From a virus: 56,378 nucleotides of DNA. Numbering within the stretch: the first letter of the stretch is position 1; every line of letters starts with the position of its first letter. The DNA is taken from positions 1-56,378 of IMG/VR virus record IMGVR_UViG_3300017779_000007, one strand, 5' to 3'. A program made the position numbers and the translations under genes. Below are positions 1 to 56,378 of this stretch, in pieces. The notes below the pieces were generated by a model. It had not been told where the DNA came from. It worked only from the letters and a program-made list of their open reading frames with translations, and searched no databases.

Positions 1-123
1 CATATCGAGGCCGTCGATTGCTTGAAGAAACGGTAACTTCTGCTGGACCCGCTCGACGACATTCCTTGTGATGTTCTGCCTAAGCTGGGCGTTGTCGGCT
101 GCGAAAGCGGCCTGCTGCCGCTC
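1..123. repeat. Terminal direct repeat (left copy), circular-assembly overlap
   Basis: These 123 bases are identical to 56256-56378. The repeat lies inside the scaffold gene, and the reading frame continues perfectly from position 1 into 56255. It is therefore most simply the overlap left when a circular or circularly permuted genome is written linearly, not a physical phage end. Confidence 0.9.
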
Positions 124-903
124 CTGCAACTGCTTCGCCTCTGCCAATGCGGCGTCGGCGTTAGCGTAAAGATGTTCTCTCCGCTGCAAGATGGGATCAA
201 TGTCCTCCATGATCCGGTAGATCCTAGCCTTATCCCGATCACTGGCATCCGGCAGAATATGAGATAACTGCTCTTCCTGTTCCTGCGGGTCGTCCAGTGA
301 CAGCACGTCAATCAAGGCGTCAGAATCGATCTCATACTTGTCGGCGATCTGGTCAGCCTGCTCTACAAGGGCTTCCAGTGGCTGCGAGACCGCCTGATAA
401 TAAGCGGGAGTCTGCTCCAGATTAGTGAGAGCCTGCTGATGCTCATACTCAGAGAGCTTCTCTTGTAGCTGCTCAACGTCTTTATTCTCAACGAGTCCCG
501 TCAGTTCTTTAATCTTTGACTGGTATTCTGTGGATCGTTGCCTCAACATATCCAACTCAGAACGGTTGGTCTTCAACTCAGTCTTGAGTTCCTTGAAACG
601 GTTCGCCGCTTTGGGCGTCCAGTCATCACCAATGTCGTCAGTCAAGCTCTCAATCGGATCTGTATCCTGAACCTCTGTATCCTGAACCTCTGCAACTGGT
701 TCAGGTTCCGCTGCTGCTGGTTCATCAGCAACTGGTTCCGGTTCAGCGGTTGCTTGATCCATGTTCGCGAAAGCGGCTTCCAGTGAGGCTTCAAAGGAAG
801 AGGGTTCAGTGGCGTCCGGCAAGGCGTCGATGTTAGTTGGTGCTTCTACGGCTTCGGGAGCCTCTACGGCTGCTTCTACAGGTGCTTCTACAGGTGCGTC
901 CAT
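1..903 (-). CDS. Scaffold-like capsid assembly protein, N-terminal 301 residues (gene split by contig ends)
   Basis: Starts at the ATG complementary to 901-903, overlapping the preceding 98-aa gene by 16 nt, and runs off the left edge. It continues in frame at 56255 and stops at 55980, giving 392 aa in total. The N terminus is acidic with repeated VEAP units and Ala/Pro/Glu-rich linker (residues 1-75). A highly charged, Gln/Glu-rich, probably coiled-coil core follows (about 90-290). No enzyme motif is visible. Composition, size and position between portal and major capsid protein match phage scaffold proteins, which are internal and leave the prohead. The role is inferred from context, not from a recognised sequence signature. 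Confidence 0.75.
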   Translation of the reverse strand, partial: MDAPVEAPVEAAVEAPEAVEAPTNIDALPDATEPSSFEASLEAAFANMDQATAEPEPVADEPAAAEPEPVAEVQDTEVQDTDPIESLTDDIGDDWTPKAANRFKELKTELKTNRSELDMLRQRSTEYQSKIKELTGLVENKDVEQLQEKLSEYEHQQALTNLEQTPAYYQAVSQPLEALVEQADQIADKYEIDSDALIDVLSLDDPQEQEEQLSHILPDASDRDKARIYRIMEDIDPILQRREHLYANADAALAEAKQLQERQQAAFAADNAQLRQNITRNVVERVQQKLPFLQAIDGLDM

Positions 904-1184
904 TCGTCTGGTTGGTTGGTTTTAGTGTTGGATGGCCGATTAGTCAGCTTCTCCAGATCATTAAAGGCGTCCCTGTATCCCGCATACCAAGCCAGTTTAT
1001 GGCTGTTCGCTTGCGGGTCTGCATCCAACGACGTAACCGTTGGGCCAGAAGCCTCTTTCAAAATCGCAATAGCCTGTTGCAAGGTAGGGTCGTCGATGAT
1101 CTCCTTGAGCCTTGTAACTGACTTTAAATCGTTGAACCAGTGTTCCAGTTTAATGGGAACCGTGGCTTTCTTTTTAGCTGGCAT
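888..1184 (-). CDS. Small conserved head-module protein (98 aa), function unknown
   Basis: A 98-aa protein whose ATG overlaps the portal stop by one base (TAATG), implying translational coupling, and whose end overlaps the scaffold start by 16 nt. The N terminus is lysine-rich (MPAKKK). The body is helical, with a motif WYAGYRDAFNDLEKL near residues 66-80, a pattern often seen in small proteins between portal and scaffold genes. There is no signal peptide or membrane segment. It may be a minor head or connector-associated protein. I do not recognise a named family. Confidence 0.7.
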   Translation of the reverse strand: MPAKKKATVPIKLEHWFNDLKSVTRLKEIIDDPTLQQAIAILKEASGPTVTSLDADPQANSHKLAWYAGYRDAFNDLEKLTNRPSNTKTNQPDEWTHL

Positions 1185-3418
1185 TATTCTTGTTCACGAA
1201 ACTTCAAGGCGGCTTGCGCGTCGCGGATCGCTTGCTCTTGGTCGAACTTCTGTTGCTTGATAGCCATGTCTAGTTCGGCCTTCTGCTGCGTGATCTGCAT
1301 ATCGACTTGCGCCTTCTGTAGCTTCATGTCTACCTCAGACATCTGAGGCTGTCCAGCACCATCTTCAGAAATTTGCTGTTGCTGTTGCTGCTGTTCTCTC
1401 TGAATCTTTTCCAACGCCTTCATGGTGTTGTTGATCGCCTCTTCGGCATACTGGAGAATCTGCTTGGCGTTTCCGACCACGGCCCCCAATGCAGGGTCAC
1501 CGGATGCGTATTGAGCGGTCTCGGAAATGTGCTGGTAGAGTGCCTGCAACGCCGGAAGAACCTGCTGCGGATCTGCTTGGCCTTCGTTGATAGCCTGAAT
1601 GAACTGCTGCAACAGCGGGACGTGCAACTGCAAGTGCTGGCCGTGTAGCTCGCTGGAGACAACAGGAACCTGCTGACCCTGCTGCAACTGCTGGTTCTCA
1701 AGGTAAGCGATCTTGGTATCTACCGTCTGTCTCTCCGACTCTTGTGCCGGAACGTAGCGATCCGCGAGGTCGTGGCCGACACGAGTGCTAACGATGTCAC
1801 GAGTAAGGTTGCGGCGACCAACGTCGTCGAATTGGCCACTAATGCCTTGAAGCTCGCGAAGCGAGACGAGTCTGTTTGCGTGCGATCCATTACCAATGGA
1901 ACGAACTGCTTTGGTCTGTGCGACATCTAATTTTTGAATGAATTCTTTCTCTACGCCCCGCTTCTCGCAGCGGTCGAAGAAATCTTTAATCGCCGCATCA
2001 GGCCGCTTGACCTGAACAATACGGCGGACCATCTCGCGCATCAGGCGAGTCCAACTTGAGTAGAATAGGTTAAGCGTTGAACCACTAATCCTTGTAGCGA
2101 CATCCATGTCCGCTACCACCTGCATCTTGTTCTTGTATGGCGAAGTCTGATTCGGGCCATACGGCGACATCGTATCAGTGTTGAGGTTCAACTGCTGAGT
2201 GAGATCCTGCAAAGCTGGCTGGACTGCGGTTCCTAAGTTAGGAATAGCCTTCTCAACGATCTTCACGTTAGGCGACATCACGGCATACGCTCCGTAGAAG
2301 GTAAAGCTGAGTTCGTCTAGTGAGCGTTGGTTCTCAGGCTGAATCATAACAGCCGACGCCAACATTGCGCCGTCGATCTGCTGGCATCGTAACCTGTTAC
2401 TGGTCTGGATGTGGGAGAAGATCCGCTGGCCGAGACCTCTGATCGAATGATAAGTGCCGTTACTGCCTACTCCGTAAGTGAAGAAGATGTACGCCTGTTC
2501 AGGCGAATCGTAGCGGCTGACCTTTTTGTAGAGGAAATCTTTAGGACTGGACTCAGCGGATATGTAATGACTCACGCTACCGTCGATCTCGCGTACCCAG
2601 TAGTGCAGCACGTCAACGGTAGGGTTCTGGATGCCTGTGTAGAGATCGTTGTTCTTGATCTCTGCCTGCAACGCTTCGTAATCAGAGAATGTATTGCCGG
2701 ACGTGTAGGCGCGGCCAGAGGTCTTGACGTTCTCCATCATTACCCGCTTGACCTCTTTCACGTTCCAGCCGACCGCCTTAGCGGCCTTCTCGTTCTTAAT
2801 AAAGTGGTAGAGTTCGTGTAGCTGATACTGGCGGCGTCCTACCGCGATATCGATTGCGTTCTCTGATGCCTGTGACTGTCTCGGAATAAGAATGTCCGCG
2901 AAGCCGCCGACGCGGAACTTCCAGTCCTCCGGCGAGTCGAAGTAAGCGATCCCGACTCCGTGCTTAATAAACTGTGTGCAGAGACGGAGGTAGCTGCTGT
3001 GGAACTCCGGCCAGCGGCGGAAGAGATCCGTCAGCTCTTGCGCCACGATGTCCTCCTTTGGACCTACTTCGCTCCGCTCGCCTGTCGTGGCCTTGACCTC
3101 TACAAGACGCTCAAGAGAGGTGTAAAGGTCAACGTAGGCCGAAAGGGAGATGTCCAGCAGACGCTGCGCCTCTCCGAAGTTCAGGTTGGTCTTGAGTCCC
3201 TGACCACTGGCCGCTAACTGTGATTGGCTATAAGGTGCGACGCCGTCGAACATACTGTCGATCCGAGAGCGGTTCACGGCAGACTTCTCGTCGGCGCGGA
3301 GCAAGGTTGCAAAAATACCTACGGCGGCTTTTACATCCTTGAGACGTGTTTTGACGGGTTTGCCCTTATCATCTAGGCTCCCTAAATCGAGGCCGTCTAA
3401 GTCAATTAAGTTTGACAT
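1184..3418 (-). CDS. Portal (head-tail connector) protein, 744 aa
   Basis: Forms the dodecameric ring at one capsid vertex through which DNA is packaged and ejected. I chose ATG 3418 because a TTG at 3454 would place the -35 and -10 boxes inside the gene, and because the ATG follows a strong promoter-like sequence. The length is in the range of large podoviral portals. The N-terminal two thirds are mixed alpha/beta with a clip/wing-like centre. The C-terminal 130 residues are Gln-rich coiled coil (runs of QQ, then repeated Q-K-A-x-x-D-M helices), typical of portal barrels. It is followed directly by the 98-aa gene, scaffold and capsid genes. The assignment rests on length, composition and order. 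Confidence 0.85.
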   Translation of the reverse strand: MSNLIDLDGLDLGSLDDKGKPVKTRLKDVKAAVGIFATLLRADEKSAVNRSRIDSMFDGVAPYSQSQLAASGQGLKTNLNFGEAQRLLDISLSAYVDLYTSLERLVEVKATTGERSEVGPKEDIVAQELTDLFRRWPEFHSSYLRLCTQFIKHGVGIAYFDSPEDWKFRVGGFADILIPRQSQASENAIDIAVGRRQYQLHELYHFIKNEKAAKAVGWNVKEVKRVMMENVKTSGRAYTSGNTFSDYEALQAEIKNNDLYTGIQNPTVDVLHYWVREIDGSVSHYISAESSPKDFLYKKVSRYDSPEQAYIFFTYGVGSNGTYHSIRGLGQRIFSHIQTSNRLRCQQIDGAMLASAVMIQPENQRSLDELSFTFYGAYAVMSPNVKIVEKAIPNLGTAVQPALQDLTQQLNLNTDTMSPYGPNQTSPYKNKMQVVADMDVATRISGSTLNLFYSSWTRLMREMVRRIVQVKRPDAAIKDFFDRCEKRGVEKEFIQKLDVAQTKAVRSIGNGSHANRLVSLRELQGISGQFDDVGRRNLTRDIVSTRVGHDLADRYVPAQESERQTVDTKIAYLENQQLQQGQQVPVVSSELHGQHLQLHVPLLQQFIQAINEGQADPQQVLPALQALYQHISETAQYASGDPALGAVVGNAKQILQYAEEAINNTMKALEKIQREQQQQQQQISEDGAGQPQMSEVDMKLQKAQVDMQITQQKAELDMAIKQQKFDQEQAIRDAQAALKFREQE

Positions 3419-3454
3419 ACTTGGCGAGTATATTGGTTTGGCGCGTAATGTCAA
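3419..3454 (-). promoter_or_regulatory. Sigma70-type promoter abutting the portal start
   Basis: On the minus strand, TTGACA (3449-3454) is separated by 16 bp from TATACT (3427-3432), and only 8 nt separate the -10 box from the portal ATG. The predicted transcription start falls within a few bases of the ATG, so the mRNA would be leaderless or nearly so. The -35 box overlaps the stop codon of the upstream gene. Confidence 0.65.
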
Positions 3455-3891
3455 TCATTTGGGTAAGCCTCCTCCATAATCTTCTCCATCCGTACCCAGT
3501 GGGCGCGACCGTCTCTAGTCTTGAGACGGACGTATTCTTTCTTTCCGAAGTCCTTAGTATGCACTAAGAAGGGGACGCCCCTGTATTTTTTGCCTGTGTT
3601 CTGGTATTTCCAGACGGCTCCGTAAGGCGTTACCTTGTAATCGGGATAGTCGGCTACCACCACGAACTCCTCGTCCGGTAAGCCGTGTCGGACTACAGTC
3701 GGGTTGTCGTGGTTAACCTTTCTATACACACCGTCGTCATCAGTAACAAAGGAATGATGTTTTAGGCTCTGCCAATACCGCTTAATCTTTTTGTCGGTTT
3801 TAAGGTTGTAGATGTAATCGTCGTCGGTCAGGGCGTAGTGGGACGCTCCTTCAACGGGTGTCCAGTCTTCTGGTATGTGGTGTTTGGTCAT
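3451..3891 (-). CDS. NUMOD4-like DNA-binding protein, possible remnant of a homing endonuclease (146 aa)
   Basis: Residues about 72-140 show a NUMOD4-like pattern: EEFVVVADYPDYKVTPYGAV, then tandem basic strands ending in HWVRMEKIMEEAYP. This module helps free-standing HNH homing endonucleases bind DNA. The N-terminal half has a similar weaker pattern (YALTDDDYIYNLKTDK), suggesting a duplicated unit. No HNH catalytic residues follow, so it is either a truncated homing endonuclease or a NUMOD-only DNA-binding protein. It sits between a hairpin palindrome (3905-3984) and the portal promoter. The start ATG is 14 bp from the palindrome. Confidence 0.6.
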   Translation of the reverse strand: MTKHHIPEDWTPVEGASHYALTDDDYIYNLKTDKKIKRYWQSLKHHSFVTDDDGVYRKVNHDNPTVVRHGLPDEEFVVVADYPDYKVTPYGAVWKYQNTGKKYRGVPFLVHTKDFGKKEYVRLKTRDGRAHWVRMEKIMEEAYPND

Positions 3892-3904
3892 GTCGGAAGT
3901 CGGT

Positions 3905-3984
3905 AAAAAAAACTTTTCTCTGAGGCTCTTAGTACCTTATAATATATTATAAGGTACTATACGTCTAGGAAAAAAGTTTTTTTT
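3905..3984. repeat. 80-bp palindromic element, copy 1
   Basis: Layout is A-run, CTTTT, a G/C-rich arm, the perfect 28-bp palindromic core AGTACCTTATAAT/ATTATAAGGTACT around a central TA, a second arm, then AAAAAGTTTTTTTT. A second copy lies at 4024-4101 and an inverted copy at 25670-25749. Transcribed either way it would form a long hairpin ending in a U-tract, so it could be a bidirectional terminator. A MITE-like or recombination role is equally possible. Confidence 0.85.
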
Positions 3985-4023
3985 CGTAGTTTAGGTGCGG
4001 GTTTTCCAGCACTCCATTCCCTT

Positions 4024-4101
4024 AAAAAAAACTTTTCTCTGAGGCTCTTAGTATCTTATAATATATTATAAGGTACTATACGTCTGGGAAAAAAGTTTTT
4101 T
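4024..4101. repeat. 80-bp-type palindromic element, copy 2
   Basis: Same orientation as copy 1, differing at a few positions (GTATCTT for GTACCTT; GTCTGGG for GTCTAGG). Its right end overlaps the stop codon of the 86-aa gene at 4100-4102. The 39 bp between copies 1 and 2 resemble the 3' end of that gene, so the copies look like a tandem duplication of gene tail plus hairpin. Confidence 0.85.
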
Positions 4102-4360
4102 ATTGGATTTTAAGTGCCGCTTTTCTAGCATTACGTTTTGCCATGATTTTAGCTTTGTTTTTGCGATAATACTCTTTGTTGTAATTCTTTACGCGATTCT
4201 TGAACGCCTCATACTCCTCCGGTTCAAGGACTTTTGCCACCTCCAATTTCCGAGAGTAGCTGTATTTTGTCTTACGGTAATACTCATTTTGGTAGTCGAG
4301 CCTCTTTTCCCGATTCTTCAAATAGTATTCCTTCTTCTTTTTTGGGTCGTAATTCGCCAT
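4100..4360 (-). CDS. Lys/Tyr-rich basic protein, homing-endonuclease-associated type (86 aa)
   Basis: ATG 4360 is chosen because it follows a promoter-like sequence by 5 nt. The protein is made of repeated YYxKNRxKxxxY and EYYRKxKxK units from residue 10 to the end, strongly basic and helical. Such repeats are common at the N terminus of phage HNH or GIY-YIG homing endonucleases and in small free-standing relatives. No catalytic motif is present. It probably binds DNA; function unknown. The gene is bracketed by hairpin palindrome copy 2 at its 3' end and by the repeat-rich intergenic region at its 5' end. Confidence 0.6.
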   Translation of the reverse strand: MANYDPKKKKEYYLKNREKRLDYQNEYYRKTKYSYSRKLEVAKVLEPEEYEAFKNRVKNYNKEYYRKNKAKIMAKRNARKAALKIQ

Positions 4361-4394
4361 GCCCAACTCTAGCCGAAAGCCAGACCCCCGTCAA
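4361..4394 (-). promoter_or_regulatory. Promoter-like sequence abutting the 86-aa gene
   Basis: On the minus strand, TTGACG (4389-4394) is followed after 17 bp by TAGAGT (4366-4371) and after 5 nt more by the ATG. The geometry matches the portal and tail-gene promoters, again predicting a leaderless transcript. Confidence 0.5.
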
Positions 4395-4634
4395 TTTTTT
4401 TCTAAATGGTATATTGTATACACTGCACTCCGTGCAAAAATCCGAGACCTACCGGTGGCGTCTCCCGAACCCCGAACCCCAAATCACTATCATACTATCA
4501 TGATCAACGCATCACGATACGACGATGCGTTAGTAGTGGTGAGGGATCAGGGAAGCGGGATTCATGAATCAGGAATCAGGTGTCGGTGGATCGGAAGGAA
4601 GGCGGGGCATTGCTCTGCATCAGGTCCAGTGTCC

Positions 4635-4828
4635 GGTGTCCAGTGTCCGGTCTGGTGTCCGGTCTGGTGTCCGGTGTCCAGTGTCCGGTCTGGTGTCCGG
4701 TCTGGTGTCCGGTGTCCAGTGTCCGGTCTGGTGTCTGGTGTCTAGTGTCTGGTGTCCAGTGTCCGGTCTGGTGTCCGGTCTGGTGTCCGGTGTCCAGTGT
4801 CCGGTCTGGTGTCTGGTGTCTAGTGTCT
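4635..4828. repeat. Higher-order tandem repeat of 38-40 bp units (GGTGTCC-based)
   Basis: Five consecutive units start with GGTGTCCAGTGTCCGGTC, at 4635, 4673, 4711, 4751 and 4789. The order is A A B A B: A is 38 bp ending in CTGGTGTCC, and B is 40 bp carrying GTCTAGTGTCT. So there is a 78-bp superrepeat (4673-4750 and 4751-4828). The basic words are GGTGTCC and GGTCTGGT. Open frames across it on both strands are repeat artefacts. Confidence 0.9.
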
Positions 4829-4853
4829 GGTGTCTGGTGTCTGGTGTTCCCCG

Positions 4854-4888
4854 CTTCCCGCTTCCCGCTTCCCGCTTCCCGCTTCCCT
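4854..4888. repeat. CTTCCCG heptamer tandem repeat
   Basis: Four exact CTTCCCG units and a fifth variant unit (CTTCCCT) follow directly after the GGTGTCC repeat block. They are non-coding, and the palindrome ATCATGAT begins two bases later. Confidence 0.9.
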
Positions 4889-5047
4889 TATCATGATTAC
4901 TGAATATCGAAAAAAGATTCGATTGTGCTTGCAATAGGTCAATTCCTTTTCTTGGCCCTCAGATGCGATCTGAGAGCGTTTGCCCCCGTCCGGCTGGTCC
5001 TATTCAATTTCTTTTCGAAACGCGATCCTGAGCGATTCGATGTTCTG

Positions 5048-5071
5048 TTGAACAGTGAAAAGGGTGTTCAA
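5048..5071. promoter_or_regulatory. Inverted repeat TTGAACA-N10-TGTTCAA, candidate operator
   Basis: A perfect 7-bp inverted repeat with a 10-bp spacer sits just upstream of the AT-rich stretch TTTATATAGT (5081-5090), the only strongly AT-rich candidate -10 zone before the first rightward gene. The spacing of the half sites suits a dimeric regulator. No cognate repressor was recognised in the window. Confidence 0.4.
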
Positions 5072-5330
5072 AACTTTGCCTTTATATAGTGTGTTTTTTG
5101 AGGGGCAGCCGGAACATCGAGAAGGGGTTGATTGGTAAGGGATTAGGGTGATCGGTGAAAAAAGAAAAGAATTTGACCGATTTAGCTTGCAGAAAGTAAA
5201 CCGTTATTTTAGTTTCTAGTCATCGCCACAACGGCGTGAGTTGAGTCCACCGACCGACTGCCCCGATCTTTGAAATCACAGAATAGTTTAAGCGTCTTTT
5301 AAATAGCACGGGCCGACATTGGCCCGTTCC

Positions 5331-5395
5331 GCTATTCCCCGCTTCGGCGGGGCATAGCTCACAGCCTCCGGCCATGCCGGAAGTTGCGAGCTATG
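5331..5395 (+). promoter_or_regulatory. Structured leader that can sequester the start codon, copy A
   Basis: GCTAT (5331-5335) pairs with ATAGC (5354-5358) around an inner stem CCCCGC-TTCG-GCGGGG (5337-5352). The same middle strand, ATAGCTC (5354-5360), can instead pair with GAGCTAT (5388-5394), whose last two bases are the AU of the start codon. An inner TCCGG/CCGGA stem (5367-5381) supports that second fold. The two folds exclude each other, as in translational switches. Copy B at 5749-5813 keeps both pairings with compensatory changes. Confidence 0.6.
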
Positions 5396-5740
5396 ACAAA
5401 ACAAGAACAAATAGACATCGTTAGAAACGCAGCACAATCTCTCAACGGAACCCTGATGGGAGATTGGCTCGATGAATCGGTTGCCCAAGCCGCCTCTGCA
5501 TTGGACTCTGACATCAATCCAGCAATTTGGGTTCATGGAATAGAAGAGGCAGTCGCGGTGAAGACATCTACCAAGGTCGCCGAAATACAAGCCTCCTTTG
5601 AAAAACGGGAAGCTGAACTAGCCAAGCGGGAAAGAGACTTCGAAAAGCGCGAATCCGACTTCGAACATTGGAGAGCGGACTTCCACAACACCGTCACCAA
5701 GACGGCCTCCCATCTGGAGTATGTGATCGATCACCTCTAA
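5393..5740 (+). CDS. Coiled-coil early protein, 115 aa, function unknown
   Basis: ATG 5393 is chosen over an in-frame TTG nine bases upstream because its AU closes the conserved leader stem. Residues 1-60 are globular. Residues 65-100 are a charged heptad helix (KREAELAKRERDFEKRE) that should form a coiled coil. No catalytic motif or signal peptide. It is the first gene of the rightward cluster that follows the 1-kb intergenic region. The unrelated next gene has the same leader, so the two are probably co-regulated after transcription. Confidence 0.75.
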   Translation: MTKQEQIDIVRNAAQSLNGTLMGDWLDESVAQAASALDSDINPAIWVHGIEEAVAVKTSTKVAEIQASFEKREAELAKRERDFEKRESDFEHWRADFHNTVTKTASHLEYVIDHL

Positions 5741-5748
5741 CCCTAACC

Positions 5749-5813
5749 GCTACACCCCGCTCCGGCGGGGCGTAGCTCTCAGCTACCGGAAAGATCGGTG
5801 GTTGAGAGCTATG
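5749..5813 (+). promoter_or_regulatory. Structured leader that can sequester the start codon, copy B
   Basis: GCTAC (5749-5753) pairs with GTAGC (5772-5776) around CCCCGC-TCCG-GCGGGG (5755-5770). Alternatively GTAGCTCTCA (5772-5781) pairs with TGAGAGCTAT (5803-5812), covering the AU of the ATG at 5811. ACCG/CGGT (5785-5788 with 5796-5799) stacks inside. Relative to copy A, U-A has become C-G in the first fold, while G-U keeps the second fold, and the second stem is three pairs longer. Confidence 0.6.
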
Positions 5814-6167
5814 AGTAATACTACCACAAAGCAAGACGTGTCCGCCCCTACTGTTGAATTCCTCGCCATCACCGGATTCGGCTGGGCCTATGCTGACTCG
5901 CCAGCGATGGCGATTCAGAAAGCGCAATCGAATATCTCCTACGGGGCGAAGCCTCGTAAGGGATCGAAGAAATGGGAGGAGGCTCAAGACAAAATCCATC
6001 TCTGGATGGTTCCCTCCACTTGGCACGGGACTGACAACTACAGGCCCATCGATGAAGACGGCAACCCTGTTGGAATCCTCCTCCACGGCCATTACAAGCC
6101 CGAAGATAAAACGGCCCAATATGAGGTCATGGACTCGGCCATCAAAGGATGGTTGGAAAACAGATAA
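5811..6167 (+). CDS. Early protein of unknown function, 118 aa
   Basis: The ATG at 5811 closes the leader stem; an upstream TTG is not credible. A soluble alpha/beta protein with aromatic-rich segments (FGWAYADSPAMAIQKAQ near residues 26-42; HLWMVPSTWHG near 64-74). The first segment resembles helices in small proteins that act on repeated binding surfaces, but I recognise no family. There is no membrane segment. It is followed after 23 bp of CCCTGAA repeats by the next gene. Confidence 0.7.
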   Translation: MSNTTTKQDVSAPTVEFLAITGFGWAYADSPAMAIQKAQSNISYGAKPRKGSKKWEEAQDKIHLWMVPSTWHGTDNYRPIDEDGNPVGILLHGHYKPEDKTAQYEVMDSAIKGWLENR

Positions 6168-6188
6168 CCCTGAACCCTGAACCCTGAA
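6168..6188 (+). repeat. CCCTGAA heptamer repeat, three copies
   Basis: Three exact CCCTGAA units fill the gap between a TAA stop and the next ATG. The same heptamer occurs at 6404-6417 (twice) and 8910-8937 (four times), always in spacers of this early cluster. There the last unit supplies the 5' arm of a stem-loop. Confidence 0.85.
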
Positions 6189-6190
6189 CA

Positions 6191-6403
6191 ATGAAGATTA
6201 AAAAATGGATCGTAAACTTGAATGGCCAACACCACACCGTCACAGGTGATTGCGATGGGCATTTGGAAATTCACATCAGCCACGAGGATGGAACTCCTGT
6301 TTACGCTCTTGAGCGCGACATGGAAACGCCAAACGGATGGTTAGATTCCTTCACATCAGAAGGCATAGAAGGGAACTACCGTAAAAAAATCATCAACCAC
6401 TAA
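6191..6403 (+). CDS. Small early protein, 70 aa, function unknown
   Basis: ATG 6191 lies two bases after the CCCTGAA repeat, with no Shine-Dalgarno. The protein is small, Asp/His-rich and predicted beta-rich (IVNLNGQHHTVTGDCDGHLE near residues 7-26). No domain recognised. Spacing and strand place it in the same early transcript as its neighbours. Confidence 0.65.
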   Translation: MKIKKWIVNLNGQHHTVTGDCDGHLEIHISHEDGTPVYALERDMETPNGWLDSFTSEGIEGNYRKKIINH

Positions 6404-6411
6404 CCCTGAAC

Positions 6412-6455
6412 CCTGAACCCCTGCACCATGCAAGACGCATGGTGCAGTATTCAGG
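6412..6455 (+). ncRNA. Two-stem leader element, copy C
   Basis: Outer stem CCTGAA (6412-6417)/TTCAGG (6450-6455), internal loop ccc/ta, inner 11-bp stem CTGCACCATGC/GCATGGTGCAG (6421-6431 with 6437-6447), 5-nt loop. It ends 53 nt before the DUF932 gene. It shares its architecture with the elements at 7558, 7801 and 8932 although the inner-stem sequences differ. Confidence 0.65.
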
Positions 6456-6508
6456 GGTCACAACGACCCACTGAAACAGAACCAATAAACCAATAGAAAG
6501 AAAAAACT

Positions 6509-7552
6509 ATGTCACATCAAATTACAGAAATCGACACCGTGTTATGTCCTGAAGGTTCCAAGTATCGCACTTGGCACGGGCTAGAGCAAACATCAGCAAA
6601 GCCGATCACGTTGGAAGTCGCGAGGGATCACGATCTCTTGCCCGTTGTCCGAAAGTCTCCGATTCATGTAGCGGGTAATCACCCGCCGATTGAGAACTTC
6701 AAAGCCCTGACAACGTGGGACAAGAACGGTGAGCTGACCACGCTCGACGTGGTCTCTGACCGATACTCGATCATTCAGAACGAGCAGATATTCAAGACCA
6801 TGTCCGAGTCCTTCAAGGGGACAGGACTGGAATACACTCTGTCCTGCATCGGCACGTTGGGTGGCTTGAAGAAGTTCTTCATCTCGGTCGCCGTAGGCGA
6901 TGACGATGGCGGGTTCACCGTCAACGGTGATAAGTTTCACGGCAACGTGAACTTCAACACCTCACATGATGGAGGATCGTTCTTCGCCAACGACAGTCTA
7001 ACCCGAATCGTATGCGGGAACACACTCCGGCAAAGCATGAACGGAGATAAAAACGTGTCATTCAAGATCAGGCACAAGGGCGATACCGCCAGCAAGGGTA
7101 AGGATCTTAGTCGCTACCTTCAGGCAGTCTTCACCTCTCGCGAAGTATTCGCCGAGAACATGGGCAAGCTGGCTGAACAGCGAGTAGCTGGCGATGACAT
7201 CAAGCAGATCGTCGGTGGCTTCTTTGTGAAAGAAGCATTCAAGCGTGGCGAAAAGCTGGAGGAGGGTTTCAAGACCCGCTCGCTCAACATGATCGACGGG
7301 ATCACTGACCTCGCCATCTCCGGTCGCGGAAACAGTGGACGGTCTCTCTATGATGCCCTCAACGGAGCGACTGAGTTTTGGACGAGTGGTGACGGCGTAG
7401 GCCGGACAGCGAGTGCCGGAAAGAAAGCCTACTCTTCCGAATTCGGAAACGCTGCTGCCAGCAAGGAGAAGTTCTCCGAGTATCTCGTCAAAGGCGAGTT
7501 TGAATCCTCGCTTCAGGAGGATACAAAGCGCATCCTCGCCCTCACTTCCTAG
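6509..7552 (+). CDS. DUF932 family protein, 347 aa
   Basis: Contains the DUF932 hallmarks: SDRYSIIQNEQIF near residue 83, a central glycine-rich strand, the SHDGG segment near 152 and RIVCGNTLRQ near 166-175. The family is widespread in phages and plasmids, often highly expressed early and near replication or anti-defence genes; its biochemical role is not established. No signal peptide. ATG 6509 has an A-rich leader (AAAGAAAAAACT) and no SD. It is the largest gene of the early cluster, preceded by leader element C. Confidence 0.85.
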   Translation: MSHQITEIDTVLCPEGSKYRTWHGLEQTSAKPITLEVARDHDLLPVVRKSPIHVAGNHPPIENFKALTTWDKNGELTTLDVVSDRYSIIQNEQIFKTMSESFKGTGLEYTLSCIGTLGGLKKFFISVAVGDDDGGFTVNGDKFHGNVNFNTSHDGGSFFANDSLTRIVCGNTLRQSMNGDKNVSFKIRHKGDTASKGKDLSRYLQAVFTSREVFAENMGKLAEQRVAGDDIKQIVGGFFVKEAFKRGEKLEEGFKTRSLNMIDGITDLAISGRGNSGRSLYDALNGATEFWTSGDGVGRTASAGKKAYSSEFGNAAASKEKFSEYLVKGEFESSLQEDTKRILALTS

Positions 7553-7557
7553 TGAGT

Positions 7558-7600
7558 CTTGATACACTGCCCCCTCCAGCCGGAGGGGGCAGTAATCAGG
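7558..7600 (+). ncRNA. Two-stem leader element, copy D
   Basis: Outer stem CTTGAT (7558-7563)/ATCAGG (7595-7600), internal loop aca/ta, inner stem CTGCCCCCTCC/GGAGGGGGCAG (7567-7577 with 7582-7592), 4-nt loop. Relative to copies C and F the last outer pair is swapped from A-U to U-A. There is no U-run after it, so it is not a typical terminator. Confidence 0.7.
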
Positions 7601-7634
7601 AATGAGCCTGAAATTAAACCAATAAAGAATAAAG

Positions 7635-7793
7635 ATGAAATTCGACAAACTAAGACAGAAACTCGGCATGATCAATCCAGAAACCCTGACCGATGTCCTC
7701 GATGGAAAGATAAAATTAAGTCATGAGGAAAGAGAGGAATTCAATGAATACATGGACATGGGCCGGAGAATGTTCGCAAAAAAGAAATCCTAA
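7635..7793 (+). CDS. Small acidic/basic helical protein, 52 aa
   Basis: ATG 7635 follows the A-rich leader AATAAAGAATAAAG, and the frame is open to TAA at 7791. The 52-residue protein is helical with KLSHEEREEFNEYMDMGRR in the second half and a KKK tail. It lies between two copies of the two-stem element, so it has its own leader and a spacer of the same kind behind it. Function unknown. Confidence 0.65.
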   Translation: MKFDKLRQKLGMINPETLTDVLDGKIKLSHEEREEFNEYMDMGRRMFAKKKS

Positions 7794-7800
7794 ACCGGAT

Positions 7801-7843
7801 CTTGATACACTGCCCCCTCCAATCGGAGGGGGTAGTAATCAGG
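7801..7843 (+). ncRNA. Two-stem leader element, copy E
   Basis: Outer stem CTTGAT (7801-7806)/ATCAGG (7838-7843), loop aca/ta, inner stem CTGCCCCCTCC/GGAGGGGGTAG (7810-7820 with 7825-7835). A C-to-T change relative to copy D is tolerated as a G-U pair. The 3' flank AATCAGCCTGAACTTAAACC also matches copy D closely. Confidence 0.7.
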
Positions 7844-7873
7844 AATCAGCCTGAACTTAAACCCTAAAAATAA

Positions 7874-8386
7874 ATGAGAGAAATAATCGAAGTAAAAGGG
7901 AACTGCACCCTCAAAAAGCAGGGAGGTCGCTACGTCATGACTAACGACTCAACAGGTGCTTGTCATAGCATCTCGGCCCGACCGGACATCAGCCCTCTTA
8001 AGAGGCTGGTGGCCCACTGGGAATCGTTCCTCAAATTACAACTCGATGGAATCGAGTTAAAAGACCTGAACGCTTCCACTCTGAAGGAAGCGTTGAGAGA
8101 GGCAAAGATGGTCGCCCTCGATAACGGAGACGGTGGGGACTACTGCCAGACGGCGGGACAACTCGTCCTTGTAGACTCAGACGGTGAGCGGATCGGTGGG
8201 GGGCCAAGCGTCTACTTTGACGGTCAACCTAAATTGCGAGACATCCGCGAGCTGTTTGAAGACCACCCCAAAGCCGTGACCGTGTCTGTCGAAGGACAAA
8301 CCCGCTGGTATGGTGAGGGGAACGCTGCCCAGCGTTTCGAGGACTCCGAGATCTGCGACTGGTGGGTATTGAACATCGTCCGATAA
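7874..8386 (+). CDS. Early protein of unknown function, 170 aa
   Basis: ATG 7874 with leader CCCTAAAAATAA and no SD. The N-terminal 35 residues are beta-rich. A helical middle (about 43-80) is followed by a Gly/Asp-rich section (GDGGDYCQTAGQLVL) and an aromatic C terminus (CDWWVL). No recognised domain, signal peptide or membrane helix. Its leader element E is nearly identical to that of the unrelated 52-aa gene upstream. Confidence 0.7.
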   Translation: MREIIEVKGNCTLKKQGGRYVMTNDSTGACHSISARPDISPLKRLVAHWESFLKLQLDGIELKDLNASTLKEALREAKMVALDNGDGGDYCQTAGQLVLVDSDGERIGGGPSVYFDGQPKLRDIRELFEDHPKAVTVSVEGQTRWYGEGNAAQRFEDSEICDWWVLNIVR

Positions 8387-8406
8387 CTTTAACCCTAAAA
8401 CTAAAT

Positions 8407-8634
8407 ATGTATAAGTATACCACAACTGAGCTTCAATCGCTCCCACCGTCATTCGGCGGCAATAATGATTACGGTTGCGAGACCGTCACCTGCTTCTCGC
8501 CTTCTCCTAAGAAGGCGGTAGCGATGGAGGGAACCATCACCCGCTCCCGTGAGGGAGTCGAGGGCGTTCCCGTCCTCCTGAATGCGACCCTAGTCGCCCC
8601 CAACGGTCGAGTCGTTTTCGACCGTTGGGATTAA
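8407..8634 (+). CDS. Small early protein, 75 aa, function unknown
   Basis: ATG 8407 follows CCCTAAAACTAAAT directly after the previous stop; an upstream in-frame ATG at 8362 lies inside that gene and is unlikely. The protein is beta-rich with a proline-rich start (SLPPSFGGNNDYG). It ends in a segment, VLLNATLVAPNGRVVFDRW, that could be a small beta-barrel. No family recognised. Confidence 0.6.
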   Translation: MYKYTTTELQSLPPSFGGNNDYGCETVTCFSPSPKKAVAMEGTITRSREGVEGVPVLLNATLVAPNGRVVFDRWD

Positions 8635-8651
8635 CCAACAACTAAGCCAGT

Positions 8652-8915
8652 ATGAAAACCGAACAATGCCAAGCCTTTTGGCGAAACAAAAAAGGCGCGT
8701 GTTGCTTGGCCACCTTCCCATCATCCGAGCTTCCTGAGTTTGTGATGAAACGGTGGCGGCAGCGTCAGGAGTGCGATGTTTACTACGTCAAAGATCAAGA
8801 GATTCCGCTTGATGAACACGGTTATCGGGACATCGAATACCGTGCCGGAAAAGTATGGAAGCTCGACGATGGGAGTGATCGTTGGGACTATTACTACGAC
8901 TTCGATGAACCCTGA
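8652..8915 (+). CDS. Small early protein, 87 aa, function unknown
   Basis: ATG 8652, frame closed by the TGA inside the first CCCTGAA heptamer at 8910, so the repeat supplies the stop codon. The protein is charged, with a basic middle (KRWRQRQECD) and an acidic aromatic tail (DRWDYYYDFDE). One CC pair and another Cys are present, but no zinc motif is complete. It is soluble; function unknown. Confidence 0.65.
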   Translation: MKTEQCQAFWRNKKGACCLATFPSSELPEFVMKRWRQRQECDVYYVKDQEIPLDEHGYRDIEYRAGKVWKLDDGSDRWDYYYDFDEP

Positions 8916-8937
8916 ACCCTGAACCCTGAACCCTGAA
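8910..8937 (+). repeat. CCCTGAA heptamer repeat, four copies
   Basis: Four exact CCCTGAA units begin inside the previous coding region, provide its stop codon, and end as the 5' arm of leader element F. This shows that the heptamer array can both terminate a frame and build RNA structure. Confidence 0.9.
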
Positions 8938-8977
8938 CCAGTGCGCCCTGTAGATGATACAGGGCGCACCATTCAGG
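8932..8977 (+). ncRNA. Two-stem leader element, copy F
   Basis: Outer stem CCTGAA (8932-8937)/TTCAGG (8972-8977), loop cca/ca, inner stem GTGCGCCCTGT/ACAGGGCGCAC (8941-8951 with 8959-8969), 7-nt loop. The 3' strand runs into AGGAG (8975-8979), an SD-like motif three bases before the ATG at 8982, so folding would mask part of the SD. Confidence 0.7.
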
Positions 8978-8981
8978 AGTC

Positions 8982-9641
8982 ATGAAGACTCTTATGAACA
9001 AGAATAAAACTGTGAAAAAAATAAAAGAATACCCCGAAGGGGACATAATCGAGTCCGCACCTGTAAGGTCTGGCCGGACTGAGTTGGAATACTACAAACT
9101 ACACCTATGGGCATATTCCGATGGAACATACACCATTGGTGATGATGACGGTGACCATGAGGAAGCTGATAAAGAGGATGTGGAGGAGTTCTTGAGGCTA
9201 TCGCCTCAACGACACAGGGCGTATGATGACTACGTTGCCGAGACCGGAGAAGACCCCTGCGAATTATACTTCGTTGCTCGAAAGCGTGAGGTCAATCAAC
9301 GTGTGGAGTTACACCTGCAAAACTACGTAGGGGCATCCGAGTTTGGATTGCGCCTAAGAAAGGTAACGCTCCCCAACGGTGAGGATATTACACCCGCCCA
9401 ATGCCTCGCCGATCACCCAAAATTGGCTGAGTTTATTGAGCTTAAAAAACAGGAGTCGGGACACTTCATCTTGGATGAGGTAAACGAGCAGGTGCTTCGG
9501 GAATGCCCCGAAGTAGAGGAGTGGCAGGATTATCTCAGCACCGTGTTCGTGAATGCTGTCTGGGATGAGCCGATCCCTGAAGAGGAACTGCGCGTCACGC
9601 TCCGAGAGAAGGCGAAAAAATCACTAGAAAGTAACCGATAA
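8982..9641 (+). CDS. Acidic early protein, 219 aa, function unknown
   Basis: ATG 8982 lies three bases after AGGAG, which is close; ATG 8994 (MNKNKTVKK) is the alternative start. After a lysine-rich N terminus come a beta-rich, strongly acidic section (DDDGDHEEADKEDVEEF, residues 48-64) and helical segments to the C terminus (EKAKKSLESN). No motif or signal peptide seen. Composition resembles small phage proteins that mimic DNA or titrate host factors, but that is speculation. Confidence 0.7.
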   Translation: MKTLMNKNKTVKKIKEYPEGDIIESAPVRSGRTELEYYKLHLWAYSDGTYTIGDDDGDHEEADKEDVEEFLRLSPQRHRAYDDYVAETGEDPCELYFVARKREVNQRVELHLQNYVGASEFGLRLRKVTLPNGEDITPAQCLADHPKLAEFIELKKQESGHFILDEVNEQVLRECPEVEEWQDYLSTVFVNAVWDEPIPEEELRVTLREKAKKSLESNR

Positions 9642-9657
9642 GCAATAAACCAAGATT

Positions 9658-9831
9658 ATGATTAAAGAAAAATACCTAGTGACAATATATCAAGAAACTT
9701 ACACTACTGTTGAAGTGGAAGCAAACGATAAGCATGAAGCAGAAGACCTTGCTCTTATGGGAGAAGGCAAAGTTGATGACGTTACGATCAAAGATTCAGA
9801 AGTGATAACCAATAAACCAATAAACCAATGA
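9658..9831 (+). CDS. Small acidic protein, 57 aa
   Basis: ATG 9658, TGA 9829-9831. The first 27 residues form alternating strands (YLVTIYQETYTTVEVEAND), and the rest is acidic and helical. The pattern is that of small phage proteins with one beta hairpin and a helix. Its last codons overlap the next ATG as ATGA (9828-9831), so translation of the next small gene is probably coupled. Confidence 0.6.
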   Translation: MIKEKYLVTIYQETYTTVEVEANDKHEAEDLALMGEGKVDDVTIKDSEVITNKPINQ

Positions 9832-9950
9832 GCAAAACTCAGTTAGTAATCGCGTCCACGATCTTTCTCGTTGCCGTGTATTCAATCCACGCCGTCGGTG
9901 GCATCGATACCATCGTCCGACGACTAATCTCCACGATATTTGAACTATGA
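9828..9950 (+). CDS. Single-pass small membrane protein, 40 aa
   Basis: Begins at the ATGA overlap and ends in another ATGA overlap (9947-9950). Residues 5-24 (QLVIASTIFLVAVYSIHAVG) form one membrane helix; the tail is short and contains RR. Function unknown. Tiny early membrane proteins of this kind often alter the host envelope or exclude other phages. Confidence 0.6.
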   Translation: MSKTQLVIASTIFLVAVYSIHAVGGIDTIVRRLISTIFEL

Positions 9951-10090
9951 ATTATTTAGAAATCGTCGGAGTTATATTAGCCACGCCTCTGATCGTCATA
10001 GTCATCGCCGCGAGCATGATCAAGTCGGAAGCTCGCCGGATCGAGAAACTGAAGCAGCGTGCCGATAGGAAGAAAGGGAGGCGTTCATGA
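9947..10090 (+). CDS. Single-pass small membrane protein with basic tail, 47 aa
   Basis: One helix (residues 4-23, LEIVGVILATPLIVIVIAAS) is followed by a cytoplasmic-type basic coiled tail (RRIEKLKQRADRKKGRRS). It begins and ends in ATGA overlaps. The end of this gene carries GGGAGG, which serves as the ribosome binding site of the next gene. Two consecutive one-helix proteins suggest a paired membrane function. Confidence 0.6.
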   Translation: MNYLEIVGVILATPLIVIVIAASMIKSEARRIEKLKQRADRKKGRRS

Positions 10091-10527
10091 TCTACTTCAC
10101 CGACACCGACCCCGACGAGGCAGCGAGCAATCTCTGCGACCGTCACCTGCGAAAGACCGTGAGATTCACCCAAAAAGTGTTCTCGGAAGCCGCTGAGAAT
10201 CGCACACAGCATCGCGACCCGTATGTCCGGTGGGGCTGTTCAAGTCTCACGAACTTAAAATGGGTCGTTGAACATGGAAACGCATCGGCTCATGAGCTTT
10301 ACTATCGATTCCACAAACCCGTCCGAATCGAAGACAGCCTGCCTTTGATCAGGGCCAGAGAGATGATGGACTCTCTGGCCCTCCCGCCCGTAGACCCCGA
10401 CCATATCTTCTTTCCTGATGAAATAGATAAGGTTAGGGAGTTTTACCGTTTAAAGGTTTTTCCAAAATCGAGATGGACAAGGCGATATCCGCCTGATTGG
10501 ATGCACCCGTCACTTCTGGTGAAGTGA
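10087..10527 (+). CDS. Pyrimidine-dimer-glycosylase-superfamily-like protein, 146 aa
   Basis: The N terminus, DTDPDEAASNLCDRHLRKTV (residues 6-25), followed by a tyrosine-containing loop, a Trp-anchored helix (LKWVVEHGNASAHELYYRF) and a C-terminal YRLK/W/PxWM pattern, resembles the family of phage proteins related to pyrimidine dimer DNA glycosylases (PF03013-like). Those cut UV-damaged DNA. The start has a good SD, GGGAGG, five bases upstream, rare in this genome. It is the last gene of the early cluster, followed by a terminator. Family membership is by pattern only. Confidence 0.55.
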   Translation: MIYFTDTDPDEAASNLCDRHLRKTVRFTQKVFSEAAENRTQHRDPYVRWGCSSLTNLKWVVEHGNASAHELYYRFHKPVRIEDSLPLIRAREMMDSLALPPVDPDHIFFPDEIDKVREFYRLKVFPKSRWTRRYPPDWMHPSLLVK

Positions 10528-10546
10528 CTTGTTTATTCATAGCACA

Positions 10547-10580
10547 AGGAGGTAGGGAGAAATCCCTGCCTCCTTTTTTT
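10547..10580 (+). terminator. Intrinsic terminator of the rightward early cluster
   Basis: A 12-bp stem AGGAGGTAGGGA/TCCCTGCCTCCT (one G-U) with a GAAA loop is followed by TTTTTT. It stands 20 bp after the last early stop codon. GCAC/GTGC extends the stem outward. Confidence 0.9.
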
Positions 10581-10592
10581 GTGCCTAGAAAT

Positions 10593-10625
10593 AAGTGGGA
10601 AAAACCGCCCAGAAATCCCCCACTT
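10593..10625 (-). terminator. Possible terminator of the leftward ejection-module transcript
   Basis: AAGTGGG (10593-10599) and CCCACTT (10619-10625) can pair across a 19-nt loop, 28 bp downstream of the stop of the 3921-aa gene. There is no U-run, so it could only slow RNA polymerase or protect the 3' end. Confidence 0.35.
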
Positions 10626-10652
10626 ACTATCATAGTTTAATCCACGCAAGCT

Positions 10653-13600
10653 CTACTCAGATTCTGTAATAGGCCGGACAGGAATGTAGCGGTTGAGCTT
10701 TGAGGCGTGGTCGTAGACCTGCTGCGCTCGCGCCCTACCATATTCATCAGTCCTTGGGTCGAGCAGACCCTCGATAATGTATTTGAACGACGGCTTGTCC
10801 ATGTAACCTTTACTCAGTAGAGCGACCCGATCTCGACCCAGCTTCTTATCCTTCATCCCCTTGAGGAGGTCGGTGTTAGTGAGTCCGAGAGAGGCGAACC
10901 CTTTATTGATCCGCATCAGTTCGTAGTTAAGGAGGCGTCGATCCTCGATGTTCTCATCGATGATGTCCGCTACATCTCCGTCGCTCATCGGGACGTTACG
11001 CTTCACCGCGTTGAGTCCGCTCTTCACGTTGTTGTATCGCTTGTTTAGATCCAGCAGGTATCGCGAATACTGTTTCTGGAGATCAACATCATGAACACGC
11101 GCAGGCATCGCGCCGTCCATAATCTCAAGAGTCATGCCCTTCAGAGATCCGGTTGACCAGCCCTCGACAAAATCTTTACCAAGTCGCGGAGCGTATGCCT
11201 CCTTGGCGATGTAACCTAAGATCTTCGATCCAGCTTCCACCGGACCATCGGCCCCCTTATTCCAAATTGGTTTACCCGTTGACGGGTTAAGGTTTCGGCG
11301 AGCCTCAGACACTGCTCCCGCGAGAATCTGATCGTCTAAGTATTGATCCCTCACCAAGCCTAGCGCGAGAGCGGCTCCCGCTTCGGTGAACTCACCGCTG
11401 CGGATGTTCTCATACGCTCGCAGGAATGGATCGACCAGTAGCGAGTATGGATTAACGTAAGTAAGGTCAACCGACTTCAGCTCACCGTTCCATCTGTAAT
11501 AGAAGAACGTATGCCCTCTGAGGTAATCTGGAATGGATGCACGCATGGCCTCGTCCTCCTCATCTCCGATGCCCGAAAGAGCAGCGAGGATCATAGGAAG
11601 AGCGGAAGAAAGAACTCCTATCGTTCCGGTCATCCAGATCATTCTAGTTTTACCTCTCCGAACCAGAACAGGATTGCCGCTGGCGATCTCCTCACTGGCG
11701 AGCTTGTACGTGTTGATCACGATTCGCGGAACCTCCATCTTGAATCGGATGAACGGGGCGAACAGCAGGCCGAGGCCAGACTTCGTGTATGCTGCGACGG
11801 CTGGCGGTGCTTGGCTGTATGCCTGTGAGGTCATGACTACCTTGCGAGCGGCCAGACGCTTGATCTGCGTGTCGCTCATATTGGCTAGGTTGTTGACCCT
11901 CACTTTGCCGTCCTCGACCGTGCTTGTGTCGGCGGCTTGGGCTTCCTTCAGAATTGCCAACTCATGGTTGTAGTAGGCGACCTTGTAGGCGGCGTCGAGA
12001 GCGGCGGATAAATCCTGTGCCTTCTTCTCAATTATCGCTAGAGCCTTAGTGGCTTTATTGAGTTTCGTCTTTTCACCTAAGTCTTCGATCTGCTTCCTGA
12101 TGCCGTCGGGTGTTATCCTACCGTTCAGGAGGTCTCTCATAACTCCGGCGCGGAGTTCGTCGCCCTTGATATTCAGGCCGATAAGCTCATTAAGCTCTGG
12201 GTCAATCTCACCTTCGTTAAATGGGTTTAACACGCCGAAAGTCCCTTTCGCCATTTCAGCGATCATCTTATCGTAGCGGAGAAATCCCTGTGAGGTTCCG
12301 AACAATAAGTTACCGATTCCGTTTCGTAAGTAGAATCCGATGGAGCCTAGAGTCTTAGCTGCCATTGCCTTACCGCTCAGGTTAGCGGCTAAACCAACAG
12401 CTCCCTTAACAGCCTTCTCCGCTGTGTCGGCGTAATCCATCGAGAAGGAGTCATTGAGCGTAGTATCCAGAAGCTTTTTGAATTCAGGATCTACCTGCAT
12501 TCCTGAGAGGGGGTCGTTCTTACTCGGCGCACCCGATCTGGCGGCGACGAAGTTAGCATACTTGACGCGGTTCTCTTTGGTAGCGAGCTTCTCTTCCACC
12601 GTGACCATGACGCCCGTTTCCTTGCCGAATGCCACCAGTTGGTTCAGGAATGCCTGCTGCGAAGCGAGTGTCGCGACGGTCGAGTAAGTCCGAAGAATCA
12701 AATCAGTGCCAGCCTCCGACCCGATTTCGCCGAGAAGATTTCGGATCTCCACCGGCAAATCTTTGCGTCTTTTCAGGTTGTCCTCGATCATCTTGTAATG
12801 TTTAGGCGAAGCAGTCGTCGAGTCTCTGCCTCCTTCGTCATACCGCATCAAGAAAGTGTTAAGCACCTCTTGCGCGTATGATTTATGTGGGTAGCTTTGG
12901 TTCTCTTTTTCGAGGAGTATACGAGCTTCAACCTCGGCACGCGACTTGTCCATGCCGCCCTCAACCAGCTCCTCAAACTTCTTATCTTTAAACTGTTTAT
13001 TAAAGAACCTCATAGCCTCGTCCCTCACAACTTGATAATTGGGATCTTCCCTCACCTTCTGGAGGTAAGACGAGTCGGTGAACATCTTATAACTACGGGT
13101 AATGTAGACTCCTCCGGTCTCAGAGATCTTGACTCCAATATTATCGTCAAGGCCCGACTTAACGAGTTTCTTCTGCAACGGGATGATCAGCCTCTGCCGT
13201 ATGTCGATAATGTGAGCGGCAAGCTTCGGAGATTCCTTAGCGAGTTCTCTCAGAGCGGCGTCGCGGTCAGCTTCCCTAGAAGTGATAGCCTCTTCGTAAG
13301 CTTTATCGGTGGCCTCAGTTCTCGCATTATGGGCGAGTCCCTTTAGGGAGTCAGCTTCTTCCTCAGTGATTAAGCCTACTTTGCGCTTCTTCTCTGCGTC
13401 GGCGTGCGCGGCTTCGTAATCTTTATCAATATCTTTAAGAACTTCCTCAGTGACTATGTTACCTGTGTAGTGTCCCTGCGCGAGAGCGATCAAATCCATC
13501 GGCGCGTATTCGTAACCGCCGTAGTTTTCCTCAATGAGTTTATCCATCTCCTGTTTATAGGCGACGACGTTAGCCTCAGTAAGTCTCTTGTAAGCGTCTC

Positions 13601-16600
13601 GGTTCTGGATTAATCGGCGGAAGGCTTCTGGAAGCTCGCCAGCGAACACCTTATTCAGGAACTCCATGATGAAGTTCTGTGGCTTTCCGGTCTCCAGCTC
13701 GTATACAGGAATCTCAAGGAGATCGACCACTGCGGCGAAGTTTATGGTCGAACCTGTCGGCTTGCTGGACGGAGCGGCTGCGGCTGCGGTGGGGGCTGAA
13801 TACAGAGGTAGTTTTACGGTCTCAACTCCCTCGTCCGCTTTTCTAAATATAAGTTCGCGTTGAGAAACACCAACGGACGGTGGGAAGATGCTGTCTTCCT
13901 CCGATTTTTTAATTGGGTCTGTGTTGCCGTCATATGGATCGGCTGCTTTTTTGGGGTTAGGTTTCTTAGCCGAGTAAACTACGTCTTTCCACAGGTTGGA
14001 CTCACTCAGAACGTGGACTACAGGTGTCTCACCCGAAGTGCTGCGTATAGAATACGGGTATGAGTCATGGAAGTCAGTCTCGACGGCTTCGACCTCTCCC
14101 TTCATCGAGAGAACAGCGTATACCCGCCCAGAGGCTTTCTTATCCATTTGCTGAAATTGCTGGAAGGTCTTGACCAGAGGCTCTGCAAAAAGATCTGCCA
14201 TGCCCTGCATGACTGATGCCATTTTGAGGTTACCTGTAGGTATTAAAGATTTATTGTATAGGTTCTTGTCACCAGCCAGAAGGTTAGCTATGTTCAAAGC
14301 CTGATTTTTCTTTTTATCGAAAGCAGCTTTTTCCTTTGGGTTGAACTTCTTCTGAACTTCCGCTGTAGGCAGTTTCATGCTGTCAGCTATTGCTGACGCT
14401 ATCTGAGCGACAAAGGAACCGCGTTGTGGGAACACTGACTCTTCAGGGAGGAGATTCTTTTTCATCTCCTCTATGTTTTTAGCCAGTCCGTCTTTCAGCT
14501 TCAGTTTCCTTGAAAATTCTTTGATGGTGGTCGTCTCGACTCCTGTATCTTTGTCTTTCTTTTTAAGAACTAATCTCTCTTTACTGGCGTTAACAATAGC
14601 ACGGTTTACGACCGCCTCAGTGATCCCATACTTCTTGGGGTTCTTGGCTAGAGTGGCGAACAGGTTGACCGCTCCCGTAGCCATTGTTGTGGAGCTAAAC
14701 ATCTTCTCGATGGGAGCGGACGTGAGAGCCATCAGAATAGTTCCGTTGTTGCGCTTGGATATCTTGTTAAGGTTTTCCGCCATGTTCACGGCGGCGTCCT
14801 TGGTAGATGCCCAGAAATACCCTTGGTCACCGAACATGACTGGGTAGTAAACACCTCCCTTGCCGTCTACGACCTTATCGCCCTCGACCTCCAGTGTGCC
14901 TGCCATCGCGCCGTCAGGTTGGTGGAGCATGACGGCCATTCCCTCAAACTGGTCGAGGGATTGCTGTATCTTAATGTATCCGTTCTTGATCTTCTCGTAA
15001 AACTTCCCGTCCTCTTTGACGTAGATATGTTTAACTATGGGGTCACTCGCACTGGCGATTTCTGGTGGGATCTCGGCGGGTGTAGTAGCACCAGCCACCG
15101 GAGCAGAGTAAAGGATACTGCTTTTACTTTCATCGAACCGCTGGCTAAGTGGGATCACGTTGCCGTTAGCGTCACGGGTGATAGGGTCTGCGGATTTGAG
15201 TTGATCGGGTGACCTTACGACAAGGTGTTCCGTGTCGTGAAAACTGAACGCTTCCTCCAAGTCCTCATAGGTTGTTATGGTCTCGTTCGGGTTGTTCTCA
15301 AGGTAGAGTTCCGCGCCCCCGAGAGCAGAGTCCTTTTTTATCACGAAGTAACCGGATCGTTCATTTTGTCCATCTAGCGACACAGGCTCCCCTTGGTCAA
15401 AATCCCGCTGCTGCTTCTGGGTAGGGAACCCAGCAGGTTCACTAAACACAACCGTATCGAACCCAGAAGGGAAGCCATCCGTCTCCTCTCCACGAGCCAC
15501 CATTTGTTGTGCTGTAACTCGATCAATGGTTCGTCCTTTCTTGACGAAAAGGTCGAGAACCTTGTTGTCGGTCCGCTGATATCTATAGGACGAAAATGTG
15601 TCGGCTTCATTCGATACATGAAAACCGCGAATATTGGTGTCTGGATCAAACTCAGGGATCTCGCCTCGGTCGAATGCGTCGAAGGTTGCTCCAGTTGCGT
15701 GTTTAGTGCGGGTTTCATACCCCGCTGCCTTAGCGCGTCGTTCCACCATCGTCCTCAACTCAAGCCAGTTCTTCTCAGGATCTTTGGCAAGCTCTAGATA
15801 CTCAACGTCTTCTACCGGAGCAGACGCTAAACCAACGAAGTCCTGATTAACGACCTCAAACATTTGGAAAACTTCCGTCGGGTTCTTGGTATCGAACGCC
15901 ATCTTCGTAGGCTGACGGACGAACCCAGCTTCGATAGCTCGCATCTCAATAATCAACTTATTGAGGGCAACATCTGCTGCGGGTCCGATCTGTTCACGCT
16001 TGGCGACCCATCGGTTGATGATCCCCCTAAAGTAACGACCTAGAATTTTAAGTAAGGAAGGCTTGGATTTCCAGAATTGGTTATCATCCTCGGTAGTAAA
16101 GCCCCGTGTGACCTTCTGGAAGTGCATACGAAGTTTCTCTTGTGCCAACCCATACTTAGCTTTTGCGACCACTTGAGGGTCTGACGACTGAAGGCTCACT
16201 ATCGCAGCCGCAAGTCTTGGTTCGTTTCCGACATGGTATTCTTTAGCGATGTCCACGAAGTCCGAGTCAGAAAGACTGTTGATGTAATTCTGAACCTCTC
16301 CGTCGGTCATGGAACTCCAACTGGCACTATGCACTAACTCCTCGTTGATTATAACACCAGCGATTGCGCGTCCGGCGATGTCCCCAACGCCGCCTGTCTG
16401 GCTCAACATAAGAGGGAGGTTGATATATACCGCTGAAGAATCAGACTGCACAAAAGAAGAACTTCCATCGGACTCAGTAACAAATTCTAGTTCCATGCCG
16501 AATGGAATCAGACCTCTGAGATAATTCAGTAGGGGTAATGCTTTAGAGCGGTCTTCCTCTGGGATAAGTGAGAGGAATTTTTCGCGCTCTACCTCGTCTT

Positions 16601-19600
16601 TAAGACGCTTCGATTCAAGACGTTTTTCCTCTGTATCGTCCTGCATCTCGCGCAACGCTTCTCTCCTCTCCGCTTTCCTCTCAGCCATATATTCAGGAGA
16701 GAAAACTGGTGAACTGGATAACGTCGCGTTATTAGCGATTGCCCCAGCCAAAGCTCCGGCGTTGGTAGGCGGACCCTTGCGGGGATTGCTCCCCACGTCG
16801 ATAATATCTCCAAGAGACTCCGCTACTTCTTTAGCAGATCCTATCCCCACATTCGGGAACAACATAGCTATGTTGATAAGGAAGCTATCAAAGGGTGAGG
16901 AGTTGTTAGTTGGTTTTAGATTTTTGAAGTGCTTCTGAACGTCCTCCGACAACAAGAACTGAGCGGTGAACTCGTTAAGATCGACAAGAGCGTTCTCAAG
17001 AGATGGGACGGGTCCGCTGCTTTCTTTTTGCGATTCGTAGGTTTCTTTCGCGAAGTCGAAAACACTGGACAACTGGTTAACTATACCTTGTTTACTTGAG
17101 GGTGGATTTGAAATAGTTCCAGAAATGAATGCGTGGACATACTCCTCAAGTAATGTGTTGACGAGACCTCGACCGTTTCCAGACGTGACATTGATGAACA
17201 CACTGTCCGAGCCGTCTTTTCCCTTAACGTATTTTCCTGCGATGTCGGCTTTTGCTTCGCCCATCACAAACTTAATCTTCTTGATGAAGGCGGTGTCGCG
17301 CAGCAGCAAGGTAGCTACAAATTTATGGGAAGGGATCTTTGAATTTTTAGCGACTTCTTTAAGGGCTTCAATAACACTGTCGGGGTTCCCACTCTCAAGA
17401 CCCAGTCTCTCAATATCAGCCTTGTTCTCAGCCGTAATGACTGCCCTTTCGGCGGCAGAGATGTTAGATCTCGATAGGTGGGTTCGGACTGCTTTGGTTA
17501 AAGCAATCATTGTGTTCTTCGCCTCTTCCGCAGTGATCTCTGTTTCCGCGCCTGCATTGAACTGAGCTTGGAAATCGCTCACAGCGTCAGAGTTCTCGTA
17601 GCTAGCACCGTCTGAGGGGGTCACTAAGCGGACGAGTTGTAGCGCGTTCAGGAAATCTTCGCTGCCGATTAATACTTTGTCCTCCAGAATCTCCACAAGG
17701 CTATTAACAGACGGCCTAGTGTCGCCGTTTCCAGATGAAAGCCATGAAGCGAATATCCCGAACAGGTCTTTAGAACTCGCGTTCTCAACCATGTCTTCCA
17801 TCTCAGGATCTTCCAATACGTCTTCAAGAATAACCTTGACGATTCCCTTGCGTAAGTCTGGGCTAGTGTTTACGGTATTAACCGCTTTTTTCATCGCCCC
17901 AGATACTGTGTTACTTATATCTTGTGGGGAAGCGAAGTCGCCTACAGGGTTTTCACCGAAGTTAAAAACCCAACTACTTACTTTAGGGTTCTTGAATTGA
18001 TCGGGAGTTATATCGAACGGAAGGGTAGAGGCCGCTCTCTGTTGTCTAAGGGAGGTGGCTTTTTCTTGCTGATTCTTAAATTCGTTCGCGGCTTTTTTAA
18101 GTAGCGTATCGAAGGTCGGCGTTGTGTTATTAGCGAAGTCTGGGTTGTTCAAGAGTTTCTGCTCTACGAACAATCCGAGAATCGTTTCTCCCGTAAGCTC
18201 TTTGTTAGATTCTACTTTAATGAACGGGAGTAGTTTTTGAGCCGCTTGATCTACATTCTTAGATCCCGTCTGGGCTACCAGCTCATCGAAGGGAGTGGTA
18301 GGGTTGGTTCCTTCTCCGAACGCTTCTACTTTTGCGCGAAGACTAAACAACTGTGCGTTAAATAAGAATTCTTGTTTAGCTGACTCAAATGCCACCATGC
18401 GGAACTCCTCGTTAAGCTCCCCGTCGTTGGCTTCAAGGAGGGCTTGGGCGTTGCGATTCGTTTCGTCTCCGGTCTTCTCTAGCTCAAGGGCGAACCTATT
18501 GATTTTTCTTTTGATCGACGTAGTATTAGAAAAGTTTCCATCAGTAATTGGGCTTCCATTTTTGTCAAAGTCTGGAACACCTTCAGGTAAGGTCGCAGGC
18601 TTGAAACGGATACTAGCTATAGCAGAAGCTCTCGTATTGTTTGGCCCAATCGAACTTACGCCCCTCGCGTTAGTGACCTTAGACTCTAGGAGAGTGCCGT
18701 CGGCAGTAGGTCCGACCACGTCACTAACCATCTCATTTTTAATTCGGATAGCGGGGTTGAGGTTTGCTCTATTGAAACTACGAGGAACCTTAACGGTTTT
18801 ACCAGCCCTCAACATCTCAATAATAGAGATCGGGTCGTTGTCGAACACGCCATTACCTCTATCATCAACGAAGAATTTAACTGGCTGGGTAACGGTCTTA
18901 CCGGATACGGGATCGAAGTAAGTCCTGAAAGGTCTCTTCTCATTATCAGGGTCGAGCTTCGCGTTCTTTGGGGGAGCGAGTTTAGGGTAAGCTGTATAAA
19001 CAGCAGAAGACACAAACTCTGACGCGGACTGGCGAGACGAGTCAGGAGGCATAGGTAAACCGTAGTTTACGTTGGGGTCAGGATTAATCGGAAACCCATT
19101 ACCCATCGCGAAGCCAATAAGCCTGTTAGCTTTCTCCTCTGCGTCAGGCCCACTAAAGGGAGACTCTTCATACCTAAATGTATTGGGTGACGGCCTTGAA
19201 GAATACCTCTTGGATTTAGTTGGGTCGAATCCACGGACGCTGTTGTTAGCGGAACTTATGTTCGTTCTGGACTCGCCTTGAAGGGTGACGCCAGCAGATT
19301 CTGCGTTAGCCTGTTCTTGAGTAAAGTCGATATAAGGTCCGGTGTAGTCCTTAATTTCTCTAGGGGATTTACGACCGTAATCGAAAGGAGTCTCTAGAAC
19401 TGTGACGGGTTCACTATTTCTAACGGAGACGCTCTGCTGGTTTCTGATGTTCTCTAAAGCAATTTCAACGTCGAGTGGGCTAGAATCGTTCAGGGACTGC
19501 AAGAACACCACCGGATCTACCTTCTGGTCAGTAAGTGCGAAATCAGGAGTAGTAGGTGACTGCGCTGCAACTTCAAGGTTTTGTTCCTTTTGCGAAATGG

Positions 19601-22418
19601 CTGCGCTCTCCTGCTCAAGCTCTATTCTCCGTTGTTCGCGAAGGGCGACCTCGGCTTCCCGCTCCTCCTCCTTTTTAGGTAGGGTCGATTCGTCGCTAAG
19701 TTTAGATATCTCTTGGGCGATCTCCTTACTTCTTTTGGCGTTTTCTGTTCTTAGTAATGACTGCTCAGTAACAGTGGATGTTCCTTCTGAGGGGGTTGGT
19801 GCTAGTTCAGCCGCAGCCTCGGCTGCACCACGACTTTGGGCGCGGGTCGTAATTATCTGACGAACCTGTTGGGCGGTGAGTGGGCTACCAGTTCCTTCAA
19901 GTTCAGAAGAAACTTGTTCAGCGAACTCATTCGCCATCCGAATACGACTTTCTCGCTGATCCATCGGAGTATAACCTACGAATCTTGCACCGGCCTGAAT
20001 AGTGGGGACACCGCCACCGAGAATACCGCCAACTTGTGCGGCGTGCCACACCTGCGTCATCCTCTCAAGCATCGGCGTGTCCTGATTCAGTGCTACGTCT
20101 TCAACGAATGAATTAACTAACTGATCGAGACCTTCTTCCAAACTTTCATCGACTGCATTTTTTGCGATCTTCTTCCCAAGAGCAAAAGCCCCATACTTCT
20201 TGATGGAGGCATTCATCACGGTTTTCATTGCTCCCGCGACGAGCGTATCAGAGATTCCCGACGTGTTGCCCATCGCTTGGAAAACCGCTTTAGATTCTCT
20301 AAAGGTCATGCCTTTAAGCAAGGCGTCCTCAACACCTCCGCGACCTATCATACTGAAGCCTGCGGTAATTGCACCTGTGATCGCACCAGAGGTTAGGGCG
20401 AATCCTAACGCCCTATCGTGGGCTTCATCTTCGCTTAGTTCTGGGTCTTTGCGTAGCTGGTTATAGAGCGAGGCGTAAGTCATCGCGCCACTACGAGTAG
20501 CTGCTGGAACGAACCCCGCTACCCCTATATTAAACTTACTAGAAGCTACTTTGTTAAATGCTTCGATGGCTTCGACGGTCTTGGCGCGACCTCCTTTTTC
20601 TAACGACTCCCTGATCAAGACATTAGCCGCCTTGTCTGCCACTTCTTTATAACCCTGTTTCGTGCTGGCTCTAAGGACATTACTGGTAAGTGCTTTAGCG
20701 AATCCCTTGGCGGTGAGCTGCGCTCCACCTTTTACAGTAGATCTCAAAGCTAAGTAACCCGCACCAAGAGTGCCACCGGAAACTGTAGCTAAAGCAGTCG
20801 TAGCGGCTATATCCACGATAAGGGGCGCAACGCTTTCGGACACGTCTTGAAACAAGCCATACTGCTCACCGAAAATTTGGGCAACCTCGCGGCGGTCCGA
20901 TTGTCTCTGAGCAGTATTAGCGAGACCGTCTTTGGCCCAGTCTGCCCCCATAATAGCGGGAGCGGCATACACAAGAGTGGCGACAGAATCCCAGACAGAG
21001 TAAGCAATTCCCTTGGCACTGTCAGCGAACTCATTGAAGTTCTCGTCCTTAGCGACGAAATCGTCGAAGATGTCTAGGTCATCTCGTCCGGCCTGCCTGC
21101 CATCTATAAGGGCTTTCGCCCAGTCATCGCCGACGGCGGACTCAGACAAAAGCTTGCTGTAACTCGCGAAGTTTTGTTTGAGAACATCGACTCGTTTCTC
21201 GGCAAAAAGTTTTTTCTGCTGGGCAGTAAGTTCAGGATGCGCGGCAAGAGTGTTAATCATGTCCTCTTCACGGGCAAATACTGCGGGGTTCAGGACTGGA
21301 CCAAGAGCGGTCTTGTAAAGGTTCTTACCCGCTTCAGACGGATCTTGATGCAGCTTAAACGTCCCGCGTCTAGCCCCCTCATGGATAACATGGGCCTCGT
21401 AAGCGTCGCGGACGTCTTCGGCCTTATAATTAGCCCCAGAACTGTTCAGCTTATCGGTGATATACTCAACCGTATTGTCAAAGGATTGTCGGCTAGCGAT
21501 ATAAACTCTTTTTTTCTTGTCGTTACTCTCCTCTGATTCAACCCCAACGGCTGTCATCAGATCGCTCAGTCCTCGCGTTAGGGATTGCGTCGTTGCATCC
21601 CAAGCATTCTGACTTTCTCTGGCGAGTTGAAGGGTATGTCCGGTGACGTGTTCCGCAACTGAGGAGTCCTGTTGGGCCAACTCAGCGATGCTTTCAGAGA
21701 TCTCTGCGATCTGCTTGAATTTGTAAAGTTTGATGTCGAGACCAGCGACAGGAGAAAGAAGTGCTTGAGCAGCCAGACCGTCTTTAAACGACACACCTCC
21801 GATCTTGGAGGCTTTGATCGCCTGATTTACGGTCATGTTCTCGGCGGCGTCACCGACTAATAGTTCGCGCTCGCCAGTTTCATTAGTGACGTAAGCCAAC
21901 GGAATCTGGTTACTCTCAACCAGATTTCTCTTAACCTCGTCAAATCGGCGATTAACAACTTCTTCAGACTTTAGTTTAAGACCAGCTATTTTATCTTGGT
22001 AAGGCTGGACAGTTCCACCAGCGGCGACGACTTTCTCGCCTGCCTTATACTCGGTGAGGGTCATCCAGTCTTCGTCGTCACTGTTCAGTCCGGCGCGAAC
22101 ATACTCAAACTTTTCCTCAAACGATGGCTCCTTGGTGGCCGTAAGAGCTTGAATAGCTTCTTCGTCTACCACACCGAGGTCAGCTAATTTAGAATTCAGT
22201 GATCCACTAATCTCTCCTTCGACACTAGGGGTGTAAGCCCCCTGTTCAAGGTAGCCCTCACGGACGTAATCCGAATACTGGACGTAGCTCTGAGGGTCAG
22301 CTTCGGTTAATTGATTCTCCTCTGACCAAACAGAAAAGGGTTTAAGTTCGGGTGGTTTAGGAGCCTCTGTGATCAGAGACTTATCAAAGTCGGTAAGGGA
22401 TGGATTCAAATCAGTCAT
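10653..22418 (-). CDS. Giant polyvalent internal virion/ejection protein, 3921 aa
   Basis: Probably carried in the capsid and injected with the DNA. Visible parts: unknown N terminus (1-450); hydrophobic segments near 472-492, 530-555 and 670-690; coiled coil about 886-943; two zincin-like units with EEYVH (about 1757-1761) and EELVH (about 2025-2029); an ADP-ribosyltransferase-like polyvalent domain about 2235-2430, opening with KHATGATFDAFD and ending LKSADPITRDANGNVIPLSQ, the signature tail of ART-PolyVal domains; a region of unknown type (2440-2870); and a long helical C terminus with a membrane segment about 3595-3615 and IPDYLRG, resembling the LPD38 domain. YSAP-type motifs mark the junctions. 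Start MTDLN has no SD. The ejection role is inferred from size and context. Confidence 0.8.
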   Translation of the reverse strand: MTDLNPSLTDFDKSLITEAPKPPELKPFSVWSEENQLTEADPQSYVQYSDYVREGYLEQGAYTPSVEGEISGSLNSKLADLGVVDEEAIQALTATKEPSFEEKFEYVRAGLNSDDEDWMTLTEYKAGEKVVAAGGTVQPYQDKIAGLKLKSEEVVNRRFDEVKRNLVESNQIPLAYVTNETGERELLVGDAAENMTVNQAIKASKIGGVSFKDGLAAQALLSPVAGLDIKLYKFKQIAEISESIAELAQQDSSVAEHVTGHTLQLARESQNAWDATTQSLTRGLSDLMTAVGVESEESNDKKKRVYIASRQSFDNTVEYITDKLNSSGANYKAEDVRDAYEAHVIHEGARRGTFKLHQDPSEAGKNLYKTALGPVLNPAVFAREEDMINTLAAHPELTAQQKKLFAEKRVDVLKQNFASYSKLLSESAVGDDWAKALIDGRQAGRDDLDIFDDFVAKDENFNEFADSAKGIAYSVWDSVATLVYAAPAIMGADWAKDGLANTAQRQSDRREVAQIFGEQYGLFQDVSESVAPLIVDIAATTALATVSGGTLGAGYLALRSTVKGGAQLTAKGFAKALTSNVLRASTKQGYKEVADKAANVLIRESLEKGGRAKTVEAIEAFNKVASSKFNIGVAGFVPAATRSGAMTYASLYNQLRKDPELSEDEAHDRALGFALTSGAITGAITAGFSMIGRGGVEDALLKGMTFRESKAVFQAMGNTSGISDTLVAGAMKTVMNASIKKYGAFALGKKIAKNAVDESLEEGLDQLVNSFVEDVALNQDTPMLERMTQVWHAAQVGGILGGGVPTIQAGARFVGYTPMDQRESRIRMANEFAEQVSSELEGTGSPLTAQQVRQIITTRAQSRGAAEAAAELAPTPSEGTSTVTEQSLLRTENAKRSKEIAQEISKLSDESTLPKKEEEREAEVALREQRRIELEQESAAISQKEQNLEVAAQSPTTPDFALTDQKVDPVVFLQSLNDSSPLDVEIALENIRNQQSVSVRNSEPVTVLETPFDYGRKSPREIKDYTGPYIDFTQEQANAESAGVTLQGESRTNISSANNSVRGFDPTKSKRYSSRPSPNTFRYEESPFSGPDAEEKANRLIGFAMGNGFPINPDPNVNYGLPMPPDSSRQSASEFVSSAVYTAYPKLAPPKNAKLDPDNEKRPFRTYFDPVSGKTVTQPVKFFVDDRGNGVFDNDPISIIEMLRAGKTVKVPRSFNRANLNPAIRIKNEMVSDVVGPTADGTLLESKVTNARGVSSIGPNNTRASAIASIRFKPATLPEGVPDFDKNGSPITDGNFSNTTSIKRKINRFALELEKTGDETNRNAQALLEANDGELNEEFRMVAFESAKQEFLFNAQLFSLRAKVEAFGEGTNPTTPFDELVAQTGSKNVDQAAQKLLPFIKVESNKELTGETILGLFVEQKLLNNPDFANNTTPTFDTLLKKAANEFKNQQEKATSLRQQRAASTLPFDITPDQFKNPKVSSWVFNFGENPVGDFASPQDISNTVSGAMKKAVNTVNTSPDLRKGIVKVILEDVLEDPEMEDMVENASSKDLFGIFASWLSSGNGDTRPSVNSLVEILEDKVLIGSEDFLNALQLVRLVTPSDGASYENSDAVSDFQAQFNAGAETEITAEEAKNTMIALTKAVRTHLSRSNISAAERAVITAENKADIERLGLESGNPDSVIEALKEVAKNSKIPSHKFVATLLLRDTAFIKKIKFVMGEAKADIAGKYVKGKDGSDSVFINVTSGNGRGLVNTLLEEYVHAFISGTISNPPSSKQGIVNQLSSVFDFAKETYESQKESSGPVPSLENALVDLNEFTAQFLLSEDVQKHFKNLKPTNNSSPFDSFLINIAMLFPNVGIGSAKEVAESLGDIIDVGSNPRKGPPTNAGALAGAIANNATLSSSPVFSPEYMAERKAERREALREMQDDTEEKRLESKRLKDEVEREKFLSLIPEEDRSKALPLLNYLRGLIPFGMELEFVTESDGSSSFVQSDSSAVYINLPLMLSQTGGVGDIAGRAIAGVIINEELVHSASWSSMTDGEVQNYINSLSDSDFVDIAKEYHVGNEPRLAAAIVSLQSSDPQVVAKAKYGLAQEKLRMHFQKVTRGFTTEDDNQFWKSKPSLLKILGRYFRGIINRWVAKREQIGPAADVALNKLIIEMRAIEAGFVRQPTKMAFDTKNPTEVFQMFEVVNQDFVGLASAPVEDVEYLELAKDPEKNWLELRTMVERRAKAAGYETRTKHATGATFDAFDRGEIPEFDPDTNIRGFHVSNEADTFSSYRYQRTDNKVLDLFVKKGRTIDRVTAQQMVARGEETDGFPSGFDTVVFSEPAGFPTQKQQRDFDQGEPVSLDGQNERSGYFVIKKDSALGGAELYLENNPNETITTYEDLEEAFSFHDTEHLVVRSPDQLKSADPITRDANGNVIPLSQRFDESKSSILYSAPVAGATTPAEIPPEIASASDPIVKHIYVKEDGKFYEKIKNGYIKIQQSLDQFEGMAVMLHQPDGAMAGTLEVEGDKVVDGKGGVYYPVMFGDQGYFWASTKDAAVNMAENLNKISKRNNGTILMALTSAPIEKMFSSTTMATGAVNLFATLAKNPKKYGITEAVVNRAIVNASKERLVLKKKDKDTGVETTTIKEFSRKLKLKDGLAKNIEEMKKNLLPEESVFPQRGSFVAQIASAIADSMKLPTAEVQKKFNPKEKAAFDKKKNQALNIANLLAGDKNLYNKSLIPTGNLKMASVMQGMADLFAEPLVKTFQQFQQMDKKASGRVYAVLSMKGEVEAVETDFHDSYPYSIRSTSGETPVVHVLSESNLWKDVVYSAKKPNPKKAADPYDGNTDPIKKSEEDSIFPPSVGVSQRELIFRKADEGVETVKLPLYSAPTAAAAAPSSKPTGSTINFAAVVDLLEIPVYELETGKPQNFIMEFLNKVFAGELPEAFRRLIQNRDAYKRLTEANVVAYKQEMDKLIEENYGGYEYAPMDLIALAQGHYTGNIVTEEVLKDIDKDYEAAHADAEKKRKVGLITEEEADSLKGLAHNARTEATDKAYEEAITSREADRDAALRELAKESPKLAAHIIDIRQRLIIPLQKKLVKSGLDDNIGVKISETGGVYITRSYKMFTDSSYLQKVREDPNYQVVRDEAMRFFNKQFKDKKFEELVEGGMDKSRAEVEARILLEKENQSYPHKSYAQEVLNTFLMRYDEGGRDSTTASPKHYKMIEDNLKRRKDLPVEIRNLLGEIGSEAGTDLILRTYSTVATLASQQAFLNQLVAFGKETGVMVTVEEKLATKENRVKYANFVAARSGAPSKNDPLSGMQVDPEFKKLLDTTLNDSFSMDYADTAEKAVKGAVGLAANLSGKAMAAKTLGSIGFYLRNGIGNLLFGTSQGFLRYDKMIAEMAKGTFGVLNPFNEGEIDPELNELIGLNIKGDELRAGVMRDLLNGRITPDGIRKQIEDLGEKTKLNKATKALAIIEKKAQDLSAALDAAYKVAYYNHELAILKEAQAADTSTVEDGKVRVNNLANMSDTQIKRLAARKVVMTSQAYSQAPPAVAAYTKSGLGLLFAPFIRFKMEVPRIVINTYKLASEEIASGNPVLVRRGKTRMIWMTGTIGVLSSALPMILAALSGIGDEEDEAMRASIPDYLRGHTFFYYRWNGELKSVDLTYVNPYSLLVDPFLRAYENIRSGEFTEAGAALALGLVRDQYLDDQILAGAVSEARRNLNPSTGKPIWNKGADGPVEAGSKILGYIAKEAYAPRLGKDFVEGWSTGSLKGMTLEIMDGAMPARVHDVDLQKQYSRYLLDLNKRYNNVKSGLNAVKRNVPMSDGDVADIIDENIEDRRLLNYELMRINKGFASLGLTNTDLLKGMKDKKLGRDRVALLSKGYMDKPSFKYIIEGLLDPRTDEYGRARAQQVYDHASKLNRYIPVRPITESE

Positions 22419-22454
22419 AGCTGAAGAGGTTTGTGTTGTGTTGTTTGGTAGAGT

Positions 22455-23480
22455 TTAAGTATTAATGAGTGAATTTATTGCGCTTGCCTTTTTAGGCTGG
22501 CCGTATTGTCCGAGAATCCTGCGTTGTTCTAAGACTTTAGAATAGGTTGACCGGAAAAGATCTTCTACATTTGCCTCCTTTAAGGCTTCTTTGTCCACCT
22601 TAATACCAGACCTCGCCATGACATCAACATAAAGCTCTTGGAGTCTTATTTTGTTAGCTTTCCCTATGTCAAAGCCCTCAGAGACTTTGTTAACAATCTG
22701 CTGAATGTCGCCGCCAGCCTTTGGTGCGGTCATATTTTCCCATTGATTCTGCGTGGACTTGGTAGTCATGCTCCTTAAAGTGCTTTCAAACTCTTTGTAG
22801 CGATCATCTACTTTTCCTATAGCCGCAGCCTCAGTCTCAGCCATCAATTTATCGTATGCCGCTTTCGTTTTTGTGTCCTTTGCGTCTTTAAACACATCGG
22901 ATAGTTCGATGTATGCTTGCTCTGCGTCGTCAACTACAGGTCCGGCTGCTGCTCTTGTCTGTTCAGTAGCCCCCTGTTGGGCGAGCATGGTCATAATGCC
23001 AAACTTGCGGGACTCTGCTTTCTCCTCTTCGCGTTCTTCTTTTTCTTGGCGGATGCGATCCACGTTAAGTGCATTATTAGCAGAGGTGAAAAGCGTCCCG
23101 ATAAGCGGGTTGTGTTGCATGGAAGGAGCATACTGCATCTGGAGACCGATCAAATCTTTGGTCGCGGTATATGAATCCTTTTCAGGATCATTCGTAATGG
23201 CGTCGAGCTGACTCATGAGGTCAGGCAGCTTTTCCATGAAATCTAGCTGAGACTTAGCCTTCTGTCGAGACTGCGCCAGACTGAACTTCTGCGCTTCATA
23301 GGCTAGGTCTTGCCTCTGCATCGACATAGCGTGCTGCTCCATCTTCATGGTCTGCTGCCGCATAGGCGTCAATACTTTCTGGCGGTAATCCATCGCTTGA
23401 TTGAAACCAGTATCGCCAGTGAGCATTGGGAAATACTCCTGACGTAGGGGGGCGATGTCTTGGTTGTAGTCTATAGCCAT
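22455..23480 (-). CDS. Coiled-coil internal virion-type protein, 341 aa
   Basis: Directly upstream of the giant ejection gene (36-bp gap). Residues 25-80 are rich in Met and Gln (MRQQTMKMEQHAMSMQRQDL). A further charged helix lies about 132-160. The remainder is helical with little hydrophobic core. Such Met/Gln-rich helical proteins next to giant polyvalent proteins are usually minor ejected proteins. No enzyme motif or signal peptide. Start MAIDYNQ is preceded by AAGTAACTACTGAA, without an SD. Confidence 0.65.
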   Translation of the reverse strand: MAIDYNQDIAPLRQEYFPMLTGDTGFNQAMDYRQKVLTPMRQQTMKMEQHAMSMQRQDLAYEAQKFSLAQSRQKAKSQLDFMEKLPDLMSQLDAITNDPEKDSYTATKDLIGLQMQYAPSMQHNPLIGTLFTSANNALNVDRIRQEKEEREEEKAESRKFGIMTMLAQQGATEQTRAAAGPVVDDAEQAYIELSDVFKDAKDTKTKAAYDKLMAETEAAAIGKVDDRYKEFESTLRSMTTKSTQNQWENMTAPKAGGDIQQIVNKVSEGFDIGKANKIRLQELYVDVMARSGIKVDKEALKEANVEDLFRSTYSKVLEQRRILGQYGQPKKASAINSLINT

Positions 23481-23501
23481 TTCAGTAGTTACTTGTAAAA
23501 T

Positions 23502-24752
23502 TTACGCCGTTCCAAACATATCTCGATTGTCACCAGCAACAGCTTTCAATTCTTTCATGTATTTTTCAAATAAACGCTTAGGTATTGAAGCTTGCTCGAT
23601 CAAGTCTGTGTCTGAGGGCTTAGGTTTATAACTCGTTACAACCTCTTCACCGCGTGACCCAGATCCAACTCCAACTCCAGATTGTCCTAGCTTTACGCCA
23701 GCACTACTAGCATAAGCCTTATCCTGCCTTTGGGCTTCTTTCCCAGCCAGAATTTTTTGGGACATCCTCTGCCTCCTCAATTCAGGTGTGTCGATGTTCG
23801 GCTCCCCCAGACGCATTATCTCTGCGGCTTCCGCCATCCGGCCTGCTTGTGCGGTATACCCTTTACGACGGAGCCTACGGGCCGCATTACGTAGCTTGCC
23901 ACTCTCAGGGCCAATTCGCCGTGCTGGTTGGTTCAACACTGAACCACTACCAAATTTGTAGTTGGGGTCGTTGCTCCTAATATCCATCGCCCTAAGTGCC
24001 GAACCATGTTCAGACTCAAAGAGGGCATTCTGGGCAGCTTCTTGTGGTGAAGAAGATTTTGGCGCAGTTGCAAAGTTTGAGGGCTGGATTCGGTTTTTAT
24101 CCATGAACGAATTAAACTGCTCCTCAGAAACACCAGCGGTGGTAGCCCGTTCGCGAGCCTGTTTAAGAAGATCACCCGTTAAGGCTCCCCGTCGGGACAA
24201 GTCTTCTAAGCCGGAGGCGATGCCCTGTCGGGTGGAGAGTTGTGATTGTGATTGTGATTGTGGTTGTGATTCTTCTTCTTCCTCGATAGCTGGTGCAGGG
24301 GGGTTTAAGTAAGGGTTATCAATTTGCTCATCATCACCTAACGTGTTAGGTGCGCCAGCCATACCTTTACCGTATTTTTCGGTATTTGCTGCGGCGGTTT
24401 TTTTCCAGTAATCGTTAGTTGAGGGAGGTTCATCAGCCGACATAATCCGCTCGTTTGCCGTTCGCCTACCTACGGGTTCGGGTTTGTAAGCAGGGAAAAC
24501 ATCCCTGAGTTCCTTCCGGAGTTGTGTTTGTGGGTCTGGATCTTTCCCCACCCTTCCCTGCATCAAAGCATCATTATACTCATCGTCGCGTGTTGCTGGA
24601 GCTGTATCGTCAGGCATTGTTGTCGTTACAGGAGGTGATGCGTTCATCCCAGATCCAGCTTTTTTTTCCTCTTGAGCTTTCCTTTTTTTCGCTTCGTCGA
24701 TATTCTTTTTGATTTCTAGTAGACGTTTTCTACGTTCCTGATCTTTGTCCAT
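23502..24752 (-). CDS. Virion-associated protein of low complexity, 416 aa
   Basis: The N-terminal 35 residues are a basic coiled coil (KDQERRKRLLEIKKN). A disordered Pro/Thr/Asp-rich stretch with a QSQSQSQSQ microrepeat (about 159-167) follows. The C-terminal half is helical and basic. Near residue 245 it contains DPNYKFGSGS, a motif shared with the 184-aa neighbour, where it occurs twice. It is probably a minor internal virion protein expressed with the ejection module; no catalytic residues recognised. Confidence 0.65.
   Translation of the reverse strand: MDKDQERRKRLLEIKKNIDEAKKRKAQEEKKAGSGMNASPPVTTTMPDDTAPATRDDEYNDALMQGRVGKDPDPQTQLRKELRDVFPAYKPEPVGRRTANERIMSADEPPSTNDYWKKTAAANTEKYGKGMAGAPNTLGDDEQIDNPYLNPPAPAIEEEEESQPQSQSQSQLSTRQGIASGLEDLSRRGALTGDLLKQARERATTAGVSEEQFNSFMDKNRIQPSNFATAPKSSSPQEAAQNALFESEHGSALRAMDIRSNDPNYKFGSGSVLNQPARRIGPESGKLRNAARRLRRKGYTAQAGRMAEAAEIMRLGEPNIDTPELRRQRMSQKILAGKEAQRQDKAYASSAGVKLGQSGVGVGSGSRGEEVVTSYKPKPSDTDLIEQASIPKRLFEKYMKELKAVAGDNRDMFGTA
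24241..24267. repeat. Hexamer microsatellite TGATTG coding for Gln-Ser
   Basis: Tandem TGATTG/TGGTTG hexamers encode the QSQSQSQSQ linker of the 416-aa protein. The length could vary by slippage without breaking the frame, since each unit is six bases. Confidence 0.8.
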
Positions 24753-24766
24753 AATATTAGCGGTTA

Positions 24767-25321
24767 CTAGGTTAAGGTTTTAGCTACGGGCTTCGATTTT
24801 TTCTTTTGAAGGTCGGATTTTACATCCGACAACAGGCCAGCCTTTGAAGTTTTCGACGGTACGCCGCCCACTCCGGTAAAAGCGTTGGAGACAGTGCCAA
24901 ATTTGTAGTTAGGGTCAAATACGTTTAGCGTGGGAGAGCTAGCGTCCGAACTCGACGTATTTGAGGGGGGAGAGCTAGCGTCCGAACTCGACGTATTTGA
25001 GAAGGTGTCCCCCATACCAGTTCTTGCGATTTTCGACGCCCCGCCCCCAACAGGAGAAGACTCGAAAAGACTTTTCGAGTAACTACCAATTTCGTAGTTT
25101 GGGTCTTGCATGGCTTCTAACCTACCGAGACCCGTAGTCTGGTTCATTACATTTTGCGTTGCTTCTGCTGCATTTGTAGGGGCTGCTGGAGCTGCTGCTG
25201 GAGCTGCTGCTGGAGCTGCTGCTGGAGCTGCTGCTGGAGCTGCTGCTGCCGTAGAAGCGGCGTTCTTCTTCGCCTGATTTGACTCCTGTGCTTCTTTTAG
25301 AATTTTTTTTCTATCGGCCAT
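24767..25321 (-). CDS. Ala/Pro- and Ser-rich virion-associated protein, 184 aa
   Basis: A lysine-rich start (ADRKKILKEAQ) is followed by a perfect AAPAAAP-type repeat (about residues 22-48) and then DPNYEIGSYS (about 73-82). Next come two copies of NTSSSDASSP (encoded by an exact 34-bp repeat) and DPNYKFGTVS (about 137-146). The DPNYxxG motif is shared with the 416-aa neighbour. The body is likely disordered, suited to passing through the portal with other ejected proteins. The ATG lies two bases after the upstream stop. Confidence 0.65.
   Translation of the reverse strand: MADRKKILKEAQESNQAKKNAASTAAAAPAAAPAAAPAAAPAAAPAAPTNAAEATQNVMNQTTGLGRLEAMQDPNYEIGSYSKSLFESSPVGGGASKIARTGMGDTFSNTSSSDASSPPSNTSSSDASSPTLNVFDPNYKFGTVSNAFTGVGGVPSKTSKAGLLSDVKSDLQKKKSKPVAKTLT
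24932..25001. repeat. Two exact 34-bp direct repeats inside the 184-aa gene
   Basis: 24932-24965 and 24968-25001 are identical apart from the 2-bp spacer and encode two NTSSSDASSP units. Period 36 bp keeps the frame, indicating a recent internal duplication. Confidence 0.85.
25184..25248. repeat. 12-bp minisatellite coding for Ala-Ala-Pro-Ala
   Basis: About five tandem copies of GGAGCTGCTGCT (minus-strand sense AGCAGCAGCTCC) encode the AAPA array of the 184-aa protein. Near-perfect unit identity suggests recent expansion. Confidence 0.85.
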
Positions 25322-25323
25322 GA

Positions 25324-25617
25324 TTACCAGAGGTGCTTGCAGGCCCAGTGGCGTGCGGTTGTCTTGTCTTTCGCGGTTTTGCAGTTGTGTCTGGCCCTGA
25401 AATTAGCCCGACGCTTTGGGTTCTTGTGTTTCGTAAAATCGCTGTAATCACGATGTCCATACGAGACTTTCTTGATTTTGTCGCCTTCCTTGCCTAACAC
25501 GACAAATTTTTTTTTCGATCCTTTCGGGGCGCGTTTAGGCTTATTAAAGCCAGCGAACGTCTCGCCGTGGTATTGGATACGGCCAGAAGGGAGCCGCTTG
25601 AATCGTTTATTCGCCAC
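25324..25617 (-). CDS. DUF5754-like basic phage protein, 97 aa
   Basis: The pattern G-R-x-x-Y, KGSKKKFVVLGKEGDKIKKV and a C-terminal RANFRARHNCKTAKDKTTAR then WACKHLW matches small basic proteins of the DUF5754 type found in many phages; the role is unknown but it is probably nucleic-acid-binding. I choose GTG 25617 because the TTG at 25623 directly touches the -10 box and would lie upstream of the transcription start. It is the first gene after hairpin copy 3 and the terminase, and its own promoter would drive the ejection module. Confidence 0.75.
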   Translation of the reverse strand: MANKRFKRLPSGRIQYHGETFAGFNKPKRAPKGSKKKFVVLGKEGDKIKKVSYGHRDYSDFTKHKNPKRRANFRARHNCKTAKDKTTARHWACKHLW

Positions 25618-25652
25618 AGGCAAAAGATACAGGTTTTAGGAACAAGTGTCAA
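25618..25652 (-). promoter_or_regulatory. Promoter-like sequence abutting the DUF5754-like gene
   Basis: TTGACA (25647-25652), 17-bp spacer, TATCTT (25624-25629), then 6 nt to GTG 25617. It lies just after the palindrome that ends the terminase gene, so it probably starts the ejection-module transcript, again without a leader. Confidence 0.6.
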
Positions 25653-25669
25653 TCTTCGGGATTCGGGGC

Positions 25670-25749
25670 AAAAAAACTTTTTTCCCAGACCTTTAGTACC
25701 TTATAATATATTATAAGGTACTAAGAGCCTCAGAGAAAAGTTTTTTTTT
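25670..25749. repeat. 80-bp palindromic element, copy 3 (inverted)
   Basis: Inverted relative to copies 1 and 2, with the same core AGTACCTTATAAT/ATTATAAGGTACT and the same A/T-tract ends; the G/C-rich arms are exchanged. Its right edge overlaps the terminase stop codon (25748-25750). As RNA it would be a long hairpin with a U-run, able to end the terminase transcript. Confidence 0.85.
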
Positions 25750-27538
25750 AGCTGATCAGGCTGGTATCTGGATTATTGAGCGCACCGCTAAGACTTTTAA
25801 TCGTAACCTGTTTCCTGAACCCCTTACCGTCATCGTCTTTCGGTGGGTCAACAGCCACTAATCCTAATCGCTGGCGAGCGCAATCGAGAGCCAAGAACGC
25901 AGCATCTGCCAAGTCTGGGCTGCGACCAAACCGTGCCTTGAACTCTGGTTTCGACTCGATCTTCACTCTCAGCGTGCCTGTTCCCTTAGTCATGTCGTAG
26001 TTTCTGGCACACATTTCCTGTGCGAGATCCGACGATACACCGTAGATCTGCTTAGTTCTCAGCAGTTCCTTGCCGACGAACCAGAGTTCAGAGACTCTAT
26101 TAGTGTAGAGTTCGGCTCCGGTAAGCTGGCTGTTCATGCTGACACGCTTGTCTGATCCTTTACCACCGAAGGTGACGCGCATAAAGTCGCTCGACCACTC
26201 GCCAGCCAACACGTCGCAGAACGGCGCACCCGCTCCGGTCGAGTCGAGTGCTACGTTATTAGCAGAGATATTCCTCCGTTTGCAGTGGTCGATAATCTGG
26301 TGGACGATCTGGTAGGTGCGCGGAACCGCTTTATTAGTGGCGTCATCGTTTAAGTGGATCGCCTCTCCCAATTTACATACGTATTGGCCGTTTCGGGCGT
26401 AGCCTACTTCGGCGGTATACATAATAGTCCGGTCGCCCCCGTTCGTGAAGGCAGGGTCTATTCCGGCCACCGCCGTCGGTTTTCCGGCCCAATCGACCTC
26501 CCCCATCGCACCACCTTTAGTAAGCTCCGCCTCAGAGTAGATTCCCGTTGTTTCGTCAGAGTCGAAAAAGACTGCGCGAACCATCCTCATATATCCTCTG
26601 GACTCTGGCCCTAATAACGCCCTGTCTTCCGCCAGCTTCTCAGCGGTGGGTAGCCAAGGATATTTAACCTCTCCTAAAGTAATGTTTGGACTCCGCTCAC
26701 CATCCAGTCTAATATATTTACCGTTCCATTTAGTCTTCCATTCGTCAGCGGTCTGCGTATCCACGGACTCCCAGCCCTTCTTCGGCTCCGACCAGACGCC
26801 GAAAGCGTCAAACCTACTATTCGGGTTGGACATACCAATCATTTGAAATGACGGGTTCTTAGATAAGTTAGTCAGGCCAGCCTGCAAGATGCTCTCAGAA
26901 AGTTCTGAAAGCTCGTCGCCGATCATAATCACGCGCTTCTGCTTGATTCCGATGAATTTGCCAATCGCCTCTCTCGTCTTAGATTTTTCCGCTGCAATAA
27001 GCGATAAACCAGCTCTCTCGATAAGCGTGCCGTTTTCATCGATGTAGGCAGCGTTTCCTATTGAGTCCCGTATCTTGATCGGCGCACCATCGATCACGGA
27101 CAATAGAGACATTACTGAACCCCATATCCTTTTTCGCGCTTCCCGTAGCGTTGTTGAGGTCATCAGGACTAGTGTGTCGCGTGGCTGAGATAGCCACTGG
27201 ACGATTCCCCATGCGGCCATTGTGTGTGATTTACCGGACGACGCAGAACCACCGACCGCCAGATACTTGTGCTTAATCGCTGCCCGAATCATTTTTTCGG
27301 CCCAAGGATGGCGAACCATCATATGCTCCGGTAGTTCTTCCCTATTCCAGAGTTCGTCGCAGACTCGCCAGAAGTAAAACTCCTTGGCCTTGTCGTTCGG
27401 GTGGTGCGCGAAACCGTAAAGTAAAGCGGTAAGGAGACTGGTGGGCTGGATCATTAGACCGCCCACGTCCATCTTCTTGGATTGCGGGTCGATGCGCGGC
27501 TCCAGAACGCGCTTGCGTTTGTCTGCTTCGGAAGGCAT
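25748..27538 (-). CDS. terL: Terminase large subunit, 596 aa
   Basis: ATP-driven DNA packaging motor and nuclease, acting at the portal. Walker A GGSASSGKS (96-104), Walker B VIMIGDE with the catalytic Glu at 209, and a coupling-type motif SNPNSRF (237-243) form the ATPase. The RNase-H-fold nuclease shows GIDPAFT (Asp361), ALDSTGAG (Asp432) and PDLADAAFLALD near the C terminus. I choose ATG 27538; the longer frame would run into the divergent gene. Only 10 bp separate this start from the start of the oppositely oriented small-terminase-like gene. It ends inside palindrome copy 3. Confidence 0.95.
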   Translation of the reverse strand: MPSEADKRKRVLEPRIDPQSKKMDVGGLMIQPTSLLTALLYGFAHHPNDKAKEFYFWRVCDELWNREELPEHMMVRHPWAEKMIRAAIKHKYLAVGGSASSGKSHTMAAWGIVQWLSQPRDTLVLMTSTTLREARKRIWGSVMSLLSVIDGAPIKIRDSIGNAAYIDENGTLIERAGLSLIAAEKSKTREAIGKFIGIKQKRVIMIGDELSELSESILQAGLTNLSKNPSFQMIGMSNPNSRFDAFGVWSEPKKGWESVDTQTADEWKTKWNGKYIRLDGERSPNITLGEVKYPWLPTAEKLAEDRALLGPESRGYMRMVRAVFFDSDETTGIYSEAELTKGGAMGEVDWAGKPTAVAGIDPAFTNGGDRTIMYTAEVGYARNGQYVCKLGEAIHLNDDATNKAVPRTYQIVHQIIDHCKRRNISANNVALDSTGAGAPFCDVLAGEWSSDFMRVTFGGKGSDKRVSMNSQLTGAELYTNRVSELWFVGKELLRTKQIYGVSSDLAQEMCARNYDMTKGTGTLRVKIESKPEFKARFGRSPDLADAAFLALDCARQRLGLVAVDPPKDDDGKGFRKQVTIKSLSGALNNPDTSLIS

Positions 27539-27548
27539 AATTAAGTGG

Positions 27549-28190
27549 ATGTCTGAAAAACCTATACGAGAGTGCGAGGCCGAAGCCTTGCGCCTTAGCA
27601 AAGAAGGTTACAGTAATAGTGCGATTGGTCAACACATTGGGGTTCACCGCAACACAATTCGTAAATGGCTAAAGAAGCACGGAGTCGCTGCAAAGGTGAA
27701 CGGGGATATGTCGGACGGCAAGGTTCTCGACAACCTGATCCACAATAAAAAAGTCAAAGACGAACACCTGAAACCGGACGACGACAAAGACCAGCTTAAA
27801 GAAGATATTGAAGAACACTTTAACGAGACGGTGAGTTCGGCCATTGTTGAAGAACGGTTCCGAGCGTCGAAAGAAGAGGACGTTACCCTTAGCGAGATCG
27901 CGGAGGCGCAGAACTCGCCCGCTGACAAATACCAGCACTATGTAGCCGCAGCCGGAATTAAGTTACTGCGCGACTCGATAAAGACCCTACGCGGTCCGAA
28001 GACAATCCGCGAGATGTCTGAACTCGACCAGCTCATTCGACGTAACTTAGGTCTTAACGCGAAGACTGGCGGAGGCAGTAGTAAGATGCAGATCGATATT
28101 TCTATCCTTAACAACTCCAAAGCCGACAAAGGAGGAGGGGCGATAAAACAGAAAAAAACGATTGACGCCGAGACCGGAAAAGAGATTTAA
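27549..28190 (+). CDS. HTH protein, probable terminase small subunit, 213 aa
   Basis: An N-terminal helix-turn-helix (residues 10-35: LSKEGYSNSAIGQHIGVHRN then TIRKWL) is followed by a charged linker and a helical C terminus with GPKTIREMSELDQLIRRNLG, like the oligomerisation regions of small terminases. These recognise the packaging site and feed DNA to the large subunit. Start ATG 27549 is chosen over an upstream frame that overlaps terL. Unusually, it is divergent from terL. It heads the rightward replication block. A transcriptional regulator is the alternative. Confidence 0.65.
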   Translation: MSEKPIRECEAEALRLSKEGYSNSAIGQHIGVHRNTIRKWLKKHGVAAKVNGDMSDGKVLDNLIHNKKVKDEHLKPDDDKDQLKEDIEEHFNETVSSAIVEERFRASKEEDVTLSEIAEAQNSPADKYQHYVAAAGIKLLRDSIKTLRGPKTIREMSELDQLIRRNLGLNAKTGGGSSKMQIDISILNNSKADKGGGAIKQKKTIDAETGKEI

Positions 28191-28200
28191 TACCGTCGCA

Positions 28201-28431
28201 ATGTTTGAAGACCGCGAACCCGAAGTAGGGGCAAGGTTCATTACCCGTATAGATGAGGGTTCTGATTTCCGATTTCCTGTCGATACCGCCGACGGACTAT
28301 GGTATCGCGTGAGGCCGTCAACGGCTCGCGAAGTGTTCTACCTGCAATCGTTGCCGAAAGGGATCAGGGTTCTTGTGCCAGCAGAGGGCGACGGCCTACT
28401 TATCCGAGGAGATTCAATACCAGTAAAATAA
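28201..28431 (+). CDS. Small protein of unknown function, 76 aa
   Basis: ATG 28201, ten bases after the previous stop. Beta-rich, with VGARFITRIDEGSDFRF near the start and a Gly/Asp-rich end. No recognised domain. Its TAA overlaps the next ATG (TAATG at 28429-28433), so translation of the following gene is probably coupled. Confidence 0.65.
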   Translation: MFEDREPEVGARFITRIDEGSDFRFPVDTADGLWYRVRPSTAREVFYLQSLPKGIRVLVPAEGDGLLIRGDSIPVK

Positions 28432-28604
28432 TGAAAAAACAATTAGATTGGCAGAACCTAGATATTATTCGTCTTTTCTTACTCCACCGTGAGGCAGACT
28501 TTGGGGAACACATAGAAGAATACGGGTTCAGCCCCTCAGAAGCGGATGATTACCGAGAAGAAATTATGAAGCTCCTGTGGGATAAAATGGAAGAAGTATT
28601 ATGA
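28431..28604 (+). CDS. Small helical protein, 57 aa
   Basis: True start ATG 28431, inside a longer artefactual frame. Two predicted helices (DIIRLFLLHREADFGEHIEE; SEADDYREEIMKLLWDKMEE). It ends with an ATGA overlap with the next gene. Acidic, soluble, function unknown. Confidence 0.6.
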   Translation: MKKQLDWQNLDIIRLFLLHREADFGEHIEEYGFSPSEADDYREEIMKLLWDKMEEVL

Positions 28605-28999
28605 AACCCGAAACCCTATTCCGTCTCCACGAAGAGACGTGCGCTAAAACGCTCGACATCATGCGAGCAAAAAACTCCGACTACTGCGGTGGCACTGAGA
28701 CCGTAGACGCGCTCGCTAATTTCAAGTCAGCTAAATCGTTAGGACTCCATCCGGTTACCGGATTGCTGTTAAGGATGCAGGATAAACTGATGCGGATTAA
28801 ATCGTTCGTGAATGATGGCGAGCTAAAAGTCGCTGGCGAGTCGGTCGATGACGCCTGTGAGGATCTTGTGAATTACTCTATCTTAGCCAAAGCCTTACTC
28901 ACTGAGGAACGCGAGGAACACTGCGAGACGTGCGACGGGACTGTGGACGAGAACTGCGACAATATGTATTGTCCTGAGTATATCCCTACCCAGTTGTAA
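28601..28999 (+). CDS. DUF1599 / Nmad1-type nucleotide-modification-associated protein, 132 aa
   Basis: Residues about 13-105 carry the family pattern: KNSDYCG, ALANFKSAKSLG, LLLRMQDKLMRIKSF, and ESVDDACEDLVNYSILA. Members are associated with nucleotide modification or pyrophosphohydrolase-like folds and are common in phages near replication genes. The C-terminal 25 residues add CETC-x8-C-x4-C, a possible zinc site absent from most family members. ATGA overlap with the upstream gene. Confidence 0.75.
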   Translation: MKPETLFRLHEETCAKTLDIMRAKNSDYCGGTETVDALANFKSAKSLGLHPVTGLLLRMQDKLMRIKSFVNDGELKVAGESVDDACEDLVNYSILAKALLTEEREEHCETCDGTVDENCDNMYCPEYIPTQL

Positions 29000-29012
29000 C
29001 TCCACCAATACA

Positions 29013-29660
29013 GTGAAGGTAGCCGTCGCTCAGTTATACACACCCAATTACGACTCTTGGGCTTCAACCGTTATTGATAATACTAAAAATTATTGCGACA
29101 CTCACTCGTATCAATTTTTCCATAAAAAGATCCCGTTCCCGAAAGATAGGCATCCCGCATGGTATAGAATTCCTTTTATCCTCGATTTATTTGAGGAAGA
29201 AGATGTAGATTGGGTATTTTGGTCTGATATCGACTCCTTGATTATGAACCACTCTATTCGCATAGAGAATTTTCTTAAAGACGATAAGGATTTGGTAATA
29301 GCTAGTCAAGGAGAAGGCGGGTATTGTGAGAATTGGTGCGAACACGTTTTAAATACGGGTCAGTTTTTCATTAAAAATACCGAATGGTCGAGAGAACTTC
29401 TTAAACTGTGGTGGGAATGGCCTGAAAACAACCCAAAATATTTGTGGGATGTGTGGTGGGATAACGACGCGATGAATGTTTTCTGGAAGGATAACATTCT
29501 TGATTTTGATTCCAAAGTAGAAGTTGAGTATTCTACAAGGAAGTTCAATAGTTTTTACAGCGACTATATTGAAGGAGATTTTATATGCCACTTCACGGGA
29601 AATTTATCTTCGGAAGTAAGGGAGGATCTAATCAGTGAATATATCCAAAAATTGAAGTGA
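29013..29660 (+). CDS. Glycosyltransferase, GT34-like, 215 aa
   Basis: Transfers sugar from a nucleotide donor. The nucleotide-binding DxD motif is DVDWVFWSDIDSLIMN (residues 64-79), followed by AWYR/IPFILDL upstream and a C-terminal FICHFTG, as in galactosyl/mannosyltransferases of the GMA12/MNN10 type. The start is GTG at 29013. The gene is visibly richer in A/T than its neighbours, pointing to separate acquisition. Its position among replication genes, away from the two other glycosyltransferases, leaves open whether the target is modified DNA bases, host surface sugar or a virion protein. Confidence 0.75.
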   Translation: MKVAVAQLYTPNYDSWASTVIDNTKNYCDTHSYQFFHKKIPFPKDRHPAWYRIPFILDLFEEEDVDWVFWSDIDSLIMNHSIRIENFLKDDKDLVIASQGEGGYCENWCEHVLNTGQFFIKNTEWSRELLKLWWEWPENNPKYLWDVWWDNDAMNVFWKDNILDFDSKVEVEYSTRKFNSFYSDYIEGDFICHFTGNLSSEVREDLISEYIQKLK

Positions 29661-29700
29661 GGTTATGTAGCCCCATTTGCAGCGGCAACTTTCTTTAAGT

Positions 29701-30189
29701 ATGATCGTCGGAGTAGACAACGGATTAGACGGCGGACTATGCGCCATATCGAAACACGACGGCAGTCTAATCGATAAAATCCGTATGCCTACTCTTCAGA
29801 TGTCGAAGAAAAAAGAAATCGACATCCGTAAGGTCCATCAATGGATAATGGATCTAAACACCCCATTTGTATTCGCGGTAGAGGAACCGCTGGCGCACGC
29901 GAAGAGTAGCCAAGCGGTTCGGTCAATGGCGATCTCGTTCGGCAAGCTAGTCGGCATGGCGGAGTCCCACGACTACGAAAACATAATGCGTGTGTCAGTC
30001 CACAAGTGGCAGAAGGTCATGCTGGGCAGAGTTCCCAAAGGTAAGACCAAAGAAGTCGCGTTGGAACTAGCGAATCAGTTAGAGCCGTCGGAGAACTGGC
30101 TGGCGAACAAACGATGCCGGACGCCGCACGACGGCATGATCGATGCCTACCTTATCGCCCGATACATTTGGGGTGGTAAAAAAAGTTGA
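29701..30189 (+). CDS. RuvC-like Holliday-junction resolvase, 162 aa
   Basis: Cuts branched DNA during recombination and before packaging. The RuvC fold acidic residues are Asp6 (GVDNGLDGG), Glu61 (AVEEPLA) and Asp144/Asp148 (PHDGMIDAY). ATG 29701 starts right at the first strand; a TTG 24 bases upstream is unlikely. The helix HKWQKVMLGRVPKGKTK matches the substrate-binding helix of phage RuvC-like nucleases. It lies between the glycosyltransferase and the SF2 helicase, in the replication transcript. Confidence 0.85.
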   Translation: MIVGVDNGLDGGLCAISKHDGSLIDKIRMPTLQMSKKKEIDIRKVHQWIMDLNTPFVFAVEEPLAHAKSSQAVRSMAISFGKLVGMAESHDYENIMRVSVHKWQKVMLGRVPKGKTKEVALELANQLEPSENWLANKRCRTPHDGMIDAYLIARYIWGGKKS

Positions 30190-30244
30190 AATTTTTCTGG
30201 ACGTATTGCCAGACTTCAATTATTTGTCTGTTCATAGACAATAA

Positions 30245-31537
30245 ATGAAGACATTATACCCGAAACAACAAGACGCGCTCGACTTCTTCCTAGCGAAGCA
30301 CAAGTTGAATTTAAACTCACTCGACACTAGCCATGTCGGAACCGGCAAGACAGTAGTAGCCGCTCATCTGGCCAAAGCTTTGAATAGACCTGTAGCGGTC
30401 TTGTGTCCGAAGGCGGTGATCCCGTCATGGGAACGCGAGCTAAAAGAGACTGGTATCAAGCCTTTGTTCGTTCTCAACTACGAGAAGATCAGAACGGGCC
30501 GAACGGACTTCATGTCCAAACGCGGCAAGAAAATCATGACGTGGAACCTGCCTAAAAACACATTAGTGTTAGTGGACGAGGTTCATAGATGCAAAGGACC
30601 ATACACGCAAAACGCGCAGTTGTTAGTGTCGTTAGTGGCCCAAGGCTACTCGATCCATGCGATGTCCGCGACCGCTGCCGAAGACCCTACTGAGATGCGG
30701 CCAATCGGATACGCATTAGGTCTGCACAATCTCAACAAAGCGGAGGACGGTGTCAAGAGTTGGTTCGGTTGGATGATGCAATACGGATGCAGTCAGAACC
30801 AGTGGAACGCATGGGAGCTTCGGCGTAAGACCAAACTCAGTGACCTTAATAAGGTCATGTATGGGAAGAATGTTAAGCGGCTCACGGTTGATGACTTCCC
30901 CGAGTCCTTTAAAGCGAACCGTGTATTCGTGGAGTCGATTGCATTCGGCACTGCTGCTCAGATCGCGAAGGTGTATAAAGATCTCGACATCACGCCAGAG
31001 ATCATCACGAATCTTCTAGAGAACGGAACCGTTGAGGACAGCGATTGGGTTCTGGTCAACCTACTTCGCGCTCGCCAGCTAGCGGAGTCACTTAAGGCCA
31101 AAGACATGGCCGACATGGCAAGGGACTACGTAGAGCAGGGACACAGTGTTGTGCTGTTCGTCAACTTTACGGAGACGGCCCAGACACTACAGCAGTTGTT
31201 GAATTGCCCTGCTATCGTTGGTGGTCAGTCTGCCGAAGAACGGCAACAGGTGATCGACGATTTTCAAGACGACAATGAACACGTCATCGTGGTCAACATC
31301 GCCGCTGGTGGAACCGGAATCTCGCTGCATGACATCAACGGTAGTAGGCAGCGGATCTCATTGATCTCGCCCACATTCAATGTCAAAGACCACCTACAGG
31401 CATTGGGTCGTATCCACCGCAACGGAGCAAAGAGCGACGCCATCCAGAAGATTCTGGTCGCCAGTGACTCCATTGAGGAACACGTTATGCGAGTTGTCGA
31501 ACAGAAGTCAGATAACCTGAACACTCTACACCAATGA
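30245..31537 (+). CDS. Superfamily 2 DNA helicase, 430 aa
   Basis: ATP-dependent DNA translocase. Walker A VGTGKT (31-36), DEVH box (111-114), SAT motif III (141-143), and motif VI QALGRIHRNG (about 382-391) give a complete two-domain SF2 core with Swi2/Snf2-like spacing. It probably serves in replication restart or recombination together with the RuvC-like nuclease upstream. A small hairpin TTGTCT/AGACAA (30224-30241) lies just before the ATG. The gene ends with an ATGA overlap with the next gene. Confidence 0.9.
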   Translation: MKTLYPKQQDALDFFLAKHKLNLNSLDTSHVGTGKTVVAAHLAKALNRPVAVLCPKAVIPSWERELKETGIKPLFVLNYEKIRTGRTDFMSKRGKKIMTWNLPKNTLVLVDEVHRCKGPYTQNAQLLVSLVAQGYSIHAMSATAAEDPTEMRPIGYALGLHNLNKAEDGVKSWFGWMMQYGCSQNQWNAWELRRKTKLSDLNKVMYGKNVKRLTVDDFPESFKANRVFVESIAFGTAAQIAKVYKDLDITPEIITNLLENGTVEDSDWVLVNLLRARQLAESLKAKDMADMARDYVEQGHSVVLFVNFTETAQTLQQLLNCPAIVGGQSAEERQQVIDDFQDDNEHVIVVNIAAGGTGISLHDINGSRQRISLISPTFNVKDHLQALGRIHRNGAKSDAIQKILVASDSIEEHVMRVVEQKSDNLNTLHQ

Positions 31538-31881
31538 AAACAGAAAACAAAATTAAAGGTCTTACTAAATATAAGCAGGCCATAATCGAAAAAGTCTGCT
31601 CGCTCGTCGCCGACGAATTTTCAATCTACAATGATGACCTGTTTAAAAAATCCAGAGCCTGTCAATATTCGGTTCCGAGATCCGTTGCGGCTGCTCTGCT
31701 GCACAAAAACTACGGAATCCAGCAGCAGATCATCGCTGATTATTTTGGCTATGTCTCACACAGCAGCGTCCCCCATGCGGTCAAATCGCTTGACCGTAGG
31801 ATCAACACGGAACCTGAGTTAAGATTTATTATCAGAAATATCTTGAAGAACGTCACTAAAGAAATTAAACCAACTAAGTAG
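31534..31881 (+). CDS. DnaA domain IV-like origin-binding protein, 115 aa
   Basis: The core, RACQYSVPRSVAAALLHKNY then IADYFGYVSHSSVPHAVKSLDRRI (residues 34-88), matches the DNA-binding domain of the bacterial initiator DnaA: a basic loop, an HTH and the signature helix that reads the DnaA box. The ATPase domains are absent. Coupled by ATGA to the SF2 helicase gene. It could mark a phage origin, recruit host replication proteins or compete with host DnaA. The exact target is unknown. Confidence 0.8.
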   Translation: MKTENKIKGLTKYKQAIIEKVCSLVADEFSIYNDDLFKKSRACQYSVPRSVAAALLHKNYGIQQQIIADYFGYVSHSSVPHAVKSLDRRINTEPELRFIIRNILKNVTKEIKPTK

Positions 31882-31884
31882 ACC

Positions 31885-32304
31885 ATGAAAAAATTATTCG
31901 TATTGGCATTATGCATCACTCCCATAGCCGCAGTGTTGTTTAGCTCCACCTCACCGGATCTACCTGAACCTGTCGCGGAAGAGCCTAAAGAAGAACCTGA
32001 ACAGATCAGCGCGTCTGTCCTCCTGTCAAAGTGGCAGGTGGAGAAGATGATGAGGAGTTTTGACGGCGATGACCATCCGTCGGATATGCGCGTCTTCACC
32101 TCTGTAGTCAACAACTCTGCGGACGGCTGGCGTATCTCATCAACGCATTTGGTTCGTAACCCGAAGAATGTGATCCTACCAACCACAGATTATCACGTCA
32201 TTGATTCTTCCTACATCGATTTCTCTGGTAATCTCAGAGAGTGTGTGGAGTATGCGAGATCCTATAAAGGTCACCATGATTATATCGTCGTGCCACTGAA
32301 ATAA
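31885..32304 (+). CDS. Exported protein of unknown function, 139 aa
   Basis: A signal peptide is clear: MKKLFVLALCITPIAAVLFS, with cleavage or anchoring near residue 20. A Pro/Glu-rich linker (about 24-40) and a small alpha/beta domain follow. No lipobox. Probably periplasmic or envelope-attached during infection, yet placed among replication genes. No family recognised. Confidence 0.7.
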   Translation: MKKLFVLALCITPIAAVLFSSTSPDLPEPVAEEPKEEPEQISASVLLSKWQVEKMMRSFDGDDHPSDMRVFTSVVNNSADGWRISSTHLVRNPKNVILPTTDYHVIDSSYIDFSGNLRECVEYARSYKGHHDYIVVPLK

Positions 32305-32390
32305 AATTTTGCCGAGAGAGTCCGGCAATTAAGACTTCGCTGACGGGGCAGTTAAGCTCTCACCCCGAACCACTAACCAAAAATAAAACC
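32305..32390 (+). other. Intergenic leader with two small hairpins
   Basis: TTGCCG (32309-32314) pairs with CGGCAA (32323-32328), and CGGGG/CCCCG pair at about 32344-32367. The stretch then becomes A-rich (AACCAAAAATAAAACC) up to the ATG. It may be a leader or processing site. No promoter is obvious. Confidence 0.4.
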
Positions 32391-32615
32391 ATGAACAAAG
32401 AAAGAAAACTGGAATACCCATACATCAATAGATGGAAAGCTTTTCCATCAACTGGATCTGTAAAGGGTATGACCTTATTAGATTATTTTGCAGGTCAAGC
32501 TCTTGCATCTCTGACTCAAGGTAGCCCAGATAAAAGAGCAGATAAGGCTTATGAAATAGCTGAAGCAATGATGGAGATGAAACTTCATACTTTATCGAAT
32601 CACGATGATGTGTAA
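32391..32615 (+). CDS. Small conserved phage protein, 74 aa
   Basis: Contains GMTLLDYFAGQALASL (about residues 26-41) and AYEIAEAMMEM (about 53-63), a pattern found in many short phage and prophage proteins encoded beside RecB-like exonucleases. Function not established. It overlaps the start of the exonuclease gene by 11 nt, so the two are translated together. Confidence 0.75.
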   Translation: MNKERKLEYPYINRWKAFPSTGSVKGMTLLDYFAGQALASLTQGSPDKRADKAYEIAEAMMEMKLHTLSNHDDV

Positions 32616-33705
32616 TACACCAGACCACCAAAGCAGAGGACACGCAGAGTTCTCTCCGTCGAGCCTGAAGTATGTAGCCGCCTGTGCTGGCTACCAAGGC
32701 CGAGACGGCACGTCACCCGCTGCTGAGATGGGGACTCGTATTCATGAGGCTCTTGAAGTATTCGACCCTTCTGCTCTCCATAACGAAGAAGAACTCGCTA
32801 TCTATGAGCAGATCGTTGAGATGGAGAAGGACTTCATGGGCAACTTCGATGAGATCGAGGAAGAGCTTAACGAGATCCAAGTTGAGGTCGCACTCGATGG
32901 CACTGAGACATGGGGAACCTGTGACCGATTCTTGATCCTCAAAGGCGGCGACCGTGCCGTCATGGCTGACTACAAAACCGGAATCAGCATCATCGACCCG
33001 CCGGAAAAGAACTGGCAAGCGAAGGCATACACGACCGGAGCGTTCCAGAAGTATCCCGACATCAAGGAGATCGTCTTCGCGTTCTACGTTCCGCAGCACA
33101 ATGCGACGTTGCACCACACGTTCACGCGAGAAGACCTCCCTACTCTGGTCGAAGACCTTAGCCGAGTCATCAAGGCTGGCGAAGAAGTTAGACCGAAATG
33201 GGAGTCCGGCACACCTGAGCTTGAGGAATGCACCCCGACTCAGTATTGCCGATTCTGTAGGCACGAAGATACTTGTCCCGCACTAGGCGGTCTCGTTATC
33301 AGTGTGGCTAAGAAACTCGATACCACGTTGCCTGACATCGATCCGACTGACGTTGACAATCCGGCCAGACTATCTGAGCTATTTAACATCGCGAAGATCG
33401 TGGAGAACTGGTCGATGTCGATTAAACGTAAAACACTCGACGCTCTTAAAGACGGCGAGCAGCTTGACGGTCTTAAACTCCGCTCGATGGGCAGGACTAG
33501 AAAGATCTCCGATAACGCGACTTTTGTAAAAATCGCAAAAAAATATGGAATTGATCTGGACACGCTGCTGGATCAAGTTAACTTCCCTCTCGCCAAGGTT
33601 GCTAAGAAAGCAGGAACCGACAGCAGACAAACTTTCCTCGACGAATGCGAAGACGCAGGAATCGTAGAAACATCAGACGAGCGGCACTGTGTCGCGACTC
33701 AATAA
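32605..33705 (+). CDS. PD-(D/E)XK exonuclease, Cas4/RecB type (DUF2800-like), 366 aa
   Basis: Degrades or resects DNA ends in recombination. Nuclease residues: His47 (TRIHEAL), Asp107 (GTCDRFL), Asp122 and Lys124 (ADYKTG), and a Q-AYT-G helix near 138. Cys27 together with the later cluster CTPTQYCRFCRHEDTC could hold an iron-sulfur cluster, as in Cas4 and AddB. The C terminus is helical. Partner genes: the 74-aa protein upstream and the ssDNA-binding-like protein downstream, the usual phage recombination trio. Confidence 0.85.
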   Translation: MMCNTPDHQSRGHAEFSPSSLKYVAACAGYQGRDGTSPAAEMGTRIHEALEVFDPSALHNEEELAIYEQIVEMEKDFMGNFDEIEEELNEIQVEVALDGTETWGTCDRFLILKGGDRAVMADYKTGISIIDPPEKNWQAKAYTTGAFQKYPDIKEIVFAFYVPQHNATLHHTFTREDLPTLVEDLSRVIKAGEEVRPKWESGTPELEECTPTQYCRFCRHEDTCPALGGLVISVAKKLDTTLPDIDPTDVDNPARLSELFNIAKIVENWSMSIKRKTLDALKDGEQLDGLKLRSMGRTRKISDNATFVKIAKKYGIDLDTLLDQVNFPLAKVAKKAGTDSRQTFLDECEDAGIVETSDERHCVATQ

Positions 33706-33726
33706 AGCAAACCAATAATTGATATT

Positions 33727-34383
33727 ATGGCTAAAACCCAAAAGCAAGAAGTCGTTGCTGCCGAGACCAACACTGGTCTCTCCACCAACGTAAGCGGAAT
33801 CGAAATCGACGTAGAGGACATCGAGATTCCACGTATTAACGTCTGTCAAAAGATGTCGCAATCCGACGCACCTGTCGGGTCGATTCTCTTCGACAAGACA
33901 TACGAGATCGCCCCACCGGATACTCCGGTAAAGGTGATCACCGTAGCGGCCCAGAAGGGCTGGCGGGAGAACATCCCTTTCGAGGAAGAGGATATCCCCC
34001 GCATCGCTTGGTCTAAAGAACAAGCCGACGCCATTGAAGCGGAGTCGGACTGGGACATGACTGAGTTCGCCGAGATCACTCTCCTCATGCGTCAGCCTGA
34101 AGGTAGTGAAGAAGGCGATGCGTTCCAGTTGCCTATCGGCGACCACAACTACGCATTGGGCAAGATCAACGTGGGTAAGAACGCATACCGTTCAACCTAC
34201 AAGCGTCTTGCGACATTCGCGGCTCTTCAGTCTGGAGTTCCTATTCATAGCAAAGTTTGGAACTTCGTTTCTGAAGAACTCAGCAAGGGCAAGTATACTT
34301 GGTTTAATCCGTCACTCAGCGTGACTAAGGAAGAAGCCGATGAGGATGTCACCGCCTTTGTTAAAAACTTTCTCGGAGCGTAG
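33727..34383 (+). CDS. Probable ssDNA-binding/recombination partner protein, 218 aa
   Basis: An acidic N terminus is followed by DVEDIEIPRINVCQKMS (about 28-44), GSILFDKTYEIAPPD, a central acidic stretch and NYALGKINVGKNAYRSTYKR (about 143-162), then a C-terminal acidic tail (EEADEDVTAFVKNF). Such proteins are encoded beside DUF2800-type exonucleases and are thought to bind single strands. I see no canonical OB-fold motif, so the role rests on neighbourhood and architecture. Confidence 0.6.
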   Translation: MAKTQKQEVVAAETNTGLSTNVSGIEIDVEDIEIPRINVCQKMSQSDAPVGSILFDKTYEIAPPDTPVKVITVAAQKGWRENIPFEEEDIPRIAWSKEQADAIEAESDWDMTEFAEITLLMRQPEGSEEGDAFQLPIGDHNYALGKINVGKNAYRSTYKRLATFAALQSGVPIHSKVWNFVSEELSKGKYTWFNPSLSVTKEEADEDVTAFVKNFLGA

Positions 34384-34385
34384 TT

Positions 34386-34574
34386 ATGACTGACCAAGAG
34401 AAAGAACAAAAAACCCGTGATCTCCTGCTTGAAGAGATCAAGATGCTCGACGGCATGATCGCTGAAGTCGAGGATCAACTCTCGCAAGTCGGGAGCAACT
34501 TGAGAAAGTTGCGGGTAGTTCGGGAGGCACTCCAGCACGTTACTGGCGAGCAGACCGAATTGGAATTGGACTAG
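34386..34574 (+). CDS. Coiled-coil small protein, 62 aa
   Basis: Almost entirely one heptad-repeat helix pair (EIKMLDGMIAEVEDQLSQVG; LRKLRVVREALQHVT). Starts two bases after the upstream stop, so it is in the same transcript, and is followed by a terminator. Could be a small partner of the ssDNA-binding-like protein. No family recognised. Confidence 0.65.
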   Translation: MTDQEKEQKTRDLLLEEIKMLDGMIAEVEDQLSQVGSNLRKLRVVREALQHVTGEQTELELD

Positions 34575-34603
34575 GAATACTAGTAACACTAGTAGGATAC
34601 AAG

Positions 34604-34647
34604 CCCACCGCAGAGTTTTTAATTTTTTCCTTTGCGGTGGGTTTTTT
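34604..34647 (+). terminator. Intrinsic terminator before the DNA polymerase gene
   Basis: CCCACCGCA (34604-34612) pairs with TGCGGTGGG (34633-34641), followed by TTTTTT. The loop is long and T-rich. Polymerase and primase-helicase downstream therefore need read-through or their own promoter; none is obvious. Confidence 0.85.
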
Positions 34648-34667
34648 CTGCTCACAAATAAACTTAT

Positions 34668-36425
34668 ATGATTACATACGCATTAGATTTTGAAACCTAC
34701 TACGACAAGCACTGCTCGATACGAAAGCTTGGCCCGTTAGGTTACTTCTCCCATTACGACTTCGACGCCTATATGGTGAGCGTTGTCGGAGATGACGGCT
34801 ACGAGTTTGTAGGCCACCCTGAAGATTTTGACTGGAACCTGCTTAACGGCAACATCGTCCTGTCCCATAACGCATCATTCGATGAAACACTTTACCTATA
34901 TGGAATCAACTGCGGTTGGTGGCCGGAGGTGAAACCAGCCGAATGGCACTGCACCGCCGACATGGCCGCTGCGGTCGGCTTGCCGAGATCGCTGAAGAAC
35001 TCAACTGCTGAAGCTTTCGATCTGGAGGTCTCTAAATCCACCCGTGATAATATGTCTGGCAAGACGTGGGCGGGTATGACTAAAGAGTTCCAGAAGGAAG
35101 TAGAGGAATACGCCATCAAGGACTCCGTCCTCTGCCTCCGTCTGTGGAAGGCTTACGAGTCTAAATGGTCGCAGTTTGAGAGGGACATCAGCGTTACGAA
35201 TCGACGGATCGTTCAGAGAGGAATCCCGATTGACGTGGACGCTCTACGCAAAGCTAAGGAGACGATCAACGAACTCATTTTTGAAACAGAGAAGGCGATA
35301 CCTTGGGCAGACGAGAAGCCGTTACTTAGCCGGAAAGCGTTCGACGAACACTGCATTCAACTCGGCATCGAACCGCCAGCCTCTCTCGCTAAAACGGATG
35401 TCGATGCCCAGCGGTGGATACTGGCACATGGCCACAAATACAAATGGATCGAGGCCGTAACGAACTGGCGTCGTATAAACACGATCAAGAAGAAGCTCGA
35501 TAGCTTCGACTTCGCGACGATGCCGGACAGCAGATACTACGGCGGCATTATGTATTTTGGCGGACACACCGGACGCTTCAGCGGTAGTGGAGGTAATCTT
35601 AATCTCCAGAACTTGCCGAGAGAAGGAATGTTCGGGGTTAATATGCGTAACCTCATTACCGCGCCTAAAGGTAAGAAGCTAGTCGTCGTTGACCTATCTC
35701 AGATCGAAGTCCGCACTCTTTGTTGGCTATCCGGTGACCGAGAGACGATGGACGCAATCGAGAAGTCCGACGACATCTACGAGGCATTCGCGATCCAGTT
35801 CGGTCTGTGGTCTGAAGACAAGGGAGTCCTGAAGAAGAAAGACGCCAAGCTAAGACACAAAGTCAAGGCTCTCGTATTGGGCTGCGGCTACGGTGCAGGG
35901 GCTAAACGGTTTGCTGAGATGTATGATATGCCTCAGAAAGAAGCTCAAGACGCTGTGGATCTTTACCGAACCAAGCTCGCGAAGGTTCCCCAATACTGGA
36001 AGAAGCTCAACAAAGAAATCGATAAAGCCTATGATGTCGGCCACCTGTCTCTACCGCTACCGTCTGGCAGGTCTCTTAACTACGGGAATATCCGCAAGAC
36101 TCTGGCCCAAGGACGAATCCAGTTTGTTTCCAGCATTAACCGGAACGGCCAGAAACGCATCATGAAACTGTGGGGAGGAGTCCTCGCTGAGAATCTCTCA
36201 CAGGCTCTGGCCAGAGATATTTTCAGTTTCATGATGTTAGAGATCGACAAGGCTGGCATAGACATTATCTTCCATGTTCACGATGAAGTGATCTGCGAAT
36301 GTGATGAAGACGAAGCCGAAGAAGTCCTACAAAAAATTACTAAAATTATGTCCACTCCTCCTGAGTGGATTAGCGATATCCCTCTGGATGCGGAGGGAGA
36401 AATTCTAACCCAATACCAAAAATAA
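34668..36425 (+). CDS. polA: Family A DNA polymerase with 3'-5' exonuclease, 585 aa
   Basis: Replicative polymerase. Exonuclease motifs: Asp7-x-Glu9 (LDFET), Asp72 (HNASFDE) and Tyr148/Asp152 (YAIKDSV). Polymerase motifs: A, VVVDLSQIE (Asp342); B, Arg396-Lys400-Leu404-Tyr408 in RHKVKALVLGCGYG; C, HVHDEV (Asp539, Glu540). There is no 5'-3' exonuclease. Leu404 occupies the place of E. coli Phe762. The length is short for the family. The stop overlaps the primase-helicase ATG by one base, so the two are made together. Confidence 0.95.
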   Translation: MITYALDFETYYDKHCSIRKLGPLGYFSHYDFDAYMVSVVGDDGYEFVGHPEDFDWNLLNGNIVLSHNASFDETLYLYGINCGWWPEVKPAEWHCTADMAAAVGLPRSLKNSTAEAFDLEVSKSTRDNMSGKTWAGMTKEFQKEVEEYAIKDSVLCLRLWKAYESKWSQFERDISVTNRRIVQRGIPIDVDALRKAKETINELIFETEKAIPWADEKPLLSRKAFDEHCIQLGIEPPASLAKTDVDAQRWILAHGHKYKWIEAVTNWRRINTIKKKLDSFDFATMPDSRYYGGIMYFGGHTGRFSGSGGNLNLQNLPREGMFGVNMRNLITAPKGKKLVVVDLSQIEVRTLCWLSGDRETMDAIEKSDDIYEAFAIQFGLWSEDKGVLKKKDAKLRHKVKALVLGCGYGAGAKRFAEMYDMPQKEAQDAVDLYRTKLAKVPQYWKKLNKEIDKAYDVGHLSLPLPSGRSLNYGNIRKTLAQGRIQFVSSINRNGQKRIMKLWGGVLAENLSQALARDIFSFMMLEIDKAGIDIIFHVHDEVICECDEDEAEEVLQKITKIMSTPPEWISDIPLDAEGEILTQYQK

Positions 36426-38620
36426 TGACCTACAGATATTTGCGTAACCTACGCGACAGCAAAGCCCAGAAAACCAGCAAACTCGATAACCTTAATCCAA
36501 CTAAACCCCCATTTAAGAATAAAGCGGACTATCGGGAATGGTGCAGCAACAGTAATACCGACCACATATTCTATTCTTGCGTTGAAGGACGCGCACCTTC
36601 CAAACGAGTAAGCAACGACAACCCCGCCCACAAGATACACGGCGTAGTAGCCGACTACGATTCACCCATCGATTGGAAGTCTTTTCGTAATAAATTAGCC
36701 AACGCCTGTGCGGGTATCCCCCTACCTACGTGGGCTAGCCGAACTCATAGCGGTTACCTACGATTAGTTTGGGAGTTTGATTCGGCGATACCGATTGACC
36801 CCTCTATGTATGACTCGTTTATGGATTACGTGAACAAGTCGCTGAAGATGGACAAGCTCTTCGCTGGTTTTGATAAGACTTCATTGAAGCCTAATCAATA
36901 TTTTGAGTTAGGCGAAGACTGGATTAAGACAGGCGACGCGACCCCGACCGACGTAGTCCATGCTTGCCTGTCGAAGGCGGTGTCTTCTAAGCCGCCTGAA
37001 TCTTCCGATACCTCAGTGCCGATAGATGTCGTCGCGCCTGAAGTCGAATCCCGATTCCCGAACCGTTGGTTCGGTGAATTTGAAGTAGGGGCCAGAGGGC
37101 CGTTGTTCTGGATCGATGATGGGATCGACCGAGACGGTTGTCAGGTCGTGGAGGATGGTGTTGTGTGTTACAGCGACCGCGCTGGTAAAGGCTTTATGAG
37201 TTGGGGCGATATCTTCGGAAGTTCGTTCGTCAAAGATTACGAGACCAAGAAGCTGTCTACCCTACTCGACGAGTACTGGTTTAATGGCAAGACCTTCTTC
37301 AAGCTCCTATACGGAAACGCCGTGTCGATACCGAAGGAGCAACTCCTTCTAGAGCTTCGACAAGCGGGGTTCTCTGTCAGGGTTAGGAGAGGTAGAGCGA
37401 TCAGCGAGGTGGAGGAAGCTGTCCTGACAGTTAGTAATAACAACCGGATCGATGAGATTGCACCTGTGGTGTTCTCAAGCGACCGCATTGTGTCCTACAA
37501 CGCCAGCCGTATTCTCAACTGCTCTAACCTAGTTCCGGTGGAGCCAGACTCAGACGGAGATCCATCGAAGTGGCCGTTCCTGCACCAATGGCTGAATCAG
37601 TTATTCGTGAATAGCTCAAAGAACTCCGCCTTAGATTATTTTTACTCATGGTTGCAGCGTTTCTACACTGCGGTTTTGGATAGGGTTCCCTTACAGGGAC
37701 AAGCTCTGCTGCTGGTCGGGCCGACAGGTCGCGGCAAGTCGCTATTGTCGAACAAAATTATCAGTGGCCTTGTAGGGGGTTTCTCTGATGCGTCTGACTA
37801 CCTGTCAGGTCAGACGAAGTTCAACAAAGACTTAGGTCGTGTCGCCTCATGGGTTATTGACGATACGACCTCGGCAGCTAGCTTCCAAGACCAGAGACGT
37901 GCGACCGAACTACTTAAGCGTGCGGTAGCCAATCCGAGAGTCGAGTATATGGCCAAGTATGCGGACGCCATGTCTATTCCTTGGACAGGACGAGTTATCT
38001 TGTCGCTGAACATGGATGCCAACTCGCTGTCAGTGATACCGTCTCTGGATACCAGTAACCGCGATAAGCTCATGGCGTTGCTTATAAGCGACAAGTCCAC
38101 AAATAGTTTTCCGGCTAACTCTCAACTAGAGGCTACCATCGAACAGGAGCTGCCTCACTTCGGTAAGTTCCTCCTCGACTGGAAGGCTCCTAAAGAGGTA
38201 GAGGACGTTGGTCGGTTCGGCGTTAAGTCCTACATCGACCCCACCATCGCGGACGCCGCATACGACAACAGCAGTCGCAGTTCAATCGCGGAGTTGGTCG
38301 AGTTCTTTGCCAAGCGTTGCCGTGAGCTTTACCCCGATATGGGTAAATGGAGCGGGACTCTGACTGAGTTTCAGGTGATGGTGCATGAACTAAACAACGG
38401 GCGCGATGTCGGTTCTTCTCGTAATCTGGAGTTCTGCCGACGAGGCATGATCACTCTGGAAGAAGCTAGTCGGGTCAATAACAAGATCCGTCCCGTAATG
38501 TCCCAAGGACAGGGAGGGGGCAAATTATGGAGTATTGATCTCAGCGAGAATTACGATATAGGTTATGCAGCGGATGACAAACGAGGACATTCAGATAAAG
38601 AGGCAGGAGCTTTGCGGTGA
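36425..38620 (+). CDS. Primase-helicase (AEP-like primase fused to SF3-type helicase), 731 aa
   Basis: Opens the origin or fork and primes synthesis. The N-terminal domain has VADYDSP (Asp77-x-Asp79) and SRTHSGYLRLVW (105-116), resembling the catalytic DxD and sHh regions of archaeo-eukaryotic primases. The C-terminal half has Walker A VGPTGRGKS (about 429-437), Walker B WVIDDTT (about 476) and a motif C-like ILSLNMD, as in SF3/DUF5906 helicases. Coupled to the polymerase gene by a one-base overlap. Confidence 0.8.
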   Translation: MTYRYLRNLRDSKAQKTSKLDNLNPTKPPFKNKADYREWCSNSNTDHIFYSCVEGRAPSKRVSNDNPAHKIHGVVADYDSPIDWKSFRNKLANACAGIPLPTWASRTHSGYLRLVWEFDSAIPIDPSMYDSFMDYVNKSLKMDKLFAGFDKTSLKPNQYFELGEDWIKTGDATPTDVVHACLSKAVSSKPPESSDTSVPIDVVAPEVESRFPNRWFGEFEVGARGPLFWIDDGIDRDGCQVVEDGVVCYSDRAGKGFMSWGDIFGSSFVKDYETKKLSTLLDEYWFNGKTFFKLLYGNAVSIPKEQLLLELRQAGFSVRVRRGRAISEVEEAVLTVSNNNRIDEIAPVVFSSDRIVSYNASRILNCSNLVPVEPDSDGDPSKWPFLHQWLNQLFVNSSKNSALDYFYSWLQRFYTAVLDRVPLQGQALLLVGPTGRGKSLLSNKIISGLVGGFSDASDYLSGQTKFNKDLGRVASWVIDDTTSAASFQDQRRATELLKRAVANPRVEYMAKYADAMSIPWTGRVILSLNMDANSLSVIPSLDTSNRDKLMALLISDKSTNSFPANSQLEATIEQELPHFGKFLLDWKAPKEVEDVGRFGVKSYIDPTIADAAYDNSSRSSIAELVEFFAKRCRELYPDMGKWSGTLTEFQVMVHELNNGRDVGSSRNLEFCRRGMITLEEASRVNNKIRPVMSQGQGGGKLWSIDLSENYDIGYAADDKRGHSDKEAGALR

Positions 38621-38801
38621 GTTCTGGCTAGACCTTCGTGAAGCGATAGAGGCTGTGGGAGGAGACTCATCTACTATAGACCTATACGCGGATGCCCCAC
38701 TGAGTGAGTTTATTGAACTCGTAGCACCAAACGGAATAAGGCCCGTCTTTAAAAAGACGGGTCATATTCACCACAAAAAACTACCGCCGGAGGAAGAATG
38801 A
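38565..38801 (+). CDS. Small protein overlapping the primase-helicase 3' end, 78 aa
   Basis: Starts at ATG 38565 or 38574, 56 or 47 nt inside the upstream gene, in another frame. Acidic N-terminal helix, FKKTGHIHHKK near the end. Its last 21 bp overlap the convergent nuclease gene. A 9-bp perfect hairpin (38742-38761) is embedded in it. Function unknown; the coding call rests on a continuous frame at the end of the operon. Confidence 0.5.
   Translation: MQRMTNEDIQIKRQELCGEFWLDLREAIEAVGGDSSTIDLYADAPLSEFIELVAPNGIRPVFKKTGHIHHKKLPPEEE
38742..38761. terminator. Hairpin at the convergence of the two large transcription units
   Basis: CCCGTCTTT/AAAGACGGG with a 2-nt loop, lying where rightward replication and leftward late transcription meet. 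The T and A tracts are inside the stem rather than after it, so termination would be atypical. Confidence 0.45.
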
Positions 38802-39299
38802 CTCGAAAGCGTCGGGCCGACGGGTCTTCTTAATCTCGATGTTGTATCCGTCGGCCTTGAATCGGAACCCGTCTTTGTCGTGAGTGCCTCTCTTGTTGAA
38901 TCGTTTTTTGTGGATGATCGTCTTCTTAGGAGTCCAACCACAGAGCCATACCTTCCGTAGACCTTTGTGGACTCGCATGAAGAAGTATATATTGGCTTCA
39001 AACTTACTGAACTTGGTGCTGACTACCGAGGCGTTGTAGTCCAGCTTAGGAGGGGTATTGCAGCTCTTGGCCTTAACGTCAACCTTGAGACCTTTGTATT
39101 CGTAGTCGTGGGTAAAAGACTGGTCCCCGACGTAGTCGAACTGCTTGAAGGTATTCTCGAAAGCGACCTCACCTAAGAAGCCAGTCATGTTCCCTTTGCC
39201 GTTCGTGAACGACGTTCTCAACTCACCTAACGCATCGGATCTTCGGCACGCTTCTGCGACATCTTCTGGCGTGGGTTTGTAGAGTATGAAACGACTCAT
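38781..39299 (-). CDS. PD-(D/E)XK-fold nuclease, 172 aa
   Basis: The catalytic pattern is Glu44 (TGFLGEVAFEN) and Asp74-x-Lys76 (GLKVDVKAK), preceded by YEYKG, matching small phage and restriction-type PD-(D/E)XK nucleases. A basic C-terminal half (HKKRFNKRGTHDKDG) would bind DNA. It could act in host DNA breakdown or genome maturation. Last gene of the leftward late block; its start overlaps the stop of the upstream gene by four bases (ATGA). Confidence 0.7.
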   Translation of the reverse strand: MSRFILYKPTPEDVAEACRRSDALGELRTSFTNGKGNMTGFLGEVAFENTFKQFDYVGDQSFTHDYEYKGLKVDVKAKSCNTPPKLDYNASVVSTKFSKFEANIYFFMRVHKGLRKVWLCGWTPKKTIIHKKRFNKRGTHDKDGFRFKADGYNIEIKKTRRPDAFESFFLRR

Positions 39300-39577
39300 G
39301 ATTTGCGCTTACGCGCTTTCTTCAGGAGCCTCTTTTTGCTCCTGTATCTCGCGGTCTTCTCCGCGATCTTCTTAGGTTGCTTGACGTATTGCTTACCTTT
39401 TCGCATACCTTTACGCTTCTTACGGCTGGTTCGGTCATATTCCTCGTCAGTCAATGCTTCACGCGCAGCCTTTGGTAAATATCGCTCGCCCGTTTTGAGC
39501 GACGGCTTACCAGATTTGGTTCCCCATTTCTCTCTTGTCCAGTTGTCCAGAGATCTCTGTGAAGCTTTCTTAGGCAT
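39296..39577 (-). CDS. DUF5872-like basic protein, 93 aa
   Basis: The pattern SQRSLDNWTREKWGTKSGKP, then GERYLPKAAREALTDEEY and KRKGMRKGKQYVKQPKKIAE matches DUF5872 proteins known from phages and giant viruses. Highly basic; probably binds nucleic acid. One-base overlap with the upstream gene and ATGA overlap with the nuclease gene. Confidence 0.8.
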   Translation of the reverse strand: MPKKASQRSLDNWTREKWGTKSGKPSLKTGERYLPKAAREALTDEEYDRTSRKKRKGMRKGKQYVKQPKKIAEKTARYRSKKRLLKKARKRKS

Positions 39578-39753
39578 TAGTAACCGGATTGTGGTTTAGA
39601 CCGTTTACGGATAATCTTCTTAGCCTTCTTCTTGGTAGACGGCTTAGTGTGTCCGTAGCCTTTCTTCTTCATGGCAAGGTGCTGCTCGTAGGTGTTAGCC
39701 TTGTAGCCTTTACCATTCTTGTCATACATCATGTGTGGTTTAAAATCCTTCAT
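39577..39753 (-). CDS. Small basic protein, 58 aa
   Basis: I place the start at ATG 39753, which overlaps the TAA of the preceding small gene (TAATG) and has GGAGGA 11 nt upstream. Starting further upstream would cover that gene. Contains DFKPHMMYDKNGKGYKANTY and a KKKAKKIIRKRSK tail. Recurrent in phage small-basic-gene clusters; function unknown. Confidence 0.65.
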   Translation of the reverse strand: MKDFKPHMMYDKNGKGYKANTYEQHLAMKKKGYGHTKPSTKKKAKKIIRKRSKPQSGY

Positions 39754-39932
39754 TAGTCTCTGTATCCTCCTCCGTTTTTCTTGTATCTTGCTGCTAATAG
39801 CTGTGCTTTTCGTGCGGACCATTGGCCAGCTTTACCGCCTTTGGTTCCGGCCTTGATTGAGTTAAATAGACGTTTCCTCATCGTAGGCTTCGTGTAGTTG
39901 CCTGCCTCATTGACCTTTGATTTCTTTTTCAT
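39753..39932 (-). CDS. DUF6321-like small protein, 59 aa (short gene)
   Basis: Reads MKKKSKVNEAGNYTKP, then LRKRLF-like RKRLFNSIKAGTKGGKAGQW and SARKAQLLAARYKKNGGGY, a very recognisable small phage protein. Its ATG overlaps the upstream stop as ATGA (39929-39932), and its TAA overlaps the next ATG. Basic, probably nucleic-acid-binding. Confidence 0.8.
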   Translation of the reverse strand: MKKKSKVNEAGNYTKPTMRKRLFNSIKAGTKGGKAGQWSARKAQLLAARYKKNGGGYRD

Positions 39933-40216
39933 TTTAAGCGTTTAAGGATTCGTTCGTAGGCTGGAAAGAAGACCTCGTCGATGCATCGGACGCAGGCTTC
40001 CTCTTCAAAGTTCTCGCAGAACGAGATACCAGCGATGTGGAAGGCGGCGTGTAGCATTTCATGGCGTAAGGTCGGGATGATTTCGTGTTCTGGTAGTTTG
40101 TTGTGTAACTGGATTATCCGCTTCTCATGGAGATACTGACCGTAGCACCCCTCTAACTCAGTCTTGTGGATCTTGATCCGCTGACCTGCAATCGTGACTG
40201 ATTTTAGGGATTTCAC
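39929..40216 (-). CDS. Small zinc metallopeptidase-like protein (HExxH), 95 aa
   Basis: Zinc-binding motif RHEMLHAAFHIAG (His52, Glu53, His56), then EEEACVRCID, where an acidic residue can be the third ligand. Size and motif resemble SprT/ImmA-type phage mini-peptidases. The substrate is unknown; it may degrade a regulator or assist virion maturation. It overlaps both neighbours by four bases (ATGA). Confidence 0.7.
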   Translation of the reverse strand: MKSLKSVTIAGQRIKIHKTELEGCYGQYLHEKRIIQLHNKLPEHEIIPTLRHEMLHAAFHIAGISFCENFEEEACVRCIDEVFFPAYERILKRLK

Positions 40217-40428
40217 TTCTTGGATCTGTTCCTTGATTTGCTGAGTAGTTGTAAGTTCCCGCGTGAGTTGTTTCTAGGATTACCGTCTTTGTGGTCAACG
40301 TCCTTGCCCTTGACCCGCTTGCCTAAGATCTTCTTCATTTTACGGCGTGCGCCATTACGGCTAGCCCGATTCTTTTTCTGCTCCGGCTTGCTGTGGTAGT
40401 TGTCGTATTCTTTTTGGTAGTTCCTCAT
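40213..40428 (-). CDS. HNH endonuclease-like small protein, 71 aa
   Basis: The C-terminal part reads KDVDHKDGNPRNNSRGNLQL then SKSRNRSKK, the HNH-type core (Asp-His, Asn-x-Asn, Asn). The N terminus (YQKEYDNYHSKPEQKKNRAS) is basic. In terminase-based phages a small HNH protein can assist packaging; a homing role is the alternative. ATGA overlaps at both ends. Confidence 0.7.
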   Translation of the reverse strand: MRNYQKEYDNYHSKPEQKKNRASRNGARRKMKKILGKRVKGKDVDHKDGNPRNNSRGNLQLLSKSRNRSKK

Positions 40429-41078
40429 GGGTTGTTAAAGTAACTGACAATCGCCTGTGCGTATACGTCGGCCAGTAGTGAGTGCTTTACGTCAAAGAGA
40501 ACCCATTCCTTTGGGCAGCTACCGAAGAAAGGCTCGCAGATAACGGCTGGCGGCGGCACGCTCCTCAAGAACCCGCCCCCGCGACCGCCCGATTCAATCG
40601 CCTTAATCCCTCTGTCCGACTGCACCTTAAAGGTCTCGGCGTGGGCTTCGCGGAAACACTCAGCCAGACGGCGACCGTTGTTGCTGGTGTGGTAATGCAG
40701 ATATTCGTAGCCCTCTGCTTTCGAGCTTGAGTAGCTGTTGAAGTGTAGTTCGATTGCGATGTCGCACTCCTCCTTCGCGACGCTTTCGCCCAACCAGTCC
40801 ATCGCGCCGCTGTAGCTCTCCGACGGGTAGTCATCGAACACAACAGATTGAATCCCTTGATGGCGCAGGTGGCTCTTCAGCAGGTCTGCGACCTTCTTGT
40901 TGTAGGTCCACTCGTCCACGCCTCCGACGGACGTGGCCCCTTTGTCTCCGATCCGGCTGTGTCCCACACAGATGGCGACCTTCTTGAGATTCTTAACCTT
41001 CTTACGCTTTACGGCTTTAGCCGCTCTGTAAGCGGCTACAAGTTCTAAGATCTTGTCGAGTATCTGGCTTGGACTCAT
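40425..41078 (-). CDS. N-acetylmuramoyl-L-alanine amidase endolysin (Amidase_3), 217 aa
   Basis: Cleaves the amide bond between muramic acid and the stem peptide at lysis. Zinc and catalytic residues: His40 (CVGHS), Glu56 (VDEWTYN), His112 (ELHFNS), Glu182 (ICEPFFGS). The N-terminal 30 residues are a basic amphipathic helix, not a typical signal peptide, so export would need holins. It overlaps the lipoprotein gene by four bases. Confidence 0.88.
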   Translation of the reverse strand: MSPSQILDKILELVAAYRAAKAVKRKKVKNLKKVAICVGHSRIGDKGATSVGGVDEWTYNKKVADLLKSHLRHQGIQSVVFDDYPSESYSGAMDWLGESVAKEECDIAIELHFNSYSSSKAEGYEYLHYHTSNNGRRLAECFREAHAETFKVQSDRGIKAIESGGRGGGFLRSVPPPAVICEPFFGSCPKEWVLFDVKHSLLADVYAQAIVSYFNNP

Positions 41079-41311
41079 TTACCGATGATGATTGCGCGAC
41101 GATATGAATAATCGCTGTGGAACTTCTGGCCTCGGCCTTTTAGCTGGCCTTCTTTAAACTGATACGTGACGCCCTCAACCAGCGTCACCGTCGGAGGGTC
41201 GAGCAATGCGCTCTCGTTCAAACTTGAGTCGTTTCGCCAAGCGTTCGATCCGCAGCTTGGCAGCAGGAGAGCCATCAGCGGCAAGATCATCAATGTCGTC
41301 TTCCAGTTCAT
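41075..41311 (-). CDS. Small lipoprotein, candidate outer spanin, 78 aa
   Basis: Signal sequence with lipobox LLPSC (Cys20; MNWKTTLMILPLMALLLPSC). The mature part is short and extended. It is read in a different frame from, and overlaps by 137 bp, the upstream 69-aa gene, as Rz1 does Rz. It lies next to the amidase and holin-like genes. Outer-membrane o-spanin is the best guess. Confidence 0.6.
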   Translation of the reverse strand: MNWKTTLMILPLMALLLPSCGSNAWRNDSSLNESALLDPPTVTLVEGVTYQFKEGQLKGRGQKFHSDYSYRRAIIIGK

Positions 41312-41384
41312 AAACGTATGTTCTTTGTTTGAGACCGACGTAAGCTATGTATGCCTTAGCTGCTGCGGTCAGTAGTTTGATCAT
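41175..41384 (-). CDS. Candidate inner spanin-like protein, 69 aa
   Basis: N-terminal hydrophobic stretch IKLLTAAAKAYIAYVGL (residues 2-18) followed by a charged helix (ELEDDIDDLAADG; RIERLAKRLKFERERIAR) suited to coiled coil. The arrangement with the overlapping lipoprotein is that of an i-spanin/o-spanin pair. The membrane helix is weak, so confidence is moderate. ATGA overlap with the upstream gene. Confidence 0.55.
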   Translation of the reverse strand: MIKLLTAAAKAYIAYVGLKQRTYVYELEDDIDDLAADGSPAAKLRIERLAKRLKFERERIARPSDGDAG

Positions 41385-41893
41385 TTCTTTATTTCTTGTA
41401 AGTAATATCTTCCACCGTCCCCTTTCACAAAGTTCCTTCCACGTTCTTTTTCATAGGCGATAGAATCTTTGACGGATGTATGTCCCATACCCTTTAAGAG
41501 CATACCGTTTCTAGGGTCAATACTACCTTTGTGCTTGTACCAATCAAAGGGACTATTAGGGTCATCCTCGTTAGCGCGATGCCACACCCACGCTTCAAAT
41601 GCTCCTTCATTGGTTCTTTCGGGAACGGAATCTCCGGCTGCGAGGGCGGCAAGCTCCTCTTCTGTCGGCCTATCCGTAGGTTTATCTATATTTAAAGGCA
41701 TTAGCTCCGCAAGTTCCGCACCTGTTTTTTCGTCGTATCTTTTACCTTCAGGATCGAACTCAGTGGCCACTTTTCTAGCCACTTTTCTAGCCGCTTTTTT
41801 AGCAGCAGTTTTAGCAGCAGTTTTAGCAGCAGTTTTAGCAGCAGCTATAGCGGCAGCTCTAGCATCTACCCTTTTTTCAAATGAGTCGGACAT
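41381..41893 (-). CDS. Ala/Lys-repeat protein in the lysis region, 170 aa
   Basis: Residues 12-42 are an AAAKTAAKTAAKTAAKKA repeat encoded by a 15-bp array, likely a long basic helix. The C-terminal part (about 98-170) is more globular: AFEAWVWHRANEDDPNSPF, DPRNGMLLKGMGH, VKDSIAYEKERG. No catalytic motif recognised. Could be a virion-associated or lysis accessory protein. Confidence 0.6.
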   Translation of the reverse strand: MSDSFEKRVDARAAAIAAAKTAAKTAAKTAAKKAARKVARKVATEFDPEGKRYDEKTGAELAELMPLNIDKPTDRPTEEELAALAAGDSVPERTNEGAFEAWVWHRANEDDPNSPFDWYKHKGSIDPRNGMLLKGMGHTSVKDSIAYEKERGRNFVKGDGGRYYLQEIKK

Positions 41894-41900
41894 TCCCTAA

Positions 41901-42080
41901 TCACTTATCCTTAGCCTTGAACACGTTGAGCGCGAGCCAGTCGATGATCTTATAGGCTTTACCAATGAAGGTATCGTCCTTCGGTGTAGGGGTGAGGGCA
42001 GCGATAGCTGATGCGGCTGCGATGACGGCGGTAACAACCCCGAAGAGCTGTTCTTTGTTTTCGATGATGTAGTTAATCAT
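41901..42080 (-). CDS. Holin-like small membrane protein, 59 aa
   Basis: Start ATG 42080, overlapping the stop of the upstream gene by eight bases. One clear membrane helix (LFGVVTAVIAAASAIAAL, residues 11-28), then TPTPKDDTFIGKAYKIIDWL, a common continuation in phage holin-type proteins, and a basic end. Probable pore former or antiholin, paired with the next membrane protein. Confidence 0.7.
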   Translation of the reverse strand: MINYIIENKEQLFGVVTAVIAAASAIAALTPTPKDDTFIGKAYKIIDWLALNVFKAKDK

Positions 42081-42258
42081 TTTTCTTACGGTTACGGAAT
42101 TTCTCAACTGCTGTTATAGCAGAGAGGACGGCGATGATCAAGCCGAGAAAAGCTGAGACCATCTGGATGATTACGTTGATGTTTTCGGGCAGCGTAGACA
42201 TGAAAACGAAGATGGATGCTAGGATGCCGGAGATTGGGTGTGTGAGGTGTTGGAACAT
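42073..42258 (-). CDS. Holin-like membrane protein with two helices, 61 aa
   Basis: Two hydrophobic segments (ISGILASIFVFMS; IIQMVSAFLGLIIAVLSAI) and a basic tail EKFRNRKKND, the layout of class II holins. It precedes the one-helix protein with an 8-bp overlap. The pair probably times lysis by letting the amidase reach the wall. Confidence 0.7.
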   Translation of the reverse strand: MFQHLTHPISGILASIFVFMSTLPENINVIIQMVSAFLGLIIAVLSAITAVEKFRNRKKND

Positions 42259-42289
42259 TGTAGTTCAATAAGTTAGGTGTGTTGATCGG

Positions 42290-43453
42290 TTAGATCTGCG
42301 GGAATGTTGAGAAATCTGCTTCGGTAACTGTATAGTTTGTCGATACCCCTGCCTGTGTGTCGGCGGTAGCGATCATGGTGTTGAGGTCTGAAATATAGTC
42401 TGCTATAGGAGTCCCCGCTCCTGCCCCGCCGAATGTCCAAACAGTTACAAGCACAAGCTCTCCGTCTACAATTATGAATGCAGGGTTGCCGCTGTCGCCA
42501 CTAATTTTATTCTCATGGAAAATGAGCCTGTTGGGGTCAACGGGTGTCTGCATATTACCTCTAGAACGCCAATCAATAATAAGAGCTTTCTCCTCTTGGT
42601 CGAGGCCGAGGCAAGCTACCCTACTGAAGTTTTCCAAATAGTTACTGTGATCACTAGGCATTACAGCGCACGGCTTGATCGTGGGCGGAAGATCGCTGTC
42701 TAAAGTATAGATTGTTAAGTCTGGGTAGTAGTTTCTAGATTCAGGGTGTCGGGCTTTTCCGGCCACCGTGCGGTCATGCACCGTGCCGTCTTTCTCCACG
42801 AATCTCACCACTGCGCCTACAGAATACTCGTAGTGTGCCGCTCCAATGACGTGCCTTGGGGTCACCAGTGTCCCCGCTCGTTTATGGCCACCACTACTGT
42901 TCCAAGGGGACGCGCACGTAATATCTAGGTCTCCGCACCACAAATCAGGGTTTCTGACATAGGTGGAACTCGCGTGATCCTGTGAAGTAAATATCTTCCC
43001 GTTAGCCTCCATGCTCATGGAGTCGTCCAGCAAACCGTCGATTTGCTGAGAGCAATGAGTAGATAAAGAGATTTGCGGCTCAGACTCAGGGAGCGGGTCT
43101 TCGTCTTCGGGTTTCAAAGACAGCCATTGTTCTTTAGTCACGATGGATAGCACTCCTTGCTCAATGTAAGGCCGGAGGGCAGCGAGGTCCGATGAAGTCA
43201 CTCTCCACGTTGCGAGTTGCAGCATGAGTTGACCACTACCGTCAGTGGTGGTTAAAAGTTCTTCGGCAGGTGGGAGTCCGCGTAGGGTCTTAGCTTTAGC
43301 TCCACCTATTGGGTAGCCTCTGGAATCGTCAACGTAGCCAGAAAGAGCAGGGTAGGCTTCCGGTGTGGCGAGGAAATAAAACCAGCCGGTGTCCAACTGA
43401 TCCTGTTCCAGTTCAGTGAGTGGGGGTTCTTCTATGTAGTCTTCGTCTGACAT
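42290..43453 (-). CDS. Chymotrypsin-like serine protease, 387 aa
   Basis: Catalytic triad His207 (TPRHVIGAAHY), Asp245 (YYPDLTIYTLD) and Ser321 (GDSGNPAF) with correct spacing for the trypsin fold, followed by WTFGGAGAGTPI. The N-terminal 150 residues are acidic and probably a separate virion-anchoring module. No signal peptide. Encoded between the fibre gene and the holins, so it may be a tail-borne protease, a maturation protease or an assistant of lysis. Several Cys residues are present. Confidence 0.75.
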   Translation of the reverse strand: MSDEDYIEEPPLTELEQDQLDTGWFYFLATPEAYPALSGYVDDSRGYPIGGAKAKTLRGLPPAEELLTTTDGSGQLMLQLATWRVTSSDLAALRPYIEQGVLSIVTKEQWLSLKPEDEDPLPESEPQISLSTHCSQQIDGLLDDSMSMEANGKIFTSQDHASSTYVRNPDLWCGDLDITCASPWNSSGGHKRAGTLVTPRHVIGAAHYEYSVGAVVRFVEKDGTVHDRTVAGKARHPESRNYYPDLTIYTLDSDLPPTIKPCAVMPSDHSNYLENFSRVACLGLDQEEKALIIDWRSRGNMQTPVDPNRLIFHENKISGDSGNPAFIIVDGELVLVTVWTFGGAGAGTPIADYISDLNTMIATADTQAGVSTNYTVTEADFSTFPQI

Positions 43454-43458
43454 GGCTT

Positions 43459-45237
43459 TTAGAAAATGCTGGAAGCGGAGTTAATATAATCGCGAACCTT
43501 CGTCGCCTCGCCGTCCGTCAGAGTCTCGTCGAACAGGTAGAGGTATTCGAGGTCGATGGCAGCGTTGCCGTTACCGTCATAACGTCCACCAATAGTGAAC
43601 TTCTCCGAAGACAACCCACTGAGGTCGAGAGATTTGGTTTTAGCGTCTGCATTGTTGACTTTAGAAACCTGCTCGCCATCAACTGCTTTTAATTCATGAA
43701 GAACTGCTCCTATATCCTCGTCGTATGTTCCATCGTGTCCGTCTTGAAAAGCGTTGTTGTAATACCAACCAACTTTGTCGGCGGTAGTCTGACGAAGGGA
43801 GAATGCCAGACCTCTCGGATTATTATAGTCAGTCTCGTCTGGATCGGTGGAATTGACGGCGAATACTCTGGCGTATGTCTCGCTGCCATAATTAACGCTA
43901 AACGCCACAAACATGTATCCTCCGCTGGTAAGCGATTGGTTAAACAAACCACTCATGAAATTATCAGAACCGTCGAATCGGAGGAATGGTCTGCGAACCA
44001 AAGTCGCAGGGTCTTCCGTGTTGCTCTTGTTGATGGTTACCGTCTGACCTGTCGAGCAGGTAAACGAGGATGCCTTGTGGTCTGCATCGGAGAAGTCAAT
44101 GTTAGTATTAGATCCTTCGCTTACGCTGAGTATTGCCCCATTTAGACCTCTACCATTGCCCCACCCGATTTGCGTGGTGGATGTTTGCAGTATTGCAACT
44201 CCAGAGGTGGCGGTTTGTTGTAAAGAGCCATCAAGGTAAAGTGCAACAGTATTACCTACCCTTGTCACTCTGGCTGTGTGTTCCTGACCTTCGGTAATTG
44301 CGTCAACGCTGGTTCTAATGTCAATACTTGGGTTTGTGCCATCCCCTCCGCAGAAAAAATAAAGTAGTTTTTGATGGTCATAGAAACCAAAATGTAATCT
44401 TCCACTCACACTCCCTTGGTATTGCGATAGAAGGTGAGAATACCCTGTGCCTGAAGCGAACTGGTTAATAATAAAATCAATGGAGATGTCAAAATCAGCC
44501 GTTGCAGGTATTACAGGGGCATTTACGCTCGCAAAGTTACTGCTCACGGCTGGGATATACAAATGACCGTCACCGACTGGAACGTGGGCGCGTGGTTGTT
44601 TGGTCGCTGTTGTCTGGGTCGCGTTTGCGCCTCCACTCACTCGGTTGTCTAAGGTGGCGACCAAACCAAGGTTTGACGCAGTCGGGGGTAGGCTACTAAA
44701 GGATGTGGCGACACTGCCTTCTTCGACCTGTGGCATTGCGATTTCTACAGAGTCGCCTTGGGTGTTTACCCAAATCCCAAACCAAATATCGCCATTACTT
44801 GCGTTGCCAGTAAAGGTGCGTTCTACTCTAGTCCACTCTTCACTAATTTCGCTGGTGATGTTGGTAAGATTACCTTGAGCGGAGTATTGGTGGTAAAGTT
44901 GAATGGTTCCAGTTCCCGATACCCGTCTTATCCAAAAGCTGCCGGTGTAAGTTGTCCCTGCGGTGGTCTCAATGGGAGGAGTGCGGAAAGTTCGGTGTGT
45001 TCCACCAGACGCTTCAAAGATTTTTGACGGTTCACCAAGGTAACCTGACCCATCGGTCAGCGTTGTAGAACTGGCCGCGATCCAATTAGAGAAGTCAGTT
45101 TTTGTAACTAAGTTGGTGGCTGCTGCCAGCATCGAACTCCCCGCCTCAAATGCCAGAATCGGGTTGAGGGATAAGGGGTCGAAGGGGGAGAACGCTCTAC
45201 CCCTACTAAGACCTAAACCGAGACCGAGCCGAGACAT
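43459..45237 (-). CDS. Tail fibre/adhesin with lectin-like modules, 592 aa
   Basis: Residues about 40-190 resemble a carbohydrate-binding beta-sandwich (TTYTGSFWIRRVSGTGTI, EEWTRVERTFTG). Residues about 230-400 resemble a LamG/concanavalin-type fold (ADFDISIDFIINQF, HTARVTRVGNTVALYLDGSL). A third sandwich forms the C terminus (EYLYLFDETLTDGEATKVRD). Such multi-sandwich proteins bind host surface sugars. Start MSRLGLGLGLSRG is eight bases after the upstream stop. Confidence 0.75.
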   Translation of the reverse strand: MSRLGLGLGLSRGRAFSPFDPLSLNPILAFEAGSSMLAAATNLVTKTDFSNWIAASSTTLTDGSGYLGEPSKIFEASGGTHRTFRTPPIETTAGTTYTGSFWIRRVSGTGTIQLYHQYSAQGNLTNITSEISEEWTRVERTFTGNASNGDIWFGIWVNTQGDSVEIAMPQVEEGSVATSFSSLPPTASNLGLVATLDNRVSGGANATQTTATKQPRAHVPVGDGHLYIPAVSSNFASVNAPVIPATADFDISIDFIINQFASGTGYSHLLSQYQGSVSGRLHFGFYDHQKLLYFFCGGDGTNPSIDIRTSVDAITEGQEHTARVTRVGNTVALYLDGSLQQTATSGVAILQTSTTQIGWGNGRGLNGAILSVSEGSNTNIDFSDADHKASSFTCSTGQTVTINKSNTEDPATLVRRPFLRFDGSDNFMSGLFNQSLTSGGYMFVAFSVNYGSETYARVFAVNSTDPDETDYNNPRGLAFSLRQTTADKVGWYYNNAFQDGHDGTYDEDIGAVLHELKAVDGEQVSKVNNADAKTKSLDLSGLSSEKFTIGGRYDGNGNAAIDLEYLYLFDETLTDGEATKVRDYINSASSIF

Positions 45238-45244
45238 GATGCCG

Positions 45245-45490
45245 TTATACTTGGTTGTATGCGAGAACCTTGCCGGAGGTCAAGGCGAACGAAGTGATCT
45301 GACCGTAGATAACCGTTCCGGCAGGAATGGCGAATCCGGTCAAAGTTCCAGTCAATTCGGGCCAAGTAATTGCGCTGAAGTTAGCTTCTTCCAGCACCTG
45401 AAGGGCGCAGAAATCGCCTGAAGCACTGCCGCTTGTTACGCACACAGCTCCGCTCTGGCCGAAGGATTGTTTGTCGATTTTATTAGTCAT
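45245..45490 (-). CDS. Small virion-associated protein, 81 aa
   Basis: Beta-rich, with SGSASGDFCALQVLEEANF (residues 20-38) and FAIPAGTVIYGQITSFAL (about 53-70). The pattern recurs in small proteins between tail and fibre genes and suggests a capping or decoration protein. Follows the upstream gene with a 3-bp gap. Confidence 0.65.
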   Translation of the reverse strand: MTNKIDKQSFGQSGAVCVTSGSASGDFCALQVLEEANFSAITWPELTGTLTGFAIPAGTVIYGQITSFALTSGKVLAYNQV

Positions 45491-45493
45491 GAA

Positions 45494-46459
45494 TTAAATA
45501 ATGTTTGGGGTGTTGAAATTGTTTCCGGTTGGTCTAAGGGTGACTTTAGGCTTCGCGGCTCCTCTGGTGGCGTCCAGTTCCTCATCGAGAAGCTGGCGGC
45601 AGATCGTCCAGTGATACTGGGCGCGTTCCAAATCGGCGTTGTCTTCCGCCAACATACCCAAAAGACCGTGCTTGATGACATTAAGGTTGCCGAGATACAA
45701 GATGTCGTCCTGCGTCAGGACTGGCTCCCATGCTCGTTTGAGTAGTAGTTTGACGTTTTGAGTCGTTCCACTGCTGTTAGAGAACCTGAATCGGCGGTAT
45801 CGAGCTACCCCGTCGCCTTTGATTTCTGCTAGAGTGGTTGTTGTGGCAACACCATCGGCGGTTACTACAGCGACAAGGCGGATTTTATCTGGAATTCCGT
45901 AATACGAGACATTCTTAATCTCAATAAGTTCACTTGTGTCAATAAACTCAGAAAAACTACCTCCCGAAAGGGGGATATTATAATTGCTGCGATTCTGACC
46001 TACTACCATATCAATGGTAACTTCTCCATCAGAAGGCAACTGTACGGTCGCGTTCGTTTGTTGATCGACGGACGGTATGGGGATCGCTTTTATGGAGATG
46101 GTATAAGCAGAGCTGGGATAAGATATTTCCTCTATAGTGGGGTGAAACCCGTCGTCCACAACGCCGAAAATGGGCGCAGGTCCGTCACTGGCGTAGCCAG
46201 AGATCCGGTAATCGTGCCACTGAGACTGCGCCTCTACCGGAGAATTCTGCAACATAGCCCCTAAAAGGCTGTCAGCGTGTTCGGGCAGCGCGAAATAGTC
46301 GTTCGTGGTCTCAATAGACCAGTCATACAGAAGATCCCGCCACATCCCCATAGCGTAGAGGCGGGGCATGACCATGTTCAATTTCGCCACGATATCCTCA
46401 TCGGGGCGCACATAGTCGGATAAGGCTTTGGTTACGGCCTTGACAGTCAACGCTGGCAT
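45494..46459 (-). CDS. Tail tubular-like protein, 321 aa
   Basis: Opens with a helical region (KLNMVMPRLYAMGMWRDLL, residues 25-43), then alternates beta strands and ends in helices with YLGNLNVIKHGLLGMLAEDN (about 260-279). The pattern of N-terminal helices plus C-terminal LG-LN-IK-GL resembles T7-like tail tube/adaptor proteins. Probably part of the portal-to-tail connection. It has its own promoter-like sequence directly before the ATG. Confidence 0.6.
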   Translation of the reverse strand: MPALTVKAVTKALSDYVRPDEDIVAKLNMVMPRLYAMGMWRDLLYDWSIETTNDYFALPEHADSLLGAMLQNSPVEAQSQWHDYRISGYASDGPAPIFGVVDDGFHPTIEEISYPSSAYTISIKAIPIPSVDQQTNATVQLPSDGEVTIDMVVGQNRSNYNIPLSGGSFSEFIDTSELIEIKNVSYYGIPDKIRLVAVVTADGVATTTTLAEIKGDGVARYRRFRFSNSSGTTQNVKLLLKRAWEPVLTQDDILYLGNLNVIKHGLLGMLAEDNADLERAQYHWTICRQLLDEELDATRGAAKPKVTLRPTGNNFNTPNII

Positions 46460-46494
46460 AGGCCGAATATAGTCGGGTTAGGCCGTCAAGTCAA
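46460..46494 (-). promoter_or_regulatory. Promoter-like sequence abutting the tail tubular-like gene
   Basis: TTGACT (46489-46494), 17-bp spacer, TATATT (46466-46471), then 6 nt to ATG 46459. It fills the entire 35-bp gap after the glycosyltransferase gene and predicts a leaderless mRNA for the tail, fibre, protease and lysis genes. Confidence 0.65.
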
Positions 46495-47262
46495 TCACTG
46501 AGAAATAGGGGGTAATCCTAAGCCACGGCGTAGACAGGCTCCGAGACGGGTGTCACTAGCAAGAAGATCGTCCGGCCCGTCGAAGCGGTCAATGAGTCCT
46601 GCCAGCGCATGGCGCGATGCTATAACACCCCAAGAGTTGTAGCTGGCCACTTCTTCGTCAGTTCCGCCCTGCTCCCACAAACCAATCTCCATGCAATTGA
46701 TTGGAGTAACCAAGTGCGTAGGTAGCTCGATCCACTGCCCCCAGCTATTGTTATCAAGGGACTTCCGAACCGCATCAGTAGCCGCCTCCAACCACCCAAT
46801 TGCGCCATCCTTTTGTTCAAGCACGTCCAGTGCGAAGTCCGCTGAGTCACGGATAACCTTAGAACCAGCTCTACCAGCAAAGAAGTTATCCATCCAACCC
46901 CCACTCCACTCTTTGTATCCGACGAAATCGAATCCGCGAGCCATCTCGGTAAGCCAAGAAAGATCGGACCAACAAATATAATCCATGTCCACCCAAGCCC
47001 CTCCTACAGTCACGATAAATTTCTTACGTATCCAATCCACTCGGTGTGTGCAGTAAGCTTTTTCGAGGACTTTCGGAAGTGGACCCAATGAATCTTCCAC
47101 ATCCTGCCTCCCTATCAGGACGGCGTTGGGGTTGTGGTATTTGACAGTCTTCCAGCACAGGTCATAGAACCAATGCCGATTTTTGCCCTCCCAGTAACAG
47201 TAGAGTTTATAACTATCGTCGTTTACTCTCTCTTTATCCACACTACCAAAACTTAGTCTCAT
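46495..47262 (-). CDS. Glycosyltransferase with DxD motif (GT32-like), 255 aa
   Basis: Sugar-transfer enzyme. Motif THRVDWIRKKFIVTVGGAWV then DMDYIC (Asp-x-Asp near residue 94) matches GT32-type glycosyltransferases with a conserved R-x-D and GG upstream of DxD. The C-terminal section carries Trp-rich strands (NSWGQWIELPTHL). It overlaps the GT25-like gene by 20 bp. Next to Ser-rich virion proteins, so a virion protein or host cell-wall sugar is a likely acceptor. Confidence 0.8.
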   Translation of the reverse strand: MRLSFGSVDKERVNDDSYKLYCYWEGKNRHWFYDLCWKTVKYHNPNAVLIGRQDVEDSLGPLPKVLEKAYCTHRVDWIRKKFIVTVGGAWVDMDYICWSDLSWLTEMARGFDFVGYKEWSGGWMDNFFAGRAGSKVIRDSADFALDVLEQKDGAIGWLEAATDAVRKSLDNNSWGQWIELPTHLVTPINCMEIGLWEQGGTDEEVASYNSWGVIASRHALAGLIDRFDGPDDLLASDTRLGACLRRGLGLPPISQ

Positions 47263-47914
47263 TCACCTTACCACTAATATTGGACGAGCCTTCTCGCTGG
47301 CCTGCGATCCACTCTTTCGGGCAATAAACGCGCCAGTCTTTGCGTCGGTGGGCCACTTCTAGCTGGTGGTCGATGTGCTTGTTCGTATCTCGATAGTCTG
47401 TCGCGTAGGAGATGTGGCGGTATAGCTTCTCAAACGTAGGCTGGTTTACAGCGTAGGCGTGGGTTCGGTTGACAGAGCCGCCGATAATAACATTAGGAGA
47501 TCTTGTCTTTGAATTATCTCTCCGGTGCTGGCCACCTAAATATATCTGGCCCCAGTCGTCCGGCACGTCTTCCATGAACTCATTGAGTTTCTTTAACGCG
47601 TCTTCCTTGAAGATCACGTCGTCCTCCAATACCAATACGTTATTTAAGGTCAACGTATGCTGATTATCTCTAGTGTGTAGAACGTCTTCAAGGATTCGCT
47701 GATGTGAACGCAGGCAACCCCACGCTCCGTTTCCAGAATTCCAATCGGCGGGATGGGTTGTCCAGTCACCAATAATGGCTGGATAATAATGAACCCAGTC
47801 ATTATTAGCCATTCCGGTTTCTTCCAAATGCTTCTTCGTCTCTTCAAGACGATCCGGTCTGTGAGCGCAGTTTATCACGTAAACGCGGTCAAACCAGTCG
47901 GTTAGATTTTTCAT
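47243..47914 (-). CDS. Glycosyltransferase family 25-like protein, 223 aa
   Basis: Begins FDRVYVINCAHRPDRLEETK (about 8-27), the GT25 start pattern, then GAWGCLRSHQRILED (about 63-77) and the donor-binding VLVLEDDVIF (about 93-102). GT25 enzymes add galactose to lipooligosaccharide or collagen-type proteins. The 3' end overlaps the second glycosyltransferase, the 5' end overlaps a Ser-rich small gene by four bases, and all are in one transcript. Confidence 0.85.
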   Translation of the reverse strand: MKNLTDWFDRVYVINCAHRPDRLEETKKHLEETGMANNDWVHYYPAIIGDWTTHPADWNSGNGAWGCLRSHQRILEDVLHTRDNQHTLTLNNVLVLEDDVIFKEDALKKLNEFMEDVPDDWGQIYLGGQHRRDNSKTRSPNVIIGGSVNRTHAYAVNQPTFEKLYRHISYATDYRDTNKHIDHQLEVAHRRKDWRVYCPKEWIAGQREGSSNISGKVNETKFW

Positions 47915-48291
47915 GATTGTGAGTCTGATTCTGATACTGATGAGCTACTCTTAGCGGAACCACTAGAGCTAGAGCCACTAGAGCTAGAGCCGCTGTAGCT
48001 ACAAGACGAACCACTAGCGGTTACTGTGATGGTAAGTGCGCTAGATGAAGAACCAGAAGAAGTATCTACGTAATCTCCTGACGGATCATCTGCGTCCGTC
48101 CCCCCTACGTATTCGTCTCCAAAGGCATCCGTGTAGATCCAAGCAACTCCGTTCCATTGAATAGTCTGCTCTCCTCCTCCTCCTGTAGTGTAGAGACCCC
48201 TGCTTTCGTCCCAATCTAAATCGAAAGGTCCAGCTACCGAGCTACCGCCTGCATCGTAGTGGGTGGCTTGTGCATCACAAGGTAACGACAT
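47911..48291 (-). CDS. Serine-rich virion-associated protein, 126 aa
   Basis: N-terminal 70 residues are Gly/Asp/Trp-rich beta structure (DLDWDESRGLY, TIQWNGVAWIY). The C-terminal 50 are almost only Ser and Gly (SSSSGSSSSGSAKSSSSV), encoded by a short repeat. Ser-rich tails of this kind are typical glycosylation substrates. Overlaps both neighbours by one and four bases. No family recognised. Confidence 0.65.
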   Translation of the reverse strand: MSLPCDAQATHYDAGGSSVAGPFDLDWDESRGLYTTGGGGEQTIQWNGVAWIYTDAFGDEYVGGTDADDPSGDYVDTSSGSSSSALTITVTASGSSCSYSGSSSSGSSSSGSAKSSSSVSESDSQS

Positions 48292-49403
48292 TACTTTCTA
48301 GGATAGGCTGAGTTAATAAACTTCTCGTTAGCGATGAATTGCTCTCTGCTACGCTCAGGCATATCGAGATGCTTGAATCCTTTACGTACTCCGGTCAGCT
48401 TCAAAGTAACCTTAGTCGGCCTCAAGAAAGATAAAGGCCAAGCTGAGAGGATCACGTTGTTCTCCTCGACCACCGCGCCAACTGATCCGGCCCTGTCACC
48501 AGCTACGCCTGTTATGACCATTGAATCTGGCTCGCATACAGCTAAAAATCGATCATCGATTCGGGTTACGGTTTTGGGGCCGACCACCGGAACATCTCTC
48601 ATAACGAACTCAAAGAGAACCTCGTTGGACTCCATCGTGAACAGCGCACCGTATCCTTCGTCATGCCAGTCCATCGGCACGATAGCTGTTGATTTATCGG
48701 AACCGGAATCAGAGGTAGAGGTAGAGGTAGAGGTAGAGGTAGAATCAGAGCCGGAGCTACTGTCAGAACCTTCGCTGCCAGACGCTTCCTCTGGCTCCGC
48801 GAAAGCGGTTATCCAGTAAACGTCGGTAGATATGTTCTGGTCTAGTGACGGGATGTCGTAACCCGCGTCTCCCTCCGCGACGTTCCCGATTTTTACGTAG
48901 AACTTACCGCCGTCGTCATTAGGTAGGCTTTGTTGGTCCGGTGCATCTGGCCCCTTCAATTCACACGAAGTAACAGAACCGGCTGAGTCGGTTTCCCAGT
49001 AAAGATAGACATCGCCACGCCAATTTAGCCTATAGAATTTATAACGGTTCTCCCCACTCTCACCCTCTTCAGGTTTGAGTTGGTCGGGGGTAATTACTTG
49101 CGGATTAGTTATACCTGTTTGAGATACCAAACCGTCCGGCCCAATTACCATCTTGTTAATCTGATGAACCAGAACGCCGTAACAGATGTGTATCCCCTCC
49201 GCATTTTCCGCTTCTCCCTCACCGACGGGGCAGGGTCTCAGGGCAAAGGGATACGGTTTGTAGTCTGGAAGTTCCCTAGAAGTCTCCACAATAGATGACT
49301 CACCTCCTGTATCGAAAGAAATGTCGTAGTTTGGGTTATCCTGCGGCGCGTTGTTTAGCGGGATCGGCAAGTTGATATTCCCTCTTTCAAACGGTTCACT
49401 CAT
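48291..49403 (-). CDS. Virion structural protein with Ser/Thr linker, 370 aa
   Basis: Two beta-rich regions flank a linker with SDSTSTSTSTSTSDSGSD (about 221-238) encoded by a 6-bp array. N-terminal part includes YKFYRLNWRGDVYLYWETDS. C-terminal part includes VPVVGPKTVTRIDDRFLAV. Probably a tail or collar protein. The linker is a likely O-glycosylation target given the two glycosyltransferases downstream. Confidence 0.6.
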   Translation of the reverse strand: MSEPFERGNINLPIPLNNAPQDNPNYDISFDTGGESSIVETSRELPDYKPYPFALRPCPVGEGEAENAEGIHICYGVLVHQINKMVIGPDGLVSQTGITNPQVITPDQLKPEEGESGENRYKFYRLNWRGDVYLYWETDSAGSVTSCELKGPDAPDQQSLPNDDGGKFYVKIGNVAEGDAGYDIPSLDQNISTDVYWITAFAEPEEASGSEGSDSSSGSDSTSTSTSTSTSDSGSDKSTAIVPMDWHDEGYGALFTMESNEVLFEFVMRDVPVVGPKTVTRIDDRFLAVCEPDSMVITGVAGDRAGSVGAVVEENNVILSAWPLSFLRPTKVTLKLTGVRKGFKHLDMPERSREQFIANEKFINSAYPRK

Positions 49404-50651
49404 CTAAACAACGGGTTTGAAAATCTTCGTGGTCTCTTTCAACCAGCCTCCTCTAAACTTCTTAACAGTAGAAGACACAGTCATCTCCTCCGGCCAGTCG
49501 GTGTGGTTAGTCGCGTCGAAACTATAAACTCCGGCGGTGTAGACATACGTCTCATCTTCTGTTCCGTTAGTCACGCTTATAGACACTGGTCCGTGCAGCG
49601 TCTCCCTGACGTTCAAATTGAAGTAGGGGGTGGATACAGCGATTGATTCGGGCTGCATGGTCTTAGTAAGAGTATCTGGAGAAGGTTGACTGTCAGACCA
49701 CACAACCGAAACGACTGCTTTACACGGCCCTCTATACGCCCCTTTAGAGTATTTGACCCTTGGTGAGTAGGTCTCAGCACCGGATCTCTTCTCCCAGAGG
49801 TCAAAATAAATAGCCTCTAAGACAGGCGGGAAAGAGTAATTCACATACGAAGTATAGGAGAAGGCTCCGCCTCCGTCGGCTTTATTTACAACTTGTTGCT
49901 TTGTGACCGCATACCAGTTGTCTGAGAGTTGCTGCACCGTCCGTAAAATGCCGCCCGACGTTAATTTCCAGTATTCGCTGTTAGGGTCTTTTGCTAGAGC
50001 CGAGATAGAATACGATACCGAATTTACTAAGACTTGCTCAGTCGCATACATCAAGGTCTGCTTCGTGTAGTTCGTCTTTGAGAAAAACTCGTCGTAGTCC
50101 AGACGATACAGGGGGACTTTCTTAACGTAGACCCGCTGCTCGATGACATACAGACCGTTAAGCACCTTGTCGTTAATCGGGATCTGTTTACGCTGTGCCA
50201 GAACATACGTATCGTTATGAGACCCTCCAAGTTCATCAACTCTAGCGGTTGAGGGGAACTTATCGACCGGAACATTGGGAATAGTATCTCCCATCGCCGG
50301 AAGTTCTGGGTCGAACTCGCTACGGCGGATCACGTAGTCCCGCGCCACGGCGTCGAACTTAGTTCCTCCGATATCAGCTTCCGTATACGACCAGTTGTCG
50401 TTGTCCTGATCTAGCTGGTCAGCAGCGTAGTAGTAACGGTAATACCGAGTCTGTTGTTTAGGGTCAGCGGCCTCGACGTGGACCAGTCTGTGGTTTGGCC
50501 ACTTCTTGGAGTCTGGATGCTTGCTACCGTATTCCGGTATGTCCGTTCCGACCCGCTCTGCGTCTACGGACTCAAAGAATAAGATGTCGTTGACGTTCGG
50601 CGTGGGGAACGTGACGACTGACTGTCTCTGCGGTGATGGGTTAAGGGCCAT
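49404..50651 (-). CDS. Large beta-rich tail-module protein, 415 aa
   Basis: Long aromatic-rich protein (YYRYYYAADQ, residues about 70-79; YVNYSFPPVLEAIYFDLWEK about 269-288) with repeating Tyr/Val strands, characteristic of tail-spike or tail-tube assemblies. No enzyme motif. It stops one base before the next ATG. Leader carries two near-repeats CGGATAT. Structural role inferred from position. Confidence 0.6.
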   Translation of the reverse strand: MALNPSPQRQSVVTFPTPNVNDILFFESVDAERVGTDIPEYGSKHPDSKKWPNHRLVHVEAADPKQQTRYYRYYYAADQLDQDNDNWSYTEADIGGTKFDAVARDYVIRRSEFDPELPAMGDTIPNVPVDKFPSTARVDELGGSHNDTYVLAQRKQIPINDKVLNGLYVIEQRVYVKKVPLYRLDYDEFFSKTNYTKQTLMYATEQVLVNSVSYSISALAKDPNSEYWKLTSGGILRTVQQLSDNWYAVTKQQVVNKADGGGAFSYTSYVNYSFPPVLEAIYFDLWEKRSGAETYSPRVKYSKGAYRGPCKAVVSVVWSDSQPSPDTLTKTMQPESIAVSTPYFNLNVRETLHGPVSISVTNGTEDETYVYTAGVYSFDATNHTDWPEEMTVSSTVKKFRGGWLKETTKIFKPVV

Positions 50652-50667
50652 ATCCGTTTATATCCGT

Positions 50668-51429
50668 TTAGGAGGTCGCAACTTTGATGACGGCGAAATT
50701 CACTTTGACGGGGGAGACGGGTGTTACATTGCTAGTTCCGCCGTTTCTTATAGAGATATCGCAAGTTCCTGTTGTTGTGTTAGTAACTGAAACTGACAAC
50801 GAGTCGTCTCCGTCTTGTAAAGACACAACCACAACATCGTTCGCTCCTATAGCAGTGTTGGTCAAAGTGAAATTAATCGACGGATTGGCCGGAGTGGAGC
50901 CGACGAAGGGTGAAAGATACGTATGAGAAGAGAGGAGGGTGATCACTCCAGAGGGGGCATTCAAGGTGACTCCTGTAGTAATACTTCCGGCGGGGTCTTG
51001 AGTCGCCGTGCCGCCAGATGAGTATCCTAGATCTGCGCTGGCTAGGATGTCGGGTGCGGTAACATCTCCATTTGTCACAGAGACATTACCAGTTCCAACG
51101 GAAACATCGCCTACTGACGTGGTAATATCACCACTTCCCGTAGAGATACTGCCAGATCCCGTAGATATACTGCCTGATGACACGGTAATATTTCCAGATG
51201 TTACGGAGATGTTACCATTGGAAGTAATATTACCTGTCGCTGAAACCGTGTTTGCCGTTAGACTGTTCATGGACAGGTCAACCGTGCCAGTAACACTCGT
51301 TGAGCTAGTAATCGCGTTAGGTCCGGCTGGTCCGGTCGGTCCGGCTGGTCCAGCTAACATGGTAAGAGAATAACTGGAATCAGTTACAGTCAGACTGTGC
51401 CGAAGCGATTCTGTGATTTGTACGTCCAT
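50668..51429 (-). CDS. Collagen-like and beta-repeat fibre protein, 253 aa
   Basis: A GPAGPTGPAGP segment (residues 27-37) gives a short collagen triple helix. Residues 60-125 are short repeats (GNITSNGNISVTSGNITVSS, SGSISTGSGSISTGSG), a beta-helix- or trimeric-adhesin-like shaft. The C-terminal part is a globular beta domain. Such architecture fits a head or tail fibre. Its start overlaps the stop of the upstream gene by one base. Confidence 0.7.
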   Translation of the reverse strand: MDVQITESLRHSLTVTDSSYSLTMLAGPAGPTGPAGPNAITSSTSVTGTVDLSMNSLTANTVSATGNITSNGNISVTSGNITVSSGSISTGSGSISTGSGDITTSVGDVSVGTGNVSVTNGDVTAPDILASADLGYSSGGTATQDPAGSITTGVTLNAPSGVITLLSSHTYLSPFVGSTPANPSINFTLTNTAIGANDVVVVSLQDGDDSLSVSVTNTTTGTCDISIRNGGTSNVTPVSPVKVNFAVIKVATS

Positions 51430-51758
51430 TACTCAATAGTGATGCTGTCTTCGACGAAAACTTTCCCGTAAATCAAACGTGAGCGAGTTCCTGAAGCGGT
51501 TCGGAAAAGATCCCACTCATAAGTCGTGTTACCATCTAACTTTAAGGTCTCGGTTTTAGATATCCCGACAACCACGTTGTCGCCATCGTCTGTCATAGCA
51601 TCAAAAGACGCGACAAGAGGTTTCCCTCCGCCGCGTCTAATCTCAGCTTTTAACTCGGAGGCGGCTAAATTTACAGTTACACTTGCCAAACTGGCAGATA
51701 ACGTAAACGAAAAATCCTCTCCGCGAGCTACTATGATATTATGCTTTGCTGCTGCCAT
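51429..51758 (-). CDS. Small beta-sandwich virion protein, 109 aa
   Basis: Pattern IIVARGEDFSFTLS (residues 8-21), then ELKAEIRRGGGKPLV and TTYEWDLFRTASGTRSRLIY ending GKVFVEDSITI resembles small fibre- or baseplate-attachment domains (BppU-N-like). Overlaps the upstream gene by 20 bp. Probably an anchor for the collagen-like fibre downstream. Confidence 0.6.
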   Translation of the reverse strand: MAAAKHNIIVARGEDFSFTLSASLASVTVNLAASELKAEIRRGGGKPLVASFDAMTDDGDNVVVGISKTETLKLDGNTTYEWDLFRTASGTRSRLIYGKVFVEDSITIE

Positions 51759-52062
51759 CAGTCATTGCCTTTTCCACGGCGATGACGAAGTCTACCTTAT
51801 TCGGCTTGCCTTGTCCAGCGTCCGATTTCATCGGGCCACCATTGACAACGTAAGCGTGGACAGACTCCAGATAGTCGTTGGCGAGGGTCATTTTTGACTG
51901 AACCCAAGCCTCAGTCATCCTCGGAGAGCCGCAGCCGCACTGCTCCATGAGCTGCTCGGCGTTGGCCATAATGTTGGACAACTGCTGCTGGACCATCTCC
52001 AGATCCTTCTGAACATCGTGGTGATGCTCAGAAGGTTCCTCGGACTGGTATACGGTGTTCAT
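51739..52062 (-). CDS. Small conserved virion protein, 107 aa
   Basis: Core MTEAWVQSKMTLANDYLESV (residues 49-68) preceded by CGCGSPR is a recurrent pattern in phage virion proteins of the T4/cyanophage type, where it occurs as a domain of head or neck proteins. The N-terminal part is coiled coil (DVQKDLEMVQQQLSNIM). Here it stands alone. Overlaps both neighbours. Confidence 0.65.
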   Translation of the reverse strand: MNTVYQSEEPSEHHHDVQKDLEMVQQQLSNIMANAEQLMEQCGCGSPRMTEAWVQSKMTLANDYLESVHAYVVNGGPMKSDAGQGKPNKVDFVIAVEKAMTDGSSKA

Positions 52063-53039
52063 TAGGGATATTCACGATAAAACTGTAAAGCGAACTGGTT
52101 AGGGGACATTTCACCCAAACCACCCCGCTCTGCGAGCATGGACTTCATATTCTCAAGCTTTCCTCGGTCCGTGCGGGACTTTGGATCGAATGAGGTTCCA
52201 TGAGTATTCTTGAACAGAGCAATCGCTTGGTCTTCGTATCCTTCAGACACAACTTCAGCTTTAGGAGGAGCTGCGGCAATTTTCGCCTCACCCGCAGGCG
52301 TGTCGTAGTATTCTTCAAACAGCTCATCTGAGGTTGAGATACCCTCCGTTAGGTCGGATACCTTGTCTCCGACGGCTCCAACATACTTGTCTTTCAAAGA
52401 CTTTGCAGCTCCTGCGGGGTCTTTCAAAGATTCTGCGACTCCGCCCAACTTTTCTTTCAGGAGGTCTCCAAGTGCAGAAAAGTCGAGACCTTCGCCTCCT
52501 GCTTTTCTTGCTGCTTTTCTTGCTGCTCCTGCTGCTCCTGCTCCTGCTCCTCTTGCTGGGGCATTCAGAGCTTCCTCGATTCTATCGCCTGATTTCGTCT
52601 CAAAATCTTTTCCTTCTTCTAAGAGACGGCCAATTTTTGCGTCTTTTGAGGCGAGCGCGATATCCGCGATCTTTTCAGCGTCAGTCTTTTCCTTCGAAAT
52701 CGCGTCGAAACCTGCTTTAGCGTAGCCCATCTCGTTAACAACCTCATCGGCGTCAGGTAGCAGATTCGCTGGGTCTAGTAGGCTCACTGAACCTCCTTTT
52801 TCCCCCATTCGGATCTCGGGTCCATAATCATCTGCAAGCTTCGCTGCTGATTGGAGAACTCCTGCGGTGGCTCTACCTGCATCGGCTGCTGATCGTTTAA
52901 CGGCCCCAACGGCTTTGGTAGGTAGTGCTAGGAGCGATAGAATATCTCGCTCTCCTGCTTCCAGCATAGCTTCTGCTTTGGGGTTCTCCTTGAAAAAGTC
53001 GTTTGTGACTTTACCTAATGTTTCAAGTAACTTTGACAT
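52062..53039 (-). CDS. Ala-rich virion-associated protein, 325 aa
   Basis: Alternates helical segments and Ala/Gly-rich linkers (ARGAGAGAAGAARKAARKAG near residue 160-179). C terminus NQFALQFYREYP. Weakly resembles the 283-aa protein upstream of the capsid gene in composition, so both may be internal or minor head proteins. No motif recognised. It overlaps the 107-aa gene by one base. A terminator and 25 bp of A-rich leader precede it. Confidence 0.55.
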   Translation of the reverse strand: MSKLLETLGKVTNDFFKENPKAEAMLEAGERDILSLLALPTKAVGAVKRSAADAGRATAGVLQSAAKLADDYGPEIRMGEKGGSVSLLDPANLLPDADEVVNEMGYAKAGFDAISKEKTDAEKIADIALASKDAKIGRLLEEGKDFETKSGDRIEEALNAPARGAGAGAAGAARKAARKAGGEGLDFSALGDLLKEKLGGVAESLKDPAGAAKSLKDKYVGAVGDKVSDLTEGISTSDELFEEYYDTPAGEAKIAAAPPKAEVVSEGYEDQAIALFKNTHGTSFDPKSRTDRGKLENMKSMLAERGGLGEMSPNQFALQFYREYP

Positions 53040-53064
53040 AATAAGTGTTTCTTTCTGTAAATAA

Positions 53065-53103
53065 GAACCCCGCTGCCCGTTTTAGAGACAGGCAACGGGG
53101 TTC
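53065..53103 (-). terminator. Terminator after the capsid gene pair
   Basis: GAACCCCG/CGGGGTTC with further GTTGCC/GGCAGC pairing (one mismatch) forms a strong hairpin, followed on the minus strand by TTCTTATTT. It lies between the 73-aa gene and the 325-aa gene and would limit read-through from the capsid gene. Confidence 0.75.
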
Positions 53104-53128
53104 ATGTTAAGTGATACGTGATTCGGGG

Positions 53129-53350
53129 TTAAGCAAAAGCTCCAGATGCGATTGAATAAGCGAAATCCTCCACCTTGATGGTTTTAACTTTCTGCTCCGA
53201 GACATCGTATACTTGAATCAAATCTTTTTTAGAGAGTTCAGTTACAGCGTCAGAGTCTGATGCGGGAGTCAGTGCGTCGGGAGTAGACCCGTCGGAAGAT
53301 CCAGAAGCTACCAGTTCTTCAACAATCGGTGCGTCGTCTAGTGTTGGCAT
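53129..53350 (-). CDS. Small acidic protein after the capsid gene, 73 aa
   Basis: Disordered acidic first half (SSDGSTPDALTPASDSD), then KKDLIQVYDVSEQKVKTIKV and a hydrophobic end. Located between capsid and terminator, at the place where decoration or head-completion proteins are common. No family recognised. Confidence 0.6.
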   Translation of the reverse strand: MPTLDDAPIVEELVASGSSDGSTPDALTPASDSDAVTELSKKDLIQVYDVSEQKVKTIKVEDFAYSIASGAFA

Positions 53351-53372
53351 AATTATATAAGTGTTACGCTAA

Positions 53373-53406
53373 GTAATGTTCCCGAAATCTGTTTCGGGAA
53401 CATTAC
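53373..53406 (-). terminator. Perfect 15-bp hairpin behind the major capsid gene
   Basis: GTAATGTTCCCGAAA/TTTCGGGAACATTAC with a 4-nt loop, 14 bp after the capsid stop. There is no U-run, so it may stabilise the capsid mRNA 3' end or attenuate rather than fully terminate. Confidence 0.7.
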
Positions 53407-53419
53407 CTAACTAGATTAA

Positions 53420-54739
53420 TTAAGCAGCAGGAGTGCTGGAGTCACGCTTGAAGAGGATCACATAACCAAACTCAGTCTTGATGGGCTTGGTTGCGCTGGC
53501 GAGAACACCACGGAAGAATCCGATGGAACCGTCAGGGTTGGTGATCTCGTTAGCGATGTTCTTCCAGTCAAACTTACCACGGTAGTTGACAGGATCGAAA
53601 CTGATTCCGTTAGATCCGCTAAGTGGATTAGGGATCTGGGCTTCGCAAACTTCAGGGTGAAGAACGAATGCTGCCTCATAGGAAGCTGCTTCGTAAGAGG
53701 GGTTCGGGGTAGCTACTCCGCCTGATACGCTGTAAGGCTCAACCAAGTTGAGTGTGTTGTCAGCGGTATCGCCGGAGGCACTACTACCGTCGGTGTCGGT
53801 GTCCTGCTCAAAGCGAGGAGCGAGATCGTCAACGAGGTGGTAGAATCCGCGGAAGGACTTCTCGATACCAAGTGGGGCAATCAGGTCACTGACCTTAGCG
53901 TTGTTGTAGCGAACATCATCGCGGAATCCGGCCTCAGTCTGGAGCTGGTAAGAAGCTTCAGAAGAAAGGACGAGAGCGAAGACTGGGCGACCGTTCTCAC
54001 GACCGTAAGCATTGCTACCAGCACCTGCGCGGACCTGTCGGAAATAGACTTTGTCCAGAATCGCGTTGGAGATGTTTGCAGTAATATTGGTCGCTGTGAT
54101 CGTCTGATCGACAGTTGCAGTGCCTTCCTTGCTGTCAGCAAAGCTTGAGCTAGCACTCTTACAGATAACGAGGTTATCAGAGACTTTATCAAACTCTTCG
54201 CGGTAGCGGGTCTCCCAAGTGTTGCGGGTGACCTGAGTCATGATGTCCATGATGGCGCGAAGCTGCTCCTGACGGTGTGCGGCGAAGCGTAGGTCTTCAA
54301 GCGAGATGCGTGGAGACTCGATTACGGCACGTTGCAGGTTGAACTTTTTAAGTTGCTTACCGAACTGGACGAAAGCGCGTTTGTCGGCAGAACCAGTTCC
54401 GCGACCGCCCTGAACATCGTCAGCGGCGTCGTCGAGAGGCTGTGCGTTTGCGCCTGACAGAGATGTGTTAAACTGGTTTCCTCCAGAAGAGAGGGTTCCA
54501 AGGTCGGACCAGTTAGCCCCTACAGTGCTTCCGCCAGCCTCAGTGGTGGCGATTGCACGGTCATAAACGAGCGTGGTCTGTTGGTAGCCCATTCCATCTG
54601 CGAAGGAGGTCTGCTTAGTGAGATCCAACCAAGGCGAGGTGTGGAGGGTACGTGAGTAGATGTCGCTGCCGATGCGGTTAGCTTCTTCAGCGAGAATAGT
54701 GTTTACGGCAGTGATGCCAGCGTCAAGATTAAAAGACAT
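53420..54739 (-). CDS. Major capsid protein, 439 aa
   Basis: Builds the icosahedral shell; HK97-type fold assumed from size and context. ATG 54739 (MSFNLDAGITAVN) is preferred over a 12-residue upstream extension and is preceded by the A-rich TTATTTATTTAGAACA without SD. A long helix (RISLEDLRFAAHRQEQLRAI, about 156-175) suggests a spine helix. It lies between scaffold and tail genes, with strong own leader and a strong hairpin after it, as expected for the most abundant virion protein. Confidence 0.85.
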   Translation of the reverse strand: MSFNLDAGITAVNTILAEEANRIGSDIYSRTLHTSPWLDLTKQTSFADGMGYQQTTLVYDRAIATTEAGGSTVGANWSDLGTLSSGGNQFNTSLSGANAQPLDDAADDVQGGRGTGSADKRAFVQFGKQLKKFNLQRAVIESPRISLEDLRFAAHRQEQLRAIMDIMTQVTRNTWETRYREEFDKVSDNLVICKSASSSFADSKEGTATVDQTITATNITANISNAILDKVYFRQVRAGAGSNAYGRENGRPVFALVLSSEASYQLQTEAGFRDDVRYNNAKVSDLIAPLGIEKSFRGFYHLVDDLAPRFEQDTDTDGSSASGDTADNTLNLVEPYSVSGGVATPNPSYEAASYEAAFVLHPEVCEAQIPNPLSGSNGISFDPVNYRGKFDWKNIANEITNPDGSIGFFRGVLASATKPIKTEFGYVILFKRDSSTPAA

Positions 54740-54811
54740 TGTTCTAAATAAATAAGGGTTTGCGCTTCCGGCCAACGGGGTCGGAAACTAAAAGAGTTTA
54801 GGACGAACCTC

Positions 54812-54896
54812 TTAGAACTATTCAATGGCTAGAGCAACCGGAGTTTCTATGTGCTGTATCAGTTGTTTTTAGAACTATTCAAAGGCTAGAGCAACC
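54812..54896 (-). repeat. Direct repeats in the capsid gene leader
   Basis: Two 28-bp copies (54812-54839, 54869-54896) differ at one base and are spaced 57 bp apart. Both contain TTAGAACTATTCAA and GGCTAGAGCAACC. They lie between the candidate promoter at 54911-54938 and the capsid ATG, so they would be in the 5' UTR, or bind a regulator. Confidence 0.75.
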
Positions 54897-54910
54897 TAAC
54901 TGATAAGCGA

Positions 54911-54938
54911 ATCTTAACACTGTATACCAATCTGTCAA
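54911..54938 (-). promoter_or_regulatory. Candidate promoter for the capsid gene
   Basis: TTGACA (54933-54938), 16-bp spacer, TAAGAT (54911-54916). The -35 box is embedded in CCCCGTTGACA, also found before the 283-aa gene. It predicts a leader of about 165 nt containing the two 28-bp repeats. Confidence 0.5.
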
Positions 54939-54943
54939 CGGGG

Positions 54944-55795
54944 TTACTTCGTCAACGAGGTCAACCCGTCGTAGGGTTTTTCCATTAGCTTTCGCAGATC
55001 ATCGGCTTTCTTGTCGTTAGGAGAGCGGACTGAAGACGCACCTGACCGAAGTTCTTTTTGGAGATCGCCTTGATCTGGGTTGGCAATCGCTCTGTCGGCA
55101 CTCTCTGCCCGTTCTTCGGGGGACATCCTTGCTTTACGCAGATCTGCCGTGCGGCCTCTATTTCGTTTATACATCCTAAACTTTGCCGCTTCACGCTGCT
55201 CCTCTTCAGACGGGCCGAAGAACTTGTCATACGCGAGTCCTCCGAGGGTTTTTGCGGTATCGACCGCTGCGTCGCCAGCCGCATAAATAGTTCCTGCGGG
55301 GTCGAGGAAGCCTTGCCCCATGTTTTGTAAGTTTCCTCCCACAGTTCCCCCTCTTTTATACATTTCTTCCGCTTCGTCCCTAGCTTTTTGCCGTTCCTCC
55401 TCCGAGTTAGCTAGCATAGCAGATCTATACCCTAGTGCAGCTAATTCAGCAGGCGGGGCGAACTTTAAAAATCTCGACGCGGTACTCCCCGCTTTTTGAA
55501 GAGCTGGGCTGTATTTAGCGGCTTGATTGTAAAGGTTTTTGGCAACATTATCGGGGTTCAACTTTGAGAGGTTCTCTTGGAGAACGCCAAGAGCAGGTTT
55601 GAATCTACCAGCATTGTCTACGGCTTTTTCTAAAAGTGCTTTGGGAACTGTAGTGGTGTTCGCGGTGGGTCTTGAGAAGGATACCCCCGTCACGTCCGAA
55701 GCAAGCCCCCCAAGGGATTCATCGGCTTTCTCCGCAGCCACTCGGATATCCTCAAGCGTCTGGCTAAGGACTTTTTTCTTGTTTTTCTCACTCAT
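54944..55795 (-). CDS. Helical virion-associated protein, 283 aa
   Basis: Basic start (SEKNKKKVLSQTLEDIRVAA), long helical middle with RFLKFAPPAELAALGYRSAM, then a charged C-terminal half (REAAKFRMYKRNRGRTADLR). No catalytic or membrane motif. It lies between scaffold and capsid genes and resembles minor internal head proteins. Preceded by TTGACA-type sequence with 20 nt from the -10 to ATG. Confidence 0.6.
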   Translation of the reverse strand: MSEKNKKKVLSQTLEDIRVAAEKADESLGGLASDVTGVSFSRPTANTTTVPKALLEKAVDNAGRFKPALGVLQENLSKLNPDNVAKNLYNQAAKYSPALQKAGSTASRFLKFAPPAELAALGYRSAMLANSEEERQKARDEAEEMYKRGGTVGGNLQNMGQGFLDPAGTIYAAGDAAVDTAKTLGGLAYDKFFGPSEEEQREAAKFRMYKRNRGRTADLRKARMSPEERAESADRAIANPDQGDLQKELRSGASSVRSPNDKKADDLRKLMEKPYDGLTSLTK

Positions 55796-55815
55796 CTAAG
55801 TAAACCGGTAAATCG

Positions 55816-55844
55816 AGGGTATCATTTGCTGGTTATAATGTCAA
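55816..55844 (-). promoter_or_regulatory. Candidate promoter for the 283-aa gene
   Basis: TTGACA (55839-55844), 17-bp spacer, TACCCT (55816-55821), in a CCCCGTTGACATTA context. The -10 box is poor, so the call leans on the shared -35 context and placement. Confidence 0.4.
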
Positions 55845-55921
55845 CGGGGTCGCTCAGACGCGAGGGCCGCCAATATCAGTAGCGAAATAATGGCGAGTAG
55901 GGATGCCTCGTAATAATCCAT
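55841..55921 (-). CDS. Possible tiny membrane protein, 26 aa
   Basis: ATG complementary to 55919-55921, TGA at 55841-55843. Reads MDYYEASLLAIISLLILAAL then ASERPR: one membrane helix with a basic end. It lies between a terminator and the next promoter, whose -35 box overlaps its stop. Short, so it could be chance; the hydrophobic pattern is the only support. Confidence 0.35.
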   Translation of the reverse strand: MDYYEASLLAIISLLILAALASERPR

Positions 55922-55923
55922 AA

Positions 55924-55952
55924 CTAAAAGGGGCCAGCTTAATGCTGACCCC
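55924..55952 (-). terminator. Terminator after the scaffold gene
   Basis: GGGGTCAGC/GCTGGCCCC hairpin (one mismatch) followed on the minus strand by TTTTAGTT. It lies 27 bp after the scaffold stop and separates head assembly genes from the next unit. Confidence 0.75.
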
Positions 55953-55979
55953 ATTATATGTGAATTTAGGTTAAGTTTA

Positions 55980-56378
55980 TTACACCGCGCCTAAAGCAGC
56001 GTTCACGCGCTCCTCAAAGCTCGCGTTGTCCGATACTCCGGCTCTGGCCGCTGGTGCTTTCGTCTGACCAGACATCGCTGGCTCCGCTTCCTCATATTCA
56101 GCGAGGCGGTCGGTCAGCGACTCGACTTCCTTACGCATCTCCAGATACTGCCTTACAACAGTCGGGAACACTTGAGCGGATACCGCGTTGTAGGCATGGT
56201 CAACAGGGTGCAGGACAGAGGGATCGGTCTCGGACGCCTTCTGCTGGATAGCAGACATATCGAGGCCGTCGATTGCTTGAAGAAACGGTAACTTCTGCTG
56301 GACCCGCTCGACGACATTCCTTGTGATGTTCTGCCTAAGCTGGGCGTTGTCGGCTGCGAAAGCGGCCTGCTGCCGCTC
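55980..56378 (-). CDS. Scaffold-like capsid assembly protein, C-terminal part (gene split by contig ends)
   Basis: C-terminal continuation of the gene that starts at 903; positions 56256-56378 repeat 1-123. The unique part (55980-56255) encodes the last 91 residues: MSAIQQKASETDPSVLHPVD, a helix RQYLEMRKEVESLTDRLAEY, and a short helical end (SFEERVNAALGAV) of the kind scaffold proteins use to touch the capsid protein. The ATG at 56258 is an internal Met, not the true start. Confidence 0.75.
   Translation of the reverse strand, partial: ERQQAAFAADNAQLRQNITRNVVERVQQKLPFLQAIDGLDMSAIQQKASETDPSVLHPVDHAYNAVSAQVFPTVVRQYLEMRKEVESLTDRLAEYEEAEPAMSGQTKAPAARAGVSDNASFEERVNAALGAV
56256..56378. repeat. Terminal direct repeat (right copy), circular-assembly overlap
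   Basis: Exact copy of 1-123. Removing one copy restores one uninterrupted scaffold gene and gives a circle of 56,255 bp. Confidence 0.9.

Follow-up and report, generated by a model that had tools for sequence, protein, structure and literature searches.

A portable RNA leader predicted to bury the start codon of unrelated small genes in a group of related phages

Host takeover is a frequent role of the proteins encoded by variable small genes beside the core genome of phages, and the control of newly captured phage genes is largely an open question. A leader that occurs twice before small genes of one virus bears on this question, and here we ask what it is and what it might do. The window (the whole stretch of DNA that was analysed, a virus record of 56,378 bp) carries a 123-bp direct repeat at both ends, positions 1-123 and 56256-56378 being identical, and is probably a complete, circularly assembled genome. 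Up to about 4.4 kb its genes point leftward, and between 5,393 and about 10.5 kb they point rightward; the start of the rightward operon is preceded by a non-coding stretch of about 1 kb that holds tandem GTGTCCGGTCTGG-type repeats and CCCGCTT repeats (4624-4890). Long near-palindromes (AAAAACTTTTCTC..GTACCTTATAATATATTATAAGGTAC..GAAAAAAGTTTTTT), which are possibly two-way terminators, lie between gene blocks at 3904-4011, 4023-4130 and 25670-25748 and recur in most relatives.

An initial annotation of this DNA had placed two copies of an RNA leader at 5331-5395 and 5749-5813. Both copies are present there, are 78% identical across 68 nt, and contain every pairing that was named. As members of the wider family described below, the copies span 5337-5396 (copy A) and 5755-5814 (copy B), and the features of this region are as follows:

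5331-5335, plus strand: upstream arm of copy A, GCTAT, alternative partner of ATAGC at 5354-5358
5337-5352, plus strand: hairpin P1 of copy A, CCCCGC-TTCG-GCGGGG, flush against P2
5353-5395, plus strand: hairpin P2 of copy A, ending in the start codon (ATG 5393-5395)
5393-5740, plus strand: gene A, 115 aa, first gene of the rightward operon
5749-5753, plus strand: upstream arm of copy B, GCTAC, alternative partner of GTAGC at 5772-5776, starting 8 nt past the stop codon of gene A
5755-5770, plus strand: hairpin P1 of copy B, adjoining P2
5771-5813, plus strand: hairpin P2 of copy B, ending in the start codon (ATG 5811-5813)
5811-6167, plus strand: gene B, 118 aa, conserved in four phages at 47-89% identity and always behind a leader copy

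In both copies P1 (CCCCGC-loop-GCGGGG) is followed, with zero spacer bases, by a P2 of 19 pairs whose 3' strand terminates in GCUAUG, the AUG of which is the start codon. The two stretches fold far better than their shuffled counterparts (z = -4.9 to -7.1; 0 of 200 shuffles equally stable), and in each the minimum-energy fold consists of P1 and the AUG-covering P2, the fold with the upstream arm being less stable. The two genes that follow are non-homologous, as had been claimed (best blastp match 15 aa, E 0.12), and no homologue of gene A was found among the phages compared.

The suggestion that the leader belongs to no named RNA family held up against Rfam 15, where the window gave no match at the gathering threshold and neither copy matched at E up to 5. 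ARAGORN found no tRNA where the sequence GGGGCGUAGCUC had seemed similar to a tRNA 5' end. Relatives were obtained by a pattern scan (three further records) and by a portal-protein search (about 20 related contigs); of the 52 contigs returned by a first pattern scan, only L003, L020 and L021 were true relatives and the remainder were chance matches. With a covariance model built from 12 copies, together with a scan for ATG-ending hairpins, we assembled 18 sense-strand copies of the leader, spread over seven related phage records: two in the window, five in G001, three in G002, two in G003, two in G005, one in G008 and three in G022. The search for homologues upstream of start codons that had been proposed earlier thus yielded a family in which P2 covaries (see below). 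All 18 copies end at the ATG of an open frame, although one in G002 precedes merely an 11-codon frame, and together they stand before 14 unrelated gene families, whose members gave no confident Pfam match except for an AAA ATPase in G005. Antisense images aside, the phage sequences scanned contained no other strong ATG-ending hairpin and a single weak one at threshold.

The leader had no match in 50,697 named phage records, and searches of named collections with the leader, with the portal-like protein and with gene B found no phage relative. A genome scan did recover a contig of an Opitutae metagenome-assembled genome (MAG) that carries leaders and a 90% identical portal protein. Since the covariance model matched nothing else in 286 host-class genomes than this one MAG, on its phage contig, the element appears, as far as sequence searches reach, to be confined to this phage group, which probably infects Opitutae bacteria, a host assignment that depends on one MAG bin. 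The portal-like gene of G002 (52340-54595) and its counterpart in the window are 97% identical, apart from a single in-frame TAG inside the G002 gene.

In P2, for which 17 distinct sequences were compared, pairing holds in 95% of cells; changes on both sides affect 9 of the 19 pairs and 27 cells in total, values that none of 500 shuffles reached, although the copies are related by descent and such counts are not independent. When the P2 partners were slid by 1-3 columns as a control, only 28-43% of cells paired and 1-3 pairs changed on both sides. In several copies the helix has been rewritten together with its partner strand, as in G001 (GUAGCCUUCACC/GGUGAAGGCUAUG; CUUCACC/GGUGAAG), G005 (CAUAGCUGACAGC/GCUGUCAGCUAUG; CUGACAGC/GCUGUCAG) and G022 (CAUAGCUGGAAACCUU/AAGGUUUCCAGCUAUG; CUGGAAACCUU/AAGGUUUCCAG). 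The rewritten G022 copy has a different P1 sequence as well (CGCGGC-loop-GCCGCG), still flush with P2. The comparison of copies shows the P2 helix to be kept by compensatory changes while its sequence, its loop and the downstream gene vary, and the earlier claim that structure but not genes is conserved extends in this way from two genes to 14 unrelated families. The invariant part of P2 is CRUAGC paired with GCUAUG, whereas its middle is wholly replaced in G001:1875, G005 and G022:1202, and such wholesale replacement argues against a sequence-specific contact there by a protein or ligand of the kind that the initial annotation had proposed. Model position 32-49 of P2 holds a wobble-like U.G or C.A rather than a Watson-Crick pair in 16 of the 18 copies.

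The histories of leader and gene disagree. The starts of gene B in the window and in G022 are 95% identical while their leaders share 76%, and the window's gene B leader is 93% identical to that of an unrelated G001 gene; likewise its gene A leader is 95% identical to the gene B leader of G001. Two leaders in G005 are identical over 66 nt, to one base past the AUG, before different genes and with unrelated flanks, and homologues of two genes that follow the AUG-burying leader (type I) were found behind leaders of another kind (type II, below) in G003 and G012. These comparisons show leaders passing from gene to gene as whole modules, with the AUG as their boundary, that can be parted from the coding sequence behind them. 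A similar mobility is known from the cassettes of T4-type phages, which, reportedly after Arbiol et al. 2010, are repeated units beside variable small early genes that move by recombination and combine an early promoter with a stem-loop. The present unit also moves between unrelated genes; unlike those cassettes it has a hairpin that would lock the start codon, and an early promoter was not found (sigma-70 consensus only).

Such shuffling raises the possibility that the leader acts chiefly as DNA, as a conserved site where homologous or hairpin-dependent recombination exchanges small genes, with only secondary effects, if any, on translation. Leaders that are more alike than the genes they join, and the identical pair in G005, are what this would produce. 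Homologous exchange, however, would favour identity, and compensatory change is seen instead. Of the two strands, the sense P2 folds more stably in 14 of 18 copies, G-U outnumbers A-C mismatches by 25 to 13 (AUG column left out), and every copy has its hairpin end at the AUG, a feature for which a DNA site would have no use. With no linked recombinase known, we consider this explanation distinctly improbable.

The start codon itself lies inside P2 in 18 of 18 copies. In a 37 °C energy model, opening positions -12 to +6 costs 15.6-26 kcal/mol in the leaders, against a median of 3.2 and a maximum of 12.2 kcal/mol in 35 other genes of the window, whose starts were picked mechanically. Only 2 of the 35 other (non-leader) window genes tested have a Shine-Dalgarno-like site, and A makes up 50% of codons 2-11 after the leaders versus 38% in control genes. 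An upstream in-frame UUG was considered as the real start and rejected, since three copies read UUG UGA GCU AUG, with a stop in that frame. The AUG would thus be held closed in the mRNA and translation kept low or delayed, although ribosomes and helicases could open the lock, its closure being a matter of energy parameters. Heat is an improbable key: the predicted unpaired probability of positions -6 to +3 barely changes from 5 to 60 °C, the region being about as closed at 60 as at 5 °C, which runs counter to the proposal of a thermosensor and makes that role unlikely under the folding model.

The initial annotation had further proposed that the leader alternates between two mutually exclusive folds. 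The AUG-covering fold is the half of this claim that stood, being conserved and covarying in the 18 copies; the other half, the upstream arm, fared less evenly. The arm (GCUAC/GCUAU and variants) forms at least 4 bp with UAGC in 14 of 18 copies, and in 9 of the 17 distinct copies the native upstream sequence makes the AUG cheaper to open than do at least 96% of shuffled sequences; the most favourable copies pay no more than 4-6 kcal/mol for the AUG-open fold. Because of this excess over shuffles the alternative fold is, in terms of the folding model, no accident of two copies. Thirteen copies closely follow an upstream gene, and in 12 of them the stop codon lies 9-15 nt ahead of the start of P1; with the footprint of a ribosome the arm and hairpin would sit at about the leading edge of one that is terminating.

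These observations suit a two-state switch, in which the GCUAY arm extends P1 by way of UAGC and frees the AUG, and in which upstream translation or transcription kinetics decides the state; where a copy lies between cistrons, a ribosome terminating on the upstream gene would run up to the arm and thereby set the state. Against this, covariation of the arm helix beyond chance was looked for across the family copies and not found, the arm's target UAGC is already fixed by the P2 fold, and the neighbouring CCCTAAC is conserved as well as the arm, such that descent may explain it. The arm is moreover absent from G001:500, both G005 copies and G022:1202 (three of these four lack a close upstream gene or are identical to such a copy), most copies that stand first in an operon thus being without it, and P2 remains the favoured fold in every copy. 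We therefore judge a true two-state switch to be unlikely.

Sister phages provide a natural comparison: in operons of this kind, their small genes are preceded by different repeated hairpin leaders. A type II leader (CTCCCTTTWAAAGGGAG; CAGCAGCC..GCTGCTCCCTTTWAAAGGGAGTGGC..) is found in L003/L093 (G003), G012 and G016 with open, A-rich initiation sites, and further repeated hairpin leaders precede small genes in G004 (CCCCTTTAGGGG) and G007/G009 (ACTAGTGNCCACTAGT). In G004, G007, G009, G013 and G014 we observed one leader family per lineage (CCCCTTTAGGGG, ACTAGTGNCCACTAGT, CGGGACATGTCCCG, GAAACGCC..GGCGTC). The window has two further hairpin regions: a duplicated leader at 7557-7633 and 7800-7874 (ACTGCCCCCTCC-GGAGGGGGCAGT, then TCAGG..CCTGA and an A-rich stretch before two genes, with the AUG open), and two hairpins at 6409-6508 (CTGCACCATGC..GCATGGTGCAG, TTCAGGGGTC..GACCCACTGAA) before a DUF932 gene, which are kept with changed sequence in G001 and G002. 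The sister-clade families have no sequence similarity to the AUG-burying one, and they differ from it in that the AUG follows unpaired, A-rich sequence and is mostly opened at a cost of 0-5 kcal/mol (type II in G003, G012 and G016, and the families of G004, G007/G009 and G013). The AUG-burying leader is an exception, since the other families in sister phages leave the AUG open.

The same comparison bears on the idea that the hairpins serve chiefly mRNA stability or processing between cistrons, and that burial of the AUG lowers translation only weakly. Intercistronic hairpins do seem general here, given that related phages place their own repeated leaders likewise before small genes. Yet those families keep a single-stranded A-rich stretch in front of an easily opened AUG, and only in the present family does the helix include the start codon, which leaves this account highly improbable to our minds.

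Closed initiation sites are known from other systems. Sequestration of the initiation site blocks initiation at T4 genes e, soc, 49 and I-TevI (PMC3014915), and these hairpins, with that of Aeh1 mobE, resemble the present one as phage mRNA structures that sequester the Shine-Dalgarno sequence and/or the AUG and reduce 30S binding (PMC3014915). With leaders of the T4 gene e type and with those activated by RNase III, ours shares an initiation region within a stable, long helix. The T4-type hairpins are single and gene-specific, lie around the Shine-Dalgarno sequence and are released by late promoters, whereas the leader described here is reused before 14 unrelated gene families and lacks a Shine-Dalgarno sequence, and no promoter was found in its helix.

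Timing of the T4 gene e type, in which long early transcripts are locked and a second, later promoter inside the leader gives short unlocked ones, is established for T4 gene e itself, where late promoters lie in the 5' strand of the hairpin (PMC3014915). In our leaders that strand is GC-rich and rewritable (G005, G001:1875, G022:1202), which speaks against a conserved promoter, and no sigma-70-like site was found between 4850 and 6600 of the window with the sigma-70 consensus, other promoter types being possible. The scanned proteins yielded neither a phage RNA polymerase nor a sigma factor, and we give such timing only a very slight chance. An N4-like virion RNA polymerase with hairpin promoters, brought to mind by a 3,921-aa protein (10653-22418), was likewise rejected: no polymerase domain was found in comparisons with Pfam, PHROGs and PDB sequences, and the protein matched nothing but a polyvalent ADP-ribosyltransferase domain, and that below threshold.

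Some route of opening must exist, for a permanently closed AUG would be strange to keep. In E. coli adhE the initiation region is occluded until RNase III cleaves (PMC5371410), and in lambda cIII RNase III binds and shifts the fold of an occluded initiation region (PMC2777011). Our leader is like both in having its initiation region occluded in secondary structure, and its possible second fold recalls the alternative folds of cIII; unlike them it has a longer helix that ends in the AUG itself and belongs to a shared, shuffling family, a role of RNase III being suggested here by analogy. The enzyme is present in the likely host MAG and absent from the phages. It is an economical candidate because of the long helix, the freely varying sequence, its presence in the presumed host and the adhE and cIII precedents.

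Taken together, we would put at about even chances a reading in which a portable RNA leader locks the start codon of whichever gene follows, with a common opening event for which RNase III is the first candidate. P2 would keep the AUG closed and translation low or delayed, in a phage that otherwise uses unstructured initiation sites free of Shine-Dalgarno sequences. With less certainty, one shared event would open all locks together. The first candidate key is host RNase III, which would cleave or bind the long P2 helix as in adhE and cIII; the second, an alternative for intercistronic copies, is branch migration, whereby the GCUAY arm invades P2 and claims its 5' strand. No element common to all 18 copies that would mark a key was identified. 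Such a lock may serve to hold several small, probably potent proteins at a low level until some shared signal or processing step occurs.

A broader proposal, which we hold to be doubtful though worth stating, is that the portable lock marks a regulon: captured genes would come under one common key and be freely swappable, and sister phages would have replaced the lock by other leaders. If true, accessory genes could be swapped freely and retain the same translational control. The 18 natural variants, with helices rewritten and yet complementary, form a ready set for direct tests. A shuffled, AUG-burying leader before 14 gene families suggests a portable brake on protein production, and a shared leader of this kind would supply captured genes with ready-made translational control in a phage that initiates without Shine-Dalgarno sequences.
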